Below are positions 1-64,000 of a stretch of 64,000 nt of DNA, one piece after another. The position numbers and the translations under genes were made by a program. The notes under the pieces were generated by a model. That model searched no databases, was not told the origin of the DNA, and saw only the letters and a list, made by a program, of their open reading frames with translations. The stretch spans positions 150,867 to 214,866 of the forward strand of contig MSGS01000031.1 in assembly GCA_001940855.1 (NCBI GenBank). The letters run 5' to 3'. Positions within the stretch are counted from its first letter, which is position 1, and every line of letters begins with the position of its first letter. Origin of the DNA: Christensenellaceae bacterium Phil1. GTDB taxonomy: Bacteria; Bacillota; Clostridia; Christensenellales; CAG-138.

Positions 1-1413
1 TATGCGCACAAGCGGCGCGGCAAGAGCAAGCGCTATATCCTGGCTTAGGGACGTTATGCGGTTCACCCTTATGCCCTGCGCGGGCTGAAGTTCAAAGCGC
101 GTTATAACGGGGCCAACGCTTATGTTTATTATCCTTGCGGGGATGTTGAATGTCGCAAGGGTATCTATGAGCAGCTTTGCCTTTTCCTGCGGGGATTCGT
201 TGCCGGTGGGCATATCCGATGCGGGGCTGTTTAAAAGGCTGTATGGCGGCCGCTGATAATCTACCACCGGCGCGGCGGAAGATGGTATGTCCTCTATCTC
301 TTCCGCTTCGTATTCATGTTGCGCCGGCTTTGCGGGCGCGGGTTCTATCGGTTCATATAACGGAATATTCGCAGCGGCATTTTCAGCTTTTGTGGGCGCG
401 TTCCTTATTATTCTGTTGTCCTCGTCCGGCTGAAAATCATGGAAATAATCAACGTTCACGGTTTCTTCATCCAGCCTGTCGAAGGCTTCTTCAACGGCCT
501 TCTCCTTCATGGCGCGCTTGCGTATCTGTCCCTTTGTGGGCATGAACTCGGGGCCGTCGTCCTCGTCGTCATTCGGACGCACGGGCTCCGTTTTATGTAC
601 GGGAAGCGGCTCGGGTATAGGTTCGGCCTTCTGATTGAACGAAGGATCGAGCGTGAATATGTTATCTTCAAACGAATTGCCCTTCTTGCCGCTCTTTTTG
701 CTGGCTGTTGGCTTTTTCTTTTGCTTTGCAATTGGCGCGCCGGAAAGCACCTCTTCGGTTATATCCTCGGTATAAAGCGACTGCTGCTGCGCGCGCACGG
801 CCTGCTTATGCTCGGCTATGCGCTCGTTTGCGGCGGAGACGCCCGTTCGTATGCTTTGCCCAAGCTTAGCACCGGCATTTTTTATTGAAAGCCGCGTTAT
901 CAGCAGGAAAGATACCATTATGCATGCAATGAACAATATATATGACCCTATGCGGCCCATGAGCAGCAGCGCGGGGTACGCGACAAGCGCGCCGAATATG
1001 CCGCCGCCTTCGCGGTAGGTAAAGCTAAGGGTATATGCATCCTTATAATAGTCTAGCGCCTTCATGCCCTCAACGGCATCCGGCCTGCGGGCGATATGTA
1101 TTATGCTCAGTATTGCTATTATGCTTATTATGCTGAGCACTGCGGGCAGCGCGCCAAGGCCTCCCTCGCTGAAAACTATCAGTAATACGCCCGCTGCAAT
1201 TATGCCTACGGGCACGGCGTAGCCGGCTATGCCGAACATGCCGAATATGAAGCCGCTTATGGCCTTGCCAAGTATGCCTACGGCATCAAAATACATACTC
1301 GCGCCTAAAAAAAGACCAAGCGCTATAACTATAACGCCCCAAACCTCCCGCTTTGTTTGGGCGGCTTGATTGGCCGTCTTTTTCTTTTTTGCGCTTTTTT
1401 TACCGTTTGCCAT
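1..1413 (-). CDS. ftsK/spoIIIE: FtsK/SpoIIIE DNA translocase, N-terminal part (cut by window start)
   Basis: Septal DNA pump that moves chromosome through the division or sporulation septum. The 471 visible codons start at ATG 1413 with an AAGGA-type ribosome-binding site and stay open to base 1. A Lys/Ala-rich start is followed by several membrane segments within about residues 25-180, then a long charged linker, then the start of the conserved alpha/beta region (VITRFELQPAQGIRVN, ending in LSQDIALALAAPLVRI). The ATPase motor and gamma domain lie outside the window. Reading continues leftward on the minus strand. FtsK and SpoIIIE cannot be told apart from this part. Family call is secure. 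Confidence 0.93.
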   Translation of the reverse strand, partial: MANGKKSAKKKKTANQAAQTKREVWGVIVIALGLFLGASMYFDAVGILGKAISGFIFGMFGIAGYAVPVGIIAAGVLLIVFSEGGLGALPAVLSIISIIAILSIIHIARRPDAVEGMKALDYYKDAYTLSFTYREGGGIFGALVAYPALLLMGRIGSYILFIACIMVSFLLITRLSIKNAGAKLGQSIRTGVSAANERIAEHKQAVRAQQQSLYTEDITEEVLSGAPIAKQKKKPTASKKSGKKGNSFEDNIFTLDPSFNQKAEPIPEPLPVHKTEPVRPNDDEDDGPEFMPTKGQIRKRAMKEKAVEEAFDRLDEETVNVDYFHDFQPDEDNRIIRNAPTKAENAAANIPLYEPIEPAPAKPAQHEYEAEEIEDIPSSAAPVVDYQRPPYSLLNSPASDMPTGNESPQEKAKLLIDTLATFNIPARIINISVGPVITRFELQPAQGIRVNRITSLSQDIALALAAPLVRI

Positions 1414-1481
1414 AGCGTTTTCCTTTGCTCGTACTTATCTATATTATACTATATTATCCCTGATAGGGAAAGCATAAGAAT

Positions 1482-1508
1482 TTGGCGCCGACAAAACTGC
1501 GGCGCCAA
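1482..1508 (-). terminator. Stem-loop after the 640-aa lipoprotein gene
   Basis: Perfect 9-bp inverted repeat (TTGGCGCCG / CGGCGCCAA) with a 9-nt loop, 33 nt past the stop codon of the lipoprotein gene. On the minus strand the stem is followed by AAATTCTTAT, a poor U-tract, so it may be a weak terminator or an mRNA 3'-end stabiliser. It separates this gene from the translocase gene. Confidence 0.55.
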
Positions 1509-1540
1509 GGCGTTTGTTTATTGTGATACGGGGCTAAAAG

Positions 1541-3463
1541 TTACTGCGCGGTGTTCAGCGCGTATGTTGCGCGCACCACGCTGCCAAGTGTTTCCTTATC
1601 TGTATAGCATATATATACGGTGTCTGTATCGCGGCCCGGAATAATGGATGTACTCATCAAATCGGCCACCGCTTTGTTTACACCGGATTCGGTGTAATAC
1701 ACCCAAAGCGTATACGGATACTCGTCGGTAAGCTGTTCCTCACCTTCGCCGTCGTCACTGTTGCCGCTCAATCTGTTTTCAAAATAGAATATCTTTTTGC
1801 CGTCCAAAGACCACATGAAGTTGAACACGTTGAAGCCGCGGGTTATTTCGGTCACGTCGCCCGTTTGCATGTCTATATATGCAAAGGAGGACGCTTTCGT
1901 GCCCGCCGCATCTCCGCCGGAAAGTGTATACGCCATATAGCGTGAATCCGGGCTTATGCTGAAGTTATCGCCAGATATGAACACACGCCTTGAGCCGCCT
2001 TCGGGTTTTATGCTGTATATTGCACCGTCGTTTTCCATTGTGGTTTCAACGAAGTATACTTCGCCGTCGGCAAAGCCTATCATGCCTTCGTCGCAGCCTT
2101 TTTTGTCCACGTCGCTGTGGCGCTTTGCCTCGTCCGGCACATTAAAATCATATTGATGCACGCTTATCTCGCCGGAGCCGCCTATTGAAAACAGCCGTCC
2201 ACCCATGCTGTCCCAGCAATAGGCGCTTATTGTGTCGCCAAAGCCAACGGCGGAAAGGTCAGTTATAAGATCGCGCGAGTCAACGTCAAAAACATAAAGG
2301 TGGGCGCTTTCCCCTGCCATTTCAAGAACGGCTAAGCGCCTGCCGTCTGGCGAAAATGCTGCGGACACTATTTGCTCAAACTGATATTTTGAAAATGCTC
2401 TGCTTCCGCTTGAATAGCCGTAGAGCCAAAGCTGCTCGTATTCTATCGTTTCGCCGCCGTCCGAATATTCCTTTATGCGTTTTGAATAAAGGCATGCGCT
2501 CTTGTCCGGCGTTACGGTCAGCGCAAGGCCGTCGGGAATAATTATGCTGCCCTGCTCCTGCTTGCCGTTTATGCGGCACGGCGCAATGTCATATGCGGCA
2601 AGGTATTCCATGCCGCTTTCGTATGCGGGCAGTTCGCCGTATTTAAGCTTAACTATGCTCCATTGCGCGCTTACGGCGCCATCAGATGCAAGCAGCTTAT
2701 CCATAAGCCGCTGTGCAGCGTCCTTTGAAGATTGAGCGGTGGATATGAGCAGTATTGTTTCCATATCGCTTGAAAGCGTAGGCGTCATATCGTCTGTGCA
2801 CTTCAATACGCCGCTTCTGTACATATCAAAAGCATTGGCAACAACGTAGTACGCTTCCCCGTCGGCGGCTTTTTCCGCAGCTGAAACGTCTACCACTACA
2901 TTATCGCCGTTACTGTCTGGCGTCTGCTCGGGCGTTTCCGGCGCGGCAAGCGGCCTGAGCGTTACTGTAAGAGTGCCGTCTGAAGCTGACACGGCATACA
3001 TGGCATTGCTGTTAAGCTGAAAATACAGCGTATAGGAATCGTCATCCGCTCCGGAAACGCTGAAGCTGCCGCTTATAAGCCCGCTGTTCAGCCCGGAGTT
3101 ATTCAAAAGATAATCCGTGTGTTCAAGCTTGCCTATCCTTATGGCAAGGCGGAAAGGCTCGCCAAGCAGCGTTATGCTGTAATCTGGCAGGGTTCTTAAC
3201 GAAAGCTCTGTATCTCCTGCGGTAAGGTTGCTGCCTAAGCAGAAATCGAGCGCTATCACGGTATCGGTGCCTGATTCGCTTACAGTCACCGTGCGCAGGT
3301 TGCCGTTATTCAGCTCGGCCCCGCCGCTTGTTTCTTCGCTGGTGAAGCCGTCGTATGTAAGCTCCTCTGCGGGCGGCGTTGCCTCAGCATCCTCTTTAGC
3401 GCATGCGCATAGGCTGAGCAGCATCAGCGCAGCAAGAATTATGGCAAGAATATGCTTTTGCAT
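1541..3463 (-). CDS. Putative lipoprotein with AMIN-like and beta-propeller-like regions
   Basis: I do not recognise a named gene. The 640-aa product starts with a lipoprotein signal peptide (lipobox LCAC, predicted lipidated Cys21), so it should sit on the outer face of the membrane. Residues about 50-175 resemble an AMIN-like beta-rich domain. Residues about 195-260 could be a SPOR-like segment. From about 340 on, repeated motifs such as AAFSPDGRRLAVLEM, FSISPDSRYMAYTL and FMWSLDGKKIFYFEN are typical of TolB/WD40-like propeller blades. AAGGAG lies 8 nt before the ATG. It is divergent from the zinc-ribbon protein gene. A role in envelope or peptidoglycan sensing is only inference. Confidence 0.7.
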   Translation of the reverse strand: MQKHILAIILAALMLLSLCACAKEDAEATPPAEELTYDGFTSEETSGGAELNNGNLRTVTVSESGTDTVIALDFCLGSNLTAGDTELSLRTLPDYSITLLGEPFRLAIRIGKLEHTDYLLNNSGLNSGLISGSFSVSGADDDSYTLYFQLNSNAMYAVSASDGTLTVTLRPLAAPETPEQTPDSNGDNVVVDVSAAEKAADGEAYYVVANAFDMYRSGVLKCTDDMTPTLSSDMETILLISTAQSSKDAAQRLMDKLLASDGAVSAQWSIVKLKYGELPAYESGMEYLAAYDIAPCRINGKQEQGSIIIPDGLALTVTPDKSACLYSKRIKEYSDGGETIEYEQLWLYGYSSGSRAFSKYQFEQIVSAAFSPDGRRLAVLEMAGESAHLYVFDVDSRDLITDLSAVGFGDTISAYCWDSMGGRLFSIGGSGEISVHQYDFNVPDEAKRHSDVDKKGCDEGMIGFADGEVYFVETTMENDGAIYSIKPEGGSRRVFISGDNFSISPDSRYMAYTLSGGDAAGTKASSFAYIDMQTGDVTEITRGFNVFNFMWSLDGKKIFYFENRLSGNSDDGEGEEQLTDEYPYTLWVYYTESGVNKAVADLMSTSIIPGRDTDTVYICYTDKETLGSVVRATYALNTAQ

Positions 3464-3570
3464 TCTTCATTCTCCTTAATATATTGCATTCATTATACCC
3501 TAAAGAGTGACAAAATGAAATAAATACGCGCTATTTAATACTTTGTTTTCAAATCAGGCGTCGAAAAGGC

Positions 3571-3599
3571 TTTGCATGGCGGGACTAATTTGCTATAAT
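3571..3599 (+). promoter_or_regulatory. Sigma-A-type promoter with extended -10
   Basis: TTTGCA (3571-3576), 17-nt spacer, TATAAT (3594-3599) preceded by TGC, which makes an extended -10. Transcription would start about 30 nt before the zinc-ribbon protein start codon. Confidence 0.6.
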
Positions 3600-3638
3600 A
3601 GATTGACTGACGATATCCCTATTCAGGAGGATGTATCT

Positions 3639-5630
3639 ATGAAATGTAAAGTATGCGGAGCATACAACGAGGATTACCTTGAATACTGCGAAAAATGCGC
3701 AGCTCCGCTGACTGCTGATAACGAGAGCGAAAAGCCTGAAGAAGTTCAGCAGCCGGAAAACGAACAGAATAAAGGGCAGGATTATCAATCCTATGTGGCT
3801 TCAACCGGCGAAACGCCGCCGGCGTGGGGCTTTGTTAAGGCACCCAACTGGCCCAAGCCGGAATTTGATGCGGACACCGTTAGCGAGGAGGACATTCCCC
3901 AGGGTTACGGCGCGCGTTTCAATCCCCGCCCGGCCAATGCGCCCGTGCAGAAGGTTGCCGCTAACGAAGGCGACGAGGACTTTACCAACAACGTGCGTAT
4001 GCATAAGGCCGAAAAGCCCGCCGCAAAGCGTACTGCCGTGCAGCCCAGCCGCAAGCATGAAGCGGCCGCTCCCGTGGCGGCAAGCGCGGCATATGGCTAC
4101 GATGCCGAAGAATCCGTGTCCCCTGCGCGAAGCACAAAGACGCAGCAAACCGTGAGCAAAGTCACAAGGACGCCGATGAAGCCTGCAAAGGAAAACATCG
4201 AAATCGAGGATGATGACGATTTCGATTATGATGATGAATACGAAGACCGCTCCCCTGCCCGCGCCAGAAGGAAGAGCGCTTCCGGCGGGCTGAAGAAGAA
4301 CATTGTATTCATTGCCGCGGCGGCAGCGCTTGTAATACTGATAGCTATACTTGGCGTGGTATATGTTAACAAGGTGCATGGCGGAGATTTCTCCAAGTTC
4401 ATAAGCTGCACCTTCGGCGGAGATCCCATAACCCGCACGCCTACCATAGAAGCATGGAAAACCGAGGAGGGCGATCCGGCGTATCTTATAACCGTGTATG
4501 CCAAGCGCAACTATACCGTGCGCTACAACAACGGCGATATTCAGCTTGAACGTACAATCAACAAGAACCAGCGCTATATTCCGTTTGTAGTGCCGCAGTC
4601 CATACTTGTTCCGGATGAGCCACTGGATGTTTCGCAGTACACCGTTAAGCCCGACTTTTTCACGGTAATAAGCCCCTCCGGCGAGGAGACAAAGCTTGAG
4701 ATAGATCAGGAGATAACGATAGATATTCCCTCGATAGATCTCAGCGTGACACAGCCGAGCGTTGCGGACTTTACCGTTGATTCCCCTGTTGTGCCTATAG
4801 CCGGATCCGTGAGCGACAATACCGTTGGCGTTTTCGTGAACGATGAGCAGATAGCCATTGACGAAGCAGGCAATTTCTCCACCACTTATACACTGCCCGG
4901 TGAAGGTGCAACTACTATAACAATAGAGGCGCGCAAAAACGGCTACCAGACCGCTACAGCTACGTTTAACGCGACATATGGCAGCGGAAGCGGCACCCCC
5001 ACTACCACCTCCGGCGATAACACGACCACCGATCCTAATGCAGGCCAGACGACCACGCCTGCCGGCAACGTGAGTTTTTCCGTAAATTCGGATGTTAAGC
5101 GCGTAGGTACGTCCTCCACCATGACCGTAAGCGGCACGATGGAGTCCGGCGCTGCAATAAGCGTGAGCGGCGTTGAACTTGATGGAGCGGTGACGCAGGA
5201 TTCTACCGCTGGCACTTTCAGCTTTACCGTAAAGACCGCAAGCGTTGGCATTTACGAGGTCGTTATAACCGCCACCAAGGGCGATGCGGCTAAGACTTCC
5301 ACGCTGTATCTTGAGCATCAGCCTGATAAGACTTCCTATATGGAAGGCGTCTACAAGATGGACTATGACAAGATAAAGAACTATCCAAATCATGAGCAGG
5401 GCTATAAGATAGTCGGCAAAGTGACAGAAGTGATTCAGGCTACGCCCTATGTGAAGGCAAGGATACAGACCAGCGGCGGCGATATGATATTCTATTATTA
5501 CAGCGGAGTGGCCACCATAGAAGTGGGCGACGGCAAAACATATGAACTTTACGGAGATCCGTATGGTACGGATTCTGCAACCGGACTGCCCCAACTGCAT
5601 GCATGGTTCATACTCAAGCGCAATAGCTGA
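3639..5630 (+). CDS. Zinc-ribbon membrane protein with extracellular Ig-like domains
   Basis: Unnamed 663-aa protein. I start it at ATG 3639, 8 nt after AGGAGG (3625-3630); the open frame extends further upstream but without a ribosome-binding site. Order: zinc ribbon with Cys3, Cys6, Cys17 and Cys20; disordered, very acidic cytosolic linker to about 217; one transmembrane helix at 221-243; extracellular beta-rich region with at least two Ig-like modules, separated by a Thr/Ser-rich spacer (about 425-450); and a C-terminal OB-like domain ending in LHAWFILK. The layout suggests a cytosolic metal-binding head coupled to an external module. Function unknown. Own promoter and terminator, so probably monocistronic. 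Confidence 0.8.
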   Translation: MKCKVCGAYNEDYLEYCEKCAAPLTADNESEKPEEVQQPENEQNKGQDYQSYVASTGETPPAWGFVKAPNWPKPEFDADTVSEEDIPQGYGARFNPRPANAPVQKVAANEGDEDFTNNVRMHKAEKPAAKRTAVQPSRKHEAAAPVAASAAYGYDAEESVSPARSTKTQQTVSKVTRTPMKPAKENIEIEDDDDFDYDDEYEDRSPARARRKSASGGLKKNIVFIAAAAALVILIAILGVVYVNKVHGGDFSKFISCTFGGDPITRTPTIEAWKTEEGDPAYLITVYAKRNYTVRYNNGDIQLERTINKNQRYIPFVVPQSILVPDEPLDVSQYTVKPDFFTVISPSGEETKLEIDQEITIDIPSIDLSVTQPSVADFTVDSPVVPIAGSVSDNTVGVFVNDEQIAIDEAGNFSTTYTLPGEGATTITIEARKNGYQTATATFNATYGSGSGTPTTTSGDNTTTDPNAGQTTTPAGNVSFSVNSDVKRVGTSSTMTVSGTMESGAAISVSGVELDGAVTQDSTAGTFSFTVKTASVGIYEVVITATKGDAAKTSTLYLEHQPDKTSYMEGVYKMDYDKIKNYPNHEQGYKIVGKVTEVIQATPYVKARIQTSGGDMIFYYYSGVATIEVGDGKTYELYGDPYGTDSATGLPQLHAWFILKRNS

Positions 5631-5655
5631 TAACCAAAGGTAATACAAGAACTAT

Positions 5656-5682
5656 GGGCGGCATAAAAACCGCCCTGTTTTT
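5656..5682 (+). terminator. Intrinsic terminator of the zinc-ribbon protein gene
   Basis: GGGCGG / CCGCCC stem with an 8-nt loop followed by TGTTTTT, 26 nt after the stop codon. Confidence 0.75.
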
Positions 5683-5750
5683 ATAAGGAGCATATTGCGA
5701 AACAAACAGCAAATCATGCTGAATACAAAAAAGCAGATATAAAAATTAAG

Positions 5751-5774
5751 GAGCGGGTAAACCGCTCCTTTTTG
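5751..5774. terminator. Bidirectional terminator between convergent genes
   Basis: GGAGCGG / CCGCTCC stem, 5-nt loop, TTTTT on the plus side and AATTTTTAT on the minus side. It serves the DivIVA-like gene on the minus strand and backs up the preceding plus-strand terminator. Confidence 0.75.
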
Positions 5775-5787
5775 TTATTGTTATGTT

Positions 5788-6648
5788 TTATGAATCCTGA
5801 AGCACGTCGTCGATTATGGCGTTAAGTGCATCGTCTATTCTGTCTTCGGCGGCGCGGGCTTCGCGTTCCTCCGATGTTTCGGCGCTGCGCATGCCAACTA
5901 TTTCGTTGACTGTCATCATTGGCTGCTCCTCCGCCTCTATATCCGCTGCTTCTTCTTTAAGCATTGCGGTTGGGCCGCGGTCTGCATGCTCAATATGTTC
6001 CTCTTTAGCTTCTTCCGCCTTAACCTCGGCTTCTTTGGCTTCCTCGGCAGGCGTAGTCTGGCGGTTTTCTATTTTATATATGCTCCGCATCAGTTCGGCA
6101 GGGTTTTCATATGATTCGGGAAGCTCATCGGCGTTTATGCCGGCGTCTCCTTCGGGAATGTATTCGCCGGCCATCTCTATTTCGTTGTCAAGGTTGGAAT
6201 CCTTTATGCATGCGCGGAAATGCTCCGCCTGTGCGGCGGCTGTTTCGGCGGCGCGCTGTAGGGCCTTGTTCAGCTTGGATGCACTTTCGCGGTAATTCTG
6301 CATGAATGCCTCCGCTTTCAGCGCGCTCTGGCGGGAGTATTCCTCGGCCTGCTGCTTTATCTTGTCTGCCTCTTCCTGCGCGGCTGCAATTATGCTTTCA
6401 GCTTCCGCATGAGCAGCGGCCTTATCTTCGTTGGCTTTGTTTATTATGCGCGCGCCTTCTGCATTGGCTTCGTCTATAACTTTGCCTGCGTCGCTCTGTG
6501 CGCGGGTGAGCGCGTTTGCTATTGCGCCTTCTTTGCGCTTGTATTCCTCTATTGCCTGCTCAAGCCGCGCATTCAGCGCTTCCTGCTCGCTAAGCTTGGC
6601 CTTCAGTTCCTCTATGGCCGCTTCAAGTTCCTTTTTCTTTCCAAACAT
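5788..6648 (-). CDS. DivIVA-like coiled-coil protein
   Basis: 286-aa cytosolic protein dominated by coiled coil: MFGKKKELEAAIEELKAKL, then long Ala/Glu/Lys heptads to about residue 150, then an acidic low-complexity tail. Such proteins (DivIVA/GpsB-like, or F-ATPase subunit-b-like stalks) act as polar or septal scaffolds. Two in-frame ATGs are 6 nt apart; the second (6648) is 8 nt from GGAGG, while the first is only 2-3 nt away, so I choose the second. It lies 39 bp downstream of ruvB and may share its transcript. Assignment to DivIVA rests on the coiled-coil pattern and is not certain. Confidence 0.65.
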   Translation of the reverse strand: MFGKKKELEAAIEELKAKLSEQEALNARLEQAIEEYKRKEGAIANALTRAQSDAGKVIDEANAEGARIINKANEDKAAAHAEAESIIAAAQEEADKIKQQAEEYSRQSALKAEAFMQNYRESASKLNKALQRAAETAAAQAEHFRACIKDSNLDNEIEMAGEYIPEGDAGINADELPESYENPAELMRSIYKIENRQTTPAEEAKEAEVKAEEAKEEHIEHADRGPTAMLKEEAADIEAEEQPMMTVNEIVGMRSAETSEEREARAAEDRIDDALNAIIDDVLQDS

Positions 6649-6687
6649 GCTCATTTCCTCCCTGTATATTTATGGTTGTTTATTGTG

Positions 6688-7728
6688 CTAAAAGTTCATG
6701 CGCTCCTGGCGCGGGTCTGTCGCATCCTTTGGCAGGCCGTAGCCCATGTGCAGATATGCGGCGGGCATTGGTATTCTGCCGCGCGGCGTGCGCGCTATGA
6801 AGCCAAGCTGCAAAAGATAAGGTTCATACACATCCTCTATCGTGGATGCATCGTCGCCTGTTGCAGCGGCTATGGTATCAAGTCCAACTGCGCGGCCGCC
6901 GAATTTGACTATCATGGTGTCAAGTATACGCCTGTCTACCGTGTCAAGGCCAAGCTCGTCTATGGAGAGCATATCGAGTCCGGCTCTTGCTGTGGCAAGG
7001 TCTATTTTGCCTTCGCCGCGCACTTGAGCATAGTCCCTCACGCGCCTGAGCAGACGGTTTACTATTCGCGGTGTTCCGCGCGAACGGGAAGCTATTTCTA
7101 TCGCGCCTTCGCGGTCTATCGGAATATCCAGTATTCCTGCGCTCCTTACGATTATCTCAAGCAGGTCTTCCGGCGAATATGGCTGAAGCTGCTCCTTTAT
7201 GCCGAATCTGTCCCGAAGAGGGGCAGTGAGCAGACCCATGCGCGTAGTTGCGCCGATAAGCGTAAAGTGCGGCAGGTCAAGCCTTATAGAGTGCGCGCTG
7301 GGGCCTTTGCCTATTATTATGTCCAGCGCGTAATCTTCCATTGCCGGATACAGCACCTCCTCAACGGTTGCATTAAGGCGGTGTATTTCGTCTATGAACA
7401 GCACGTCGCCCGGGGCAATGTTGGTCAGTATTGCCGCAAGTTCGCCCTTATGCGAAATCGCCGGGCCGCTTGTTATGTGCAGCGTGCCGCCCATTTCGTT
7501 GGCTATTATTGAGGCAAGCGTCGTTTTGCCAAGACCGGGAGGACCATAAAAAAGCGCATGGTCAAGCGGTTCGCCGCGGCGCTTTGCAGCCTCGATATAT
7601 ATTTCAACGTGTTCTTTTACGGCCTTTTGCCCTATATATTCCTTCAAATACTTCGGCCTTAGGCTGAATTCGTTAGCTTCGTCTTCCGCAAGCATTGAAG
7701 ATGAAATGAGCCTGTCGTCGTTTGCCAC
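6688..7728 (-). CDS. ruvB: Holliday junction branch migration ATPase RuvB
   Basis: AAA+ motor that drives branch migration of Holliday junctions with RuvA. 346 aa, normal family length. Walker A GPPGLGKT at 62-69, Walker B FIDEIHRL near 112, sensor region GATTRMG, and the C-terminal winged-helix domain ([13 protein letters not shown]). The start is GTG at 7728, 9 nt after AAGG; an ATG 33 nt downstream is a weaker option. Six bases separate it from ruvA, so translation is probably coupled. Last gene of ruvC-ruvA-ruvB. Confidence 0.97.
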
Positions 7729-7734
7729 TATGCG

Positions 7735-8346
7735 TTACCTTTTGCCCTTTCTGGCTATCTCCCTAAGCGCGCCGGTTATCATATCCTCTACCCTGTCGCA
7801 GTCTTCAACCGCGGCAACGGCTCTTCCTGCGCTTACGCCGTCATACCCAAGCGATACAAGCGCGGCTATAGCTTCGCTGCGTATATCCATGCTACCAGTG
7901 CTGCCCTTTATGCCGGCAGATGAGTCTATTGCGGCGTCATCCGCGGTCACTTTTTCTTTTAACTCAAGCAATACGCGTGCTGCCGTTTTTCGGCCCATGC
8001 CGGAAACCTTATCAAATGCCGCTGCGTTTTCGGTAAGTATTGCTAATGTTATATCCTGCACGCTCAGCGAACTAAGTACGCTCAGCGCAAGCTTTGGCCC
8101 AACGCGCGTAACGCCAATGAGCCGACGGAACATGGCGCGTTCCTCTTTGGTTTCAAAGCCGTAAAGCGCCATAACATCCTGCGAAAGCGAAATGTGAAAA
8201 TGAGTGTAAAGCTTATGCGGCGCGCCTGCTTTCAAGCATTTAAGCGTTTGGCTTGAACACAGCAATTCGTACCCGACGCCGCCCGCTTCGATTGTTGCGC
8301 GGTCTGCTAACACCTCTTCAACTATTCCTGAAATATGTGCATACAT
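7735..8346 (-). CDS. ruvA: Holliday junction DNA-binding protein RuvA
   Basis: Forms the tetrameric platform that holds the four-way junction and loads RuvB. 203 aa from MYAHISGIVEEV, which is the typical RuvA N-terminus; the open frame runs 27 codons further upstream into ruvC but lacks a ribosome-binding site there, whereas GGAG precedes the chosen ATG. OB fold at 1-65, helix-hairpin-helix motifs (LIGVTRVGPKLA, FDKVSGMGRKTAARVL), C-terminal RuvB-binding domain. It begins 29 bp after the ruvC stop. Confidence 0.96.
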   Translation of the reverse strand: MYAHISGIVEEVLADRATIEAGGVGYELLCSSQTLKCLKAGAPHKLYTHFHISLSQDVMALYGFETKEERAMFRRLIGVTRVGPKLALSVLSSLSVQDITLAILTENAAAFDKVSGMGRKTAARVLLELKEKVTADDAAIDSSAGIKGSTGSMDIRSEAIAALVSLGYDGVSAGRAVAAVEDCDRVEDMITGALREIARKGKR

Positions 8347-8375
8347 GTGTTTTGCTCCGTTTACTGCCGTATGAG

Positions 8376-8873
8376 TTATTTTATGCGGAATGTTTCGGCT
8401 GCCGGGCCGGACGTGTTCGCGTGGCACAGCGCCGCGGCAAGCGCATCGGCCGCATCGTCCGGCTTTGGGATGCTGTTTAACGAAAGCAGAAGCTTTATCA
8501 TTTGCTGTACCTGCTTTTTATCTGCATGGCCGTTGCCGGTTACGGCGGATTTTATCTGCATGGGCGTGTACTCATAAAGCGGCAGTCCAGCCTGCTGTGC
8601 GGATAACAGCGCCACTCCGCGCGCGGCCGCCACCTGAAGCGCAGTCTTGGTATTCCTTGCGAAAAACAGTTCCTCGAACGCAACATGGTCGGGCTTATAC
8701 AGCTTTATCAGCTCATTCATGCATGTATACAGCCGCTCCAGCCTTTGCGGGAACGGTGTATGCGCAACGGTTTCGATAACGCCGTAGTCGATCACCTTGG
8801 ATCTAATGCCTTCGGTGCTTATTACGCCGTAGCCAAGTATGGCATAACCGGGGTCTATACCCAAAATTATCAA
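8376..8873 (-). CDS. ruvC: Crossover junction endodeoxyribonuclease RuvC
   Basis: Resolves Holliday junctions by paired nicks. 165 aa. Acidic catalytic residues are in place by comparison with the family: Asp7 (GIDPGY), Glu67 (FEELFF), Asp140 and Asp143 (PDDAADALA). First gene of ruvCAB, with a strong promoter about 35 nt upstream. Confidence 0.97.
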   Translation of the reverse strand: MIILGIDPGYAILGYGVISTEGIRSKVIDYGVIETVAHTPFPQRLERLYTCMNELIKLYKPDHVAFEELFFARNTKTALQVAAARGVALLSAQQAGLPLYEYTPMQIKSAVTGNGHADKKQVQQMIKLLLSLNSIPKPDDAADALAAALCHANTSGPAAETFRIK

Positions 8874-8906
8874 AAAGCCGTTACCCCCACGTTTATATTC
8901 TATTTT

Positions 8907-8935
8907 ATTTTATCATGCGCGCAATATCTTGACAA
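8907..8935 (-). promoter_or_regulatory. Promoter of ruvCAB
   Basis: On the minus strand TTGTCA (8935-8930), 17-nt spacer, TAAAAT (8912-8907): near-consensus sigma-A promoter directly upstream of ruvC. No LexA-type box was obvious to me. Confidence 0.7.
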
Positions 8936-8945
8936 GAGCGCTAAA

Positions 8946-8969
8946 GGCCCCAAACGGGCGTTTGGGGTC
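8946..8969 (-). terminator. Hairpin terminator overlapping the stop of the BofC-like gene
   Basis: 10-bp stem (GACCCCAAAC / GTTTGGGGCC, one G-U pair) with a 4-nt loop. The stop codon at 8968 lies in the stem. The U-tract is short (CCTTTAG), so termination may be incomplete and read into ruvCAB. Confidence 0.55.
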
Positions 8970-9579
8970 ATTCTGCGCTTTCTATATATTCATTTATTTC
9001 CTGCAACGAGTTGAAAAGTAATCCGCCCGCTTGCAGCGCGGCGATATCTTCTGCGAATCTGTCGGGTGAAATATCTATGCTGGTTATGTGCTCATTCTCA
9101 AGCGTTTGCGTGTTGCGCTTGTATACTTCAAGCATATCCCCATCTTCCCCCGAAAGCATAACATAATGCTCGGGACAGAATCCGTCGGAGTCTTTCACAA
9201 GGCTTACATAGGCGGATGTGAAAAGTTCAGCCGAATAATCCGAATATGCCGCTTTTGCTTCCTCCTTATCCATGCCCGCTATATCGCCCTGCGATTTCAG
9301 CGTAATATAATGTCCGCATCCATTAAAACGAAGCTTCCATTCTACTTTGGTGCTTTTAAGCGCCGTTATACGCCTATCTGTTGACACTGTTTGGACGCTG
9401 TCACTTTCGTCAGGCATAGACTGTTCAGCTTGTTTTGTTGGGATAGCATTGCTGCCTTGCGGTGCTGCATCGCCTTTATCCGGAAACAATACGCCTATGC
9501 ACACAAGCGTTGTTATCACTGCAAATCCGCACAGCAGGCATTTTGTCATCAGCCGCGCGTGATCAATCCTAAAAAACAT
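8968..9579 (-). CDS. BofC-like C-terminal-domain protein, membrane anchored
   Basis: 203 aa with an N-terminal membrane anchor (about 12-30) and an extracytoplasmic domain. The last ~75 residues (HYVMLSGEDGDMLEVYKRN, then ITSIDISPDRFAEDIAALQ and a final LQEINEYIES) match the pattern I know from the BofC C-terminal domain of clostridial proteins. In Bacillus, BofC restrains the SpoIVB signalling protease in the forespore. AGGAGG lies upstream of the ATG. Whether this protein has that role is unknown; the similarity is from recall and moderate. Confidence 0.55.
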   Translation of the reverse strand: MFFRIDHARLMTKCLLCGFAVITTLVCIGVLFPDKGDAAPQGSNAIPTKQAEQSMPDESDSVQTVSTDRRITALKSTKVEWKLRFNGCGHYITLKSQGDIAGMDKEEAKAAYSDYSAELFTSAYVSLVKDSDGFCPEHYVMLSGEDGDMLEVYKRNTQTLENEHITSIDISPDRFAEDIAALQAGGLLFNSLQEINEYIESAE

Positions 9580-9633
9580 ATCTGTTCCTCCTAAACTTGT
9601 TGCTTATTCTGCCCAAATATGTTTTGTTTATTC

Positions 9634-9674
9634 AAAAAAGAGGGCGCTTGTGTATGAACTGCACCCTCTTTTTA
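9634..9674 (-). terminator. Terminator of the HtrA operon
   Basis: Stem GAGGGTGC / GCGCCCTC (one mismatch) with a 13-nt loop, followed on the minus strand by a run of T. It ends the response regulator-kinase-HtrA operon. Confidence 0.75.
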
Positions 9675-9686
9675 TCAATGCTTACT

Positions 9687-11054
9687 TTATTCGCCGAAGA
9701 AGTTATAGTCCGCTTCGCCGCCAACGTTTTCGTCGCCAAGGCTGTTAAGGTCGGCCAGCACAAGAGTTGTGGTATAGTATTTACCGCTGCGCCAATACTT
9801 TATCTCTATGCTGTCGCCTACCATCTTGCCCCTTATCAATGCAACAAATTCATCCTGAGTCATGCCGCTTTGGCCTTCTATTTCAACTATTATATCGTTG
9901 GGTTCAAGGCCGGCTTTGTGGCCAGGGCCGTCCTTTATTACCGATGCAACCAGTATGCCTTCGGGCGTGCCGTATGTTGTGGCGTACATTTCGCCCCATG
10001 TGGTAACGCTTACGCCTATGCCGGGACGCAGCACGCGGCCTTCGTTTATAAGCTGCTCCGCTACCTTCATCGCTTGGTCTATCGGCAGGGCGAAACCAAG
10101 GCCTTCCGCGCTGATTGCGTTGCCGTAATTGTCATAACTTGCGGTAACGGTTTTGGCGGAAACTATGCCTATTACCTCGCCGGACATGTTTATCAGCGGC
10201 CCGCCGCTGTTGCCGGGGTTAACGGCGGCATCGGTCTGAATATAAACATTTGTAACGCCGTCTATATTCACGCTCCTTGCCGTTGCGCTCACTATACCGA
10301 ACGTAGTCGTGCCGGAAAGTTCGCGTCCGGTGGGATCGCCGATTGTTATTACAAATTCGCCGACGCGTACGGCTTCCGAATCGCCAAGCTTCAGCGGCTT
10401 AAGGCCGGTTTTTTTAACCTTGAGCACGGCGACGTCAAACGTTTTGTCGTAGCCCACAAGCTGGGCTTCCGCTTCTTCGCCGTCAACGAACATTACGCCG
10501 AGCTTTGATGCATCTTCAACAACGTGCGCGTTTGTTATTATGTAGCCTTCGGACGATATAACAAAGCCTGAACCGGAGCCGAATTCAAGTTCACGGGTGT
10601 ATTTTTCGCTGTAACCATAGTTGATAATGCCAACAACGCCTTCGCTTACGCTGTCCACTATATCGAGCAACGGATTGCCGGGGTTGGTTATTTCGGGGGC
10701 TACGCCGTCAAGCTTGGGCATGGTGCCGGAAGGCGGAATTGGAGTCATTGCGGGGGCGGAGTTACTGTCCTCAGGCTCCGCTGTTTTGCCGGGTTCGGGA
10801 GTAGCGCTCGGAAGCTGCGGAATAAGCCCATCAAAGAAAGGCGTAGGGTCGGGGGCGTTATTATTCGTGCCGTTATCCGCACTTGGCATATACGATGCAA
10901 GCACCGCCGGCATAAATATGGTGGCAAGCAGCGCGCCGACGATTGTGAATATTATCGCCGTTACCACATAGCCGCCTATGCCGCGCTTTGGCGGTTTGGG
11001 CTCCTGCTGAGGGGCATTGTTGTACCCGTCGAAATAATAGTTTGGATACTCCAT
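9687..11054 (-). CDS. htrA: HtrA/DegP-type membrane serine protease with PDZ domain
   Basis: Envelope quality-control protease. 455 aa: Pro/Asn-rich cytosolic start, one transmembrane helix (about 27-52), Pro-rich spacer, trypsin-like domain with the triad His177 (NAHVV), Asp207 (FDVAVLK) and Ser283 (GNSGGP), and a PDZ domain at about 340-430 (LEPNDIIVEIEGQ). It starts 6 bp after the histidine kinase gene, so it is a third cistron of the two-component operon, as is common near WalRK-type systems. Probably expressed with or controlled by that system. Confidence 0.93.
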   Translation of the reverse strand: MEYPNYYFDGYNNAPQQEPKPPKRGIGGYVVTAIIFTIVGALLATIFMPAVLASYMPSADNGTNNNAPDPTPFFDGLIPQLPSATPEPGKTAEPEDSNSAPAMTPIPPSGTMPKLDGVAPEITNPGNPLLDIVDSVSEGVVGIINYGYSEKYTRELEFGSGSGFVISSEGYIITNAHVVEDASKLGVMFVDGEEAEAQLVGYDKTFDVAVLKVKKTGLKPLKLGDSEAVRVGEFVITIGDPTGRELSGTTTFGIVSATARSVNIDGVTNVYIQTDAAVNPGNSGGPLINMSGEVIGIVSAKTVTASYDNYGNAISAEGLGFALPIDQAMKVAEQLINEGRVLRPGIGVSVTTWGEMYATTYGTPEGILVASVIKDGPGHKAGLEPNDIIVEIEGQSGMTQDEFVALIRGKMVGDSIEIKYWRSGKYYTTTLVLADLNSLGDENVGGEADYNFFGE

Positions 11055-11060
11055 CTTTTG

Positions 11061-12545
11061 TTACCTCCGTTGTGCGGGATTTGCCTTTGGCCTTCCCTGC
11101 TGTTCATATAATTTAAGCGTAAACGTGAATGTTGCGCCTTTGCCTAATTGTGATTCGGCCTTTATGGTTTGGCCGTGCTGCTCGATTATGCGCTTTACTA
11201 TGCTGAGCCCAAGTCCTGATGACGAACCGGACGGCGTGTGCGCCTTCTCGGCTTTATAGAACCTGTCGAACACATAGGGCAAATCATCCGGCGAAATGCC
11301 TTCGCCCTGGTCGATAACGCTCATTATGGCAAGTTTTTTGTCCGTAACTATGCGCATTGTGAGCGCGCCGCCGTCGGGAGAGAATTTTATTGCGTTATCC
11401 ACCAAATTGCGTATAACCTGCGCTATCTGTGATTGATCGGCCTCAACCGTTGTATGCTCCGCATCGAAATCCATATTGACGTCTATATGCTTTGCATTGA
11501 TGCGCGCTTCGAACGTAAGCACGGTGCGAATGACAAGTTCGTTCAGATCAAACGGCTCAAGCTTTAATTCGTATTGGCCCGATTCTATTCGCGCAAGATC
11601 GAGCAGATCGTTCACCATGCCCGTCATGCGCTTGCATTCGTTTATTACTATGTCAAGATACTTCGGCTGATCCTCGCTGGCAATGGTGCCGTCCTGCATG
11701 GCCTCAAGGAAGCCCCTCATGCTGGTCAGCGGGGAGCGCAGCTCATGCGAAACGTTTGCAACAAAGCTTCTGCGGGATTGCTCCAGCGCATTTATTTCAT
11801 TTGCCATTTCGTTGAAGCTTTGGCCAAGCTGACCAACTTCATCGTGGCTGGTGATATTCACCCTTGCTTCGTATTCGCCGCGGGAGAAACGATTTATAGC
11901 GTTGTTCATGTCCACTATCGGCTTTGTCATGCGGCTTGTTATGTACGTTACCGCAAGAATGGCAAGTATTACCGCAATGCAGGCCGAAAGCAGAACATCA
12001 AGGTATACTTTGCGTATGGAATCGTTTGTGCGGCTCACGTCCGTATGGAAGAACATTGCGCCTATAACTTCGCCTTCGGTGGTGGTTATCTGCCGGCTGA
12101 GCGTCATTATGGGGATATTGCCGGAAGTAAACCTATCCGAACTTATTTCTATTTCGCCATTGCCCATTATTATTGCCGATGCGTCCGCGCTAAGATCTGC
12201 ATCGCAAAGCGGGTCCCACTTTGCTTCGTTCAGTTCGTCGCGCAATATCACCTTACCGAATGCCGAATCTATGAAATAGAGTTGAAGCATTGCGTCGTAC
12301 TTGCGCATGGTAGTCCGCAGCGTATCCTTTGCAACGGCGCGCTTTTCGGCGTCCACATATTGGGTAACTATAACGCGGTTTATTTCAGCGGCTTCACGCC
12401 TGAGCTCGTTTTCGTTCTCTGTCATGTATTGGCTTTTGAACATTCCGCTTATGGTGATGCCCAAAAGGAATATTATCAGCAATATTATGGCCAAATATGT
12501 GCTGAGCATGCGCGAAAACAATGTGTTGAACGATTTTTTGCCCAT
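11061..12545 (-). CDS. Sensor histidine kinase, WalK/ResE-like
   Basis: 494 aa from ATG 12545, chosen because GGAGG lies 4 nt upstream; a GTG at 12572 is also open. Membrane helix 1 at about 14-34, extracytoplasmic sensor domain about 35-180, helix 2 at about 183-203, HAMP to about 252, HisKA with phospho-acceptor His267 (NVSHELRSPLTSM), HATPase with N box (VRNLVDNAIKFSP) and G boxes (DQGEGISP, SGLGLSIV). No PAS domain is seen, unlike full WalK. It follows the response regulator by 23 bp. Confidence 0.93.
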   Translation of the reverse strand: MGKKSFNTLFSRMLSTYLAIILLIIFLLGITISGMFKSQYMTENENELRREAAEINRVIVTQYVDAEKRAVAKDTLRTTMRKYDAMLQLYFIDSAFGKVILRDELNEAKWDPLCDADLSADASAIIMGNGEIEISSDRFTSGNIPIMTLSRQITTTEGEVIGAMFFHTDVSRTNDSIRKVYLDVLLSACIAVILAILAVTYITSRMTKPIVDMNNAINRFSRGEYEARVNITSHDEVGQLGQSFNEMANEINALEQSRRSFVANVSHELRSPLTSMRGFLEAMQDGTIASEDQPKYLDIVINECKRMTGMVNDLLDLARIESGQYELKLEPFDLNELVIRTVLTFEARINAKHIDVNMDFDAEHTTVEADQSQIAQVIRNLVDNAIKFSPDGGALTMRIVTDKKLAIMSVIDQGEGISPDDLPYVFDRFYKAEKAHTPSGSSSGLGLSIVKRIIEQHGQTIKAESQLGKGATFTFTLKLYEQQGRPKANPAQRR

Positions 12546-12568
12546 TCGGCCTCCGCCGCTAAGCCATA

Positions 12569-13252
12569 TCACTTAGCCGTTTCAAATTTGTACCCAACGC
12601 CCCAAACGGTCTTTATTTCCCATTCGGGCCTTTCACCTATCTTTTCGCGTATGCGCTTGATGTGCACGTCTACCGTGCGCGAATCGCCGAAGAAATCAAA
12701 GCCCCAAACCTGCTCAAGCAGCTGCTCGCGGGTAAACACCTTGCCTTCGCGCGAAGCTAAGAAGAACAGCAGCTCTATTTCCTTTGGCGGCATATCAAGC
12801 TGCTTGCCGTCAAGCGTTACGGTGTAATTATCAAGCGATATGGTAAGGCCGGGGAACCTGAGTTCCTTTTCGTCTCCGGGTGTGGCGCTACGCCGCAGCA
12901 CGGCCCTTATGCGGGCAAGCAACTCCTTTGCTTCAAACGGCTTTGGAATATAATCATCCGCGCCGAGTTCAAGCCCCTGTATCCTGTCGAGCGTGTCGCC
13001 TTTTGCCGTGAGCATTATAACTGGCACGGTGCTTTCGCTGCGCAGCTTTTCAAGCACGGTCCAGCCATCCATGCCCGGCAGCATAACATCCAGCAGAACA
13101 AGCGTGGGCTTAACGCTGCGGAATGCGTCTATCGCTGTATCCCCGCGGGTACAGGTGGCCACGGTATAGCCTTCCTTTTTCAGGTACATTTCTATTATAG
13201 CCAGTATGTTAGTATCGTCATCAACAACCAATATAACGTTATTGTTTTCCAT
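12569..13252 (-). CDS. OmpR/PhoB-family response regulator
   Basis: 227-aa DNA-binding regulator. Receiver domain with acidic pocket DDD at 11-13, phospho-acceptor Asp55 (LVLLDVMLPG), conserved Thr (MLTAKG) and Lys (IPKPF); C-terminal winged helix with the OmpR recognition segment (DSRTVDVHIKRIREKI). First gene of the regulator-kinase-htrA operon. A G/C-rich hairpin, GGTGGCTT / AAGCCGCC, lies in the leader just before the ribosome-binding site. WalR-like by overall look, but PhoP/ResD types are equally possible. Confidence 0.95.
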   Translation of the reverse strand: MENNNVILVVDDDTNILAIIEMYLKKEGYTVATCTRGDTAIDAFRSVKPTLVLLDVMLPGMDGWTVLEKLRSESTVPVIMLTAKGDTLDRIQGLELGADDYIPKPFEAKELLARIRAVLRRSATPGDEKELRFPGLTISLDNYTVTLDGKQLDMPPKEIELLFFLASREGKVFTREQLLEQVWGFDFFGDSRTVDVHIKRIREKIGERPEWEIKTVWGVGYKFETAK

Positions 13253-13359
13253 GCCTACCTCCCTTTGCCTATCGGCGGCTTAAAAGCCACCATGATAGGT
13301 ATAATAATAGCATCAATTTGTGAACATGGTATGAATAAGGACAAAATGCCCTAATTAAT

Positions 13360-15717
13360 TTACTTTTTAAGCGTGACAACGGTAACGCCGGCGTCGCCCT
13401 CGCCGTAGCTGCCCATGCGGTAGCCCTTGACGAGCGGATGGCGCTTTAAGAATGCCTGCACGCCCGCTCGCAGCGCGCCTGTGCCCTTGCCATGGATTAT
13501 GTTTACCTCGCTGAGACCTGCATTATACGCATCGTCAAGGTATCTGTCCACTATTATATTGGCTTCGTCAACAAGCATTCCGCGCACGTCAAGCTCGAGC
13601 CCTACCTGCTTGCCCGCACCAAGGCCAACTTTGCCGGATGTGGGCGCAGCGGCCTTCTTTTCTTCTATAAGGCGTATGTCTTTAAGCTTTACGTTCAGCT
13701 TCATAACGCCGGCCTGTACCATGACCTCGCCCTTTGAATCGGGAGCGGACAGCACGGTTGCTTTCTGGTCAAGCGTAACAATGTTTACTGTATCCCCCGC
13801 GCGCACTGTTTTGGGAGGCTTGGTATTATCCTCCTTCTTTATTGCCTCTTTTTCGTTCACGGCGGTTTCGGTTGCCCTAAGCGTGTCCCGCGCGGCCTGT
13901 ATGACCCTATCGGCGGCGCTTCTGTCTATATCCTTTATGGAGCGTATCTCAACGATAAGCTTCTCCATTTCGCGCTTCGTGTCCGCAACTATGCGCTTTG
14001 CATCTTCCTTTGCCTTGGCTTGAAGGCGATTCCTATCCTCGTCCAGCTTTCTGCGTTCGCGTTCGGCATCGGCACGCAGCTTTTCAAGCTCTGCGCGCGC
14101 TTCTTCTGCCATTTTTCGCTCCTCTTCGGCTATGCGGTGCTGAGACTGCGCGCTTGAAATAATGTCCTCAAAGCGCACATCTTCTCCCTTTAGGAAGCCT
14201 TTTGCCTTATCTATAATGCTGTTAGGCAGCCCAAGGCGTGAGGATATCTCAAATGCGTTCGATTTTCCGGGAATGCCGATATAAAGCCTGTATGTTGGGC
14301 ATAGGCGGTCTATATCAAACTCCATGGAGGCGTTCTCCATGCCCTCATGCGTCATTGCGAATGCTTTTATTTCGCTGTAATGCGTTGTGGATACGCATAT
14401 GCAATGGCGTTCGTTAAGTTCTTCCAATATGCTCATTGCAAGCGCAGCGCCCTCTATCGGGTCTGTACCTGCGCCAAGTTCATCCAGTAGTACAAGCGAG
14501 TTTTCGTCGGCCTTATCGAGTATGCCCACGATGTTCTTCATGTGCGAAGAGAACGTGGAAAGCGACTGCTCAATGGACTGCTCATCGCCTATATCGGCAT
14601 AAATATGCTCAAACACCGGGAATTCGCTGCCTTCGTTTGCGGGTACGAATATGCCGCTTTGTACCATTAGCGCAAATAGGCCTACTATTTTGAGCGTAAC
14701 CGTTTTGCCGCCGGTATTTGGGCCGGTTATTATGAGCGAGCGGTAATCCCTACCTATCCATATATCGATGGGCACTACCCTATCCGCAGGTATGAGCGGA
14801 TGACGGCCGCGCACTATGCGCACATAGTTATTGCGATTGAGCCTGGGCATAACGGCATTCAGCTCACGCGAAAGCTTTGCCTTTGCAAATACAAGGTCTA
14901 TCTGGCCCATTATGTTAAGATCTTCGCGTATTTCGTCGGCATAAGGCGCAAGCATTGCCGTAAGCTCCGTCAATATGCGCTCTATTTCGTCGGCTTCTTC
15001 CGCAAGCAGCTTTTTGTATTCATTGCCGAGTTCGACTACCGCCGACGGTTCAATGAACAGCGTTGCGCCGCTGCTGCTTCGGTCGTGTATAAGCCCGGGG
15101 ACCTGCTGGCGATATTCCTGCTTAACTGGGATTACAAAGCGGCCGTTGCGTATTGTTATTATCGGCTCCTGGAGATATTTTTGGTATGCAGTGGAGCGTA
15201 TCATGCTGTTCAGCTTTTCGCGCACTTTTTCGTTGGCAAGGCGCATGGCACGGCGTATGCGTGCAAGCGCGGGCGATGCCCCGTCGAATATCTCGTCTTC
15301 ATTTATTATGCAGCGGTTTATTTCTTCCTCTGCGCTCCTGTGGGTAATGAGCAGGCCGGCAAGGTTATAAAGATAGCTTTCCTCCCCCACTTCCTTGGCA
15401 AGTATGTCTTTGGCTATCCTTGCCGCTTTAAGGCAGCTTGCTATGCCCAGCAATTCGCCGGTTGAAAGGAACAGCGCCGCATGCATACGCTCAAGGCAGT
15501 GCCGCATGTCCGGAAAATCGTCCACAGGCGAGCGGCCGGTTTTGTAGAAAAGCGTCTCGGCTTCCGCGGTAAGCTTAAGTTCGCGTTCAACCGTATCAAA
15601 ATCGCCGGAAGGTTCCATAGTATCCACCAATTCCCGTGAGATGCAGCACGATGCGCGCTCCTTTAGCATGGCAAGTATTTTATCGTATTCAAGTGTTTTC
15701 AGTACTCTTTTTTCCAT
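13360..15717 (-). CDS. mutS2: MutS2 / RqcU-type ATPase with Smr domain
   Basis: 785 aa. MutS-like core with Walker A GPNTGGKT (332-339) and Walker B LVLLDELGAGTDP (about 410), long coiled coil (about 515-635), KOW-like strand region, and C-terminal Smr nuclease domain (LDVRGMLVDEA, IIHGKGTGALR). MutS2 was linked to suppression of recombination and, in Bacillus, to rescue of collided ribosomes. It lies downstream of zapA, a common clostridial arrangement. Confidence 0.96.
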   Translation of the reverse strand: MEKRVLKTLEYDKILAMLKERASCCISRELVDTMEPSGDFDTVERELKLTAEAETLFYKTGRSPVDDFPDMRHCLERMHAALFLSTGELLGIASCLKAARIAKDILAKEVGEESYLYNLAGLLITHRSAEEEINRCIINEDEIFDGASPALARIRRAMRLANEKVREKLNSMIRSTAYQKYLQEPIITIRNGRFVIPVKQEYRQQVPGLIHDRSSSGATLFIEPSAVVELGNEYKKLLAEEADEIERILTELTAMLAPYADEIREDLNIMGQIDLVFAKAKLSRELNAVMPRLNRNNYVRIVRGRHPLIPADRVVPIDIWIGRDYRSLIITGPNTGGKTVTLKIVGLFALMVQSGIFVPANEGSEFPVFEHIYADIGDEQSIEQSLSTFSSHMKNIVGILDKADENSLVLLDELGAGTDPIEGAALAMSILEELNERHCICVSTTHYSEIKAFAMTHEGMENASMEFDIDRLCPTYRLYIGIPGKSNAFEISSRLGLPNSIIDKAKGFLKGEDVRFEDIISSAQSQHRIAEEERKMAEEARAELEKLRADAERERRKLDEDRNRLQAKAKEDAKRIVADTKREMEKLIVEIRSIKDIDRSAADRVIQAARDTLRATETAVNEKEAIKKEDNTKPPKTVRAGDTVNIVTLDQKATVLSAPDSKGEVMVQAGVMKLNVKLKDIRLIEEKKAAAPTSGKVGLGAGKQVGLELDVRGMLVDEANIIVDRYLDDAYNAGLSEVNIIHGKGTGALRAGVQAFLKRHPLVKGYRMGSYGEGDAGVTVVTLKK

Positions 15718-15760
15718 TGTTTACTCCGTTATTCTTTCAAGCGCCGCAATTATTGAACAT

Positions 15761-15797
15761 AAAAAAGGCGACCGAAACAAAACGCTCCGGCCGCGCC
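15761..15797 (-). terminator. Terminator-like hairpin between zapA and mutS2
   Basis: Imperfect stem GGCGCGGCCG / CGGTCGCC followed on the minus strand by TTTTTT. It would attenuate transcription from zapA into mutS2, which follows 44 bp later. Confidence 0.5.
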
Positions 15798-15847
15798 AAA
15801 TAACCTATGGTCATGAATTGCGGTGGTCTATTCCGCCAATGCCCCTT

Positions 15848-16171
15848 TTAGTGTACGCCAGTTTCCTGTTTGGCGGCAAAAGGACGCTTTACGGGCGCGG
15901 AAGCGCCGTTGCGCTTTGGCATTTCCCTAAGATCGGATATGCGCTGATCTAGCGCTTCGTAATCGCTGCGAAGCTTGGTAAGCTCGTCCGCCATGTTGAG
16001 CGCCGCAAGCAGTACGCAGTTACCCGTGCTCAGCATGGGGTATGTACGCTTGACCTCGTCCACCTTTGCATTTACCATTTCGGCCAGAGAATCCATATAC
16101 TGCTGGCTTTCGTCGCCGGTCAACTTAAATTCCATTCCGGCTATACGCACGATAGTGCGATTGTTATCCAT
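15848..16171 (-). CDS. zapA: Cell division protein ZapA
   Basis: 107-aa FtsZ-ring-associated protein. N-terminal beta-strand module (TIVRIAGMEFKLTGDES), then the typical helix with MVNAKVDEV and the LLAALNMADEL segment leading to a C-terminal coiled coil that dimerises. The C-terminal 20 residues are disordered. It has its own strong promoter and sits upstream of mutS2. Confidence 0.92.
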   Translation of the reverse strand: MDNNRTIVRIAGMEFKLTGDESQQYMDSLAEMVNAKVDEVKRTYPMLSTGNCVLLAALNMADELTKLRSDYEALDQRISDLREMPKRNGASAPVKRPFAAKQETGVH

Positions 16172-16191
16172 AGATGCAACACCTCAGTCAT

Positions 16192-16220
16192 ATTATACTA
16201 TGCGTTGTGGCAACTTTCAA
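16192..16220 (-). promoter_or_regulatory. Promoter of zapA
   Basis: Minus strand TTGAAA (16220-16215), 17-nt spacer, TATAAT (16197-16192): near-perfect sigma-A promoter, about 20 nt from the zapA start codon. Confidence 0.75.
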
Positions 16221-16256
16221 CCTTTTTCATCTACATATTGTATGATTTGGCTGATT

Positions 16257-16976
16257 TTATTTGGTTTGGTTATTTTGCTCAATGCTGATAACTATCGCCT
16301 TTTCGGCCTTGGAGCCGGTTGTATATATGCGAAAGTCCATGTGCATCTCGCTAAATGAATTAACTTTGCCGCTTTCTTCGGCTGAGACCGCTGCACTGTA
16401 TAACATATTGAGCGCGGTGTCTATTCCGTCTGTGCCGCCGTTTATTGCGCAAAGCAGAGCATTGAGCATTATGCGTACTTCCTGGCAATGCGCATCATAG
16501 GTTTCGCGCTCTTTTGCAAACATATATTGCTCAATTGGACTTAGCTCGCCTTTAGGTTCGCTTGGTTCGCTTTGCGCAGCATACTGAACGGTAATGCTGC
16601 TGAAAACGCCGCCGGTGCTGATAAAAGTAATATCTATATTCAGCCATTCTGAAGCTATTCTATATTCCTGCTTGCCGGCATCGGAATAAGCGTTCCACCA
16701 TTCGCTGCTCGGCCAATCGGCGGATATTACTTTTACGGTTGCCTCCGGATCAATATCGGCGTAAATTTCGGGGTCTACCTTCTCATTTTCACCTATTACG
16801 GTGTACTCGTAATAATCAGCATTCGTATTGCTAATGCCGAGCGAAGCAAGCATTGCGGCGCCTTTATCGGTCATGAGAAACAGCATTATGCCAATAAGCA
16901 CAATGCACAGCGTGAGCAATATGTTTGCGCGTTTTTCCTTTGCAGCGCTGCCGTTTTGCTTCTGCTTATCCATCAA
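16257..16976 (-). CDS. Uncharacterised membrane-anchored protein
   Basis: 239 aa, not recognised. Charged N-terminus, one transmembrane helix (about 18-40), then an extracytoplasmic domain with no motif I can name (SADWPSSEWWNAYSD; FISTGGVFSSITVQY; a Cys near the middle). It overlaps the end of rluD by 11 bp, so it is probably the last cistron of the lspA-rluD operon. Compact and well coded, with no sign of decay. Confidence 0.7.
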   Translation of the reverse strand: MMDKQKQNGSAAKEKRANILLTLCIVLIGIMLFLMTDKGAAMLASLGISNTNADYYEYTVIGENEKVDPEIYADIDPEATVKVISADWPSSEWWNAYSDAGKQEYRIASEWLNIDITFISTGGVFSSITVQYAAQSEPSEPKGELSPIEQYMFAKERETYDAHCQEVRIMLNALLCAINGGTDGIDTALNMLYSAAVSAEESGKVNSFSEMHMDFRIYTTGSKAEKAIVISIEQNNQTK

Positions 16977-17958
16977 ACTTCGCTCCGTCTATAAGCTTAT
17001 CTATATCGATATTGCTGTCATGTCCGGCTTTTTTCAGCGCAAGCGTGAACCATTCGGGTATGGCTGCACGGAACGTTAACGTTTCGCCCGAGGACGGATG
17101 CCTAAGCGTAAGCCGCGCGGCATGCAGCGCCTGCCCTTCAAGGCCAAGGCTGTTTTTTTCAGGCCCATATACATTGTCTCCCGCAACGGGGTGCTTTATG
17201 TGCGCCAGGTGAACCCTTATTTGGTGTGTGCGTCCGGTTTCAAGCTTTGCGGCGATAAGCGTATAATCGCCAAGCCTTTCAAGCACGGAAAAGTGCGTTA
17301 CCGCGCTGCGACCGTCCGGCCGCACAGCCATCTTTTTTCTGTCCGCCTTATGGCGGCCTATCGGTGCGTCTATCGTGCCGCTATCTTTTTTTATATTCCC
17401 GTTTACCAGCGCCAGATACACCCTGCCGGCCTCGTGTGTTTTCATCTGCGCGGCAAGGCTCCTATGTGCGTTATCGTTTTTGGCTATAACTATAAGGCCG
17501 GATGTAAGCTTGTCTATCCTGTGTACTATGCCCGGGCGCATTTCGCCGCCTATGCCGGAAAGGTCCTTTATATGATACATTATGGCGTTCACAAGAGTGC
17601 CTGTTTCGTTACCGGGCGCAGGGTGAACCACCATGCCCTTCGGCTTATCTATAACGGCAATGTCACTGTCCTCATATACTATAGACAGAGGTATATCTTC
17701 TGCGGCAAGTTCGGTGCTTGCGGGAAGGGCTATAAACAATTCAACTGCGTCCCCAGCCTTCAGCTTTGCACCTGCCTTTGTCTCATCCTTGCCGTTTACG
17801 CTGGCCTCACCTTCGTCAATAAGCCGCCGTACATAGGAGCGCGTTTCGCCGCAGGCCGATGCAAGGAATACGTCCAGCCGTTCACCGCCGGACGCCGTTG
17901 CCTTTATAGTGCGGCCGTATTCGCTGTATTCAATTATCGGCAAATTGGGCTGCTCCAT
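16966..17958 (-). CDS. rluD: RluD-family 23S rRNA pseudouridine synthase
   Basis: Converts uridines in 23S rRNA to pseudouridine. 330 aa: S4 RNA-binding domain about 25-80, catalytic domain with Asp149 in HRIDKLTSG (usually HRLD, a conservative change) and the GRTHQIRVHLAHIKHPV motif. It lies 6 bp after lspA, the standard neighbour in Bacillota. Exact rRNA target cannot be read from sequence. Confidence 0.95.
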   Translation of the reverse strand: MEQPNLPIIEYSEYGRTIKATASGGERLDVFLASACGETRSYVRRLIDEGEASVNGKDETKAGAKLKAGDAVELFIALPASTELAAEDIPLSIVYEDSDIAVIDKPKGMVVHPAPGNETGTLVNAIMYHIKDLSGIGGEMRPGIVHRIDKLTSGLIVIAKNDNAHRSLAAQMKTHEAGRVYLALVNGNIKKDSGTIDAPIGRHKADRKKMAVRPDGRSAVTHFSVLERLGDYTLIAAKLETGRTHQIRVHLAHIKHPVAGDNVYGPEKNSLGLEGQALHAARLTLRHPSSGETLTFRAAIPEWFTLALKKAGHDSNIDIDKLIDGAKFDG

Positions 17959-17964
17959 TGCGGT

Positions 17965-18468
17965 TTATTCCTTTTCTTCGCTGCCGTCGGTATTTTTCTT
18001 TTTATCAAGGCTGTCTATAAACGTTTTGCCCTTAAAGAAAAGTACGTCTATTATCAATATTGCAGCACCTATGCATATTGCGCTGTCCGCCACGTTGAAA
18101 ACGGGAAAATCAATAAGCTTGAAATAGAGCATATCGCGAACATAGCCCAGCGCAACGCGGTCAATAAAGTTACCCAGCGCGCCCGCGAATATAAGCGCAA
18201 GCGATATCCGCATGGCCGTATGCATACGCTTGTATTCCTTTATCATGAAATACAGCATTGCTCCGCAGGCGATTACCGTAGCAATTATGAAGAAAACCTG
18301 CGCGTTCTGAAGCATGCCGAATGCCGCTCCGCGGTTTTCAACATATGCAATGGAGAACACTCCCTTTATTATCTCTACACTTTCGCCCAGCTTAAGCGCA
18401 TTTGCGCAGGCAATTTTGCTCAGCTGGTCTATTGCTATTACTATAAGTATTATAATTATGCTCAGCAT
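17965..18468 (-). CDS. lspA: Lipoprotein signal peptidase LspA
   Basis: Membrane aspartyl protease that removes signal peptides from prolipoproteins, needed for the several lipoproteins in this window. 167 aa, four membrane helices, conserved ENRGAAFG motif, catalytic Asp103 (GNFIDR) and Asp128 (VADSAI). First gene of lspA-rluD. Confidence 0.96.
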   Translation of the reverse strand: MLSIIIILIVIAIDQLSKIACANALKLGESVEIIKGVFSIAYVENRGAAFGMLQNAQVFFIIATVIACGAMLYFMIKEYKRMHTAMRISLALIFAGALGNFIDRVALGYVRDMLYFKLIDFPVFNVADSAICIGAAILIIDVLFFKGKTFIDSLDKKKNTDGSEEKE

Positions 18469-18499
18469 AGGTCAACCCCCAAATCCTTCATCGGTGCAT

Positions 18500-18528
18500 A
18501 TTCTATCATGCCTTGGCGCTGCATTCAA
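18500..18528 (-). promoter_or_regulatory. Promoter of lspA-rluD
   Basis: Minus strand TTGAAT (18528-18523), 17-nt spacer, TAGAAT (18505-18500). The -35 box overlaps the stop codon of the preceding solute-binding protein gene. Confidence 0.65.
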
Positions 18529-20171
18529 CTTTCTATGTACCAATTTGCTATATTGCTCATCAAATCCGGCTCACGCTCGCTTTCTAAGCCTTTGATAGAA
18601 TCATGGTACAGTATGCTTGAAAGGCGGAAATACAGCGTTATGAACGGCAGATCCTCAACAAAGCTCATTTGCAGCGCGTCCGCGGCTTCACGGCAGGCGG
18701 CTTCGTCACGCGCGGTATTGAGCGATCTTGCAAGCGCTGACAGGGCGTCGTTTCTGTATCCGCCGTAGTTATATGCGCCGGATGCGTCAATATAGGGCAA
18801 AATATCGCAGTCACGCGCCAGATTGAAACCTACAAGCGCGATGTCAAAATCCTTGTTTTCAAGCATTTGGGCGTATTCGCTGCTGCTGTCGCCAAGGGTA
18901 AAGCCAGCGGTTACGATTTCAACGTGTATGCCGATCGCTTCAAGCTGGCTTGCGATAACGCCCGCCGCAGTTTCGCGCGTTGAATCGGTTGACTTGTTCA
19001 CAAGCAGCTTTAAAGTAAGCTCATTGTAGCGGTGCGCATTTTTTTCAAGATAACCATCGCCGTCGGTATCCTTCCACCCAGCTTGATCAAAAAGGCTGAG
19101 CGCAAGCTCCGTATTATAATCATATACTTTGGAGCGGCTGTTATACAGCCAGCTGTCAGGTGCGATCGGCACGTCGCACGCACGCGCACGGTTCATATAA
19201 ACGTTCGTTATTATGGCGCTGCGGTTTAAGGCATAGGCTATGGCCTGGCGCACGAGCGGGTTGGAAAGTTCCGAATTGCCATAATTGAACAGCATTACCT
19301 CTGCCGTTTGCGTCATAACGTCCATAACATTCGTAACGCCGTCCTCACGATACCGCCCCACGGAAAGCGACGATGTGAATACCATGTCAAGCTGACCGGC
19401 AACATAAGAAGCGAGGGAGACATCGTTGCTGCTCCTTTGATAGAACTCTATTTTTTCTATATAGGGTTCTTCCTTCCACCAGTTCTGGTTTATTTCAAGC
19501 GTAACTTTATCGCCTGATATCGAGGTGATGTAATAAGGGCCTGTCCCTGCGCCATAGCGGGATGTTGACGCAGTGGGATTTTCTATAATAGGGAAATTCA
19601 GCGCGTACAGCGAGGCTATGCCTTGCTGCTTCATTGTGACTACAACACTGCCGTCACTTCCCGCGGCAATGGATTCTACCTTATCCGTGGCGTATGAATA
19701 GTATCCGCCCGTTTGCTTTATGCGTTCAAACGAATATACAACATCCGCCGCGGTAACGTTTGCCCCTGTATCCTGCCAGCGGGCTGAAGAACGCAGCTTC
19801 ATCGTCCAAACAAGGCCGGTATCGTCACAGCTCCAATTTTCCGCTAACTTAGGCGTAACTACGCCCGATTGGTCAATTACTATAAGGCTTTCGTATATAA
19901 GCGAAAAGAAGCCGAGCATCTCCTTCGTATTCACCGAAAGCGGGTCTGACGTATCGGCATTTTCGGGCATGGCAAGCCTTAATGTGCCGCCGTACACGGG
20001 CGCGGGCGCGGGCGTAGGCGCAAGCAAAGCCGGCGTTTCAGTGGGTTCGCTTGCATCGGGCGTTGATTCGGCATTCTGCTGATTGCCGGCGCAGCCGCAA
20101 AGCGTAAGAATTATTATTGCCATGCATAACGCCAAGGGTCTTTTTATTTTATTTGCAAAACTCTTTTTCAT
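18525..20171 (-). CDS. Oligopeptide-type ABC transporter substrate-binding lipoprotein
   Basis: Family 5 extracellular solute-binding protein. 548 aa from ATG 20171, which gives a clean lipoprotein signal (MKKSFANKIKRPLALCMAII, lipobox LCGC). The frame is open 32 codons further upstream, inside the transglycosylase gene. Core motifs: MLGFFSLIYESL, LAENWSCDDTGLVWTMKLR, VVYSFERIKQTGGY, ATSRYGAGTGPYYI-like segment. No permease or ATPase genes are adjacent, so it is an orphan binding protein that may pair with importers elsewhere. It overlaps the transglycosylase gene by 23 bp. Confidence 0.9.
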   Translation of the reverse strand: MKKSFANKIKRPLALCMAIIILTLCGCAGNQQNAESTPDASEPTETPALLAPTPAPAPVYGGTLRLAMPENADTSDPLSVNTKEMLGFFSLIYESLIVIDQSGVVTPKLAENWSCDDTGLVWTMKLRSSARWQDTGANVTAADVVYSFERIKQTGGYYSYATDKVESIAAGSDGSVVVTMKQQGIASLYALNFPIIENPTASTSRYGAGTGPYYITSISGDKVTLEINQNWWKEEPYIEKIEFYQRSSNDVSLASYVAGQLDMVFTSSLSVGRYREDGVTNVMDVMTQTAEVMLFNYGNSELSNPLVRQAIAYALNRSAIITNVYMNRARACDVPIAPDSWLYNSRSKVYDYNTELALSLFDQAGWKDTDGDGYLEKNAHRYNELTLKLLVNKSTDSTRETAAGVIASQLEAIGIHVEIVTAGFTLGDSSSEYAQMLENKDFDIALVGFNLARDCDILPYIDASGAYNYGGYRNDALSALARSLNTARDEAACREAADALQMSFVEDLPFITLYFRLSSILYHDSIKGLESEREPDLMSNIANWYIES

Positions 20172-20835
20172 ATAGTTCGCTGTATTTCTCCTTTGCCGAA
20201 AGGACTTTGTCGGCATATGCGGCCGTTTCGACGTATGGTATGCTGATAAGCCGTTTACCGTCGCCATATGCTGGGTCGTTTAACCATTTGTCCACGTTGC
20301 CCGGGCCTGCATTGTATGCTGAAAGCGCCGTGCGTTCCATTCCACCGTATTTATCCGATAGATATCTAAGGTACCAGCAGCCAAGGCGGATATTTATGAG
20401 CGGTTCCATCAGCTTTTCTTCACTGTAGTCCGCCATGCCTAATTTACCCGCGATCCATTCGCCTGTTGACGGCATTATCTGCATAAGGCCGATTGCACCT
20501 TTGGGCGATACCACAGCCGCGCGATTTGAACTTTCCGTATGTATCACTGCCGCAACAAGGCATGGATCAAGCGAAAACTCATCCGCGCAGGCCAATATCT
20601 CGTCTGCGTATATCAGCTTATAGGTGCGCCGCTCAAGCATCCTGTTTGCCATAAAACCGCCTATTGTAAGCATGATTATTGCCGCAATGCCAACAAGTGC
20701 AATGATGATGCGCCGCGTACTGGCTTTCTTTACTGCTTTTGCCTTTTTGCTGCGCTTAGCGGCCGATTGACGGGACGTTTTCTTTGCATAGGCCTTGCCT
20801 GGCTGCGTTCTTTTTGCGCTCTGTGCTGCGCTCAT
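20149..20835 (-). CDS. Membrane-anchored lytic murein transglycosylase (SLT domain)
   Basis: Cleaves the glycan strand of peptidoglycan. 228 aa: Lys/Ala-rich cytosolic tail, transmembrane helix about 43-62, SLT domain with catalytic Glu101 (HTESSNRAAVVSPKGAIGLMQI) and the AYNAGPGNVDKWL motif. It overlaps coaE by 4 bp (ATGA). Similar small SLT proteins often sit next to coaE in Bacillota. Confidence 0.93.
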   Translation of the reverse strand: MSAAQSAKRTQPGKAYAKKTSRQSAAKRSKKAKAVKKASTRRIIIALVGIAAIIMLTIGGFMANRMLERRTYKLIYADEILACADEFSLDPCLVAAVIHTESSNRAAVVSPKGAIGLMQIMPSTGEWIAGKLGMADYSEEKLMEPLINIRLGCWYLRYLSDKYGGMERTALSAYNAGPGNVDKWLNDPAYGDGKRLISIPYVETAAYADKVLSAKEKYSELYEKEFCK

Positions 20836-21440
20836 GCATTGGCTCCGGCGCCGGCGTATTGCTTATACAGCGCGTCTATTTGCTCATAAAGCGTACCGAT
20901 AGACGAACTGTTGTCTATTACCTCGCTGCTATATGCCCGCTTTTCTTCCTCGCTCATTTGTGCGCGTATGCGGGCCTCGGCCTGGGCAGGTGTGCAGCCG
21001 TCTCGCTTTATTATACGCGCTATGCGCACGGCTTCCGGTGCAGTCACAAGCCAAACCGAATCAACGTATTTTGTCCAGCCCACCTCAATCAAAAGCGGCA
21101 CATCCCAAACTATCAGCCGGTTGCTGTTCGTAGCTAATTCGGCAGCCGTGCGCGCCTCAAGCGTTTTTAGTACGGCCGGATGGATTATGGAATTAAGCAA
21201 CATTCGCTTTTCGCTATCGGCAAATACGATCGCGGCAACGGCTTTTCTGTCAAGCGAGCCATCCGCAGCTATAACGCCGCTGCCGAATGATTTTTCTATT
21301 TGGTGCAGCCCTTCGGTATTCGGCTCAACAACTTCGCGCGCGATGATATCCGCGTCCAATATAAGCGCACCAAGACTGTTCAGCCGCGCAGACACAGTGG
21401 ATTTGCCGGAACCTATCGTTCCCGTAAGCCCTATTATCAT
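20832..21440 (-). CDS. coaE: Dephospho-CoA kinase
   Basis: Last step of coenzyme A synthesis. 202 aa, P-loop GTIGSGKS at 6-13, LDADIIAREV, and the lid region with KRDGCTPAQAEARIRAQM. It follows polA by 18 bp and overlaps the transglycosylase gene. Confidence 0.96.
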   Translation of the reverse strand: MIIGLTGTIGSGKSTVSARLNSLGALILDADIIAREVVEPNTEGLHQIEKSFGSGVIAADGSLDRKAVAAIVFADSEKRMLLNSIIHPAVLKTLEARTAAELATNSNRLIVWDVPLLIEVGWTKYVDSVWLVTAPEAVRIARIIKRDGCTPAQAEARIRAQMSEEEKRAYSSEVIDNSSSIGTLYEQIDALYKQYAGAGANA

Positions 21441-21458
21441 GGTAGCTGCCCTGCCCTT

Positions 21459-24020
21459 TTACTTAGTATCGAACCAGCTATGCCCAGTGTGTACCTCGGC
21501 AAGAAGCGGCACTTTCAGGTTGACGACGTTTTCCATGCAGCTTTTCAATATTTCCGCTGCGGCATCTGCTTCCTCCTGCACGGCGTCTATTATAAGTTCG
21601 TCGTGTATTTGCAATATCAGTTCTGACTTCATACCGCGCGCCTTCAACTCATTATGCACTCTTACCATGGCAAGCTTTATTATGTCTGCCGCGGTACCCT
21701 GTATGGGCATGTTCATGGCCACGCGTTCGCCGAAGGAGCGCGTATTATAGTTTGAAGATTTAAGTTCAGGCATTTCGCGCCTTCTGCCGAAAAGCGTAGT
21801 GGCTGCGCCTTGCTGCTTGGCCCGCTCAACGCATCCCTTCAAATATGTATGCACTCCGGGATAACGCATGAAATATAGCTCTATGTAACGGGCGGCTTCC
21901 TTGCGGGATATACCAAGCTGCCGCGCAAGGCCAAAATCGCTTATGCCGTATACGATGCCGAAGTTTACGGCCTTTGCGGCGCTGCGCATTTCGCTTGTTA
22001 CTTCATCAAACGGCACGCCGAATACCTCGCTTGCGGTGCGGCGGTGTATGTCAGCGCCTTCTATAAATGCGCGGCACATGCCTTCGTCTCCGCTCATGGC
22101 GGCAAGCAGCCTTAATTCTATTTGCGAATAATCCGCATCCACAAGCACGCGGCCTTCGCTTGCAACAAACGCCTTGCGTATCTCCCGCCCAAGCTGCGTG
22201 CGCACGGGTATGTTTTGGAGGTTGGGCTCCGTGCTTGATATTCTGCCCGTTGCCGTAACGCTTTGGTTGAAGCGCGTGTGTACGCGGCCCTGCTTATCGA
22301 TAAGCGGCAGCAAACCGTCTATAAAAGTTGAACACAGTTTTGTGAGCGTTTTGTATTCAAGTATCATTGGTACTATCGGATGCATGTCGTATAAGCCTTC
22401 AAGTACCTCCGAATCGGTAGAATAACCGGTTTTCGTCTTTTTTGCTGGCGGCAGGCCAAGCTTTTCGAACAGAATTGTGCCAAGCTGTTTGGTGGAAAGA
22501 ATATTGAATTTTTCCCCTGCGCATTCGTATATGTCTGCCTCGAGCGATGCTATGCGCGCGTTAAGTTCTTTACTCATGGCGCCGAGCGTATCGCGATCGA
22601 CCGTGAAGCCTATGCGCTCCATATCGTAAAGCACATCTATAAGCGGTAACTCGATTTCATTATAGAGCTTCATGAGTCCTTTGGCTTCGAGTTCGCCTAT
22701 AAGTTCGCTTTTAAGCTTAAAAAGCGCCGCTGCCCCGACCTCCAAAGAATTAAGCCGCTCGGCCGAAAGCGTTTTCAGATTTGCCGCAGGATGTATTGCG
22801 TGCAGCAGATAGTCCGCTATCATTGCGTCGAAGCTTACGTTTGATATATTCACGCCGAAGCGCGCCGCGATATGCCGCATTGCTTTGCTGTCGAAAAATG
22901 CCTTCTCGATGGCTGCGTTTTCGAGTATAGGCTTTAATGCGGAGTAAACCTCATCTTCGCTTAGTCCGGAGTCAAGCAGTGTTTGGCCAAGCATAATGTC
23001 ATATTGCGCGCTGCCGTCTATGCTTACGCTGAATACGCCGTCAATATGGAATGCGGCAATATCGGCGCCGCCAAGCTTTGCGCAAAGTTCGGCAAGGGCA
23101 GCGGAATTATCTATTGCTATATGCTCAGCTGTGAATGCAGCCGCCTCTTTTGCTGGTGATGCAGCGTTCTGCGGTAGGCGGTCTATAAGGTTGCGCAGTT
23201 CAAGTTCACGCATCATGGCAATACCGCCGCACAGAGTGTCTTTGGTGAAATGCGTGTCTTTAAGTGCAATGTCCACAGGCGCAGTTGTGTTTATTGTGCC
23301 TATACGGTAGCTCATGCGTGCACTGTCAGCGCCGTTTACAAGCTTTTGCCCGAGCGCGCCTTTTTCATCGGCTGCGTGTGAAAGCGTGTTTTCCACCGTG
23401 CCGTATTTGGCAAGGAGTTTCAATGCCGTTTTTTCGCCAACGCCGGGTATTCCGGGAATATTATCGGAATTGTCACCCATAAGCGCCTTCAAGTCTATCA
23501 TGCGCTTGGGTTCAAGACCGTATTGCTCCATAAGCGTTGCTTCATCGTATTCAATGGTATCGCTTATGCCTTTTTTGGTCATGAGCACATGCGTATGCTC
23601 GCCTATAAGCTGCAGCGCATCGCGGTCGCCGGTAACAAGCAGCGCGTCAACACCGTTTTCGTTTGCTATGCGCGCAAATGTGCCGAGTATGTCGTCCGCT
23701 TCATAGCTTGGGCATTGGCACACGGTTATGCCCATCTTGGGCAGCAGGTCGCGTATAAGCGAAAGCTGGGTGCGCAGTTCGTCCGGAGTGGCCTTTCTGC
23801 CGGCCTTGTATTCGCTGTATTCTTCATGCCTGAATGTAGGGCCGTGCATATCAAAAGCGACAAGCATATATTCAGGCTCCTGTTGGGCAAGCTTCAGCAG
23901 CATGCTTAAAAAGCCGTATATCGCGCCCGTAGGCGTGCCTTCGCGGTTGGTCATGGCCGGCAGAGCATAAAATGCCCTGTGCATAAGGCTGTTGCCGTCT
24001 ATTGCGATGAGCTTTGCCAT
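21459..24020 (-). CDS. polA: DNA polymerase I, proofreading site lost
   Basis: 853 aa. N-terminal 5' nuclease (MAKLIAIDGNSLMHRAFYAL; YEADDILGTFA; GDNSDNIPGIPGVGEKTA), degenerate 3'-5' exonuclease fold at about 300-440, polymerase domain with motif A DADYSQIELR, motif B RSAAKAVNFGIVYGI and motif C LQIHDELI. The acidic DxE of the exonuclease is absent (AFHIDGVFSVS at that place), as in other Gram-positive Pol I, so no proofreading is expected. Works in Okazaki fragment maturation and repair. Upstream of coaE. Confidence 0.97.
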   Translation of the reverse strand: MAKLIAIDGNSLMHRAFYALPAMTNREGTPTGAIYGFLSMLLKLAQQEPEYMLVAFDMHGPTFRHEEYSEYKAGRKATPDELRTQLSLIRDLLPKMGITVCQCPSYEADDILGTFARIANENGVDALLVTGDRDALQLIGEHTHVLMTKKGISDTIEYDEATLMEQYGLEPKRMIDLKALMGDNSDNIPGIPGVGEKTALKLLAKYGTVENTLSHAADEKGALGQKLVNGADSARMSYRIGTINTTAPVDIALKDTHFTKDTLCGGIAMMRELELRNLIDRLPQNAASPAKEAAAFTAEHIAIDNSAALAELCAKLGGADIAAFHIDGVFSVSIDGSAQYDIMLGQTLLDSGLSEDEVYSALKPILENAAIEKAFFDSKAMRHIAARFGVNISNVSFDAMIADYLLHAIHPAANLKTLSAERLNSLEVGAAALFKLKSELIGELEAKGLMKLYNEIELPLIDVLYDMERIGFTVDRDTLGAMSKELNARIASLEADIYECAGEKFNILSTKQLGTILFEKLGLPPAKKTKTGYSTDSEVLEGLYDMHPIVPMILEYKTLTKLCSTFIDGLLPLIDKQGRVHTRFNQSVTATGRISSTEPNLQNIPVRTQLGREIRKAFVASEGRVLVDADYSQIELRLLAAMSGDEGMCRAFIEGADIHRRTASEVFGVPFDEVTSEMRSAAKAVNFGIVYGISDFGLARQLGISRKEAARYIELYFMRYPGVHTYLKGCVERAKQQGAATTLFGRRREMPELKSSNYNTRSFGERVAMNMPIQGTAADIIKLAMVRVHNELKARGMKSELILQIHDELIIDAVQEEADAAAEILKSCMENVVNLKVPLLAEVHTGHSWFDTK

Positions 24021-24025
24021 TATAT

Positions 24026-25339
24026 TTAATCCACCTCTTTATATACCATGGGAATATGTGCGGGTATTTCGTCCTCTATGCGTATCGCGCTGACGAACGT
24101 CTGCCTGGCTTCATCAAGATGCGAAGCATCATTCACATACATTGTGGCCAGCGCATCGCGTGTCGTTACCCTGTCCCCGCGCCTTACGTGCATCACAAGG
24201 CCGGTTGCGGGGTCTATACTGTCCCCCTTCTTTGCGCGGCCCGCGCCGAGCAGTTGAGCGCTTATGCCTATCATGTCCGCATGCATATCGCCTATATATC
24301 CATCCTTTGCCGGATATATGTCTATCCTCTGCTTAACGCCGCTTACAAGCTTATAAGGATCTTCAACAAATTCATCCCTGCCGCCCAATGCGCTTAGCAT
24401 AAGCTTAAGCTTATTAAGCCCTTCGCCTGATTTAAGCGCGCGCATCAGCTTCGCTTTGGCATCGGCCATGTCACATGCAAGGTTTGAAAGAATAAGCATT
24501 TTGCCCGCAAGCGTAAGACTTACAGAAAGCAGAGGGTCGTTTTCGTCAAGCTTACCGTAAAGCGCATCGTATACCTCTATTATTTCAAGCGCATTGCCAA
24601 CGGCCAGACCGAGCGGCTGGTTCATGTCCGTTATAAGCGCCATTGTGCGCCTGCCCATGCGGTTGCCTATGTCCACCATTGTGCGCGCAAGCGTTTCCGC
24701 ATCCTCAGGCGTGTGCATAAATGCGCCGCTGCCGGCCTTAACGTCCAGCACAATCGCATCGGAACCGGAGGCGAGTTTTTTGCTCATAACGCTTGAAGCT
24801 ATAAGCGGGATACCCTCAACTGTTCCCGTAACGTCCCTTAGGGCATACATAAGCTTATCCGCGGGCACGAAGTTTCCGGTTTGACCCATTACGCATACGC
24901 CTATTTGCGATACTATCTCCTTGAAACGCTCCATGCTGAGTTCTATGTTTACGCCGGGAACTGATTCAAGTTTATCAAGCGTTCCTCCGGTATGCCCAAG
25001 GCCGCGGCCGCTTAGCTTTGCAACAGTACCGCCGCATGCGGCAACGAGCGGCGCGGCAATAAGCGTGGTTGAATCCCCCACGCCGCCGGTGGAATGCTTA
25101 TCCACCTTTATGCCGTTAAGATCACTCAGATCCACTGTATCGCCCGAATTCATCATGGCCATGGTAAGTTCGGCTGTTTGCTTAGCTCCCATCCCTTTTA
25201 AGCATACGGCCATCATCCATGCGGACATTTGATAATCCGGTATTTTGCCGGAAGTGAAGCCGGATACTATGGCCTCTATCTCGTTTTTGCTCAGCGGCTC
25301 GCCGTGGCGGGTCTTCATTATCAAGTCAACCATTCTCAT
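24026..25339 (-). CDS. pdp: Pyrimidine-nucleoside phosphorylase
   Basis: Phosphorolysis of uridine and thymidine in nucleoside salvage. 437 aa with the family signature KHSTGGVGD, SGRGLGHTGGTLDKLE and LDVKAGSGAFM; N-terminal helical domain MVDLIMKTRHGEPLSKNEI. It starts 15 bp after era and ends 5 bp before polA, so it belongs to the long minus-strand cluster; its place near cdd makes sense for pyrimidine salvage. Confidence 0.95.
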   Translation of the reverse strand: MRMVDLIMKTRHGEPLSKNEIEAIVSGFTSGKIPDYQMSAWMMAVCLKGMGAKQTAELTMAMMNSGDTVDLSDLNGIKVDKHSTGGVGDSTTLIAAPLVAACGGTVAKLSGRGLGHTGGTLDKLESVPGVNIELSMERFKEIVSQIGVCVMGQTGNFVPADKLMYALRDVTGTVEGIPLIASSVMSKKLASGSDAIVLDVKAGSGAFMHTPEDAETLARTMVDIGNRMGRRTMALITDMNQPLGLAVGNALEIIEVYDALYGKLDENDPLLSVSLTLAGKMLILSNLACDMADAKAKLMRALKSGEGLNKLKLMLSALGGRDEFVEDPYKLVSGVKQRIDIYPAKDGYIGDMHADMIGISAQLLGAGRAKKGDSIDPATGLVMHVRRGDRVTTRDALATMYVNDASHLDEARQTFVSAIRIEDEIPAHIPMVYKEVD

Positions 25340-25354
25340 GGTAAATACCTCTTT

Positions 25355-26251
25355 TTATTCGTAACCAAGTTCTTTCAATGCGCCGGGGCTGTTGCGCCAA
25401 TCGTCGCGCACCTTTACCCAAAGCTGCAAATTGACGCGCGCGCCCAGCATCCATTCCATGTCCTTGCGCGCTTCGCTGCCTATCTGCTTCAGCATTGCGC
25501 CCTTTTTGCCGATTATGATGCCCTTGTGGCCTTCGCGTTCGCAGTATATGGTGGCCCACATGTCGTATAATTCGCCGCTTGGCCTAAGCGCCATTTTATC
25601 TATTCCGACGCCTATGCCGTGCGGCACTTCGTCCTTCAAAAGGTTCAGTGCCTTTTCGCGGATTATCTCAGCGCACACTATACGCTCGGGCATATCGGTG
25701 ACCATGTCTTCGGGGAAATACATAGGTCCCGGCACAAGGTATGCCGCTATGGCGGCTTCAAGTGCATCTACTCCATTCCCGCTTTCAGCGGAAATTTCTA
25801 TTATTTGCCTAAAGCAATTCTCCTTTTCAAGCCTTTGCCGCGCGGCTGATATTGCGTCTGCGCCTGCAATGTCGCATTTGTTTATTGCGGCGATTATCGG
25901 CGCCTTGGCGTCCCTAAGCTTTGCGATTATCGCCTCGTCGCGCTCACGTATGCCGTTCGCGGCATCTGCCATGAACAGCGCGCATTCAACTTCATTAAGC
26001 GATTCATATGCTACTTTAAGCATATATTCGCCAAGGCGGTTTTTTGGCGCGGCAACGCCCGGCGTATCAAGAAACACGATTTGATAATCCGGCCTTGTTG
26101 CAACGCCCATTATGCGGTTTCTGGTTGTTTGCGCCTTGGGCGAAACTATTGACACTTTCTGCCCGACTATGCGGTTCATAAGCGTACTCTTGCCCGCATT
26201 TGGTGAACCGATTATGGATACAAAGCCGGAACGGTAAGAGGAACTTATCAT
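25355..26251 (-). CDS. era: GTPase Era
   Basis: Ribosome-assembly GTPase that binds the 3' end of 16S rRNA. 298 aa: G1 GSPNAGKS, G2 region KAQTTRNRIMG, G3 DTPG, G4 NKCD, and a C-terminal KH domain with the GKKGAMLKQIGSEARKDME motif. It overlaps cdd by 4 bp. Confidence 0.97.
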   Translation of the reverse strand: MISSSYRSGFVSIIGSPNAGKSTLMNRIVGQKVSIVSPKAQTTRNRIMGVATRPDYQIVFLDTPGVAAPKNRLGEYMLKVAYESLNEVECALFMADAANGIRERDEAIIAKLRDAKAPIIAAINKCDIAGADAISAARQRLEKENCFRQIIEISAESGNGVDALEAAIAAYLVPGPMYFPEDMVTDMPERIVCAEIIREKALNLLKDEVPHGIGVGIDKMALRPSGELYDMWATIYCEREGHKGIIIGKKGAMLKQIGSEARKDMEWMLGARVNLQLWVKVRDDWRNSPGALKELGYE

Positions 26252-26664
26252 AGATTCATGTCCTTCTTTGAAAAAGCATACGGAAGCAGATCATCAAGCG
26301 ATACCATTTTGTATTCGCCTTTGCGGTTGGCGCAGATTATTGGCATTTCGCCATCGCAAAACTCGCTGAGTACCTGGCGGCAAACGCCGCAGGGGACCGC
26401 AGGAGTATCGCCATCCCAAACTATTGCAAGGGCATCGAATTCGCGTTCGCCTTCATATATGGCGCGTAGCATTGCAACGCGCTCGGCGCAAACGGTTGGC
26501 GAATAGGCGGCGTTTTCAATATTGCAGCCGAAATAATATGCGCCGGAAGCGCCCTTTAAGCACGCGCCTACGCGGAAACCGGAGTACGGCACATACGCGC
26601 GCTCCTTAGCGTCGTTAGCCATCCTGAGCAGGTTCTTTACTTCAAATTCGTGTATGTTTCTCAT
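26248..26664 (-). CDS. cdd: Cytidine deaminase
   Basis: Zinc enzyme that deaminates cytidine and deoxycytidine. 138 aa, homotetramer type, with the zinc and catalytic motifs CAERVAM (Cys, catalytic Glu) and PCGVCRQVLSEF. It overlaps ybeY and era by 4 bp each, indicating translational coupling. Confidence 0.96.
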   Translation of the reverse strand: MRNIHEFEVKNLLRMANDAKERAYVPYSGFRVGACLKGASGAYYFGCNIENAAYSPTVCAERVAMLRAIYEGEREFDALAIVWDGDTPAVPCGVCRQVLSEFCDGEMPIICANRKGEYKMVSLDDLLPYAFSKKDMNL

Positions 26665-27098
26665 CTTGTTATCCCCATGTCGTTTAATATTTTATCTTGA
26701 AGGGCAAACATTTCTTGCCTTTCTTCATCATTCATGTGGTCGTAGCCCAATATGTGCAGGCAGCCGTGCACGGTCAAAAACGAAAGCTCCCGTTCAAACG
26801 AGTGCCCGTATTCTTCGGCCTGAGCCTTAGCACGGTCAATCGATATTGCAATATCGCCCAAGAAACCGTCCGGCACTGCGGAAAGAGCATCCCCTTCGTT
26901 TGAAGGAAAACTGAGCACATCCGTCGGCCTGTCCACGCTGCGGTAATCCCTGTTCATGGCCCGTATGCCGTTATCGTCCGTTACCAACACACTTATATCC
27001 CCCTTCGCGCCCTGTGCGCTGAGAGCGCCGGATGCCGCGCGGCGGATTATGGCTTCCGTTTCATTAGGGCATTCGGCTTCGAGTATTACTTCTATCAT
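26661..27098 (-). CDS. ybeY: rRNA maturation endoribonuclease YbeY
   Basis: 16S rRNA processing and ribosome quality control. 145 aa with the zinc-binding motif HGCLHILGYDH and the upstream RPTDVLSFP motif. It overlaps pgpH and cdd by 4 bp each. No diacylglycerol kinase gene lies between ybeY and cdd, unlike in Bacillus. Confidence 0.96.
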   Translation of the reverse strand: MIEVILEAECPNETEAIIRRAASGALSAQGAKGDISVLVTDDNGIRAMNRDYRSVDRPTDVLSFPSNEGDALSAVPDGFLGDIAISIDRAKAQAEEYGHSFERELSFLTVHGCLHILGYDHMNDEERQEMFALQDKILNDMGITR

Positions 27099-29233
27099 GC
27101 CTTTAGGTCCTCCATGTTAGGATATTCTATCCTGTCGTGCATAAGACCTGCGAAGGTCTTGAGAAAGCTCTTTTCGATTTCTGATATTTCGGCGATGGTC
27201 AAGGGTGCATTGGACATCATGTTCTCATTCTCGTTCAGCTTGCCCCATATTATTTTGTGCACCATCTGTTCAACCGCGGCGCTGTTGGTATCGCCCAGCG
27301 ACCTTACGGCAGCTTCGCATCCATCGGCCATCATTACTATTGCGCTTTCCTTTGTGGAAGGGCGGTTTCCGACATAGCGGAAGCCCTTTTCCTTCACGGT
27401 CTCGTCCGCCTGTTTAGCCTTGAAATAGAAGTAAGTCATAAGCGAATTGCCGTGATGTTCGCCGCATATTTTTATGACTGCGGAGGGAAGCTTATATTTA
27501 GTAAGCAGTGTTACGCCGTCCTTTTGGTGGGCAATTATGGCCTGCGCACTTTCGAGCGGAGGCAAAGAATCGTGTATATTCTCGCCATTCTTCTGATTCT
27601 CTTTGAAGTACAGCGGCCTTCTCAGCTTGCCTACGTCGTGATAATACGCGCCAACGCGTGCAAGCAGCGGATCCGCGCCTATGCGCTCGGCCGCGCCTTC
27701 GGCAAGCGCGGCAACATTTATGCTGTGCTGATATGTGCCGGGCGCCTCCACCATAAGCTGCCTTAAAAGCGGATGGTTAGTGTTGCTCAACTCGTTCAGT
27801 CGTGCTGGTGTGGCTACGTCAAATAAAGTTTCCCATATGGAAAGCGAGCCTGTAACCAGCAGAGCGCACAGTATTGCGCTGCCGAATATCCACGCAAGCG
27901 ATTCCATAACGCCCAAGAAAGCAGTTTTCAGCATGAGCTGAAGCGCGACCATAACAAGCGCCGCGTAACCGCCGCCAACCGCGCCGGCAGCTATCATGGA
28001 TGCTCTGCTCTGCGCTTGTTTAAGCGCAAATATTGCAGCAAGACCGGAAATGGTATTGCATATTATCATAACGGCGCAATGCGAACCGAGTATGCCGCTG
28101 CCGCTCCCGCCGGCCATGATGCCGAAAAAAATGCTCAAAAGCGCGGTAAGCGCATACGCTGTGCCTTCGCCGACGAGCAGGGAACAAAGCATCACGGGTA
28201 TGAGTATGGGCGTAAAGCGGTAATCCACGCGGTTGGTAAGATATGCAAGCGCGCATGAAAGCATTATAAGCACCGCAACTATCGCCATTTGCTTTATACT
28301 TGAAAGCGTTTCTTTTTCCATGAAGCGCATGTATACGGCGAACAGCGCGAAAAGCAAAAGCGTTATAAGCAGCACGCCGAAGGTAAGATTGGTATTGCTG
28401 TCCTCCCCTTTAACAAGATCCATGCTTTCAAGCAGAGCAAACTGGGATTCACTCACTATGCTGCCCTTTTCAACAACGACCTGGCCCTTTTTTACGACTA
28501 TTGGCTCAACGCTCTCTATTGCCGCGGCATGCTCGGCTTCCGTTGCGGAAGCATCTATGCTGAGCGTAGGCTTGAGGAATGCATCGAATACCTGCACCGC
28601 TATTTTTTTCAGGCCGGAAGGTATTGCGCTCATTGCGTTTATCTCCCGCGTGCAGCTTGAAACAAGCCCATCGCGCCCTTCTTCCGATACGCCGGCTTCA
28701 AGCGCAGTGTCAAGCTTGGACATTGTGATGTCCTTGAGTGTTTGCAGCTGATCGTCCGTAGATGAAAGCACGGCAAGAAGGCTTGCTTCGTCTATGGCGG
28801 GAGATACGCTTGAGCACAGCGCCGCTTTTGCGGAAGCTGAAAGCGTTTCGCCCCATTGTGCGGCGGACGCGGGAATATCCGCATCCTCCGGAATATTCGC
28901 AGCTGCTTTGCCGTAAAGCTTATCTATTCCGGAAAAGAAATCCTCCGCCCCGCGTTTATATTCGCCTATTTTGACGGAATCGATGGCATATATGCTGCCG
29001 GTTTCCATGCGCGCCTTTTCGCGCATTATTTCGGTGTTTATCTCGTCAACAGCTTCGCATGTGGCAAGAATTGTCGCGGGGGATGCCTCCCCCACCTTTA
29101 CGTCATAACGTATTGGCGTGAGCATGCCCTTCACGCACACAAAAGCTATTGCAAGCGACAGCGCAAGCATACCGAGTGAAATCAGTCTTGCGTTTTTCTT
29201 CGTGATCTGTTTCGGCGCTTCCCGCTTTGTCAA
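27095..29233 (-). CDS. pgpH: PgpH-like membrane HD phosphohydrolase (7TM-HD)
   Basis: Degrades c-di-AMP in the family's characterised member. 712 aa: N-terminal helix about 14-36, large extracytoplasmic 7TMR-HDED-type domain (about 37-280), seven membrane helices (about 290-480), then the HD domain with HSINVAALAE, the metal pair in YYHDVGKLRRP and AIIAHQKDG. Gap to phoH is 18 bp. The pgpH-ybeY-cdd-era order is conserved in Bacillota. Confidence 0.94.
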   Translation of the reverse strand: MTKREAPKQITKKNARLISLGMLALSLAIAFVCVKGMLTPIRYDVKVGEASPATILATCEAVDEINTEIMREKARMETGSIYAIDSVKIGEYKRGAEDFFSGIDKLYGKAAANIPEDADIPASAAQWGETLSASAKAALCSSVSPAIDEASLLAVLSSTDDQLQTLKDITMSKLDTALEAGVSEEGRDGLVSSCTREINAMSAIPSGLKKIAVQVFDAFLKPTLSIDASATEAEHAAAIESVEPIVVKKGQVVVEKGSIVSESQFALLESMDLVKGEDSNTNLTFGVLLITLLLFALFAVYMRFMEKETLSSIKQMAIVAVLIMLSCALAYLTNRVDYRFTPILIPVMLCSLLVGEGTAYALTALLSIFFGIMAGGSGSGILGSHCAVMIICNTISGLAAIFALKQAQSRASMIAAGAVGGGYAALVMVALQLMLKTAFLGVMESLAWIFGSAILCALLVTGSLSIWETLFDVATPARLNELSNTNHPLLRQLMVEAPGTYQHSINVAALAEGAAERIGADPLLARVGAYYHDVGKLRRPLYFKENQKNGENIHDSLPPLESAQAIIAHQKDGVTLLTKYKLPSAVIKICGEHHGNSLMTYFYFKAKQADETVKEKGFRYVGNRPSTKESAIVMMADGCEAAVRSLGDTNSAAVEQMVHKIIWGKLNENENMMSNAPLTIAEISEIEKSFLKTFAGLMHDRIEYPNMEDLKA

Positions 29234-29251
29234 TTCGTATGCACCTCCTGC

Positions 29252-30256
29252 TTAGTTCTTCTTATTGTACGCCTTATCATATGCGCTTATTATGCGCTGC
29301 ACCATTTCGTGCCGAACCACGTCTTTATATGTAAGATATATCTGGGAAATACCTTCCACGTCCTTCAGTACGCCAAGCGCATGCATAAGTCCGCTCTTCC
29401 TTTCGGGCGGAAGGTCTATCTGCGTTATATCTCCCGTAACTACCACGCGCGATCCTTCGCCGAAGCGAGTCAGAAACATCTTCATCTGCTCTATGGTGCA
29501 GTTCTGCGCTTCGTCAAGAATTATGTATGCATCGTTGAGCGTGCGCCCGCGCATATATGCAAGCGGTGCAACTTCTATAACGCCGCGCTCGGAAAGATTC
29601 TTAAACGTTTCCGGGCCAAGGAAGTCATAAAGCGCATCATAAAGCGGCCTAAGATAAGGATCGACCTTGTTTTGAAGATCGCCGGGCAAAAAGCCCAGCT
29701 TTTCGCCGGCTTCAACCGCGGGGCGGGTAAGAATTATCTTCTCTACCTCCTTGTTCTTATATGCCAATACGGCCATTGCAACGGCAAGATATGTTTTGCC
29801 CGTGCCGGCGGGGCCAACGCCGAACACTACCGTATTGCGCTTGAGCGCATTCACATATTTCTTCTGGCCAAGCGTTTTGCACTTTATTCGCCTGCCCTTG
29901 GCGGTGAAGGCCACAACGTCGCTTTCAAGCTCAGTAATAAGGTCCGCGTTTCCTTCTTTTGCCAAATCAACGGCATAGCGTATACGGCTGCGGTCCACGT
30001 TTTCGCCGCGACGCACGGTTATAAGCAGCTTGTCCACAACCGTTTTGGCAAGCTCCGCTGCCTCGGCGGAGCCTTCAATGCGTATGCAGTCGCCCGCGGC
30101 AATTATACGCGCACCGGTTTCGGCGCTTATTACCTTCAGGTTTTCGTCGAACACGCCGAAAAGCTTTATCATCTCGTCCATCGATTCAACGGCAGACTCT
30201 GCGGTGCAAAGCGCTTCGGTCGCTTCACTAAGGTTCATTTCGTTATTGTTGTCCAT
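29252..30256 (-). CDS. phoH: PhoH-family ATPase
   Basis: Cytosolic P-loop ATPase, probably acting on RNA. 334 aa from ATG 30256, 5 nt after GAGG; an upstream ATG at 30277 lacks a good site. N-terminal KH-like part, Walker A GPAGTGKT, Walker B YIILDEAQN, and TGDITQIDLP. It overlaps the 3' end of yqfD by 14 bp. Confidence 0.94.
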   Translation of the reverse strand: MDNNNEMNLSEATEALCTAESAVESMDEMIKLFGVFDENLKVISAETGARIIAAGDCIRIEGSAEAAELAKTVVDKLLITVRRGENVDRSRIRYAVDLAKEGNADLITELESDVVAFTAKGRRIKCKTLGQKKYVNALKRNTVVFGVGPAGTGKTYLAVAMAVLAYKNKEVEKIILTRPAVEAGEKLGFLPGDLQNKVDPYLRPLYDALYDFLGPETFKNLSERGVIEVAPLAYMRGRTLNDAYIILDEAQNCTIEQMKMFLTRFGEGSRVVVTGDITQIDLPPERKSGLMHALGVLKDVEGISQIYLTYKDVVRHEMVQRIISAYDKAYNKKN

Positions 30257-31421
30257 ATATACCTCTTGCCTCAGCAATGTTTTCCTCTGTCATTATTCTT
30301 ATTATGGCCGTTACGGCGTCGTCCGCATCCGTTTCATACTCGGTATGCTTGGATATTATTGTGGCGCTGTGCGGGATAAGCTCGTTCAGCTTATCCTGAG
30401 CCTTTGCCGCGGCGGCCTGCTCAAGCTCCTGCCTGCTTGCGGGAGACTGCTTCACTATGGTTTCCTGCCGCAGGCGGCGTTCCGCTTTCAATGGCAGTAT
30501 GCAGCCGGTCAGTTCATATTCACATACCGTTTCATCGGTATAGCTTGCGTATTCCGGTTCATCGGCAATGCATATGCCAAACAGCTTTACGGCGTTGTAA
30601 TATGCCTCTGTTCCGCTGAGCGAAAGCTTTTCTATTGTCGGCCCTGCCTTGGCAGAGACTACATATATAACATTTGCGCTTACCGCTCCGCGTGCCGCCG
30701 TGGTTATAAACCCAAACTCATCGTTCCTCAATATTCCGGAAACAAGCTCCTGCCCTTTTACTACAGCATCGCCAACGTTCACCTTGGCTTTGCCGTCAAT
30801 AACCTTCAGTTCGGTTACTATTCCGTCCTTAGCGGCGTAAAGGCTGGTAGGTTCCGTTGACTGCGAAGTATCGGGCTTTGTTTCGCCCGCTTCGGATATC
30901 TCTATTTTCAGCACCACGCCGCTTATGCTTACACCAGCCCATGCTATGCGCTCATCCGTAGCCATGAGCCTTTGACCCAAGGAATACGTTGCAACGGCGC
31001 GTTTATGCGTTCCTATGCCCACGCCCATGTCCTTAAGCGAGGCTATAAGCTTATCGGCATCCACCCTGTCGCAGCCGGAAACGTCCACTATCCATACATA
31101 GCGCGACGCAGCTATTATAAGCGCAAGCACAACCATCCAGCCATACAGCAGCGCCTTCCTGAAACGAAAACGCGAAAGTGAGACCACCGCGCCGCGCTTG
31201 GCGGCTATGCTTATCCTTACGCCGCATTGACGTACGATGGGCCGGAGTGCATAGAACGTGGCGACGGATACGCATGCACGCACGCTTTCGCTTCCGGTGC
31301 GCCTAACGTGCCAAATGTCTCCACCGCTTTGCACCACGCGATTGAGGAACCGTTCAAGGTTCTTGCCTTTGATATCAATAATAACATATCCCGAAAGATA
31401 ATGCCATACGCCAAACCTCAT
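30243..31421 (-). CDS. yqfD: Sporulation protein YqfD
   Basis: Membrane protein of the mother cell needed for efficient sporulation in Bacillus. 392 aa from ATG 31421, chosen for GAAAGG 7 nt upstream; another ATG 21 nt earlier has no site. N-terminal YqfD signature (LSGYVIIDIKGKNLERFLN), transmembrane helix about 85-105, then a FtsQ/POTRA-like extracytoplasmic domain and a short beta-rich module (AAKDGIVTELKVIDGKAKVNVGD-type). Downstream of yqfC, as is usual. Confidence 0.9.
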   Translation of the reverse strand: MRFGVWHYLSGYVIIDIKGKNLERFLNRVVQSGGDIWHVRRTGSESVRACVSVATFYALRPIVRQCGVRISIAAKRGAVVSLSRFRFRKALLYGWMVVLALIIAASRYVWIVDVSGCDRVDADKLIASLKDMGVGIGTHKRAVATYSLGQRLMATDERIAWAGVSISGVVLKIEISEAGETKPDTSQSTEPTSLYAAKDGIVTELKVIDGKAKVNVGDAVVKGQELVSGILRNDEFGFITTAARGAVSANVIYVVSAKAGPTIEKLSLSGTEAYYNAVKLFGICIADEPEYASYTDETVCEYELTGCILPLKAERRLRQETIVKQSPASRQELEQAAAAKAQDKLNELIPHSATIISKHTEYETDADDAVTAIIRIMTEENIAEARGIYGQQ

Positions 31422-31461
31422 AGGCTGCCTTTCAAAATGCATTTTCTTAAATATTTAACGG

Positions 31462-31746
31462 TTAGTTTTCAAATGCAACCGATTTTACCCTGCCGTTTAT
31501 CACGGCGCGCTCGCTTCTAAGCTCACCTAAGGACAGATTTTCGCCCTCGATTCGCACTATGCCGTATGCCGTGCGCAGCCGTATGAGTGATTCCGTGCAT
31601 TCAAATACGCCCTTATAGTTTTCTATGCTTGCAAAGCTGTCCGCAATAATGCATATCTTTACCGTATCGCCTATTGCTTCCAGCGGAATATCCATTATTT
31701 GGCCAACCCTGTGGCCAAGCCTTATCATACGCCTTGGTTTTTTCAT
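31462..31746 (-). CDS. yqfC: YabP/YqfC-family sporulation protein
   Basis: Small sporulation protein of the yqfC-yqfD pair. 94 aa from ATG 31746; motifs IENYKGVFECTESLIRLRT and GIVRIEGENLSLGEL match the family. The start is uncertain: ATG 31770 lies in the loop of the sigG terminator, ATG 31746 lies just after its T-run with GGGGG in the stem as ribosome-binding site, and ATG 31728 (88 aa, AAGG close by) is clear of the hairpin. Any start gives the conserved core. Confidence 0.85.
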   Translation of the reverse strand: MKKPRRMIRLGHRVGQIMDIPLEAIGDTVKICIIADSFASIENYKGVFECTESLIRLRTAYGIVRIEGENLSLGELRSERAVINGRVKSVAFEN

Positions 31747-31748
31747 AT

Positions 31749-31783
31749 AAAAACGCCCCCATACAGCCATTGTATGGCGGGCG
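31749..31783 (-). terminator. Strong terminator after sigG that reaches into the yqfC leader
   Basis: 12-bp stem with one bulge (CGCCC-CCATACA / TGTATGG-GGGCG), 5-nt loop, then TTTTT on the minus strand. The T-run ends 2-3 nt before a candidate yqfC start. The GGGGG that could serve as ribosome-binding site is locked in the 3' arm. Confidence 0.8.
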
Positions 31784-31809
31784 CGGCGCGGTTATGCTTT
31801 TAAGCTGTG

Positions 31810-32583
31810 CTATACATATTTTCTCATGCTTTTAAGCGCGTTCTTTTCAAGGCGGGAAACCTGCGCCTGGCTTATGCCTATTTCCTCGGCAACCTCCATT
31901 TGCGTTCGCCCGTGGAAAAAGCGTAGTTCTATTATTCTGCGTTCCCTGTCGGCAAGGCTGTTAAGGCCGTTGCTTATGGCTATTGAATCCAGCCACTTTT
32001 CGTCCCCATCCTTATCGTCCCTTATTTGGTCCATAACGAACAATGCATCGCCGTCGTCGTGATACACGGGTTCATATAACGAAACGGGGTCCTGTATGGC
32101 TTCGAGGGCGAAGGCAACGTCCTCTTCCTTCATATCGAGCGCCTTTGCTATTTCGCCAAGCTTAGGCTCGCGTGAAAGCTCGTCCATCAGCTCCGTGCGC
32201 TTCTTCAGCGCCTTATATGCCGTGTCTCTTATGGAGCGGCTTACCCTTAGTGCTGTGTTGTCTCGCAGGTATCGACGTAACTCTCCAATGATCATAGGAA
32301 CGGCATAAGTGGAAAATCTTACCTGTAAATTTATGTCAAAGTTATCAATTGCTTTTATAAGGCCTATGCAGCCTACCTGAAACAGATCGTCCATCTGTTC
32401 CCCGCGGCCGGAGAAGCGCTGTATTATGCTGAGCACAAGCCTAAGGTTTGCACCTATGAATTCCTCCCTTGCCGCGGTGTCGCCTGCCTTTATTCGGCCA
32501 AGCAGCTCCCTGCTTTCGCTCTGCGTGATCTTCGGCAGCTTGGACGTATCCAGTCCGCAGATCTCAACCTTGTTAAGCGCCAT
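31810..32583 (-). CDS. sigG: RNA polymerase sigma-G factor
   Basis: Late forespore sigma factor. 257 aa with the diagnostic N-terminus NKVEICGLDTSKLP, region 2 (DDLFQVGCIGLIKAIDNF, RFSTYAVPMIIGELRRYLRD), region 3 and region 4 helix-turn-helix (TQMEVAEEIGISQAQVSRLE). The SpoIIGA/sigE genes that often precede it are not in the window; instead tcdA and spoIIID lie upstream. Its leader folds into a hairpin that holds the ribosome-binding site. Confidence 0.97.
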   Translation of the reverse strand: MALNKVEICGLDTSKLPKITQSESRELLGRIKAGDTAAREEFIGANLRLVLSIIQRFSGRGEQMDDLFQVGCIGLIKAIDNFDINLQVRFSTYAVPMIIGELRRYLRDNTALRVSRSIRDTAYKALKKRTELMDELSREPKLGEIAKALDMKEEDVAFALEAIQDPVSLYEPVYHDDGDALFVMDQIRDDKDGDEKWLDSIAISNGLNSLADRERRIIELRFFHGRTQMEVAEEIGISQAQVSRLEKNALKSMRKYV

Positions 32584-32585
32584 AT

Positions 32586-32613
32586 GAGCACCCCCTCAAG
32601 AAACTTGATGCTC
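32586..32613 (-). promoter_or_regulatory. sigG leader hairpin presenting the ribosome-binding site as a bulge
   Basis: Minus strand: outer stem GAGCA / TGCTC, inner stem TCAAG / CTTGA, 3-nt loop. The five unpaired bases between the 3' arms are GGGGG (32595-32591), 7 nt before the sigG ATG, i.e. the probable Shine-Dalgarno. The hairpin ends 2 nt before the ATG. This would limit translation; a leader hairpin with that effect has, to my knowledge, been described for Bacillus sigG. Confidence 0.6.
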
Positions 32614-32659
32614 TTATGGTTGCCTTACGGGGTTGATGTTATTCCGCGATAAAAAGCCG

Positions 32660-33382
32660 TTAATGACAATTAAATGCGATGTCTTCTATTACCTCGCCTG
32701 CCAATATAAGCCCGGCTGTGCCGGGAACAAATGCTATGCTGCCCGGTGTTGAGCGCCTGCGCGGGTCTATATCCGCGGCGTTATCGAAGCGGGGCGTGAG
32801 CGGTTCTTCTTTTGAATATACAACCTTCAGCTTGGCTATGCCGCGCTTTTTTAGCTCCCGCCTCATTACGCGCGCAAGCGGGCAGACGGATGTTTTGTAT
32901 ATGTCGCTCACTTCAAAACCGACAGCGTTAAGCTTATTGCCCGCTCCCATGCAGCTTATTATCCTTGTGCCGGCGCGGCTTGCAAGTTCGATTATCAAAA
33001 GCTTAGACGATATAGTATCTATCGCGTCTATAACATAATCAAACTTGGCAAAGTCTATGATATCCTTATTGGATTCATCATAGAAGCAATTCAGCGCAGT
33101 TATGCGGCAGTTTGGGTTTATATCCTTGGCACGCGCGGCCATTACCTGCGCCTTCGGAAGGCCCACGGTTGAATCGAGCGCGATAAGTTGGCGGTTTATG
33201 TTGCTTTTTGCAACGATATCGCCATCTATAAGCGTGAGCGAGCCTACGCCGCTGCGTACAAGCGCTTCCGCGGCATATGAGCCAACGCCGCCAACGCCGA
33301 AAAGGACCACGTTGGCGTTATTCAGCCGCGTGAGTCCTTCACTGCCTATCAAGGCCTGAGTTCTAACAAATCTTTCTTCCAT
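32660..33382 (-). CDS. tcdA: tRNA threonylcarbamoyladenosine dehydratase TcdA
   Basis: E1-like ATP-dependent enzyme that cyclises t6A37 in tRNAs. 240 aa with the nucleotide-binding motif GVGGVGSYAAEALVRSG, DGDIVAKSNINRQ, and FDYVIDAIDT. Lies between spoIIID (39 bp gap) and sigG (76 bp gap) in the same direction. MoeB/ThiF relatives are excluded by length and by the RFVRTQALIG start. Confidence 0.93.
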   Translation of the reverse strand: MEERFVRTQALIGSEGLTRLNNANVVLFGVGGVGSYAAEALVRSGVGSLTLIDGDIVAKSNINRQLIALDSTVGLPKAQVMAARAKDINPNCRITALNCFYDESNKDIIDFAKFDYVIDAIDTISSKLLIIELASRAGTRIISCMGAGNKLNAVGFEVSDIYKTSVCPLARVMRRELKKRGIAKLKVVYSKEEPLTPRFDNAADIDPRRRSTPGSIAFVPGTAGLILAGEVIEDIAFNCH

Positions 33383-33421
33383 GAGCGACAGTATACTTTA
33401 TGCCGACCGCTTTAGCAATAG

Positions 33422-33721
33422 TTATAGTATTATAGGCTTGTTCTTTTTTGATGCTTTGTTATTTTTAGCGGGCGCTTTGCCCTTATATTTGATATATGTT
33501 GCCATGCCGCCGCGGATATGGCGCTCACTTTTGTTTTTATCAAGTATTGCGCGCACGCGCTCCGCCATGTCTGCATCTATGCCTTTTAAGCGAACCTGCA
33601 TATCGTGATGAACAGTAGATTTGCTTATTCCGAATTTGCTTGCGGCGGCCCTTACTGTTGCTTCGTGCTCCACTATGTATTCCGCCACGTTCATAACGCG
33701 TTCCTCAATATATGCGTACAT
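33422..33721 (-). CDS. spoIIID: Sporulation transcription factor SpoIIID
   Basis: Mother-cell DNA-binding regulator acting between sigma-E and sigma-K. 99 aa. Helix-turn-helix TVRAAASKFGISKSTVHHDM and the conserved ERVRAILDKNKSERHIRGG segment. The C-terminal 25 residues are Lys-rich. A 14-bp hairpin covers part of its ribosome-binding site. Confidence 0.96.
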   Translation of the reverse strand: MYAYIEERVMNVAEYIVEHEATVRAAASKFGISKSTVHHDMQVRLKGIDADMAERVRAILDKNKSERHIRGGMATYIKYKGKAPAKNNKASKKNKPIIL

Positions 33722-33728
33722 GTGATCC

Positions 33729-33761
33729 CCCTCAAATAAGCTTTGCTAAAGCTTATGAGGG
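33729..33761 (-). promoter_or_regulatory. spoIIID leader hairpin overlapping the ribosome-binding site
   Basis: Minus strand: CCCTCA + TAAGCTTT pairs with AAAGCTTA + TGAGGG (14 bp, 2-nt bulge, 3-nt loop). The 3' arm contributes GAGGG of the GAGGGGG that lies 5 nt before the ATG. It lacks a U-run, so it looks like a translational control element, not a terminator. Confidence 0.6.
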
Positions 33762-33794
33762 TACGGCGCGCATAATGACCGAAGGGCTTAATAT

Positions 33795-34442
33795 TTATTG
33801 CGCACTATCGCCGCCGGCCATGCAGGCAGATGCGGCATATACATGCGCGGCGCCCTTTGATTTAAGGGCTTTGGCGCATTCGTTCATTGTTGCGCCGGTG
33901 GTAAACACGTCGTCTATTATAAGTATTCGCTTATCCTTTACGCTGTCGTCAGAGGAAAAGGCGTTCTTCATGTTTTCCGCGCGCTGAGACCTGTCCAGTT
34001 CACGTTGGCTTTTTGTGTCCTTTATTCGCACAGCAAGCGATTCGTCAAGCGTAAGACCATATTTTTTACAAAGTTCGCGGGCAATGAGCGCGCTTTGATT
34101 ATAGCCGCGCTTTTTTAATTTGTTCGGGTGCAGCGGCATAGGCAGCACAGCGTCTATCTGCCAATCCTTTGGCAATTCTATAAGCGAAGCAAAGAAACGG
34201 CAAAGGTAGCGCGCATCGTTATATTTATAGTTGTGTACAGCGGCTGCAATATGCTCGGTGTAATGCACGGCGCAGTAGATATTGTCTATAAAACCGCTGC
34301 CGCCTATTATGCCGGCGGGCTGTATCAATGCCGCGCATTCGGCACAAAGCCCATGTATATCGGCATGCGCCTCGCTGCCGCATATGGCGCAGGCGAGATT
34401 CGGCGGATATATTGCGTCAAGTATCGTCTCTGTCAGTCGGCT
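33795..34442 (-). CDS. comF: ComF-family phosphoribosyltransferase-like protein
   Basis: 215 aa from ATG 34442, 6 nt after GGGAG; a start 33 nt earlier is less likely. N-terminal zinc-finger (CAICG...CAEC), then a PRTase domain with PLHPNKLKKRGYNQSALIA and the PRPP loop ILIIDDVFTTGATMNE. In competent bacteria ComFC takes part in DNA uptake. It overlaps recD2 by 26 bp, so the pair is likely cotranscribed. Confidence 0.9.
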   Translation of the reverse strand, partial: SRLTETILDAIYPPNLACAICGSEAHADIHGLCAECAALIQPAGIIGGSGFIDNIYCAVHYTEHIAAAVHNYKYNDARYLCRFFASLIELPKDWQIDAVLPMPLHPNKLKKRGYNQSALIARELCKKYGLTLDESLAVRIKDTKSQRELDRSQRAENMKNAFSSDDSVKDKRILIIDDVFTTGATMNECAKALKSKGAAHVYAASACMAGGDSAQ

Positions 34443-36660
34443 CATGGCTGCTCCCGTTAAGTACAATGGTATCAAGTTCCATCAGCAGGCATTTAAGCGC
34501 GCTGTAACGGTGGCGAATTTGGTTGTTGTCCACCATGTCATATATGCATTTGCTGCTGCCAAGCATGAATACCTGCTCACGCGCCCGGGTTACGGCGGTA
34601 TAGAGCAAATTACGCGTCATAAGCTGCGGTGCGCCGCCGGCGATGGGCATTATGACAACGGGATATTCGCTGCCCTGGCTTTTATGCACCGTTGAAGCAT
34701 ATGCAAGATTCAGTTCATCAAGCATTGAATAATCATAAGCCGCAGCGCGTTCATCATCGAACAAAACGGTAACTTCCTGTTCGGACAGGTTTATCCGCTC
34801 TATCGTGCCAAGGTCTCCATTGAATACGCCCGTGCCTTCCTCGCCGGATTTTGCGCGTTTCCAAGGAATTTTATAATCGTTCTTTATCTGCATCACCTTG
34901 TCGCCTTCGCGCAGTATCATCTCCCCCTGCTTGCGCTCTTTTTTATAAGGTGAAGGCGGATTGAGCGCGGCCTGAAGCCTTGCGTTCAGGTTTATCGCGC
35001 CGAGCGCTCCTTTTTTCATGGGCACAAGCACCTGTGCGTCCTTTATCGGTTCCGTAGTCATAAGCTTATTCGTTTTGCCCGAGCACAGCGTAATAACGCG
35101 GCGTATTATCTGCTCCGCGCCGACTATTTCTTCGAAACGGAAGTCGTCCGCATTCGCGAAAAGATTAGGCTGCTTGCCGTCATTTATACGGTGCGCGTTT
35201 TCAACTATCATGCCGCGCTCTGCTTGGCGGAATATATCAGTAAGCCGAATAACCGGCACAACGCCGCTGGCAATAACATCCCTCAATACATTGCCCGGTC
35301 CTACCGGCGGAAGCTGATCAGCATCGCCGACCATTATAAGGTGCGTCCCGCTCGGCGTGGCCCTGAGCAGCGAGCGCATTAGCAAAACATCCACCATGGA
35401 CATTTCGTCAACTATTATAACATCCGTCAGCAGCGGATTATCTTCATCGTACAGGAATCTATCGCCGGATGTGCCGTAGCCGAGCATGCGGTGTATGGTA
35501 CGCGCTTCAGCACCAGTAGCTTCGCTCATGCGCTTTGCGGCGCGCCCCGTGGGCGCACAAAGCTGATAATCAAGCCCCATGCGCTCTATGAGGCGGATTA
35601 TGAATTTGAGTATTGTGGTTTTACCTGTGCCGGGGCCGCCGGTTATGACCATTGCGCCGTTTTTCAGCGCCGTTTCAACGGCCTTTCTCTGCTGCGGCGC
35701 AAGCGGAATTTTAAGCTCCTTTTCAAGGGCGTTTATCTGCGCGTTTATACCGAGCATAAGCTGCATGCCGTCGCGCGAAGCAATTCCCACAAGCCGCCGT
35801 GCGCATTCGCTTTCTGCGCTGTACATGCCGGGCAAGAATACGGCGTCCGTATTGTCTATCAGCTTATACAGCACGTCGCCAGAAATGATAAGCTCATCAA
35901 GCATCTCCTCGGCGGGAAGAGTATCAACATGCAGAAGCTGGCAGGCTACGCTTAAAAGCTTTTCCCGCGGAAGGAAAGTATGCCCTTCCTGCCGCGCCCA
36001 TTGCAGCGTGTATTTAAGCCCGGCTTTGATGCGAAATGGCGAATCCGGTTCAAAGCCAGCCTTTACGGCCAATTTATCCGCCGTGATGAAGCCTATGCCT
36101 TCAATATCATCTATCAGTCTGTACGGGTTCTCTTTCAGCTTCGCTATGCACAGCGCACCGTATGTGTTATAAAGCTTCATGCTTTGCGCAACGGTTATGC
36201 CAAATTCCTGCAGCGAAAGCATGACATCGCGCATACCTTTTTGCATGGCGAACGACTCAGCTATTTTATTTGCCCTGAGGCGGCCTATGCCGGGTACTTC
36301 ACGCAGGCGCTCAGGCTCGTTTTCAAGTACGTTGAGCGTATCCATGCCGAATGTTGAAACAATGTCGCGCGCCGTGGCTTCGCCAACGCCTTTTATAAGC
36401 CCACTGCCAAGGTAGCTTATCAGTGCGCTCAGCGATGCCGGGGCAATGGTTTTGCTCTCTTTTGCCTTCAATTGCGGGCCGTATGCGGGATGTTCAACCC
36501 AATCGCCTGTAAACTCCGCCCGTTCGCCAATGGTTATAAGCGGCAGCGGGCCGACTACTGTGCGTTCATCGCCATTGTCATCCGTAACTTCAATAACGCT
36601 GTATCCGTTTTCAGCGTTCCTGTATATTATGCTTTTTACTGTACCCTTCAGCGTATCCAA
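34417..36660 (-). CDS. recD2: RecD2-type 5'-3' DNA helicase
   Basis: SF1B helicase in DNA repair, not part of RecBCD. 747 aa. I choose TTG 36660 because GGGAGG lies exactly 8 nt upstream and the product then begins LDTLKGTVKSIIYRN, the usual RecD2 start; an ATG at 36678 would place that site inside the gene. N-terminal OB and helix-hairpin-helix region (VPGIGRLRANKIAESF), Walker A GGPGTGKTT, Walker B VDEMSMV, C-terminal YASTVHKSQGSEYPVV. Confidence 0.94.
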   Translation of the reverse strand: MDTLKGTVKSIIYRNAENGYSVIEVTDDNGDERTVVGPLPLITIGERAEFTGDWVEHPAYGPQLKAKESKTIAPASLSALISYLGSGLIKGVGEATARDIVSTFGMDTLNVLENEPERLREVPGIGRLRANKIAESFAMQKGMRDVMLSLQEFGITVAQSMKLYNTYGALCIAKLKENPYRLIDDIEGIGFITADKLAVKAGFEPDSPFRIKAGLKYTLQWARQEGHTFLPREKLLSVACQLLHVDTLPAEEMLDELIISGDVLYKLIDNTDAVFLPGMYSAESECARRLVGIASRDGMQLMLGINAQINALEKELKIPLAPQQRKAVETALKNGAMVITGGPGTGKTTILKFIIRLIERMGLDYQLCAPTGRAAKRMSEATGAEARTIHRMLGYGTSGDRFLYDEDNPLLTDVIIVDEMSMVDVLLMRSLLRATPSGTHLIMVGDADQLPPVGPGNVLRDVIASGVVPVIRLTDIFRQAERGMIVENAHRINDGKQPNLFANADDFRFEEIVGAEQIIRRVITLCSGKTNKLMTTEPIKDAQVLVPMKKGALGAINLNARLQAALNPPSPYKKERKQGEMILREGDKVMQIKNDYKIPWKRAKSGEEGTGVFNGDLGTIERINLSEQEVTVLFDDERAAAYDYSMLDELNLAYASTVHKSQGSEYPVVIMPIAGGAPQLMTRNLLYTAVTRAREQVFMLGSSKCIYDMVDNNQIRHRYSALKCLLMELDTIVLNGSSHEPTDRDDT

Positions 36661-36807
36661 AGTAAAAGCCTCCCTCATGTGCCATGGTCATTCTATCATA
36701 TATGGCGTTGTGAGGCAAAGCCTTTCTAAAAAGCACGTTAGACTTAGGCAATCTTTAGAAATATGATGCATAAGCATATGCATAAATGTTGTTTTGGAGG
36801 GTGCAAT

Positions 36808-37434
36808 ATGAAGATATTTGTTATCACGAAAAAGATGCTCATAATCGCGGCGGCGGTAATATTCGTTGTCGCGGCAGCTGTAATTATCGCGCTGTCGTTT
36901 TCCGATGGAGCAGTATCGCCAACGTCTGCCATGGCGCAGCTGGAGGAATATGAACTTGAGGTATTGGCAGGCAAGAAAAAAGAACTGCCCGTTTATAGCG
37001 TTGAGAGGAGCGACATGAAAATAGCCATAACCGTTGACGCGGCATGGGAGGACGATAAGACGCAGTTCATACTGGATACGTTTGATGAATACGGCGTAAA
37101 GGCAACGTTTTTCCTTTGCGGGTATTGGACGGATAAATATCCGGACGATGTGAAGATGATAGCCGAGCGGGGCCACGAAATAGGCAACCACAGCGCAACT
37201 CATCCGCATATGAACAGCATATCGAAAGAGCAGATGCGCAAGGAAACCGTTGAATACGACGACAAAATAGAAAAACTTGCCGGCAAACGCTGCAAGGTAT
37301 TCCGCGCGCCTTTCGGCGAATATAACGACACCGTAATAACCACGATGCGCTCCCTTGGGTACGAGGTGATACAATGGGATATTGATACCATGGATACCAT
37401 ATGTAAAGGCGGATTTTGGGTAAATTATTTATGA
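36808..37434 (+). pseudogene. PdaB-like polysaccharide deacetylase, C-terminus lost
   Basis: 208 codons from ATG 36808 (GGAGG 7 nt upstream). Signal anchor about 8-32, then an NodB-type fold of the sporulation PdaB kind: TVDAAWEDD (motif 1), GHEIGNHSATHPHM (motif 2, metal His), FRAPFGEYN (motif 3), GYEVIQWDIDTMD (motif 4). Homology stops there; the last residues TICKGGFWVNYL are unrelated and a stop follows. Motif 5, the LFHN-type segment with the catalytic His, and about 50 residues are missing. The break lies just before the repeat-flanked island. Probably inactive. Confidence 0.75.
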
Positions 37435-37561
37435 GGGGCGGAGAGTTGGCGCTGAGCTAATGCTTGTTTTTCTTTTTCGGCTCATTATGATACGAATTCT
37501 TTTCTCGTTTGCACTATTGCCTCATTTACCAACTCCCTATGACGTATTATAGCACAAAAAT
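37435..37561. other. Junction segment between broken deacetylase and repeat copy A
   Basis: 127 bp with no gene. It contains an inverted 7-mer, GAGTTGG at 37443-37449 and CCAACTC at 37529-37535, and on the minus strand an extended -10 box (TGCTATAAT) at about 37545-37553. Possibly a remnant of the event that broke the deacetylase. No transposase motif seen. Confidence 0.4.
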
Positions 37562-37641
37562 AAAACAAAAGGCAGAAGCTGTTACCCTTCTGCCTTTTGC
37601 CGTTGTTGTTATGTTGTTTTTTATTTACCCGTTAGGGCATG
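37562..37641 (-). ncRNA. Candidate small RNA (copy A)
   Basis: The minus-strand promoter in repeat A and the hairpin with T-rich 3' side would yield a transcript of about 80 nt with no open frame of note. Same unit in repeat B. Inferred from promoter and terminator only. Confidence 0.3.
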
Positions 37642-37850
37642 TCTTAATTATAGCACGGAAAACCGAATATGCAAGTTCAGATTTCTTTATATTACCTTAT
37701 AATGCGAATTAGATGCAAACATCAGCATTTAGCAGCATCAGCAGTGCGCCAGCTTAATCATCTTGCACCCATATCGCTGTGCACGAACTCAATTTTGGCT
37801 TATCCCTTACTGCTCGTTTATGCATTCTTTTTACGCTTAAAAGCAACAAA
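37562..37850. repeat. 289-bp direct repeat, copy A
   Basis: Matches 48020-48308 over its full length without gaps; I count 8 mismatches (97.2% identity). It carries, read on the minus strand, the last codons of a cell-wall-anchored protein (FVAFKRKK + 2 aa + stop), a near-consensus promoter (TTGCAT at 37674-37669, 16 nt, TATAAT at 37652-37647) and a 13-bp terminator hairpin (37566-37599). In this copy the anchor-protein reading frame is headless. Marks the left end of the accessory island. Confidence 0.95.
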
Positions 37851-37947
37851 CTTATCCCACAAAGGACCTAACCATACTTTGCCTAATAATGGCAAAAGCA
37901 GTATTAGGGCGGCTGCAATATAGCGGCCGCCCAAGCGTTTTCAATTA

Positions 37948-38811
37948 TTACCGCATTCCGTTTTCATCTAAGTCCAGCCCTTTATTTCTGAGAAACTTGC
38001 GGTAACCTTCTGCTGTCATTGCGGTATCCTCATTGCTCGGATAGTAACAGCCGAACCAATATTGATACGCCGTAAGGAATCCCTGTTCGTTTACTTGCTC
38101 CATTGCTTTTTCCGCAAACTCCGTGCCATATTGCCTTATGAGGATTTTTTGCAGCTGTGCGCAGCGGGCGGCATTTGCAGCAAAATGCGGCTTTCCGCAT
38201 TTTTCAATATGATGTGGATACAGCTTCTCCATGCTCATATCCTTATACGTTTCATGATGCACTATCACATCGTATGGATACTTGCGGGAGCGTTGGCTGT
38301 TTGAGCGCGGATATCCAAGCGTTAGCATAAAAGCGGGTATCACATGCTCCGGTAAATTCAAAAGCTCCGATACTTCATCCGCATTATCTACAACATTTCC
38401 GTTATAGCAGCTGCGTAATCCCTCCGCTTCTGCCGCCAGCACAAGGGTTTGTGCGCTGATGGTAGCATCAATAATTCCCATCCAAAGCGTACATATTGCA
38501 TAATCCTGTCCGTAGGGTGCGCCCTCATATTCGGCAATTCTGCGCATCCTGTGCCCATCTATGCAGAATACCAGATTGATAGGCGCATCGGCAATAAAGC
38601 GCTGATTCCGTGAAATGCGCGCAAGTGTGTCCTTTTTTTCCTGATCTGCAATCTCAACGATGGATATCCGTTGAAAACCGCCTGCGCTCGGTGCAGAACA
38701 GGCAGCCTCATATAGCCTGGCCATCACCTCTTGAGGAATCGGATCCGGTTTGAAAGACCGACAGGTGCGCCGGTCTTTCAATAGCTTATACAAATCAATT
38801 TGCTCAGCCAT
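37948..38811 (-). CDS. Nitroreductase-family flavoprotein
   Basis: 287 aa, FMN-dependent oxidoreductase fold. N-terminal DRRTCRSFKPDPIP (FMN phosphate-binding Arg/Ser pattern), APSAGGFQRISIVEI, and ATISAQTLVLAAEAEGLRSCYNG, where the usual GLG is EGL-R-SCY. The C-terminal 90 residues (FAANAARCAQLQKILIRQYG; YWFGCYYPSNED) are not typical of short nitroreductases. Last gene of the island operon; its start overlaps the preceding gene by 8 bp. Substrate unknown. A hairpin GGGCGGC / GCCGCCC lies right after the stop. Confidence 0.85.
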   Translation of the reverse strand: MAEQIDLYKLLKDRRTCRSFKPDPIPQEVMARLYEAACSAPSAGGFQRISIVEIADQEKKDTLARISRNQRFIADAPINLVFCIDGHRMRRIAEYEGAPYGQDYAICTLWMGIIDATISAQTLVLAAEAEGLRSCYNGNVVDNADEVSELLNLPEHVIPAFMLTLGYPRSNSQRSRKYPYDVIVHHETYKDMSMEKLYPHHIEKCGKPHFAANAARCAQLQKILIRQYGTEFAEKAMEQVNEQGFLTAYQYWFGCYYPSNEDTAMTAEGYRKFLRNKGLDLDENGMR

Positions 38812-39535
38812 TTTCGTATCCTTTGGGCAGCGTTACGGATTTGAGTACATGCAGCCCGTTCCGGTATCCCATGGAAATTATATGCTCACAATAGCGTAAG
38901 CCGTTGCGGAGAGGCTCAATTACCATAATGGGGCAGTTGCGCGCCTGAAGCTTTTCACGGAGCAAATCTATCATGCAGTGCATGGCGGTGCAGCCCAAGC
39001 ATACCGCACCGATGCGCTCCGTTTCATGCAGCGTGCAGCAGACATTCGCAACGCGTTCCGCTAAGGCTTCAGGATCACTCTGCAAATCCAGAACGCCCAT
39101 TTCAACAGGGACGATTGCCGCAACGCGCTCGGAAATCCCCAGCATTCTTGCTTTGCGTTCCTCGCTTAATACCCCGAATTTATCCGTTGTAATTACGGCA
39201 ATCCTTTCGGCAAGGGAGAGCGCAGTCATCATTGCCGGAACATAGCCGCCAAATACGGGGATGGACAGCACTTCCCGACATTCGTATACTCCCGGGTCAT
39301 CAAAGCAATTTATGAATATGCCGTCAAACCCATCCCTTTCCGCCTGAATCGCTGACGCAATAATTTGGGGCTTATTAAATGCCGCATGCAAATCGCATTC
39401 CACAGACGGAAAGCCTTTTGACATATGTGCATAGTCTATCTCGGTATCCGGACGCAGGCTTTCCCGGATATACTTGTCGTTTGTCCTCAGCCGATCGGAA
39501 CTTTTTACAACCGCGTCAATGATTTTAATTCTCAT
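38804..39535 (-). CDS. Asp/Glu/hydantoin racemase-family protein
   Basis: 243 aa. Two-domain racemase fold with the paired cysteines at matching places: INCFDDPG and LGCTAMHCM. Such enzymes racemise amino acids or hydantoins without a cofactor. MSKGFPSVEC near the N-terminus takes the place of the usual GPxSIE loop of hydantoin racemases. One base separates it from the DUF917 gene. Reaction inferred from family and neighbours only. Confidence 0.8.
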   Translation of the reverse strand: MRIKIIDAVVKSSDRLRTNDKYIRESLRPDTEIDYAHMSKGFPSVECDLHAAFNKPQIIASAIQAERDGFDGIFINCFDDPGVYECREVLSIPVFGGYVPAMMTALSLAERIAVITTDKFGVLSEERKARMLGISERVAAIVPVEMGVLDLQSDPEALAERVANVCCTLHETERIGAVCLGCTAMHCMIDLLREKLQARNCPIMVIEPLRNGLRYCEHIISMGYRNGLHVLKSVTLPKGYENG

Positions 39536-39536
39536 G

Positions 39537-40637
39537 TTATTTTCCCATAGGCTTCCAGTCTACATCGTATCCAAAGCTGCGCGGCCCGAAAACTTCAAGT
39601 CCTTTTTCGGTAGTCCATTCCTTAGGAGCAGGCAGGATAATGACCGAAACGGCTTCTCCTTCCTGAGCATACGGGTTCAGCTGCGGCTCCTTAGCGTCAT
39701 CGTTGAACACACAGATAAGATCGGGCACCGTAATGTAATACTCACCGTTTTTCCAAAGAATGATATTCTCGTTTTGATACCATATCTTGTATTCATTTCC
39801 GGCAAACTCACCGCTGCCGTCAATAAGCATGGTTCCTATGGTGTAGCCATCTTCGGTTCCCCAGTCGTTCCTGCGAATCTTACCGCGCAGCGCCACAAAG
39901 CCTTCGCCGGCCTTTGCGACGGCCTCTGCATAGTCCTGTCCTGCCGCAAGTGCGGAGCGGTAGACATGCCCTATATGCTGGGTATATGAAATTGCGCCGC
40001 GGATGACGGATTTCCCGATCACTTCGGCGGTATTAGCATGGTCGCATACCGCAGTTGTATTCTGGCTGGCAACTGCAAAAGCACGTGCGATTGCTTCCGC
40101 GCGATAGTCGTTCACAACGTCCTTAACAATAAGGCTTTCGCCAAACTTGTTTACAAGCGACATTGGCGTAATGGGTACATCATGCAGATAGAAGGTTGAA
40201 TGCTGCAAGCAGGGGACAGAACGACCGGCGGGATCGCCATCCACAATTATCTTATCTCCCATGGCAGCACAGTAAAGCGCTTTCGCGGTGTTTCCGGCGC
40301 CGATTTCCGTTGAAATCACGGCCTTAACCGGCTTGCCGAGATATTCTTCCATGCTTTTAAGCGCCTTAATATGATAAGTATCCTCCTGTACAGGCAAGCC
40401 TTCGTATTTTTTGCGTTCTTCCTCACTCAAGGGTGATATCGCACCGCAGGAATACGGGCAGACTATGATATCGTCCGCATCAAGTTCGTCAAAGGAGGCA
40501 AGAGTAAATGTTTTACCCTTGCTTATTGCAAGGTCTATGCATGCAAGTCCCTTAGTAAGGCTTCCTCCGCCGCCTGTACCCAGAATGGCGCCGCCGTAAA
40601 GTATATCCAAAATGTCTTCTCTGCTTAAAACTTTCAT
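39537..40637 (-). CDS. DUF917-family protein
   Basis: 366 aa, full-length DUF917 (S-methyl-thiohydantoin desulfurase-like) with the typical start LSREDILDILYGGAILGTGG and the EIGAGNTAKALYCAAMG and VDGDPAGRSVP segments. The family is found next to hydantoinases, oxoprolinases and transporters; biochemical role is poorly known. Its place between a racemase-like and an AroM-like gene supports hydantoin-type or modified amino acid metabolism. GAAAGGAG precedes the start. Confidence 0.88.
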   Translation of the reverse strand: MKVLSREDILDILYGGAILGTGGGGSLTKGLACIDLAISKGKTFTLASFDELDADDIIVCPYSCGAISPLSEEERKKYEGLPVQEDTYHIKALKSMEEYLGKPVKAVISTEIGAGNTAKALYCAAMGDKIIVDGDPAGRSVPCLQHSTFYLHDVPITPMSLVNKFGESLIVKDVVNDYRAEAIARAFAVASQNTTAVCDHANTAEVIGKSVIRGAISYTQHIGHVYRSALAAGQDYAEAVAKAGEGFVALRGKIRRNDWGTEDGYTIGTMLIDGSGEFAGNEYKIWYQNENIILWKNGEYYITVPDLICVFNDDAKEPQLNPYAQEGEAVSVIILPAPKEWTTEKGLEVFGPRSFGYDVDWKPMGK

Positions 40638-40696
40638 AAATGCTCCTTTCTTGTTACGCTGCCATATGGCAGAATAGTTTTAGTGGTTTAGTGTGG

Positions 40697-41359
40697 TTAG
40701 GAAACAATAGCCTTCAAAAGCGCAGGCACTACCACACGAGGCACAAATACCTGCTTACCTGATGCTGCCTGAATCATTTTACCAGCTTCCTCCGTGAACC
40801 CCATGCAATCCGTCATAAGTATATCTACGTCACTATCGCGGAACGAAGCTGCAGCCGCTTCAATTTGCTCCCTTGTTCCATATGGTGACGCTGCGCGGAT
40901 ACGCGGAGAAAACTCGCTATAATAGGCCTCCGAAGCTGCAATTTGCTCAGGCTTGGGTACAATGGCGCCCAGCCGCTTTACGCCCATTGCCCTGAACAGT
41001 GAGAAAAGAATCTTTTCCGGAACAAAAACGGGCATACGCATATCCGGAATATCAAAGTGGCCGGTACAAAGTATCAACGCAGCAACAGACCCGCCTTTCT
41101 CTGCCTCTATCAAGCGTTCATTTACAAGGCGAATCGCATTATGCTCTGCTATGCGTACCTCACGCCCCGTGTGCAGAGAGCTGACAATCAACATTTCAGA
41201 GCCTTGCGGGGCAAGCATATCTATTTCCTCCTCGCTCATGCCGTCAAGAATGCCATGCATTTCCACATCACAGTCCTGAGCAAACATATTATATATGTCG
41301 TGCATTTTAGTATTAGCCGGGATTTGCCCCATTGTGACAATTGTTATCTTTTTTCGCAT
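40697..41359 (-). CDS. AroM-family protein
   Basis: 220 aa, AroM family of unknown reaction. Seen: MRKKITIVTMGQIPANTK, GILDGMSEEEIDMLAPQG, LHTGREVRI, LCTGHFD, TDCMGFTEEAG. The fold resembles Asp/Glu racemases, and two cysteines (LCTGHF and TDCMGF) lie where racemases have their pair, so the island has two members of this superfold. It overlaps the end of the ATPase gene by 16 bp. Confidence 0.85.
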   Translation of the reverse strand: MRKKITIVTMGQIPANTKMHDIYNMFAQDCDVEMHGILDGMSEEEIDMLAPQGSEMLIVSSLHTGREVRIAEHNAIRLVNERLIEAEKGGSVAALILCTGHFDIPDMRMPVFVPEKILFSLFRAMGVKRLGAIVPKPEQIAASEAYYSEFSPRIRAASPYGTREQIEAAAASFRDSDVDILMTDCMGFTEEAGKMIQAASGKQVFVPRVVVPALLKAIVS

Positions 41360-43146
41360 TTACATTCTCCTTGTTGCTTGGCAAAATGGATACACGAAAC
41401 ATAATGTGCATCATTTAGATAAATCGGTTCCGGAGTCCAGCTCTTGCATGCTTCGCATGCTTCCGCGCAGCGGGTATGGAAAGCACAGCCTGAAGGCGGA
41501 TTAATCGGACTCGGAATTGCACCTTCCAACGTAGTCAACTGATCCATACCCAACTTTTCAAATTGGGGTATGGCGTTAAACAGTGCCTTGGTATACGGGT
41601 GCTGCGGATTGCTGAATACCTCCGATGCAGGGCCAAACTCCGCAATTTTGCCCAGATACATTACGGCAATCTTATTGGCCATTTGACTCACTACGCCAAG
41701 GTCATGCGAAATCAATATGTTCGTAAGCTGGAATTTTTCCTTCAGCTCACGGAGCAGTTCCAATATCTGCGCCTGAGAAAACACGTCGATGGGGGATGTA
41801 GGCTCATCCAGCACCACCAGCTTGGGGTTAGATGCAAGCGAGCGGGCGATTGCGATGCGCTGCCGCTCTCCGCCGGAAAATTCATGCGGATATTTGTGTG
41901 CATCATCCCGGCTGAGGCCTACCATCTCCAGCAGCTGCACAACGCGCGCAAGACGCTCCTGTCCATGCAGCTTCTCATATGCATCCAGCGGTTCGGCAAC
42001 GATTTCTTTTACGAGCCAACGCGGATTCAGGGACCAGTACGGATCCTGGAACACTATCTGCACATTCTTTTTGAATGCGTTTCGGTTTTTGCGCTCATCC
42101 GAAAACACGTCCTTGCCGTCAAAGTACACCTTTCCGTCCGTAGGATCGTATAGGTTCAGGATCGTATTAACCAAGGTGGATTTTCCGCATCCGCTTTCGC
42201 CTACGATGCCCAGCACCTCGCCTTTATTCAGGGTGAAGCTTACATCATCCACGGCTTTGAGGCTCAGCTTCTTATTCTTTTTCTTAACGTCAAAGTATTT
42301 TTTAAGATGCTCTACGCGCAGCAGTTCCTCCCCTGCTTCTACTTCCTCTGCGGGAGCTATATGCAGCCGTGCGGCATCAACAAGCATGCGTGTATATTCC
42401 TGCTCCGGCGCACGTATTATCCGCTCCGTTTCGCCTTCCTCGATTATACGCCCTTCATGAAGTATGCCTATCCTGTCACAGAACGCGGAAACAAGGCTCA
42501 TGTTGTTGGCAATAAAGAGAACCGTAATGCCAAGCGTTTCCTGCAGCTCCTTGAGCAGCTTGAGGATGCTTGCCTGAATGGTTACATCAAGATTGCGCGT
42601 GGGCTCGTCCGCAATAAGGAACTCCGCACCGCAGCATAGCGCAAGCGCAATAATTATACGCTGACGCTGTCCGCCGGAAAGCTGATGCGGATATTTTTTC
42701 AGCGTACTCTCCGCATCCACCAGCTTTACCATGTCCAGCACCTTATACGCATACTCAGTCGCTTCCTTGCCATGAAGTCCCCGATTCGTGCGGATTACAT
42801 CATCCAACATCTGGCCAACAGTAAACACGGGATTCAGGCAGGACATGGGATCCTGGAAGATCATTGCTATCTTTTTGCCGCGAATGCTTGACTGCATCTT
42901 ATGCTGACTGTATGTAAGTATATCTTCGCCGTCCAGCATGATGGAGCCCTTTGTGATTTCTCCCGGCGGGCATTGCAGCAGTTTAAGAATCGTAAGCGCA
43001 AGGACGGTTTTTCCCTGTCCGCTTTCGCCGACAATGCCGTATGTTGTTCCCTTTTCAATGGCGATATGCTCTATATTCAGAACTTCCTTAACGCCTTCGG
43101 ATGTTTTATGCCTGACCTGCAGGCCGTTCACTTCAAAATAGCTCAC
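41344..43146 (-). CDS. Fused double ATP-binding protein of peptide ABC importer
   Basis: 600-aa fusion of DppD- and DppF-like ATPases. Half 1: Walker A GESGQGKT, signature LSGGQRQRI, Walker B FLIADEPTRNLD (TRN for the usual TTA). Half 2: Walker [10 protein letters not shown], signature FSGGERQRIAIARSL, Walker B VVLDEPTSPIDV. The C-terminus has the oligopeptide-transporter Cys motif (CAFHTRCAEACEAC). Start is GTG 43146, 8 nt after GAGGAGG. The fused form resembles GsiA. It energises the two permeases encoded upstream. Confidence 0.94.
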   Translation of the reverse strand: MSYFEVNGLQVRHKTSEGVKEVLNIEHIAIEKGTTYGIVGESGQGKTVLALTILKLLQCPPGEITKGSIMLDGEDILTYSQHKMQSSIRGKKIAMIFQDPMSCLNPVFTVGQMLDDVIRTNRGLHGKEATEYAYKVLDMVKLVDAESTLKKYPHQLSGGQRQRIIIALALCCGAEFLIADEPTRNLDVTIQASILKLLKELQETLGITVLFIANNMSLVSAFCDRIGILHEGRIIEEGETERIIRAPEQEYTRMLVDAARLHIAPAEEVEAGEELLRVEHLKKYFDVKKKNKKLSLKAVDDVSFTLNKGEVLGIVGESGCGKSTLVNTILNLYDPTDGKVYFDGKDVFSDERKNRNAFKKNVQIVFQDPYWSLNPRWLVKEIVAEPLDAYEKLHGQERLARVVQLLEMVGLSRDDAHKYPHEFSGGERQRIAIARSLASNPKLVVLDEPTSPIDVFSQAQILELLRELKEKFQLTNILISHDLGVVSQMANKIAVMYLGKIAEFGPASEVFSNPQHPYTKALFNAIPQFEKLGMDQLTTLEGAIPSPINPPSGCAFHTRCAEACEACKSWTPEPIYLNDAHYVSCIHFAKQQGECKCEKR

Positions 43147-43158
43147 GGATGTTCCTCC

Positions 43159-44046
43159 TCATTTCTTACGTGTTTTGGGGTCGAGTATCTCACGCACACC
43201 ATCACCCAGCAAATTGAATGCAAGCACGGTTATGAAGATGGCAATGCCCGGGAACACGCTATACCACCAAATATCCGGGAAGTAGTTGCGTGAGGTGCTT
43301 ATCATCAGTCCCCATTCCGGAGAAGGCGCCTGCGCACCAAGGCCGAGATAGCTCAGCGACGCAATGGTAAGAATAACACCGCCCATATCCATGGACGCCT
43401 GCACCACAACGGGTGAAATCGTATTGGGAATAATATGCTTGGCAACTATCTTCCACTTCGGCGTGCCGATGGTTTCCGCAGCCTGAATGAATTTGCGCTC
43501 TTTAAGCGAGATTGCCTGACCGCGTACAATGCGCGTATACCACGGCCACCATGCAAGCGCAATGGCGAGAATGGCATTATTCAAGCTTGGTCCCAGCATG
43601 GAAACAAGCAGGATTGCCAAAAGCATGGGCGGAAAGCTAAGGAAAATATCAGTAATGCGCATGATTACTTCATCTACCGCGCCGCCGGATGTACCTGCAA
43701 CGGCGCCGAGCGGCACGCCGATAACCAATGACAGGGCTACCGCAAGAACGGCCGTGCTAAGCGATATCCTCGTTCCGTAAAGAACTCGACTAAAAACATC
43801 GCGCCCAAGCTCATCCGTTCCGAATAGGTGCGCCGAAGAAGGGGGCTGGAATTTTACCGAAAGGTTGGTTTTATCCGCTATATCCTGCGGGTAAGGAACA
43901 ATTACGGGGGCAAGCAGAGCAATGACCAAAATCAGTATCAGCGCAATGACTGCCGCCATTGTAAGCGCGTTTTTGCGCAGCATGAATATCATGTCCCGCA
44001 GCTCTTTAATTGTCGGCCGAAGAATATCTTTCATTTTCTGATTCAT
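43159..44046 (-). CDS. Peptide-type ABC permease (DppC-like)
   Basis: 295 aa from ATG 44046 (GGAGG 6 nt upstream; the frame is open earlier). N-terminal helix, FGTDELGRDVFSRVLYGTRISL and the EAA loop (FIQAAETIGTPKWKIVAKHIIPNTI) typical of DppC/OppC permeases; six membrane helices in all. Pairs with the DppB-like subunit. Confidence 0.94.
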   Translation of the reverse strand: MNQKMKDILRPTIKELRDMIFMLRKNALTMAAVIALILILVIALLAPVIVPYPQDIADKTNLSVKFQPPSSAHLFGTDELGRDVFSRVLYGTRISLSTAVLAVALSLVIGVPLGAVAGTSGGAVDEVIMRITDIFLSFPPMLLAILLVSMLGPSLNNAILAIALAWWPWYTRIVRGQAISLKERKFIQAAETIGTPKWKIVAKHIIPNTISPVVVQASMDMGGVILTIASLSYLGLGAQAPSPEWGLMISTSRNYFPDIWWYSVFPGIAIFITVLAFNLLGDGVREILDPKTRKK

Positions 44047-44056
44047 GTTGTCCTCC

Positions 44057-45067
44057 TTACAGCCGGATGCGCGGGTCAAGCGCAATAATGATATCCGCAA
44101 CAAGATTAAGTATTACATAGAATATTGCAGAGATAATTGCAATACCCATAATTGCCGGATAATCCAGCGTAGTAACCGATTTGCTGACGTAGCTTCCTAA
44201 TCCCGGCCAACTGAAAATTGTTTCCGTAAGGAATGTATTGGTCAGCGAATATCCCATGGACAACGCAACAACCGTTGCGGTAGCGCCCAGGGAGTTCTTC
44301 AGCGCATAACGCCAAAGCACCCTGCCTTCCCGTATACCGTAGGATTTTGCGGCGGTTATATAGTCCTCGTTTAGAATTTCAAGCAGCGCAGAGCGCGTCA
44401 TGCGCGCAACGAGTCCGATAGGATAAAGCGCAATGGTAAAGCCAGGCATAATAATATGCACAAAAGCATCTCCCAACAGACCCCATGAACCGGTCAGAAT
44501 GCAGTCGAGTATCAGCATACCCGTAACGTTTGGCACATCGTACATCAGCGATGCACTTATGCTCATGCGTCCGCCAAGCGGCAGCCAGTTGAGGAGACGG
44601 TAAAAGACTAACTGAAATACCATCGCCACCCAGAAAGTCGGCAGCGAAACCGCACCTATTGAGAAAAAGCGGGTGGTGTGATCCAGCATTTTTCCGTTTT
44701 TCTTCGCGGAATAAATTCCCATTGGGATACCCACAAACATTGCAAACAGGAAAGCTACCAGCACCAGCTCCATCGTTGCGGGGAAATAGCTTGCAAGTTC
44801 CTTAGTAATGGGTTCCTTGGTTCGCAATGAACGGCCAAGATCACCGGAAAGAAGATCCTTCAAATAGTTCACATACTGCGTTACCAACGGTTTGTCCAAC
44901 CCAAGCTCAGCAATAGCTTGCTTACGCTGTTCTTCCGTAGCGCGTTCCCCGGCCCATTTGCCGGCTACATCCGAAGGGACGACGCGCGTGATGAAGAACG
45001 TAATGGTGACTACGCCCAGCAATACAATGAGGCCGTTAAGTAATCGTTTTATAATATATTTTACCAT
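44057..45067 (-). CDS. Peptide-type ABC permease (DppB-like)
   Basis: 336 aa. N-terminal IIKRLLNGLIVLLGVVTITF, then a periplasm-facing loop, and the EAA motif (DYITAAKSYGIREGRVLWRYALKNSL). Six helices. Ten base pairs separate it from the next permease gene; 81 bp with two hairpins separate it from the binding-protein gene. Confidence 0.94.
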   Translation of the reverse strand: MVKYIIKRLLNGLIVLLGVVTITFFITRVVPSDVAGKWAGERATEEQRKQAIAELGLDKPLVTQYVNYLKDLLSGDLGRSLRTKEPITKELASYFPATMELVLVAFLFAMFVGIPMGIYSAKKNGKMLDHTTRFFSIGAVSLPTFWVAMVFQLVFYRLLNWLPLGGRMSISASLMYDVPNVTGMLILDCILTGSWGLLGDAFVHIIMPGFTIALYPIGLVARMTRSALLEILNEDYITAAKSYGIREGRVLWRYALKNSLGATATVVALSMGYSLTNTFLTETIFSWPGLGSYVSKSVTTLDYPAIMGIAIISAIFYVILNLVADIIIALDPRIRL

Positions 45068-45094
45068 ATGTTCAGCATTCTCCTTTGTTATGCA

Positions 45095-45146
45095 AAGGGA
45101 GCAGCAGCTCCCCTTGCCGGTGTGCCTTATACCTGTAAAACAGGTA
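45095..45146 (-). promoter_or_regulatory. Two stem-loops between binding-protein and permease genes
   Basis: TACCTG / CAGGTA (45130-45146) and GGGAGC / GCTCCC (45097-45112), without U-runs. Such stem-loops usually stabilise the upstream binding-protein mRNA against 3' decay or cut read-through, so more binding protein than permease is made. Confidence 0.5.
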
Positions 45147-45148
45147 AT

Positions 45149-46717
45149 TTATTTATGGGTTATATTGAAAAACAGTACAGAGTTTGGATACGCCGGGTTA
45201 TAGTAGAAGCCATCGATTTCTTTGGAAACCACACAGGTGAGTACCTGATCGTAAACGGGGATCATATATGCGCCGTCCAAAACTCCCTCCTGCACTTCCT
45301 TGTACAGCTCCTCCGCTCTGGTGCGGTCCGTTGCGGTCAGCCGCATAGCTTCTTCAATCTTTGCATCCCACTCGGGGTTTTTAATATAACTCAGGTTAAA
45401 TGCAGGGGTCTCCTGAGAGTGTACCATGCTCTGGAACCAGCTTGAAGGATCCGCATAATCCGGCCACCATATCATAATGAATATATCCTGCCTGTCCTCG
45501 GGACGCGTAGCACGTGCATGCTCAATATGGGAATCCCAGCCGCGCTCACGGATTTCCATTGTGATGCCGATTTCCTTAAGATATGTCTGCCAAAGCTGCG
45601 CAAGATCCTTGTATTCGGTGTAACCAGACTGGATGGAAAACTCAAGCTTAACAGAGCTTACATCAATACCGGATTTTTCAAGGTATTCCCTCGCCTTATC
45701 CAGGTTAAACTCGTACTGTTTGCAGTTCTCGTCATGTCCCCAAAGACCGGGCGTTACAAGACCGTGGGAAAGCTGTCCGCGATTCTCAAGCACGCCGTTG
45801 ATCACTTCTTCATACGGGAACGAATAAGCAAGCGCTTTGCGGAAATCCTCGTTGCTGCAGGGCTGCTTTTCGCTATTAAAGAATAGCAGTATGTTGTTAT
45901 AAGTATTCAGATACTTAACTTCGACCTTTTCATTTGCCTTCAGCGCGGCTATATCCGTAGTGGAGAAATTGTAGCCGACATGAGCATCGCCCGTTTCAAG
46001 AAGCTGACGGCGGGTACCGCTTTCGACGTGTTTTTTTATGACGACCATTTTATAGGAATTCTCTTTCCATTCCCGCCAATATCCGTCATACGCGGAAAGC
46101 ATTACCTGGTCGCCGGTAACAAGGCTCTTTACGGTGTACGGACCGGAGCCGCCATCATTTCCTTCTTCGCTGTTGAACCAGTCGCCATCCTTATCGCATG
46201 CATCTTCGGATATGATGTAAGCCGCGTAAGCAGCGGAAGCTATCAGGTCTATCGATGTAGACTCGGAGCAGTTGAACCTAACCACATAATCACTTACTAC
46301 TTCAACGGATTCAACATTGGTCCAAATGTATGCAGCACCCTTGCCCAGTTTGATAGTACGATCGATAGACTTTTTGACTGCATTTGCATTCATTTTTGTG
46401 CCGTCATGGAAGCTTACATCCTCACGCAGTGTGAACTCCCATACCGTACCGTCATCGTTGTGCGTCCAGGAGGTAGCAAGATATGGTTCCACCTCGCCGG
46501 TCTGATCGTTGTAGCGGGTTAGCGTTTCATATACATTTTGGAGGACGCATACGCCGTTGGAATTTTCCACACTGGGATCCAGTGTTAGGTAGGGTTCCGA
46601 TCCGCATGCATAGTATAGAATTGCATCCGTGGTAGTTTTGCCGCCGCCCTGTACACAGCCTGCAAAAAGCGAAGCCACCAGAATAACGGCAAGCATCAGT
46701 ACTAAACTTCTTTTCAT
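45149..46717 (-). CDS. Peptide-type ABC substrate-binding lipoprotein
   Basis: Family 5 solute-binding protein, 522 aa. Lipobox FAGC (Cys21) after MKRSLVLMLAVILVASL. Motifs: LQNVYETLTRYN, LATSWTHNDDGTVWEFTLREDVSF, and a long C-lobe (FNLSYIKNPEWDAKIEEAMRLT). First gene of the island operon, divergent from the MerR regulator. AGGAGG lies upstream of the ATG. Ligand unknown; a modified peptide or hydantoin-like compound is inferred from the enzymes. Confidence 0.93.
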   Translation of the reverse strand: MKRSLVLMLAVILVASLFAGCVQGGGKTTTDAILYYACGSEPYLTLDPSVENSNGVCVLQNVYETLTRYNDQTGEVEPYLATSWTHNDDGTVWEFTLREDVSFHDGTKMNANAVKKSIDRTIKLGKGAAYIWTNVESVEVVSDYVVRFNCSESTSIDLIASAAYAAYIISEDACDKDGDWFNSEEGNDGGSGPYTVKSLVTGDQVMLSAYDGYWREWKENSYKMVVIKKHVESGTRRQLLETGDAHVGYNFSTTDIAALKANEKVEVKYLNTYNNILLFFNSEKQPCSNEDFRKALAYSFPYEEVINGVLENRGQLSHGLVTPGLWGHDENCKQYEFNLDKAREYLEKSGIDVSSVKLEFSIQSGYTEYKDLAQLWQTYLKEIGITMEIRERGWDSHIEHARATRPEDRQDIFIMIWWPDYADPSSWFQSMVHSQETPAFNLSYIKNPEWDAKIEEAMRLTATDRTRAEELYKEVQEGVLDGAYMIPVYDQVLTCVVSKEIDGFYYNPAYPNSVLFFNITHK

Positions 46718-46739
46718 GGTTACCTCCTAAATAATGTTA

Positions 46740-46944
46740 TTTATTTGAGCACTGTATCGCAAGTATAAGCGATGACAGGTGTTCATTCGTTGTTCAAAGC
46801 GTTGCATTCCGCAACATTGTTTTGATCTGTTGTTTTGTTCCTACATGCAATCAAAGTTCGTAAGTGGGTATCCCATGCAGATACAGCTCGGTTCCATCTG
46901 CTTGGCAACCCTATCTTTTAACACATTCTAAAGCTTAAAGTTGC
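46740..46944. promoter_or_regulatory. Divergent control region of the island operon
   Basis: About 200 bp between the regulator promoter and the binding-protein gene. On the minus strand a TATACT box lies about 45 nt before the start codon, with no good -35 box at 17 nt, which would fit an activator-dependent promoter. An inverted repeat GTTGC-N5-GCAAC sits at 46801-46815 and could be an operator. Low certainty. Confidence 0.35.
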
Positions 46945-46973
46945 TTGAATGTCAATACCTTTTTTGATATAAT
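46945..46973 (+). promoter_or_regulatory. Promoter of the MerR-family gene
   Basis: TTGAAT (46945-46950), 17-nt spacer, TATAAT (46968-46973). Start codon 38 nt downstream. Confidence 0.75.
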
Positions 46974-47011
46974 TTATAATATACAATAAATAATACGGAG
47001 GACAGCAGAAA

Positions 47012-47776
47012 ATGTGGGATAGGGAGAAAAATAAAACGGTAAGCATTTCAACAATTTCGCAAACATTAGGCATTCCTGCATCAACGCTGCGCTATTGGGA
47101 GTCCATGGGCTTAATCTCTTTAAATCGGTGCGACAACAACTACCGCGAATATACCTATTCTTCCCTGCTGGATCTTAGCGATATATATTATCTGCGTAAG
47201 CTCGGCATTTCCGTCAAGGCCATAAAAGAATATCAAATGTTCAGCCTTGAGGACAGCAAAGCCATATATTTAAACAAGAAAACAGAGCTTGAAGCAGAGA
47301 TCAACAGTTTGCATAATACCTATACCATGCTGCGCAAAACGCTTAACTTAATGGACGAATTGGAGTATATTCGGGAGCATCCTTATAAAGAATCACGGCC
47401 GGATATATCGTTTCTGCTCAGTCACTCCAAGCTTTACGACAAGGAGGTATGGGAGAAACATTTTTCCGGACAGTATCAGTTTGCAGGAGTGCGCTTGGGT
47501 CCGCCGAATTGCGAATGGGTTTGGGGATGGGCTGCAGAATCCCGCAAGCCTGATGAGGAGCTTGCATGGACCTTTGCGGAAGGAGATCGCCACTTTGTGC
47601 AGTTTATCCTTCGCATTGACGTAAAAGACCGCAAACACACCAATTTAGACGAAGCAATAAATTACCTGAAGGCCCGCGGTTATAACATTGGTGAAATCAT
47701 AGTGCGATATATCACAATCGCTTGTGAAGGCCAAACACGCTGGGATTATTATAAGGCATGGATAGAGATTATTTAA
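47012..47776 (+). CDS. MerR-family transcriptional regulator
   Basis: 254 aa. Winged helix-turn-helix SISTISQTLGIPASTLRYWESMGLI, followed by the dimer coiled coil (about 80-115) and a ~135-residue C-terminal domain rich in Trp and Arg (CEWVWGWAAESRKPDEELAW) that probably binds the inducer; no Cys cluster for metals. Divergent from the transporter operon, so likely its local regulator, perhaps sensing the imported compound. GGAGGA lies 9 nt before the ATG. Confidence 0.88.
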   Translation: MWDREKNKTVSISTISQTLGIPASTLRYWESMGLISLNRCDNNYREYTYSSLLDLSDIYYLRKLGISVKAIKEYQMFSLEDSKAIYLNKKTELEAEINSLHNTYTMLRKTLNLMDELEYIREHPYKESRPDISFLLSHSKLYDKEVWEKHFSGQYQFAGVRLGPPNCEWVWGWAAESRKPDEELAWTFAEGDRHFVQFILRIDVKDRKHTNLDEAINYLKARGYNIGEIIVRYITIACEGQTRWDYYKAWIEII

Positions 47777-47981
47777 CTATAAATATGCTCTTACAAATCA
47801 TATCGCACCGCTTCTGCAAATCGGCTATTATGTCGTTTATGTATTCTTCGGGCAGCGTGGTTGATATATCGATTGCTGTATGCACCGCCGTAATATTGCT
47901 GAGATAATAGCTTACCGTCCCGACTAACTTCATAAGATCCTCATCGGCGGTGTTTAAGGGATATGTGTTTTTAACGTGCAT
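47769..47981 (-). CDS. Small conserved-looking protein, unknown
   Basis: 70 aa, not recognised. Helical, acidic; motif DEDLMKLVGTVSYYLSNITAVHTAIDI. GGGAG precedes the ATG by 8 nt. Its 3' end overlaps the end of the MerR-family gene by 8 bp (convergent). The minus-strand promoter in repeat B could drive it if its terminator leaks. Confidence 0.5.
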   Translation of the reverse strand: MHVKNTYPLNTADEDLMKLVGTVSYYLSNITAVHTAIDISTTLPEEYINDIIADLQKRCDMICKSIFIVK

Positions 47982-48019
47982 TTTACCGCTCCCGTTAATT
48001 GATTATAATTGATGATATG

Positions 48020-48099
48020 AAAACAAAAGGCAGAAGCTGTTACCCTTCTGCCTTTTGCCGTTGTTGTTATGTTGTTTTTTATTTACCCGTTAGGGCATG
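48020..48099 (-). ncRNA. Candidate small RNA (copy B)
   Basis: Promoter and terminator in repeat B would give an ~80-nt RNA with a CCC/GGG mini-hairpin, an A-rich middle and the 13-bp terminal hairpin. Identical layout in copy A; the two differ by at most one base in this part. Confidence 0.3.
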
Positions 48100-48308
48100 A
48101 CTTAATTATAGCACGGAAAACCGAATATGCAAGTTCAGATTTCTTTATATTACCTTATAATGCGAATTAGATGCAAACGTCAGCATTTAGCAGCATAAGC
48201 GGTGCGTCAGCTTAATCATCTTGCACCCATATCGCTGTGCACGAACTCAATTTCGGCTTATCCCTTGCTGCTCGTTTATGCCTTCTTTTTACGCTTAAAA
48301 GCAACAAA
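48020..48308. repeat. 289-bp direct repeat, copy B
   Basis: Partner of 37562-37850. Here it overlaps the intact 3' end of the cohesin anchor gene (codons for FVAFKRKKKA and stop at 48276). It contains the 13-bp perfect hairpin CAAAAGGCAGAAG / CTTCTGCCTTTTG at 48024-48057 flanked by A and T runs (works as terminator in either direction), and the minus-strand promoter TTGCAT (48132-48127), 16 nt, TATAAT (48110-48105). Confidence 0.95.
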
Positions 48309-49286
48309 GAGTGCAATGCCGGCTACAAGCAACACTACAGGCAGTATTATGCTGTCCTCATCGCCGGTAACGGGCATTTCAGCCGTAGGCGGAGTAGGCA
48401 CGTTTGAGCCGGACCAACCTGGGTAGGGGTTACCGCCATTGCCGCCCGGATTGCTCGTGGGCTTTACAGTCGGAATAGGAGCCACCGTCGGGCTGGGTGC
48501 TATGGTCGGCGTAGGCGCTACTGTCGGAGAAGGTTCCGATGTCGGAGTGGGCGCTACGGTAGGAGTAGGTTCCGATGTCGGAGTGGGCGCTACGGTAGGA
48601 GTAGGTTCCATAGTCGGAGTAGGTTCAACTGTAGGGCTGGGTTCAACCGTCGGAGTAGGATCGGTCGTAGGAGTAGGATCTACCGTAGGAGTAGGATCTA
48701 CCGTAGGAGTAGGATCTACCGTAGGAGTAGGTTCTATCGTCGGTGTAGGCTCAACCGTAGGGGTAGGTTCTACTGTTGGAGTAGGCGTGGGATCTCCACT
48801 GGCGGGGCTTACGGAAACGGATACGGAATCAGCCGATATAGCGGGGCTATCGGTACCGGGAACCATTACGCATTCCCTAAGGCCTGAGGTAAATGCAGCC
48901 TGAGATTCGTTTGTTATGTCGCTCTTGGTGGTAAAGGTCAGGGTCATTATAACGCCTGCGGGGAGAGTTTGATCAAGGTTCATATCGAACCAGTTAATCT
49001 CAAGATAGTTATCGGGCGCGGTACCTTTTATAAGGTCTGCGCTGAGGTTGCTGCTCACAGAATTGCTGCCCGTAAGTTCGAACAGGTTTCCGTTAAAGCC
49101 CACTGTGAACGTGGCTGAGGCCATATTGATTATAGCCTCCTCAAGCGTAAGCGAAACGTTTACGCTTTCGCCCGCCTTTATGGCGGCGTTATCTACGCTT
49201 GGCGTAAGGCTTTGCGCCAATGCACCGGCTGCAATGCCCAATACCAGCGCAATTGCCAGTACAACAGAAAATAGTCTTTTTTTCAC
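48276..49286 (-). CDS. Sortase-anchored cohesin-domain protein
   Basis: 336 aa. Signal peptide about 1-24; cohesin-like domain 26-162 (IKAGESVNVSLTLEE, FTVGFNGNLFELTG, LEINWFDMN, VIMTLTFTTKS); Pro-Thr hexapeptide spacer 165-278; sortase signal MPVTG at 304-308, hydrophobic helix 313-330 and KRKKKA tail. It should be linked to the cell wall and hold a dockerin partner. The gene just upstream (18 bp gap, same strand) encodes a dockerin, which makes a cognate pair likely. Start is GTG after AAAGGAG. Cellulosome scaffoldins are the known parallel, but no enzymes are seen here. Confidence 0.85.
   Translation of the reverse strand: MKKRLFSVVLAIALVLGIAAGALAQSLTPSVDNAAIKAGESVNVSLTLEEAIINMASATFTVGFNGNLFELTGSNSVSSNLSADLIKGTAPDNYLEINWFDMNLDQTLPAGVIMTLTFTTKSDITNESQAAFTSGLRECVMVPGTDSPAISADSVSVSVSPASGDPTPTPTVEPTPTVEPTPTIEPTPTVDPTPTVDPTPTVDPTPTTDPTPTVEPSPTVEPTPTMEPTPTVAPTPTSEPTPTVAPTPTSEPSPTVAPTPTIAPSPTVAPIPTVKPTSNPGGNGGNPYPGWSGSNVPTPPTAEMPVTGDEDSIILPVVLLVAGIALFVAFKRKKKA
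48456..48791 (-). repeat. 18-bp tandem repeat coding the Pro-Thr spacer
   Basis: About 18 units of 18 bp coding (T/S)V(E/D/A)PTP-type hexapeptides. Units differ by point changes; adjacent VDPTPT units are nearly identical, a sign of slippage. Array length probably varies between strains, which changes how far the cohesin reaches from the wall. Confidence 0.9.
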
Positions 49287-49304
49287 TTTATATATTCTCC
49301 TTTA

Positions 49305-52300
49305 TCAGTTGGCACTTGCGGGAAAACTGCTTATCTTTCCCTTGCAGTAAAGAATTATGTTGCCGGCATCGCTTGAGGTGACCTGTCCGTCGCCGTTTAC
49401 GTCTGCCGCAAGAAGCTGCTCAGCGGCAAGCTCAGTCTTACCCTTCAGGTAAAGTATGACTATACCCGCGTCGGTGGAAGTTACTTCGCCATCGCCGTTC
49501 ACATCGCCGTACAATAGCGGCATTACTTTGCCGCATACGCTGCACTTGGTCTTGTCATCGGTGCCGCGGATATGGTGACGGGTCTCGGTGGGGCATTCCA
49601 CATAGTAGAACCTTATAATATCACCCTTCTTGAGAATATACTGGTCAAGCCTTGCCTGAGTTGTCTCATCAAGCATGGGAGAAGAACCGTTCACGGTGAA
49701 CATCCAGCCGGACCACGGGCCGTACTTCTCATCGGCCAAGCCAAGGGTTACGCCATCAGGCGAAGTTACCGAGTTAAGGTATGAACCGTTGCCGGTATAG
49801 GTGTAGCCGCTTTCGGTTATGGCTGCAACGACGGCATCCATGCCGGTCTTGTAATCCGCGCTGTTGCAGGTGTAAGTATAGTTGAAGTCCGTAAAGGTTT
49901 TGTCTATGGCGTTGCCGTCCATGTTTACGGTAACGCTTATAGTCTCGGCATTGGGATTATCTATACCTTCGGTGCCTATGACCTTCACTACTATGCTTAT
50001 GGGCTGCTTATAGAACTTGGCAAACTGAGCATAGTCGGCATTGTCTTTGAACTTCTCGTAGTACTTTGAATACTCGCTGTAAGAAAGCACGCTGTCTATC
50101 TTAACGCTGGTATTGTACTGCGGCTTAGTCAGCAGCAGGTTTTCGTGCTTAATTACCGTATCCTTGCTGGAGCGGAAGCAGCGGTACTTTTCGGAGGCGT
50201 ACCAGCCGTCTATGCTGTCGGCCTTAACGCCAACGCCCTTGGCATCATCGGCCGTGCGGATGAATTTGTATCCGTCTCCATCGGGAACTATCTCGATGAA
50301 ACTCCACATATCGCCTGTTATGTTGTCCTTAGCGGAGTTGGCCTTCTTTATGCCGTCCCAATACACTTCCTCTGTGCAGACCTTCTTCATGAAAGCTGCC
50401 GCGGTATCAAGCTCGTTCTGGGTAAGCGGCTGCACGGTAACTTCTATGGCTGCGCTTGCGAGCACATCGGTGGCTTCGCCTTCGCCGCTCGGTCTATCCA
50501 GTATTTGTATAGTGATGGTAACGCTTTTGGCTTCACGGCCGGGCAGCGGACGATAGGCCAGCACGCGCGCTGCGTTGTATACATCGGTGGAACTGATAAC
50601 GTCCTCGTTGCTGCTGGTGATCTTTATCGGCGTATATTTGCCGTCAAAGCCCTTGTTATAAAGCTGCATACTTAGCGCACTAAGGTCCTTGGTAGTAAAG
50701 AACTGAATGTCGCTTGCAACGTTGGCCTTATCGATATTGCTGTCGTTACGCGGATTGGTAAGTGCGTCTTCGGTTTCCAGCATCTTGTTCAGCAGTTCCT
50801 GATAATCTACGTCCTTTTCAACAACGCTGCCCTTTATGGTAACGTTGTAGGTTTTGTAGAGATACAGGTCGTCCCTGCCGCTGTAAGTGAGTTTAAGCGT
50901 AAGCACTACGGCAGTATCGCTGCTTGGTATGCTTACGGTAGCTTTGTAGGGCGAGAAGTAAGGATAGCTTACTTCTGAAATGGCAATGTCCTTGCTGCTG
51001 CTCTGCCATGTTGCGGTGGCCCAAAGCTCAAGGTCGGTAGAACTGCTGTAATCAACCTTGCTCTCATCTACGCCGGCCTTAACGGGGTATTTAGGCAGTT
51101 TGGTAAGATCGTCAGCGCTTTCTATGGTTTCGGGTACAGTTATCCTGTCCGCAACGGTTTTCAGCGCGGCTTTAGCCTTGGCTTCGTCCAGACCCATGCC
51201 AAAGTTGCAGGCGGTAGTTTCCTTAGTGTAAGTCTTGTAGGTCAGGATGAAAACGGGGCGTACATAGCCTGTAGCGCTGGAGGTGGAGCCGTTTTCGTTC
51301 CATTTGTAAATCAGGGTGCCGTCGTCTGCAACGCCAACATAGTTATAGCTTGAATAGTTGTCGTTTGCACCGGCCTTTACGGAAACGGTAACATCGGTTA
51401 TGCCGGCGGCGGTCAGCTTGGCCTGTATCATGGTAAGGGCGTTGGTGTCCTTGCCATAGGTGGGAAGATAGGTGCTGCTTATAGCTTCTTCGGCTGCGGT
51501 AAACTTGGCGTCGGCTTCCTTCTCCTCTTCGCTCTTGGCTTCAGTCCAAACGGCGTAAAGGTTGAAGGTTTCGTTATCCTCACTGCCGTCTCCCCAATCA
51601 TCTTCTTCCCAATCGCGCTTTATGGTTGCGCCATCGGTATAGGCTACGGTTGAGCCATAGCTGCTGGTAGCCCAGCCGGCAAAGTCATAACCTTCGCGGC
51701 TGTAAGTGCAGCGGTTGAGCACAACGTTTTCGCCGAAAGGAGCAGCCTGGTCTGCCATGGTGCCGGTGACGGATGACTTATCGGAATACTTTATGTTGTA
51801 TTTGATTATGTACTGATATCCGCGCCACTTGGCTATGAGCGTTACCTCATCGCCCATGGTGCTGAAATCCGTATCCTTGGTAACAGCCGCGCCAAAGCGG
51901 GCGTCTCCCTCACCATCAAGTTTGATATACCAGCTTTCAAGCCGCTTATCGGTGGGCATATAGCGCTCCGCCAAGTAAGGCAGATTGGTATACACCTTGC
52001 CGGGTACTACGGTTTTGTCGTTGATGGTCTGCGTATATCCGTTGCCGTCGAAATGTACGGTTATGCCCTTTTCCCAATGGGCATACATGATAAAGCCGTT
52101 TTCGGCATCTTCGGCGGTGAACTTCTTGTTGGATGGAGTAACTTCATTGCCGCCTTCGGGGGCGTCATACCAGCCAAGGAATATCCAGCCTGTGCGCGTG
52201 GGATCAGGAAGTGAGTCCTGCTTATATTTGCCGTCATCCTGACGCACATAGTTGTAATGGGAGCCAACCATGCCTACGCGTGTGATGCTTTCAGCGCCAT

Positions 52301-53492
52301 CGTAGTTATAATTTACGGTAATGTTAACAGGGTTGCCCTTCCACGTCACATACAGAGTTATGACTTTGTCCTGAACATTTGTAAGGTTCTTTACCGTGCC
52401 GCCATCCTGTACGGTGGGAGTCATATAGCCTTTATATGTGCTCCATCCGCTGAATGTGTAGCCCGTGCGGGTAAACCTGCCTTCGGCAAGAGGAATTGTT
52501 ACTTCCTGGTCATAGGTTGCAGAGATACTATCCATGCTGCCTTCGCCGCCGTCAGCATCAAATGCTATGGTATAGGTTATGGGAGCCCATTTGCCGGTAT
52601 AGGTTATATCCTCGTTTATGACGGTTTCTGCGGTAAGCTGAACACTTCCATTAAACCAGCCATCGAAGTTATAACCGGTACGTTTGATTGCCGCGGGGAT
52701 ATTGTTAGCGCCTATCTGCGCGCCCTTGGCAACGGCAACGGTTTTATCCTTGGTGGTGCCATAATTATAATTGAACGTTACGGTAACGGCATCGGCCCAC
52801 ACGGCATAAAGATCCATAGCCGTATCGGTTTCTATAGCCGCCTTATCGGCATAGGTTACTGCACCGTCCTTGACGGTAGCCCAGCCAGCGAACAGCTTGC
52901 CTTCGCAGGTGAAGGCGTTGGCATTAAGCACGCCCTTGCCGCCATATATGTTCTGCGTGGCGGTTTCATTGGTGCCGTTGTTGGCATGCAGCGTTATGAT
53001 AGTAGGAGCGCCTGCACTAAAGCCACGGACATATATGCAGTCGTCATTTTTATCGCCGCTGCTGTCCTTTTTGTAAACGATTGTTACAACATCACCCTTT
53101 TTGGCGTCTATTACAAGCCGCGTCCAGTCTATTATGCCGCTTACGCCGTCTACAAGCGTTTTGTTTCCCTGAGTGATGGTCAGCTTATCATATTTTTGTT
53201 CTGTAGAAACCTTATATTCAAATATAAGGTTTGTATCGGCGGTCATTGTTAGCTTCAACGTGCTGGAGCTGTTTGATTTGCCCTTATTGCCGCTCATCAG
53301 CACGTCCTCGCCGTCAAGCGTGGTTACTTTCCATTTGTTGGTGCTGCTCGATGATCCGGGCTCAGTCTCTGCTATGAGCGGGAGTCCGGTGAAAAAGTCG
53401 TCGAACGTTTTGTTGGCTGCAAGTGCGGACGCCGGCAGTATGCTTGCAAGCATCAGCAGCACAAGCAGCAGGGACAGAAGTTTTTTCTTCAT
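49305..53492 (-). CDS. Secreted dockerin protein with InlB-type repeats and DUF4430 domain
   Basis: 1,395 aa from ATG 53492 (AGGAGG 12 nt upstream). Signal peptide 1-25; beta-rich N-domain to ~160; about six InlB/Flg_new-type repeats between 165 and 650 with the RTGYxFxGW core; helical and Ig-like (aBig-type) regions ~655-1025; DUF4430, transcobalamin-like C-terminal domain, ~1184-1298 (GPWSGWMFTVNGSSPML, ILKKGDIIRFYYV); a CxxC knuckle at 1317-1320; type I dockerin 1328-1386 with two calcium loops (DVNGDGEVTSTDAG, DVNGDGQVTSSDAG). The dockerin should bind the cohesin encoded downstream. DUF4430 is related to the C-terminal part of intrinsic factor and transcobalamin, so cobalamin binding is a fair guess but unproven. 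Confidence 0.88.
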   Translation of the reverse strand: MKKKLLSLLLVLLMLASILPASALAANKTFDDFFTGLPLIAETEPGSSSSTNKWKVTTLDGEDVLMSGNKGKSNSSSTLKLTMTADTNLIFEYKVSTEQKYDKLTITQGNKTLVDGVSGIIDWTRLVIDAKKGDVVTIVYKKDSSGDKNDDCIYVRGFSAGAPTIITLHANNGTNETATQNIYGGKGVLNANAFTCEGKLFAGWATVKDGAVTYADKAAIETDTAMDLYAVWADAVTVTFNYNYGTTKDKTVAVAKGAQIGANNIPAAIKRTGYNFDGWFNGSVQLTAETVINEDITYTGKWAPITYTIAFDADGGEGSMDSISATYDQEVTIPLAEGRFTRTGYTFSGWSTYKGYMTPTVQDGGTVKNLTNVQDKVITLYVTWKGNPVNITVNYNYDGAESITRVGMVGSHYNYVRQDDGKYKQDSLPDPTRTGWIFLGWYDAPEGGNEVTPSNKKFTAEDAENGFIMYAHWEKGITVHFDGNGYTQTINDKTVVPGKVYTNLPYLAERYMPTDKRLESWYIKLDGEGDARFGAAVTKDTDFSTMGDEVTLIAKWRGYQYIIKYNIKYSDKSSVTGTMADQAAPFGENVVLNRCTYSREGYDFAGWATSSYGSTVAYTDGATIKRDWEEDDWGDGSEDNETFNLYAVWTEAKSEEEKEADAKFTAAEEAISSTYLPTYGKDTNALTMIQAKLTAAGITDVTVSVKAGANDNYSSYNYVGVADDGTLIYKWNENGSTSSATGYVRPVFILTYKTYTKETTACNFGMGLDEAKAKAALKTVADRITVPETIESADDLTKLPKYPVKAGVDESKVDYSSSTDLELWATATWQSSSKDIAISEVSYPYFSPYKATVSIPSSDTAVVLTLKLTYSGRDDLYLYKTYNVTIKGSVVEKDVDYQELLNKMLETEDALTNPRNDSNIDKANVASDIQFFTTKDLSALSMQLYNKGFDGKYTPIKITSSNEDVISSTDVYNAARVLAYRPLPGREAKSVTITIQILDRPSGEGEATDVLASAAIEVTVQPLTQNELDTAAAFMKKVCTEEVYWDGIKKANSAKDNITGDMWSFIEIVPDGDGYKFIRTADDAKGVGVKADSIDGWYASEKYRCFRSSKDTVIKHENLLLTKPQYNTSVKIDSVLSYSEYSKYYEKFKDNADYAQFAKFYKQPISIVVKVIGTEGIDNPNAETISVTVNMDGNAIDKTFTDFNYTYTCNSADYKTGMDAVVAAITESGYTYTGNGSYLNSVTSPDGVTLGLADEKYGPWSGWMFTVNGSSPMLDETTQARLDQYILKKGDIIRFYYVECPTETRHHIRGTDDKTKCSVCGKVMPLLYGDVNGDGEVTSTDAGIVILYLKGKTELAAEQLLAADVNGDGQVTSSDAGNIILYCKGKISSFPASAN

Positions 53493-53552
53493 TGCTTGTT
53501 TAATACCTCCTAAGTTACATGTTTTGCGGTCTTTAGAGGCGCTTTTTATAAT

Positions 53553-53631
53553 AAAAAAAGCCAACGCGATTCATGCGGAGAGTATGCTTCCGTATGACAT
53601 CTTCGTTGGACTTCGGTTCTTCCGACAGTCC
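53553..53631 (-). promoter_or_regulatory. Structured leader with terminator-like end before the dockerin gene
   Basis: Minus strand: hairpin GGAC-CGG / CCG-GTCC (53631-53608), then stem CCAACG / CGTTGG (53609-53604 with 53566-53561) enclosing an inner 9-bp hairpin (one mismatch), then TTTTTTT (53559-53553). It ends the DUF2292 transcript or acts as an attenuator of the dockerin-cohesin operon 61 nt further on. I could not assign it to a riboswitch class. Confidence 0.5.
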
Positions 53632-53674
53632 GGCCTCACAGCCGTAAAACTTTTCTGCAATTTTTAGTTGTGCG

Positions 53675-53851
53675 TCACTTGATTTGAACGCTTTTTTGCA
53701 CCTCGGCATGGACGGGTTGTCCGCCTTTTACGGTGATAACAAGATGGCCGTAATCCATCTCCCGCATCAGCCTAAGCACTTGATAATCCTGCGTGGTTAT
53801 ATCCTTTACCGCATCATGCACGCTTGTGCTTTCCGCCCGGCCTTGTTCCAT
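53675..53851 (-). CDS. DUF2292 (YezD-like) small protein
   Basis: 58 aa, ATG 53851, GGGGGAGG 9 nt upstream, stop at 53675. The C-terminal half (QVLRLMREMDYGHLVITVKG) has the DUF2292 pattern L-x5-YG-x-[LV]-x-[IV]-x-[VI], as in Bacillus YezD, a small protein of unknown function reported in sulfur-related regulons. The N-terminal 20 residues are polar and variable. Sits directly behind the riboswitch-like leader and its terminator. Confidence 0.75.
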   Translation of the reverse strand: MEQGRAESTSVHDAVKDITTQDYQVLRLMREMDYGHLVITVKGGQPVHAEVQKSVQIK

Positions 53852-53900
53852 GAGCTTATACCTCCCCCTATTTTGTATTTATCCGTGTATTAACTCCGCT

Positions 53901-53929
53901 AAAAAAGACCCACACATGCCGTGCGGATC
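53901..53929 (-). terminator. Terminator in the riboswitch leader
   Basis: Minus strand: GAUCCGCAC / GUGUGGGUC, 9 continuous pairs with two G-U, 5-nt loop, followed by TTTTTT. Strong intrinsic terminator 50 nt before the DUF2292 start codon, suited to be the expression platform of the upstream aptamer. Confidence 0.75.
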
Positions 53930-53953
53930 TTGTCTTTCTTGATATTCATGAAC

Positions 53954-53986
53954 AAAAAAAGCAGCTTCCCGGTGACGGCAGGAACC
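53954..53986 (-). terminator. Second hairpin with T-run in the riboswitch leader
   Basis: Minus strand: GGTTCC / GGGAAGC imperfect stem and then TTTTTTT at 53960-53954. Weaker pairing than the next hairpin but a longer T-run. It directly follows the aptamer 3' end. Confidence 0.5.
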
Positions 53987-54001
53987 ATACGATCCTATAA
54001 C

Positions 54002-54145
54002 GTATCTGACTTATCCCGTAAAGGGCATCACAGTGACCGACTCGCGGGGCATCTCACCCACTTCCGTCTCCGAATTCATCCGGAAGGATCAACAGCTGAT
54101 ATTTGGCTTTTCCAGCGGCAAACACCGCTTTCACATATATATGTT
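54002..54145 (-). promoter_or_regulatory. Cobalamin-riboswitch-like aptamer
   Basis: Core elements of the cobalamin aptamer appear in order on the minus strand: GGAAG (54065-54061), GGGTGAGATGCCC hairpin (54059-54047, matching GGTGxxAxxCC), TCACTGTGA (54036-54028, matching the CCACTGT box), a CCC/GGG stem, and AAGTCAG (54012-54006). 5' part with GCGGTG/GCCGC stem extends to about 54130. Two T-run hairpins follow. Direction is away from the LysR-type gene and toward the DUF2292, dockerin and cohesin genes. P1 pairing was not resolved by eye. Confidence 0.72.
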
Positions 54146-54346
54146 ACAGCATATTTGCGGAATATACAACCCCTTGGGGGATATATTTTTCGTATAAGGG
54201 CTATGAAATATGCTGCGATGGTGTTTATAACAAAGGGATGGCAATTGTCTTGCAGATGGCGGCCCCGGCAGGCTAAAGCTTAACAATGTAGAAAATCTGA
54301 GTGTTGTTTGTTCTCAGAAAAAACGATATAACATAGCGCATGGTTA

Positions 54347-55279
54347 TTAAATCAGATTATTTGATATAACGCTTTCTACGCATTTCTTAATGACGTTTAG
54401 AAGTTCTACAAAATATTCTTTCTTAAGTAGCTCATGGTCATATTTGATACATAGAGGGCTTGAGAGTATCGGATCGCCTACCATCAGGAACACAGGACGC
54501 TTAATATAATGAAATTGCGCGGCATAGCTTTCTCTTGTGAAACATATTCCAAGCCCCTCTGATGCCAGCTGCATTGCCGTCTCAATGTGAGCTATTTCGG
54601 TATAGTTCTTTATCTTAAATGAGTTTTGCCTACAAAATGAGTCAATATCACTCCGCAAACTTGCGCCGTGAGGAGACAAAATGAAAGGACCGTTTACAGT
54701 ATGTATGTCTATCCATCTGTAACTCATATCCGGAAGGTATACGCTTGCGCCGATTACCGGATCTGTTCTTGAGACGGTTAATAGCACTTTTTCGTTTAGC
54801 AGGACTTCTCCATCATTGCTATCTATACCAAATTGGTCGTTGTATATCAATATATCAAGGGCTTTATCTTCGTATTTTTCTATCAAAGATGCCCATTCAC
54901 CAAGTGTAAACTGCAATTCAACATCCGGATACTTCTCTCGGAAGTTCTTTATGATGTTTACGGTAAGTGTAGTGCTGCGCTTTCGTTGAAGTCCTATTCG
55001 GATTCGACCGGTAATGCCAGCGCGAATGTCATTTACCTCTCGTTCAAACTCATCCTGCAACTCTATCATTTGGCGTGCTTTGTGCACATACAGTTCTCCA
55101 GTATATGTGAGTTTCAGGTTTTTACCGCTGCGATCGAAGAGTTGTATGCCCATCGACTTTTCTACATTGCTTATGTACATACTAAGAGCCGGCTGGGATA
55201 TATACAGCCGTTTAGCCGCTTCTGTTATGGAACCACATTCTGCCAATGTGCATATATATTCTTGGGTCTTAAGGTTCAT
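54347..55279 (-). CDS. LysR-family transcriptional regulator
   Basis: 310 aa. N-terminal helix-turn-helix MNLKTQEYICTLAECGSITEAAKRLYISQPALSMYISNVEK, effector domain with two lobes (GRIRIGLQRKRSTTLTVNI; DILIYNDQFG). Divergent from the M20/peptide-import operon with a 378-bp gap, so it probably controls that operon and itself. GGGGGGG precedes the ATG. Ligand unknown, perhaps a peptide breakdown product. Confidence 0.93.
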   Translation of the reverse strand: MNLKTQEYICTLAECGSITEAAKRLYISQPALSMYISNVEKSMGIQLFDRSGKNLKLTYTGELYVHKARQMIELQDEFEREVNDIRAGITGRIRIGLQRKRSTTLTVNIIKNFREKYPDVELQFTLGEWASLIEKYEDKALDILIYNDQFGIDSNDGEVLLNEKVLLTVSRTDPVIGASVYLPDMSYRWIDIHTVNGPFILSPHGASLRSDIDSFCRQNSFKIKNYTEIAHIETAMQLASEGLGICFTRESYAAQFHYIKRPVFLMVGDPILSSPLCIKYDHELLKKEYFVELLNVIKKCVESVISNNLI

Positions 55280-55321
55280 GACAGCCCCCCCTTTTTTATA
55301 TATTTATACTTCTGAATATCT

Positions 55322-55334
55322 CTATTGTCAATAG
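55322..55334. promoter_or_regulatory. Palindrome, candidate LysR-type site
   Basis: CTATTG-T-CAATAG, a perfect 13-mer palindrome 43 bp upstream of the lysR-type start codon. A related pair, TTATTTGTCGATAA (55351-55364) and TTATCAACAATAA (55401-55413), forms an imperfect inverted repeat whose right arm lies between the -35 and -10 boxes of the operon promoter. Both suit a LysR-type regulator; unproven. Confidence 0.45.
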
Positions 55335-55390
55335 CGCTTATAAGAAAATATTATTTGTCGATAATACCATATTTACATTATTTTAAGATA

Positions 55391-55419
55391 TTGCTTAATT
55401 TTATCAACAATAATATAAT
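55391..55419 (+). promoter_or_regulatory. Promoter of the M20/peptide-import operon
   Basis: TTGCTT (55391-55396), 17-nt spacer, TATAAT (55414-55419). Leaves a leader of about 230 nt before the first gene, in which I see no clear structured element. Confidence 0.6.
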
Positions 55420-55657
55420 TACATACTTTAACTCGTGTGGCTATTTGTCTTTGTATGATGACTTGAACAACAGAACCTTATGATTAGCCGAGACTAATTT
55501 ATCTACTGTGATTGGCATAGCGCAGAACACTGTCACCACACAACCAATAATAAAGTCTTATTGTTAGGATAAGCAAATTCGACTTTTGTTTTTAGACCAT
55601 AGCGCTTACAATTTTAATCAACAACTAAGTACATTCGTCAAAAAAGGGGAAAAGAAA

Positions 55658-56848
55658 ATGGATGAAATAAAATCCTTAATGGATCAGTCTATTGATAACA
55701 TACGTGAAGAGCTGTGGGCGCTTGGCGATAGTATTTATGATAATCCGGAAGTGGCTTTGCATGAAGTGTTTGCGAGTACTTTGCTTGAAGATTGGCTTGA
55801 ACAGCATGGATTCAACGTAACCAGAGGCTTGGGCACGATGAGTACTGCTTTCCGTGCTACCTATGAAAATGGAGCGGGAGGCCCATCCATTGGACTGCTT
55901 TGTGAATATGATGCGCTTCCGGGACTTGGGCACGCCTGCGGACATCACCTCCAAGGCCCTTGTATAATAGCAGCGGCCAATGCCATAAAAGAAGCTAGCA
56001 TAGATAAGCCGTATAAGTTGGTAATATATGGTACCCCTGCAGAAGAAAACCTTGCCGGCAAAATAACTATGCTTGAAGAGGGCTGCTTTAGGGATATTGA
56101 TGTGGCACTTATGATGCACGGTAGCCCGACGACAACTTGCGACATTAAGTCCATGGCTAATTACCACATTGATGTTGTGTTTGAAGGTAAAAGCTCCCAT
56201 GCGGCAATAAATCCGGATAAAGGCCGCAGTGCCTTGGATGCTCTACTGCTTACATTCCAAGGTATAGAGTTCCTCAGGGAACATGTTCCAGAAGATTCCC
56301 GCATGCATTATACTGTGGCGGATACATATAACATTCCTGCCAATGTTGTTCCAGACAAGGCCAAAGGCAGCTTCATACTCAGGTCTTTCAATATGTACAC
56401 GTTGGAAAACATATTCTCCAGATTTGAGCGCATAGTGCATGGTGCGGCAGAAATGACCGAAACTACGGCCACAATAAAGGTACAATCTCATATGGCGGCC
56501 AAAATACCGGTACTTTCATTGAACAAACTACTGATTGACTGTGCTGAAGAGATTGGCGCTCCACGCATAAGCGGTCCAAGGAAGAAGCCAGGCTCAACCG
56601 ATTTTGCAAACGTTATGGAAATTGTTCCCGGCTCCTGCATTCGCGTAGCATTTGTGCCTGAAAACGCAGCGTCCCATTCGCAGGAGTTTCTTGCAAACGG
56701 AAAAGCGGAAACAGGTCACAATGCAATAATATATGGTGCAAAGGTGCTTGCTAATGCAGCATATGAAATGATAAAGGATGATTCGCTTCTTGCTGAAATA
56801 AAAGATGAGTTTATTCGCAATAAGAATAAAATGAAAGAGGAGGCATAG
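55658..56848 (+). CDS. M20-family amidohydrolase/peptidase
   Basis: Metal-dependent amidohydrolase, 396 aa from ATG 55658 (AAGGGGA upstream; the open frame extends 24 codons earlier). Motifs: CEYDALPGLGHACGHH (metal His/Asp), GTPAEEN (catalytic Glu pair), MMHGSPTTT, and dimerisation insert with SHAAINPDKG. Closest to AbgB / N-acyl-amino-acid or aminobenzoyl-glutamate hydrolases. First gene of the import operon; would cleave the imported compound in the cytosol. Confidence 0.92.
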   Translation: MDEIKSLMDQSIDNIREELWALGDSIYDNPEVALHEVFASTLLEDWLEQHGFNVTRGLGTMSTAFRATYENGAGGPSIGLLCEYDALPGLGHACGHHLQGPCIIAAANAIKEASIDKPYKLVIYGTPAEENLAGKITMLEEGCFRDIDVALMMHGSPTTTCDIKSMANYHIDVVFEGKSSHAAINPDKGRSALDALLLTFQGIEFLREHVPEDSRMHYTVADTYNIPANVVPDKAKGSFILRSFNMYTLENIFSRFERIVHGAAEMTETTATIKVQSHMAAKIPVLSLNKLLIDCAEEIGAPRISGPRKKPGSTDFANVMEIVPGSCIRVAFVPENAASHSQEFLANGKAETGHNAIIYGAKVLANAAYEMIKDDSLLAEIKDEFIRNKNKMKEEA

Positions 56849-56852
56849 TGGT

Positions 56853-57809
56853 ATGTGGAAATACGTATTAAAGCGATTATTGCTGCTTATTCCCGTAATG
56901 CTTGGCACGATACTTGTGGTGTTCTTCATAATGGATCAGTCTGATGTTGACCCTGCTAAGGTGATGCTAGGCGATGCGGCTACAGAAGAAACCATAGCGC
57001 AGCTGCATGAAGAACTAGGATTGGATGATCCATTTCTTGTAAGGTATGCAAGATATGTACTGAACCTGATTAAAGGAGATATGGGTACATCCTATAACTA
57101 CCATACTCCTGTTGCAAATCAGATTGCAGCAAGGCTGCCAAATACAATATTGCTTGCAGGCACCGCTGTGCTGCTTACTATAATTGTTGGTATCCCGATA
57201 GGTGTATTGGCGGCAAAAAAGCAGTATAGCTTCTTTGATAACATATCAATGGTGTTTTGCCTGTTTGGCGCTGCATCGCCTGCATTCTGGATAGGCCTTA
57301 TACTCGTTCTTGTGTTTAGTCTTAAATTACCTATCCTTCCAGCATCTGGAATGGGCAAAGGCTTCATCAACTGTCTCCTATCTCTCATTCTTCCAGCTAT
57401 AACGTTGAGTCTGCATGGTACGGCTACTGCTGCGAGGACTACGCGATCATCAATGCTTGATACGATACGCCAGGATTACATTGACACGGCGCGGGCTAAA
57501 GGTACTAGCGAGAAGGTGATTACTCGCAAGCATATGCTGAGAAATGCACTGATACCCGTAATTACGGCTGTTGGTCTAAACTTTGGTGTTCTGCTTGGCG
57601 GGTCAGTATTGACTGAAACGGTGTTCGCATGGCCGGGAATAGGAAGGTATGTAATAGAATCCATAAAAACGCAGGATATCCCAAGCGTATTGGGCTGCGT
57701 AGTAACCCTTTCTGTGATGTTTACGATTGTTAATGTTCTTGTTGATATTCTGTACGCCTTTGTTGATCCACGTATAAAGGCACAGTACAAGCGTGCTGGG
57801 AGGAAATAA
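56853..57809 (+). CDS. dppB: Oligopeptide ABC permease (DppB-like)
   Basis: 318 aa, six helices. N-terminal WKYVLKRLLLLIPVMLGTILVVF, EAA loop DYIDTARAKGTSEKVITRKHMLRNAL. Four base pairs after the M20 gene stop; two base pairs before the next gene. Complete and typical. Confidence 0.95.
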   Translation: MWKYVLKRLLLLIPVMLGTILVVFFIMDQSDVDPAKVMLGDAATEETIAQLHEELGLDDPFLVRYARYVLNLIKGDMGTSYNYHTPVANQIAARLPNTILLAGTAVLLTIIVGIPIGVLAAKKQYSFFDNISMVFCLFGAASPAFWIGLILVLVFSLKLPILPASGMGKGFINCLLSLILPAITLSLHGTATAARTTRSSMLDTIRQDYIDTARAKGTSEKVITRKHMLRNALIPVITAVGLNFGVLLGGSVLTETVFAWPGIGRYVIESIKTQDIPSVLGCVVTLSVMFTIVNVLVDILYAFVDPRIKAQYKRAGRK

Positions 57810-57811
57810 CC

Positions 57812-58723
57812 ATGAATGAAAAGCAAACCGGCAATATAGTAACTAATGGTATAAACAGCCGCAGCTTATGGGCCGAAGCATGGCTAAGGTTCAAACGTAA
57901 TCGCGTAGCTGTTGCCGGACTAATATTCGTTGCCTTTCTTATCGTCGTATCAATAGCTACCTTGGTATTGGATTTGGTTACGTCCAATGAAATATACAAT
58001 GCTTACGTTGTAAAGCAGAACCTTTCTCTAAAATTGGCTCCGCCGAGTGCTGAACACGTATTCGGCTGTGATGAATATGGCCGCGACATACTTTTCAGGC
58101 TTATCTGGGGTACGAGATATTCTTTGTTCATTGGTGTTGTATCCATAGCCATAGCGCTTGTAGGCGGCGGTATACTTGGTTCTATTGCCGGATTCTATGG
58201 CGGAAAAGTGGACCAAATGATTATGCGAGTGATGGATGTATTCCTTTCTATTCCTTCTATGGTTATGGCAATAGCAATCGTATCGGCCTTAGGTACAGGC
58301 ATGACGAACTTGCTCTTTTCAATAGCTGTGCCGCAGATACCACGCCTTGCAAGAATTGTCAGGGCATCTGTAATGTCTGTAAAGGATAGGGAATTTGTGG
58401 AAGCAGCGCGTTCAGTTGGCGCTGGTGATTTTGAGATAATACTCAAGTATATAATTCCAAATGCCCTCTCCCCTATCATTGTTCAGGCATCGCTGAGTGT
58501 AGGCGCTGCAATCTTGTCAATAGCAGGTCTTAGCTTCCTTGGCATAGGCGTGCAGCCACCTGCACCGGAGTGGGGTTCAATCCTTAATGCAGCCCGCACA
58601 TATATGAGAGATGCTTGGCATATTTCAGTCATTCCTGGATTGATGATAATGATAACGGTACTTTCGTTGAATGTTGCAGGAGATGGACTGCGCGATGCGC
58701 TTGATCCAAAGCTGAAAAACTAA
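57812..58723 (+). CDS. dppC: Oligopeptide ABC permease (DppC-like)
   Basis: 303 aa. N-terminal helix after a 30-residue tail, FGCDEYGRDILFRLIWGTRYSLF and EAA loop FVEAARSVGAGDFEIILKYIIPNAL; ends in DGLRDALDPKLKN, as DppC proteins do. GGAGG 8 nt upstream. Confidence 0.95.
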   Translation: MNEKQTGNIVTNGINSRSLWAEAWLRFKRNRVAVAGLIFVAFLIVVSIATLVLDLVTSNEIYNAYVVKQNLSLKLAPPSAEHVFGCDEYGRDILFRLIWGTRYSLFIGVVSIAIALVGGGILGSIAGFYGGKVDQMIMRVMDVFLSIPSMVMAIAIVSALGTGMTNLLFSIAVPQIPRLARIVRASVMSVKDREFVEAARSVGAGDFEIILKYIIPNALSPIIVQASLSVGAAILSIAGLSFLGIGVQPPAPEWGSILNAARTYMRDAWHISVIPGLMIMITVLSLNVAGDGLRDALDPKLKN

Positions 58724-58736
58724 ATGGAGATATCAC

Positions 58737-59693
58737 ATGAGCTTTTTAAGTATTGATAATTTAAAAGTTGACTACGTGACTGATGATGGCATTGTTCATG
58801 CACTTAACGGCGTAAGTCTTGAACTGGTGCAGGGTGAAACGCTTGGCCTTGTAGGTGAAACCGGAGCCGGCAAAACGACAATGGCCAAATGCATAATGGG
58901 AATATTGCCAAAGCGTACCGGAAAAATCAGGTCCGGAGAAATAACGTTTGAAGAAAAGAATTTGTTAAAGTGCTCCGAAAAAGAGTTGCAAAGTATTCGC
59001 GGCGCACAGATAGCCATGATATTCCAGGACCCTATGACCTCACTCAATCCTGTTCTTACGGTTGGTGAGCAGATAGCTGAAGCCGTTGAAAACCACGAGC
59101 GTTGTGGCAAGGCGCGCGCTATGGAGCGTGCTGAAGAAATGCTGGAACTTGTAGGCATACCGGCAGAGCGTGTGCATGAATATCCGCATCAGTTTTCTGG
59201 CGGCATGAAGCAGAGGGTTGTTATAGCTATTGCACTGGCATGTAATCCTAAAATGCTTATAGCGGATGAACCTACGACGGCGCTTGACGTTACCATACAG
59301 GCTCAGGTTCTGGAAATGATGCAGTCACTTAAGCGTCAGCTTAATACATCGATGCTGCTGATAACGCATGACCTTGGTGTTGTTGCCCAGAATTGCGACC
59401 GTGTTGCGGTTATATATGCCGGTGAGATAGTTGAATATGGCACAGTAATGGACGTGTTCAAACGCATGAAACACCCGTACACACAAGGTTTATTCTCTTC
59501 CATACCGCAGATAAACGCAGATGTGAAACGGCTCAACTCAATTCCGGGATTGATGCTTGATCCAACGCTTGATGTAGAAGGATGTAGGTTCTGCGACAGG
59601 TGCAAATATGCTACCGAAGAATGTCGTATCAACCATCCGGAATTAGTTGAAATCGAGTCCGGCCATTCCGTGCGGTGTTTTCAGAAGAAATAA
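58737..59693 (+). CDS. dppD: Oligopeptide ABC ATP-binding protein (DppD-like)
   Basis: 318 aa: Walker A GETGAGKTT, Q-loop FQDPMTSLNP, signature FSGGMKQRV, Walker B LIADEPTTALDV, H-loop ITHD, and the C-terminal Cys-rich oligopeptide motif (CRFCDRCKYATEEC). Works with the DppF-like subunit. Confidence 0.95.
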   Translation: MSFLSIDNLKVDYVTDDGIVHALNGVSLELVQGETLGLVGETGAGKTTMAKCIMGILPKRTGKIRSGEITFEEKNLLKCSEKELQSIRGAQIAMIFQDPMTSLNPVLTVGEQIAEAVENHERCGKARAMERAEEMLELVGIPAERVHEYPHQFSGGMKQRVVIAIALACNPKMLIADEPTTALDVTIQAQVLEMMQSLKRQLNTSMLLITHDLGVVAQNCDRVAVIYAGEIVEYGTVMDVFKRMKHPYTQGLFSSIPQINADVKRLNSIPGLMLDPTLDVEGCRFCDRCKYATEECRINHPELVEIESGHSVRCFQKK

Positions 59694-59708
59694 GGAGGGC
59701 GAGCGCAT

Positions 59709-60686
59709 ATGTCACTGACTAACAATGATACATTGTTGCAAGTAAATAATCTTAAGAAGTACTTTCCTACCCCGCATGGTCTTCTTTATGCGGTGGATAA
59801 TGTGAGCTTCAATATTAATAAAGGCGATACGCTTGGTGTTGTTGGCGAATCTGGCTGCGGAAAATCAACGCTTGGCCGTTCCATACTTAGATTACATGAG
59901 CCAACGGCAGGTGAAGTCATTTTCGAAGGCAAGAATATTCTTTCACTTAATCATGCGCAAATGAAGCACATGAGAAAGGACATGCAACTTATATTTCAGG
60001 ATCCGTATGAATCGCTTAATCCAAGAATGACCGTAAGCCAAGCAATACAGGCACCTATGCTTATTCAGGGCATGTATAAATCAAAGGACAAAGCTGCCCT
60101 GGAAAAACGGACATTAGAAATGATGGATATGGTTGGTTTGGCTCGTAGGCTTGTAAATAGCTATCCACACGAGTTAGATGGCGGCAGGCGGCAGCGAATT
60201 GGCATTGCGCGTGCGCTTGCGCTTAAACCGAAGTTCATTGTATGTGATGAACCTGTATCGGCGCTGGATGTATCAATTCAGGCGCAGGTATTGAATCTGC
60301 TACAGGATCTCCAGGAGCAGCTTGGCTTGACGTATATGTTTATTACGCATGACTTATCTGTTGTAAAACATCTTTCAACGCAGATTATGGTAATGTACCT
60401 AGGTCAGACTGTTGAAATTGGATCACCTGATCAGCTGTTCCATAACCCCTGCCATCCATATACGAAGGCATTGCTTTCGGCAATACCGATACCGGATCCG
60501 GAAATAAAGATGGAAAGGATACAGCTTAAGGGCGAAATAACATCGCCGATCAACGTTGGTCCTGGATGCAGATTTGCAAAGAGGTGCGTCTATGCAAAGC
60601 CGGAGTGCCACGAAAGATCCTGCGAAATGACTGAGGTGGAATCCGGACATAAAGTCGCCTGCTTTATGGTCAAAGACATGATGTAG
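59709..60686 (+). CDS. dppF: Oligopeptide ABC ATP-binding protein (DppF-like)
   Basis: 325 aa: Walker [11 protein letters not shown]-loop [10 protein letters not shown], Walker [15 protein letters not shown]-loop ITHD, C-terminal Cys motif ([14 protein letters not shown]). The ABC signature reads [15 protein letters not shown], with Asp for the usual Ser, a variant seen in some peptide transporters. AAGGAGG upstream. Confidence 0.95.
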
Positions 60687-60740
60687 TTTTATCGGTGATA
60701 TCCGATTTAACTTATAAAAGAATTCAAGGAGGAAATACGA

Positions 60741-62324
60741 ATGAAATCTCAGAAGAAGTACAGCAAAATAATTAGCTGTATACTTGCAGTAATGATGATC
60801 GTATGCATTTTTGCTGCTTGCACAAACCAGACCAATGAGCCGAGCAACACCAATAGCGGCACAGAAGCTAATGGAACATCTAGTGAGCGGAAGCAGAAGG
60901 ACACGTTGATTGTTGTAAAGAGCGAAGATGTATCTTCCCTTGACCCGTCAAAAATAGTTAACCAGAAGTCCTTCACTATATACTCTCAGATATTTGAGGG
61001 ATTGGTAAGGTTTAATCCCGAGACCAAGGCCGTGGAGCCTTGCCTTGCAACCGAGTGGAAGCAGATAGATGATCTGAACTGGCATTTCACTCTCCGTCAG
61101 GGCGTAAAGTTCCATGATGGTTCCGAAATGACATCAGAAGACGTTGTGTACTCCTTTGAGCGTATTATGAGCAGCGGCGTCGTTTCCAGCTATGTTGACT
61201 ATATCGATAAGATAGTTGCGGATGGCGATTATGCCGTTACTATAACCATTAAAATGCCTTATGCACAGATAATACAGGCACTTACCTATCCTGCTGCCGT
61301 TGTGGTATCTAAGGCTGCTGTTGAAGCAAATGAAGAGGGCTTTGCTCAGAAACCAATCGGAACTGGTCCGTATGCTTTTGTAGAGCGCTTTGAGGCCGAC
61401 TCAATTACGCTTATTGCTTTCGATGATTACTGGGGAGAAAAGGCTAAGACAAAGAACCTTATATTCAAAGTTATACCCGAAGGATCCCAGCGCACTATAA
61501 TGCTTGAAAACGGCGAAGCCGACATTATATGTGATGTTCCCTCTAATGATGCAGCAAGGATAGCTGCTGCTGATAACCTTAAGCTTTATAATGAGACCGG
61601 CAATAAGTACTATGCATTGATTTTCAAATGCGATTCCTCTACCCCGGTAAGCAACAAGCTTGTTCGTCAGGCATTTGAATATGCCATAGATAAACAGGCG
61701 CTTGCCGATGCCGTTATGGCCGGTTATGCTCAGGTAGGTTCTCTCCTTTGCACTCCTGCTACCACTGGTTACAATGCCGAAAAGGACCGAGGTAATGTTT
61801 ACGATGTAGAAAAGGCAAAGGCGTTGCTGACTGAAGCAGGCTATCCTGATGGATTCGACCTTGAAGTATATGTCCGCACTGGACAAATCTATGAAGAGAT
61901 TGCTACTATAATACAAGCTCAGCTTGCTGAAGTTGGTATCAATATAAACATAAATCTGTTGGAAAGCGCTAAGATAGATGAAAAGTTCTATGGCGGCGAG
62001 GAAATCCCCATCCGTCTTTCCTTCTATAATAACATTTGCGCCGATACGGACTTCATAATGCAGAAGCTTCTCCCAACCACCTATGGTCAGGTCTACTTCA
62101 ATGATGATATGGTTGATCTCATTAACCGTTCTCGCGCAGAAACTGATGATGCTAAGCGCCAGGCTATATATGATGAGTTCCATGACCTTATGGCAGATGA
62201 TATGCCGCAGCTGTCGCTCTTCTATGAGCAGATACTCGTAGGCACGAGCAACATGGTAGAAGGATTCTCAATAAATCCTCTCGGTGCTCACCAGTATTGC
62301 CACGTTGTGGTATACGAAAACTAA
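60741..62324 (+). CDS. dppA: Oligopeptide ABC substrate-binding lipoprotein
   Basis: 527 aa, family 5 solute-binding protein. Lipobox FAAC (Cys27), Ser/Thr/Asn-rich linker, then VSSLDPSKIVNQKSF, LATEWKQIDDLNWHFTLRQG, VVYSFERIMSSG, GTGPYAFVERF. Delivers the ligand to the DppBCDF-like importer. Followed by a perfect 11-bp stem-loop, which may boost its mRNA relative to the permeases. Confidence 0.94.
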   Translation: MKSQKKYSKIISCILAVMMIVCIFAACTNQTNEPSNTNSGTEANGTSSERKQKDTLIVVKSEDVSSLDPSKIVNQKSFTIYSQIFEGLVRFNPETKAVEPCLATEWKQIDDLNWHFTLRQGVKFHDGSEMTSEDVVYSFERIMSSGVVSSYVDYIDKIVADGDYAVTITIKMPYAQIIQALTYPAAVVVSKAAVEANEEGFAQKPIGTGPYAFVERFEADSITLIAFDDYWGEKAKTKNLIFKVIPEGSQRTIMLENGEADIICDVPSNDAARIAAADNLKLYNETGNKYYALIFKCDSSTPVSNKLVRQAFEYAIDKQALADAVMAGYAQVGSLLCTPATTGYNAEKDRGNVYDVEKAKALLTEAGYPDGFDLEVYVRTGQIYEEIATIIQAQLAEVGINININLLESAKIDEKFYGGEEIPIRLSFYNNICADTDFIMQKLLPTTYGQVYFNDDMVDLINRSRAETDDAKRQAIYDEFHDLMADDMPQLSLFYEQILVGTSNMVEGFSINPLGAHQYCHVVVYEN

Positions 62325-62392
62325 AGCATTGCTTAAAACGTTATTGCCAGGTTAATGCGTATAGCATTATCCATTTATCAGTGCAACACATT

Positions 62393-62421
62393 GGGAGAAC
62401 TGCATATACGGCAGTTCTCCC
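62393..62421 (+). terminator. Stem-loop after the binding-protein gene
   Basis: GGGAGAACTGC / GCAGTTCTCCC, 11 perfect pairs, 7-nt loop, no U-run. More likely an mRNA stabiliser or partial terminator than a full stop, since the peptidase gene follows 37 bp later. Confidence 0.55.
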
Positions 62422-62457
62422 GTGCTAAATTACCAATAACTTAATGAGGCATAAAAC

Positions 62458-64000
62458 ATGAATACTTATAAAGCTATAAGAAACGAAATATCAAGTGATA
62501 ACATGATGGCGACTGTTCATCAGCTTGCCAAGTGGAAAAGACATTCAGGCACAGCCGAAGAACTTGAAGCATTCAAATACTTAAAATCAGTACTTGACGG
62601 TTTTGGATATACAACCAGACTTATTCCATGTGAAACATATATAAGCTTACCTGTCAGCTGCACGCTGAAAGTAAACGATGAGCCGGTTTATGCGCAAACG
62701 CATTCCATGGTACCTAATGCCCATGCGCTTGCACCGTTGATATATTGCCAAAATGAAACAGAAATAAGGAACACAAACTGTGCCAACAAGATTGTGTTGA
62801 CAAATGGCCGCGCAGTATATGGGCCTGTAAAGGCGGCGCAAGACGGAAATGCTGCCGGTATCATATTTGTTCAGGAAGCAGTTATACGCGAATGCATCCC
62901 ATCTGCCTGCTGGGGCAGTCCTACTACGCATGACTGGGGATTGCTTCCTAAAATACCAGTTGCATCAATAATTGATGATGCAGGGAATCCGATGATAGAA
63001 CAGCTCAAATCTGGATCTACGCTTATTGCAGACATTACTACAGAAGTAGATACAGGATGGCAAAATATTCCCCTGCTTATTGGTGATATCAAGGCACCAG
63101 AAAACTGCAATCAGTTCGTTCAGTTGACTGGTCATTGCGATTCATGGTACTACGGTGCTATAGATAATGGCACAAGCAATTCGCTGCAAGTAGAAATAGC
63201 ACGTATAGCGAAAGAACATCAGGCAGAATTAAAGAGGAACTTCAGGGTCGTATTCTATTCCGGACATTCGCATGGTCGGTATGCCGGTTCCGCATGGTAT
63301 GCAGATAACTTCTTTGAGGATCTGCGTGCAAACTGCATAGCCAATATAAACACAGACAGCGCAGGTTGCAGGGGCGCTGATGATATTATCCATTCTATAG
63401 TTATGCCTGAAGCTAAGCCCTTGGCAGTACAAATAGTTAAAGAGCAAACTGGCGAACAATTCGAGGGTAAACGCTGCGGCCGCCTTGGTGATCAGAGCTT
63501 TTGGAATGTAGGCCTTTCAAGCGCTTTTGCATCATTCTCAAGACAGAAGAAGCGAATGCTGCCTAATGGAAAGATGGGTTTTGAACGCGGCAATTCGGAA
63601 CTTGGACCAGGCTGGCATACTCCGGATGACCTTGAAAAGCATATAGATCCTAATAATCTTCTGCGCGATGCCAAAATAGTCGGCGAGTATGTTATGACAT
63701 GCCTAACAGAGCAGGTAATCCCTATGCATCTTGAATGTGCTGTAGCCGAAATAACCAGTGAACTTGAAAAGTGGGCAGCGCTGGCGGGCGATAAGTTTGA
63801 TTTAGATGATACGATAGAACGCTCAAAACAGCTTAATGGCAAAGTCGAACTATTTATGGATACGGAACTATCGGATAGTGTTAAAAATGAGTGCATATTG
63901 AAACTCAGCCGTTTGCTGACAGCAATAAACTTTACGCGTGGAAGTATATATGGAAACGAGCCTGCCCTACCTATAGACGCAATACCTGTGCTTTCATCAA
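62458..64000 (+). CDS. M28-type metallopeptidase-like protein (cut by window end)
   Basis: 514 codons visible from ATG 62458, open to the window end. N-terminal cap helix, PA-type insert at about 85-200, then the M28 metal site LTGHCDSWYYGAIDNGTSN (His226, Asp228 and Asp236). Where M28 aminopeptidases have the catalytic Glu-Glu pair, this protein reads SGHSHGRYAGSAWYADN (268-284), so the usual base Glu is replaced; a later INTDSAG gives another metal ligand. No signal peptide, so cytosolic. With the M20 gene and importer it forms a peptide use module. Either a variant peptidase or a non-peptidase hydrolase. Confidence 0.75.
   Translation, partial: MNTYKAIRNEISSDNMMATVHQLAKWKRHSGTAEELEAFKYLKSVLDGFGYTTRLIPCETYISLPVSCTLKVNDEPVYAQTHSMVPNAHALAPLIYCQNETEIRNTNCANKIVLTNGRAVYGPVKAAQDGNAAGIIFVQEAVIRECIPSACWGSPTTHDWGLLPKIPVASIIDDAGNPMIEQLKSGSTLIADITTEVDTGWQNIPLLIGDIKAPENCNQFVQLTGHCDSWYYGAIDNGTSNSLQVEIARIAKEHQAELKRNFRVVFYSGHSHGRYAGSAWYADNFFEDLRANCIANINTDSAGCRGADDIIHSIVMPEAKPLAVQIVKEQTGEQFEGKRCGRLGDQSFWNVGLSSAFASFSRQKKRMLPNGKMGFERGNSELGPGWHTPDDLEKHIDPNNLLRDAKIVGEYVMTCLTEQVIPMHLECAVAEITSELEKWAALAGDKFDLDDTIERSKQLNGKVELFMDTELSDSVKNECILKLSRLLTAINFTRGSIYGNEPALPIDAIPVLSS

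Follow-up and report, generated by a model that had tools for sequence, protein, structure and literature searches.

The window analysed here, a 64,000-nt stretch of DNA (C31:150867–214866, i.e., contig C31 of the source genome G000, a draft assembly of 78 contigs), contains a polysaccharide deacetylase ORF that stops partway through its homology, and the question raised by this locus is whether a sporulation enzyme has been lost or whether the rest of its gene lies elsewhere. The product of the ORF (36808–37434, plus strand) has a hydrophobic N-terminal anchor, a match to Pfam PF01522 on residues 67–187 (128 bits), and a C-terminal end that reads ...QWDIDTMDTICKGGFWVNYL up to the stop codon. 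Its top NCBIfam model is TIGR02764 (PdaB), covered over positions 1–132 of 191 only; due to this we regard motif 5 as absent, as a sequence-only reading of this DNA had claimed. That reading also had the homology end after QWDIDTMD, about 40 nt before the stop and about 160 nt before a repeat termed repeat A, and our measurements agree: the final residue of QWDIDTMD ends at 37395, the stop codon ends 39 nt further on at 37434, and 166 nt separate position 37395 from the start of repeat A at 37562. The missing C-terminal end of pdaB was not found within the 64,000-nt window, a further point on which the earlier statement held, and the junction DNA between 37397 and 37561 had no convincing relative in its own genome or in the compared loci. 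The recD2-type helicase gene on the left flank (Table 1) is also divergent to pdaB in several relatives with an intact pdaB.

Using the C-terminal halves of the PdaB proteins of relatives as queries, we located the counterpart at C31:298568–298807, on the same contig and the same plus strand as the N-half, 110,318 bp from it and ~84 kb beyond the window (84% identity to the query over 76 residues). This C-half (DTIDWKEERS...CHNNG...) begins with GATACCATAGATTGGAAAGAAGAACGC and ends with ...VNGVQKLK before its stop codon; the in-frame start given for it in the ORF list is a TTG within element sequence. The left junction is ATTGATACCATGGATACC and the right junction CAGTGATACCATAGATTGG, with TGATACCATRGAT as their common core, and when the halves (C31:187674 and C31:298568) are joined at the GA within this core they form a frame, ...QWDIDTIDWKEERSAKT...ILCHNNG..., that stays open through motif 5. 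The insert thus extends from the GA at window position 37384 to C31:298568, a size of 110,318 bp. The joined protein matches TIGR02764 over positions 1–191 of 191 with 207.7 bits, again as the top NCBIfam model; as this score and those of four intact relatives (202.1–208.4 bits) all miss the curated cut-off of 237.4 bits, we use the name PdaB-like. We are close to certain that this pdaB-like gene was split by an insertion of the large serine recombinase (LSR) type. The idea of a PdaB-type sporulation deacetylase gene broken by insertion is borne out, while truncation is not, the other half being 110 kb away; the suggested loss of a cortex or cell-wall enzyme is contradicted by the open, full-length frame formed by the halves and by the search of the genome for the missing C-terminus, proposed earlier as a check, which placed it on the same contig and strand.

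Table 1. Features of the split pdaB-like gene and its intervening element, in window positions unless a contig position is given.
Feature	Position	Strand	Basis
Left host flank, recD2-type helicase	34417..36678	-	Pfam; divergent to pdaB
pdaB-like N-terminal half (membrane anchor, motifs 1–4 to QWDID) and short element-derived tail	36808..37434	+	ORF, Pfam, NCBIfam; homology stops at 37395
attL, with predicted crossover dinucleotide GA at 37384–37385 and 13-nt shared core TGATACCATRGAT at 37383–37395	37372..37410	+	Junction comparison
attR	C31:298568 (window position 147702, outside the window)		Junction comparison
In-window part of the 110,318-bp intervening element, which continues to C31:298567 and includes the LSR at C31:253962–255461 (-)	37386..64000	.	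Junctions, LSR search
Repeat A copy 1, inside the element	37562..37850	.	Self-comparison
Cargo module: nitroreductase, Asp/Glu racemase, S-Me-THD-like, AroM-like, peptide-type ABC transporter, MerR-type regulator	37948..47776	.	83–84% nt identity to the G070 module
Orphan small ORF, 70 aa (MHVKNTYP...), like the 55-aa ORF before the LSR; no recombinase after it	47772..47981	-	51% over 39 aa
Repeat A copy 2, inside the element, overlapping the 3' end of surface-protein gene 48276–49286	48020..48308	.	Self-comparison

The same break occurs in other genomes. In at least 73 of the 103 genomes from the family of G000 a single frame runs across the junction, so relatives without the island do not have the same short gene, a possibility the sequence-only reading had put forward for checking. 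The halves lie apart, cut at the same codon, in four of the 103 (G000, G018, G070, and G072), and 24 have no pdaB ortholog among the matches listed; G014, with halves at contig ends, and G055 were counted neither as split nor as intact. The gene is split too, at that codon, in G030, which belongs to another family of the same order, and is intact in G021, G071, and G073, members of the genus of G070 and G072. A gene named by eye as an SDR follows pdaB in G071 and G073 and follows the C-half in G070, the right flank of which can thus be checked; the right flank of the G000 C-half had no syntenic match in the relatives, and the contig of G001 stops ~1.2 kb past pdaB. As a separate observation, three contig ends of G014 (both ends of C12 and one of C39; L078/L080) have in common the 3' end of pdaB plus the DNA that follows, as though the assembly graph of this genome branched there, perhaps at a variable site.

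To compare attachment sites we joined the inner arms at the GA as attP and the outer arms as attB for the five split genes (G000, G018, G070, G072, and G030), and in all five genomes the joined frames are open. An inverted repeat in register with the crossover dinucleotide is the layout expected of attP sites of large serine recombinases, and in all five split genes attP is an inverted repeat around the GA, in register with it. The attP dyad matches (of 28) number 14 in G000, 17 in G070, 15 in G072, 17 in G018, and 20 in G030, vs. 7, 7, 6, 10, and 10, respectively, for attB; among 50,000 one-arm shuffles the attP value was reached 382 times for G000, 6 for G070, 349 for G072, and never for G018 or G030, i.e., the attP dyads of G000 and G072 are weaker than those of the other three. 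The GA register was the best or tied best of 364 tried in four of the five, while in G072 one other place scores 16.

Of the 18 places in the genome with PF07508 matches only one, C31:253962–255461 (minus strand), is inside the insert, and it encodes a 499-residue LSR that scores over the cut-offs of PF00239 (119.7 bits), PF07508 (55.4 bits), and PF13408 (39.6 bits). Its identity to the LSRs of the other split genes is 48% for G072, 50% for G070, 46% for G030, and 38% for G018, and in a FastTree tree of 82 LSRs it groups with those of G030, G072, and G070 (support 100 for the four), all of them in a split pdaB. With in-frame halves, a shared core, inverted repeats at the att sites, and an internal recombinase, the locus is, as judged from its sequence, of the skin-like kind in structure. 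The LSR genes of G018, G030, and G072 adjoin an attachment site, the first two lying directly behind the N-half on the opposite strand and the third ~250 bp before the C-half, whereas that of G000 is separated from attL by 65.7 kb and from attR by 43 kb; for this reason the 110 kb may comprise several insertions. A second close recombinase of G000 (C43:5632–7143) was rejected as the pdaB integrase since its clade contains 16 loci lacking a pdaB half within 8 kb, and loss of the recombinase from the element was rejected given the one intact LSR at C31:253962. Also inside the element and near the LSR is an ORF (C31:259663–260496; L071 5663–6496, minus strand) with a Phage_integrase domain and an N-terminal zinc ribbon.

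A scan of reference genomes with the five LSRs identified at least 547 relatives, of which we kept the best 80 loci. A pdaB-like half lies within 8 kb of the LSR at 46 of these 80, cultured isolates included, a fraction that is not a prevalence, given that the loci were selected by similarity to pdaB recombinases and that the 46 include those of three of the five query genomes themselves. Among the best 80 of at least 547, 29 loci have an N-half, 27 a C-half, and 10 both; the N matches all extend to the query's end, which is the Asp codon, the C matches all begin at that codon, and at none of the 46 does a matched half continue past the break. PdaB was the top NCBIfam model for all 10 N-halves tested (10 of the 29, the most divergent included). 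At each of the ten loci with both halves, joining them at the common Asp codon restores the frame, and the gap between them is 3.9–14.9 kb; the hosts include Anaerovorax odorimutans DSM 5092, Caproicibacter fermentans EA1, Oscillibacter ruminantium GH1, and Anaeromassilibacillus senegalensis mt9. For the remaining 34 of the best 80, 14 genomes contain a C-half beginning at the break, in a frame of <200 residues (one is G070), a count made from C-halves only and with contig ends included; a lone C-half in G312 was dropped as it is at a contig end. When we labelled the LSR tree by whether a pdaB half is near (the 46 loci plus the window and L137, which is G070), the label required 13 changes vs. 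25.5 when shuffled, and none of 500 shuffles was as low. On viral contigs, two of 79 recombinase loci (L218 and L222) have a pdaB C-half beside the LSR.

Just upstream of the LSR gene in the G000 element is a 55-residue ORF that is a candidate directionality factor, and a small ORF also precedes the LSR in G070, G072, and G030 (a likeness judged partly by eye); a Pfam search with two of these small ORFs returned no match. By eye, ORFs of 40–70 residues in which YP or HP comes after a short hydrophobic start precede many of the best-80 LSRs, and one is present at L097 2413–2577 (minus strand), while other LSR loci among the best 80 have no such ORF or an unrelated one; ORFs of this kind possibly constitute a family of directionality factors. 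The G070 LSR directly follows a MerR gene, and together with the orphan small ORF of the window (Table 1) this leads us to suggest that G000 may once have had a second LSR next to this ORF or that the insert may be composite.

We scanned four promoter patterns up to 300 nt upstream of the LSRs, the sigma-E-like one being ATA, 14–17 nt, CATA[ACT]..T; for want of sequence the counts omit L156 (7 nt upstream) and one other LSR locus. A sigma-E-like site precedes the LSR at 16 of 45 pdaB loci (from the best 80 of at least 547). Reverse-strand sequence has one at 1 of 45, shuffles give 2.04 of 45 (none of 100 as high), the other LSRs have one in 3 of 33 cases (a count reached in 5 of 100 shuffles), and control regions upstream of other ORFs in these loci have one in 15 of 367; the enrichment has Fisher p values of 2.7e-9 against the controls and 0.008 against the other LSRs. 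A stricter form of the pattern was found before 5 of 45 pdaB LSRs, 1 of 33 other LSRs, and 9 of 367 controls (p = 0.012 against controls). The general CATA...T pattern is enriched upstream of both LSR groups, and the sigma-K-like pattern is not clearly enriched before the LSRs of either (5 of 45 for the pdaB loci, with 19 of 100 shuffles as high). In the G000 element a sigma-E-like site is located just before the small ORF; none was found before the LSR of G070 or G018. Upstream of the pdaB N-halves themselves the sigma-E-like pattern was found at 1 of 28 loci, or, with the region chosen differently, at 3 of 28 (27 loci plus the window). Two of these three are the sister loci L161 and L172, 1.06 would be expected, and 27 of 300 shuffles reached the count; the pattern is absent upstream of the window's N-half, and the sigma-G and sigma-F patterns each occurred at 0 of 28. 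The B. subtilis pdaB gene (spoVIE) is listed in the sigma-E regulon in a passage of PMC4703394, and in C. difficile, according to an excerpt of PMC3789822, three polysaccharide deacetylases, not called PdaB, are under sigma-E and PdaA is made in the forespore.

Selection on the halves was assessed by Nei-Gojobori comparison of pairs, the quoted ranges leaving out the many pairs with saturated dS. Loci L161 and L172 have an orthologous element (91.5% identity over 4,068 nt), with dS values of 0.40 for the LSR, 0.64 for the N-half, and 0.38 for the C-half, and dN/dS values of 0.156 for the N-half, 0.128 for the C-half, and 0.092 for the LSR; selection has thus maintained the two separated halves, provided that the element came down from a common ancestor, as the distances suggest. 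In the C-halves of this pair motif 5, HN(N)G, is changed to FQSS and the His is gone, and the dN/dS is still 0.13; the selected function may then not be deacetylation, and the PdaB-like protein of these two may have lost catalysis and yet be conserved. In the genus of G070 and G072, dN/dS among unsaturated pairs, which do not include G000 itself, is 0.024–0.115 for split vs. intact genes and 0.040–0.167 for intact vs. intact (with G001). A different history is indicated by the LSRs of L146 and L152, which have 97.8% amino acid identity (dS 0.28) while silent-site divergence between the host pdaB N-halves is saturated: elements thus sometimes pass from one host to another, and, to go by these distances, this appears to be a case of recent horizontal transfer into the same codon. 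It follows that a recently arrived element may not yet have met selection.

As for the contents of the element, the module adjoining attL (in which the AroM, ABC, and MerR names were assigned by eye) has 83–84% nucleotide identity to a module in the G070 pdaB element, and four of its genes have 80–87% identity between G000 and G070 vs. only 64–65% for the host genes pdaB and recD2; the module was therefore probably exchanged between genera. Other genes of the insert encode M28 and M18 peptidases, an amidoligase, XdhC, and a protein of the creatininase family; more ABC transporters and a glycan cluster were recognised by eye. No phage structural genes were found among 10 of its 99 ORFs (≥90 residues, mechanically picked) scanned against PHROGs, the matches being to an integrase, an amidoligase, sigma-factor-like and unknown families, or nothing. 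A PHROG integrase match (E-value 1.5e-5) covers the weakly tyrosine-integrase-like N-terminal part of a 375-residue protein adjoining attR (C31:296924–298051; L073 2924–4051, minus strand), an odd fusion that also has a PglD/hexapeptide sugar acyltransferase part. Large surface-type proteins are encoded inside the element at 48276–49286 and 49305–53564 (minus strand), the former having a C-terminal anchor, a proline-threonine linker, and a stretch that weakly resembles cohesin (21.2 bits, under the cut-off). In G072, contig C82 (L118 109–5746) apparently has a pdaB element with uronate-catabolism genes beside the recombinase (by eye). The two copies of repeat A in the window (289 nt each, 97% identical) start with a terminator-like hairpin, and a third copy of 148 nt (93% identical) is located 3 kb right of the window, at C31:217907–218054 (L036 1501–1648); we found no copy outside the element in a search of the G000 genome. 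The insertion border in pdaB is not repeat A, and the inserted unit is not the 10.5 kb 'island' between its two copies in the window: all three copies are inside the element, the break is 177 nt earlier, within attachment-site-like sequence, and the insert runs from window position 37384 to C31:298568.

In our view the short ORF is very likely the 5' portion of a sporulation gene of the pdaB-like type, interrupted by a 110 kb element that an LSR can excise, and regulated rejoining of the gene is likely as well. The element LSR would have integrated at the GA in the conserved motif-4 sequence QWD-x-D|-x-x-D-W, and the element's own recombinase could probably cut it out again: the LSR and a directionality factor, for which the 55-residue ORF is the candidate, would excise the element and leave an intact pdaB-like gene. 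By analogy with skin in sigK and SP-beta in spsM, excision would most likely take place in the mother cell during sporulation, and the sigma-E-type promoter before the small ORF and the recombinase could act as the switch; as a result, the spore chromosome would keep the element. The reading that best fits the recurrent pdaB elements is, on the same analogy, a family of skin-like intervening elements whose excision in the mother cell may rebuild pdaB.

Were the enzyme simply lost, its gene disrupted by an insertion or deletion and the two pieces decaying, one would expect what the window by itself offers, an N-half alone; we consider this extremely improbable, as both halves are open and rejoin in frame and, in the genus of G070 and G072, the dN/dS of split vs. 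intact genes is no higher than that of intact genes. Less probable still, to the point of being scarcely credible, is that C31 is a chimeric contig and the halves are adjacent in the real genome: the assembly is a draft of many contigs, but the non-pdaB sequences at the two ends jointly form an attP-like dyad, and other genomes have the same break with both halves on one contig.

More serious, though still unlikely, is an ordinary mobile element (prophage, ICE, or cargo island) that uses pdaB motif 4 as a convenient, conserved attB and excises solely for transfer, leaving the host with a broken gene. The phage-like genes (by eye) of the G030 element agree with this, as do the pdaB C-halves beside viral-contig recombinases, the near-identical LSRs of L146 and L152 in hosts whose genes are far apart, which indicate that elements move, and the greater similarity of cargo than of host genes between G000 and G070. 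Against this stand the purifying selection on both halves in L161 and L172, which share their element by descent, the sigma-E-like promoters enriched before pdaB-associated LSRs, and the size of the ten elements with both halves, the smaller of which seem too small for independent transfer.

More tentatively, with somewhat less than an even chance of being right, we speculate that pdaB motif 4 is a class-wide docking site and the split gene a protected, reloadable cargo bay, holding anything from 4 kb relics to the 110 kb element. Related LSRs would keep pdaB split in many Clostridia families; as sporulation would need the rebuilt gene, an element would be hard to lose, which would make the site a protected one, and metabolic modules could pass from the element of one genus to that of another, persisting in the spore line while the mother cell discards them.

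If regulated rejoining is correct, pdaB is a new target on the short list of sporulation genes split by excisable elements, and the serine recombinases of these elements form a group for which attB is shared and attP sites are predicted. Our results suggest that split spore genes are common in little-studied Clostridia, where annotation would call such a gene truncated or missing. The cultured strains Anaerovorax odorimutans DSM 5092, Caproicibacter fermentans EA1, and Oscillibacter ruminantium GH1, with elements of 4–7 kb, make the prediction testable by PCR.

Among known systems, the fdxN element of heterocyst cyanobacteria and its recombinase XisF constitute an excision system of a terminal cell type. 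XisF (NF041201) is the top NCBIfam match of the G000 LSR, but at 149.8 bits this is far below the cut-off of 375 and the LSR is not an XisF. Sporulation genes described as split in the passages drawn on from PMC6957869, PMC10747680, and PMC5595907 are sigK, spoVFB (spoIVFB in one passage), spoVR, spsM, gerE, and yabG, nearly all of them mother-cell genes; the word deacetylase is absent from the main text of these three papers, as it is from that of the LSR-target study PMC10083194, and literature searches, in which few subscription papers were represented, found no report of a split pdaB among the listed titles and abstract openings. A close parallel is skin, which in B. subtilis and C. difficile likewise splits a sporulation gene, sigK, in frame with a serine-recombinase element, and the small ORF just before the recombinase, our candidate factor, is placed as Skr is before SpoIVCA (a passage of PMC6957869); in our case the target is a pdaB-like gene, the recombinase and att site differ, and excision is a prediction. 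Passages of the same paper describe sigma-E or mother-cell control for the directionality factors of both skin and SP-beta. SP-beta in spsM, vfbin in spoVFB, the spoVR element (all in excerpts of PMC6957869), and yin in yabG (an excerpt of PMC10747680) are elements in sporulation genes as well, with targets other than pdaB. Finally, gin, a 28.6 kb element in the B. cereus gene gerE, contains no phage genes according to part of PMC5595907 and brings cargo into a sporulation gene, as the G000 element does; the latter differs in its size of 110 kb, its transport and peptidase cargo, and a module in common with another genus.

Follow-up and report, generated by a model that had tools for sequence, protein, structure and literature searches.

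The BtuB/BtuG/BtuH systems of Bacteroidetes capture vitamin B12 at the surface of gut bacteria under the control of cobalamin riboswitches. The locus described here lies in a 64-kb stretch of the genome of Christensenellaceae bacterium Phil1 (the window) and is probably a cobalamin-regulated surface cassette in which a corrinoid catcher is held by a cohesin–dockerin joint. The proposed cassette shares with the BtuB/BtuG/BtuH systems surface corrinoid capture, cobalamin riboswitch control and a gut bacterial host, whereas its wall is of the Gram-positive type, its proteins are unrelated and its display would proceed through non-covalent cohesin–dockerin contacts. No paper linking DUF4430 or cohesin–dockerin pairs with cobalamin riboswitches was found in the literature searched. 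The parts follow one another in the order riboswitch, DUF2292-like gene, dockerin protein gene and cohesin protein gene, all on the minus strand, as a sequence-only reading of the window had given them:

53958–54090, minus strand: variant cobalamin-type riboswitch aptamer (held-out covariance model, covariation counts, reading of the outer stem); aptamer 53958–54073 plus the outer stem out to 54090; parts: outer stem GAUCC/GGAUC (54086–54090 with 53991–53995), P3, P4, P5, P6 and P13; core letters CGCGAGUCGGUCACUGUGA..UAAGUCAGAUAC
53899–53931, minus strand: intrinsic terminator in the expression platform of the riboswitch, AAGAUCCGCAC..GUGUGGGUCUU plus U-run (fold −15.2 kcal/mol)
53675–53851, minus strand: DUF2292-like (YezD-type) protein, 58 aa (Pfam, ortholog position)
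53608–53631, minus strand: conserved hairpin GGACUGUCGGAAGAACCGAAGUCC (counterpart elements in genomes G021 and G644)
53551–53614, minus strand: terminator-like stem plus U7 (folding)
49305–53492, minus strand: secreted protein, 1,395 aa (Pfam)
49599–49943, minus strand: DUF4430 module, residues 1184–1298 (Pfam; family profile against transcobalamin)
49356–49511, minus strand: type I dockerin, residues 1328–1379 (Pfam; residue comparison)
48276–49286, minus strand: cell-wall protein, 336 aa (Pfam/NCBIfam)
48792–49211, minus strand: cohesin domain, residues 26–165 (AlphaFold model and fold match)
48282–48374, minus strand: sorting signal AEMPVTG, membrane helix and KRKKK (TIGR01167)

The genes for the 1,395-aa protein and the cohesin protein are separated by 18 bases. 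Neither the terminator at 53899–53931 nor the hairpin/terminator element at 53551–53631, in the interval between the DUF2292-like gene and the large gene, had figured in the sequence-only reading.

The RNA resembles the Cobalamin riboswitch clan (RF00174, Cobalamin; RF01482, AdoCbl) in its core letters, its P3/P4/P6 architecture, the placement of L5 opposite the P13 loop, its terminator platform and the corrinoid genes downstream. It differs from the clan in falling under every Rfam cut-off, in a near-invariant GAGUCGGUCACUGUGA..AAGUCAGAUAC core, in the missing P7–P11 domain, in a frequent extra hairpin 5′ of P3 and in the position of P13 immediately after the outer stem. At gathering score, Rfam gave zero matches over the 64-kb window. 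The best Rfam cobalamin score of the window RNA was 21.5 bits (RF01482, cut-off 50), RF00174 was not listed at E ≤ 10, and none of 18 other variant loci reached an Rfam cut-off at the variant site. The sequence-only reading had proposed a cobalamin-riboswitch-like aptamer and had counted such an Rfam result against itself; the check is negative because the public models miss this subclass, a reason which that reading did not foresee. A covariance model (R2) built without any sequence of the source genome scored the window RNA at 100 bits (E = 1.2e-31), its sole match in the 64 kb. Helices P3, P4, P6 and P13 covary, 16 of the 26 base pairs in the variant alignment show compensatory change, and 94.7% of the cells in that alignment are paired, versus 31–51% once it is slid. 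The L5–L13 contact (UCGG with CCGR) could form in 90.8% of the cells, yet its pairs barely vary. The covariation and the held-out score bear out the proposed aptamer, and the idea of a decayed pseudo-riboswitch was dropped because of them. The exact core pattern matches more than 119 sites in Clostridia genomes, the yield of that one exact pattern. The cultured Pseudoflavonifractor phocaeensis An858 is among the carriers of the variant. A bridging RNA in G009, followed by a DUF4430 gene, scores 47.4 bits with RF00174 and 32.8 bits with the variant model. These results support the assignment of the window RNA to a well-defined subclass of cobalamin-type riboswitches that is absent from Rfam calls.

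Corrinoid synthesis and uptake genes stand under the variant RNA copies. Among 79 genes standing first behind other copies, 11 encode tetrapyrrole methylases, 7 BtuF-like proteins, 6 DUF4430 proteins, 4 CbiD, 4 CbiK, 3 HemC, 2 CobT and 1 CbiC, and 9 carry SLH surface anchors; about half of the scannable first genes after variant sites are corrinoid-linked. By reading of the sequences, one family of 101-aa proteins is found after a canonical riboswitch in the source genome (L154) and after the variant in G034 and G014. A dedication of the variant to DUF2292 was considered and dropped: no DUF2292-type motif occurs within 3 kb downstream at the other variant loci retrieved, and in G021 and G644 the riboswitches ahead of DUF2292 are of the canonical type. 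The ligand of the window RNA is probably a corrinoid. Binding of a different corrinoid form, or of some unrelated compound, by a mere descendant of cobalamin riboswitches appears very improbable: the altered L5 (GAGUCGG replacing the usual loop), the nearly invariant core and the failure of the Rfam models would fit such a ligand, whereas the conserved J6/3 and P6 letters CACUGUGA..AAGUCAG are retained, and the downstream genes serve corrinoid synthesis and uptake, with the same families standing under canonical riboswitches.

The order of riboswitch, DUF2292, dockerin protein and cohesin protein recurs in G021 and G644, there under canonical-type cobalamin riboswitches. In G021, an RF00174 match of 55.9 bits is followed by the three genes, and its cohesin is the best match of the window cohesin. 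G644, from another family, has the identical gene order; its riboswitch is 81% identical to that of G021, and the cohesin proteins of these two genomes share 38% identity over 487 aa. The DUF2292-like protein keeps its position in both, with 31% identity. The small protein had been named DUF2292 from the sequence; this holds by Pfam for the G644 ortholog (22.6 bits) and less firmly for the window copy, which scores 14.8 bits with PF10055 against a cut-off of 22. That a decayed riboswitch merely adjoins unrelated surface genes is scarcely credible. The RNA is present in only 8 of the 51 genomes of the family, with close relatives lacking it, which speaks for chance, but the window RNA scores 104 bits with the class model, its covarying helices are intact and the cassette occurs in three genomes.

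The interval between the DUF2292-like gene and the large gene contains the conserved hairpin, which has an equivalent site in G021 and G644, and the terminator-like stem. The 5′ arm of the stem shares 7 nt with the 3′ arm of the hairpin, the two folds being mutually exclusive, and the overlap in G021 is alike. Rfam gave no match in this interval, and viral contigs contained no copy of the hairpin; matching hairpins in G362 and G341 lie in coding sequence and were set aside as chance. Since the hairpin/terminator stands between DUF2292 and the two large genes, their control by B12 needs read-through, and it would be less direct than the sequence-only reading supposed. A rather improbable alternative is that the riboswitch governs DUF2292 alone, the hairpin/terminator ends the transcript and the dockerin–cohesin pair is controlled separately. 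The strong terminator-like stem with U7 before the large gene, in the window as in G021, is consistent with this arrangement, as is the presence of the hairpin element in G644 ahead of another secreted protein, there without DUF2292 or a riboswitch. Against it, the order of riboswitch, DUF2292, element, dockerin and cohesin is maintained across two families, the 7-nt overlap has the form of a conditional attenuator, unlike a plain end, and a scan of this interval, in itself weak evidence, found no promoter-like site. B12 control of the 1,395-aa protein and cohesin genes through read-through is the reading that we infer.

By Pfam, the 1,395-aa protein consists of a signal peptide, a beta-rich region at the N-terminus, five Listeria-Bacteroides (InlB-type) repeats, DUF4430 and a dockerin, with a long stretch lacking domain assignment at residues ~690–1180. 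The claim of a secreted protein with DUF4430 and a dockerin was thus confirmed, the DUF4430 module scoring 23.8 bits with PF14478, exactly the cut-off (27.9 bits in the genome search), and the dockerin reaching E = 2.4e-15. DUF4430 is located at the C-terminus of transcobalamins (PMC4350170). The proposed tie to transcobalamin also held, in that the DUF4430 family profile matches the beta domain of transcobalamin-2 (5no0; E = 0.002) and transcobalamin-1 (E = 0.004). The predicted model of the window module is poor (pLDDT 54.7), with Z scores of 2.0–2.4 to 3u7z and transcobalamin; Foldseek found no usable match with it for this reason, and the profile search was taken instead. A phmmer search of the PDB with a sister DUF4430 protein gave no useful match. 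The profile matches support a relationship between DUF4430 and the cobalamin-binding beta domain of transcobalamin; the window module is predicted to bind corrinoids.

Each of the four DUF4430 genes in the source genome is preceded by a cobalamin-type riboswitch, and such linkage is also found in G007, G009, G072 and G128. G128 contains the nearest outside relative of the window module, immediately behind an AdoCbl riboswitch (RF01482, 71.9 bits); a gene for an ECF-type membrane protein comes next. A sister operon (C31:112049) encodes a 965-aa protein with an alpha-toroid (weak match), DUF4430 and a dockerin, i.e. the transcobalamin layout, and toroid–DUF4430 proteins bearing SLH or dockerin anchors recur within the regulon. 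The likeness to transcobalamin, intrinsic factor and haptocorrin lies in this pairing of alpha-toroid and DUF4430 in the sister proteins and in the profile match; in contrast to those carriers, the DUF4430 proteins are bacterial, surface-anchored and set within repeat-rich proteins. The 1,395-aa protein further differs from transcobalamin in that Pfam detects no alpha-toroid, the domain that completes a transcobalamin-type site, and its corrinoid binding is a prediction.

An alternative with a lesser but appreciable chance is that the B12-regulated surface proteins are not corrinoid binders and serve adhesion, matrix building or the capture of partner cells or particles rich in corrinoids, with DUF4430 a relic or specific for another ligand. 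Pfam detects no DUF4430 in the cassette dockerin proteins of G021 and G644, which contain Ig-type and other repeats; the 1,395-aa protein itself consists mainly of InlB-type repeats, frequent in adhesins, and the solved bacterial DUF4430 relative 3u7z is annotated merely as a putative metal-binding protein. The riboswitch linkage of the DUF4430 genes and the recurrence of anchored toroid–DUF4430 proteins in the regulon argue against this alternative and for the corrinoid catcher. Further down the same strand, G021 encodes a DUF4430-like protein and a protein with an alpha-toroid. Given these and the lack of a Pfam DUF4430 match in the dockerin proteins of both genomes, the cassette itself is wider than a single corrinoid binder. 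The earlier idea of surface display under B12 shortage finds support in large part, in that the cohesin–dockerin pair stands in a B12-linked cassette found in three genomes, and has to be widened as to its content.

The 336-aa protein comprises a signal peptide, the cohesin, a Pro-Thr-Glu rich stalk and an LPXTG-type anchor. The cohesin domain scores 21.2 bits with PF00963, under the cut-off of 24.1, and its AlphaFold model (pLDDT 86.9) superimposes on the OlpC cohesin 4dh2 with Z = 14.5 over 131 residues at 2.5 Å; the top 24 listed entries are cohesins. The anchor reaches 17.1 bits with TIGR01167 (cut-off 15.9) and 17.7 bits with PF00746, which falls below its cut-off of 20. The features of a sortase substrate, namely the motif MPVTG, a membrane helix and a basic tail, are all present, in agreement with the sortase-anchored cohesin protein proposed from the sequence. 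The C-terminal tail is shared with the 1,248-aa protein that the sister B12 operon also encodes, 33 of 56 residues being identical. The dockerin contains two 22-residue calcium-loop repeats with the F-hand motif, DVNGDGEVTSTD.. and DVNGDGQVTSSD.., and its recognition residues (ST..IL / SS..IL) differ from those of the genome's other six dockerins, among which IA/VT..CR residues occur. Judged by these residues, the window cohesin may pair with the window dockerin. The cohesin fold and the duplicated calcium-loop dockerin resemble the type I cohesin–dockerin pairs of cellulosomes, and the wall-anchored cohesin is reminiscent of OlpA and OlpC. Unlike the cellulosomal pairs, the cassette is without a glycoside hydrolase or carbohydrate-binding module and is placed in a B12 regulon. 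Pfam found enzyme domains neither in the window pair nor among the proteins of the G021 and G644 cassettes, and the window pair is not a cellulosome in the sense of dockerin-borne carbohydrate-active enzymes on a scaffoldin.

In the mechanism that we propose, scarcity of corrinoids would lead the variant riboswitch to allow transcription past its terminator into DUF2292, and read-through of the second, conserved hairpin/terminator switch would carry it on into the genes for the DUF4430 protein with its dockerin and the cohesin protein with its sortase anchor. The cohesin protein would be fixed to the wall and would grip the secreted 1,395-aa protein, cohesin to dockerin. The DUF4430 module, which is of the transcobalamin type, may then help to catch corrinoids at the cell surface, to be passed to uptake systems encoded by the same B12 regulon. 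A more general proposal, which we put forward tentatively and with less confidence than that for the locus, is that in gut Clostridia a large corrinoid riboswitch subclass missed by Rfam runs transcobalamin-type, wall-displayed B12 catchers with interchangeable anchors (SLH, LPXTG or a dedicated cohesin–dockerin joint), the second hairpin/terminator switch of this cassette gating its surface genes, so that the catcher would be displayed only on the agreement of two signals.

These findings suggest two novelties, a hidden riboswitch subclass and the use of cohesin–dockerin display in a B12 regulon. The covariance model allows the subclass to be tested across all public genomes together. The subclass alone implies that the annotation of B12 regulons is incomplete in many rumen and gut Clostridia. 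If the proposed mechanism is true, the cassette would represent a Gram-positive counterpart to the B12-capture systems of Bacteroidetes and the first vitamin-uptake role for cohesin–dockerin joints, and bacterial DUF4430 proteins would be connected with the way in which the B12 carriers of animals arose.

Every feature that the sequence-only reading had named in the window of Christensenellaceae bacterium Phil1 could be confirmed; all lie on the minus strand, in the order claimed.

Cassette and intervening element in the window
53958-54090 (-), variant riboswitch scoring below Rfam cut-offs
53675-53851 (-), DUF2292-like small protein
53551-53631 (-), conserved hairpin ACUGNCGGAAGAACCGAAGU overlapping a terminator, upstream of secreted surface proteins
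49305-53492 (-), 1,395-aa DUF4430-dockerin protein
48276-49286 (-), 336-aa cohesin protein

The DUF4430 domain proposed for the 1,395-aa protein scores 23.8 bits, precisely the Pfam cut-off, while the proposed dockerin is strongly matched as type I (E 2.4e-15); Pfam also recognizes five Listeria-Bacteroides repeats in this protein. The 336-aa protein is encoded 18 bases from the 1,395-aa gene. Its proposed LPXTG-type anchor passes NCBIfam, whereas its cohesin falls slightly below the Pfam cut-off. The predicted model of this cohesin is good (pLDDT 86.9), matching solved cohesins with Z up to 14.5 in structure comparison. The small protein is DUF2292-like, as claimed, but the window copy alone scores below the cut-off. 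Since the dockerin recognition residues (ST..IL / SS..IL) are unlike those of the other six Phil1 dockerins (IA, VA, VT, TR and others), a dedicated partner would fit. Two oligopeptide-type ABC transporter gene sets lie on either side of the region (43159-46717 and 56853-60686), accompanied by MerR-type (47012-47776) and LysR-type (54347-55279) regulators.

The cobalamin aptamer claimed at the head of the cassette is absent at Rfam gathering scores from the 64 kb searched, in which the window RNA scores at best 21.5 bits to RF01482 (cut-off 50); the RNA is nevertheless real, a member of a class overlooked by Rfam. Its leader DNA matched a second site in Phil1 (contig C67) and two relatives; in all of them a variable hairpin lies between CGCGAGUCGGUCACUGUGA and UAAGUCAGAUAC. 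Scanning a single genome per species for this core pattern yielded at least 119 stretches; those listed are nearly all from Clostridia, with labels mostly of Oscillospiraceae and related groups, and viral contigs gave one match. In 40 variant sequences from the scan, pairing holds in 94.7% of paired cells and both sides change in 16 of 26 pairs, with covariation in all four helices (P3, P4, P6, and P13), while pairing falls to 31–51% when the partners are slid as a control. Because the class was found via the core letters, its core is to some extent invariant by construction; the helices outside the core are exempt. A held-out covariance model, built without Phil1 sequences, scores the window RNA at 100 bits (E 1.2e-31), its sole match in the 64 kb. 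The variant site passes Rfam at none of 18 other loci, three of which have a canonical cobalamin riboswitch nearby. Canonical and variant riboswitches lie close together at loci L030, L089, and L019, back to back on opposite strands in the first two. A new, widespread subclass of the cobalamin riboswitch, a known rather than a new kind of element, is largely supported.

Features outside the window
C67:6827-6940 of Phil1 (G000; loci L228, L017), second riboswitch of the variant type, scored at 94.7 bits by the held-out model
Locus L072, 895-aa DUF4430–alpha-toroid–SLH protein under the variant
Locus L058, 1,974-aa DUF4430–SLH protein under the variant
L154:5177-5482 (-) and L013:1684-1990 (+), protein of about 101 aa without a Pfam match

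Judged from gene company and descent, the variant is a cobalamin-type switch. Among the 79 first downstream genes scanned with Pfam, tetrapyrrole methylases account for 11, BtuF-type binding proteins for seven, DUF4430 for six, CbiD and CbiK for four each, porphobilinogen deaminases for three, CobT for two, and CbiC for one; nine carry S-layer anchors. In genome G009, an RNA preceding a DUF4430 gene scores 47.4 bits with RF00174 and 32.8 bits with the variant model, and is a bridge from canonical to variant. The 101-aa family, which by sequence reading follows a canonical riboswitch in Phil1 (L154) and the variant in G034/G014, is likely a B12-linked protein of unassigned role. Downstream of the second Phil1 variant come a terminator and, at a distance of about 500 nt, a TetR-type regulator, with no clear B12 gene adjoining the riboswitch. 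Two further genes under the variant, L039:5409-7310 (-) and L131:462-2585 (+), fuse CbiK (cobalt chelatase family) to S-layer homology domains, apparently yielding extracellular CbiK-like proteins.

The Phil1 genome itself ties DUF4430 to B12. It contains seven RF00174 riboswitches and two variants, and all four of its DUF4430 genes lie downstream of one type or the other. Genes for uptake and salvage also belong to the regulon: on C45, BtuF/BtuCD-type genes and CobTUS, named from sequence reading, and on C47, CbiK, which is not among the genes so named. The first match of a DUF4430 profile, made from 31 sequences including the window module, was 3u7z, a bacterial protein whose annotation is putative metal binding; the beta domain of transcobalamin-2 (E 0.002) and transcobalamin-1 (E 0.004) came next. 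DUF4430 has been placed at the C-terminus of transcobalamins (PMC4350170). The window module gave a poor predicted model, with weak structural matches (Z 2.0–2.4) to 3u7z and transcobalamins.

Sister operon of Phil1, C31:112049-123601 (L150), in order
Canonical riboswitch, 106 bits
DUF4430 lipoprotein-like protein, ABC ATPase, membrane-anchored protein, FtsX-type permease (ABC parts named from sequence reading)
965-aa protein with a weak squalene-cyclase-like toroid, DUF4430, repeats, and a dockerin
1,248-aa PQQ-propeller protein, with a sorting tail matching the one on the window cohesin protein

The toroid assignment draws on sub-cut-off matches and similarity to toroid proteins of L072 and of G021, a genome from another genus of the family. 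This operon and C22:18000-28200 (L151) are B12-riboswitch operons in which DUF4430 lipoprotein-like proteins are coupled to ABC systems of MacB/FtsX-like type, which is unusual company for a vitamin-linked protein. Other cohesin/dockerin clusters of Phil1 (C45:97000-109500, L152; C77:4500-7500, L153) have transglutaminase-like and SpoIID-like dockerin proteins, and their content is not cellulosomal.

The cassette recurs in G021 after a canonical RF00174 riboswitch (55.9 bits): DUF2292 comes first, then a dockerin protein of 962 aa and a cohesin protein of 693 aa. The window cohesin finds its best match in the cohesin of the latter (36%, E 8e-7). Downstream lie an LPXTG protein, another 693-aa protein that aligns (E 8e-15) with the sister 965-aa protein in its DUF4430 region, an alpha-toroid protein, and a PQQ-dockerin relative of the 1,248-aa protein. 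G021 has only two RF00174 riboswitches, and the non-cassette one sits just upstream of a DUF4430 match. In G644, from another family, a riboswitch called by alignment to that of G021 (81% identical over 139 nt) is followed by a DUF2292 exceeding the Pfam cut-off and a dockerin protein of 2,201 aa, and then by a cohesin protein that shares 38% identity with its G021 counterpart over 487 aa. Pfam detects no DUF4430 in the cassette dockerin proteins of either genome. These comparisons largely support a conserved B12-linked cohesin-dockerin cassette, again of a known kind. Neither this cassette nor the variant subclass is described in the literature found, in a search outside most subscription journals.

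Between DUF2292 and the 1,395-aa gene, the hairpin GGACUGUCGGAAGAACCGAAGUCC precedes a terminator-like stem and U7. This element is kept at the equivalent place in G021 and G644; outside the window it is located at L226:8520-8610 (-), L241:8150-8245 (-), and L242:7195-7330 (+). On contig C15 of G644, it stands without DUF2292 or riboswitch upstream of another secreted protein, with a related copy in tandem. The window copy has no Rfam match. Because the 5' arm of the terminator overlaps the 3' arm of the hairpin by 7 nt in the window and G021, the two folds are mutually exclusive. The element looks like a putative conditional attenuator; a processive antitermination site would be an alternative.

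The overall proposal, that a corrinoid-binding DUF4430-dockerin protein is displayed on the wall through a sortase-anchored cohesin under cobalamin shortage, is largely supported and can be sharpened, with a cobalamin-type RNA and a conserved B12-linked cassette. Mainly because of the hairpin/terminator element, control of the two large genes by B12 alone is not claimed. In the most likely mechanism, whose RNA-to-gene steps draw on comparison, corrinoid shortage would open the riboswitch, allowing DUF2292 to be made, and if the second switch were also permissive, the secreted DUF4430-dockerin protein and the wall-bound cohesin would be made as well. These two would then join outside the cell, where, judging by family resemblance, DUF4430 would help catch corrinoids.
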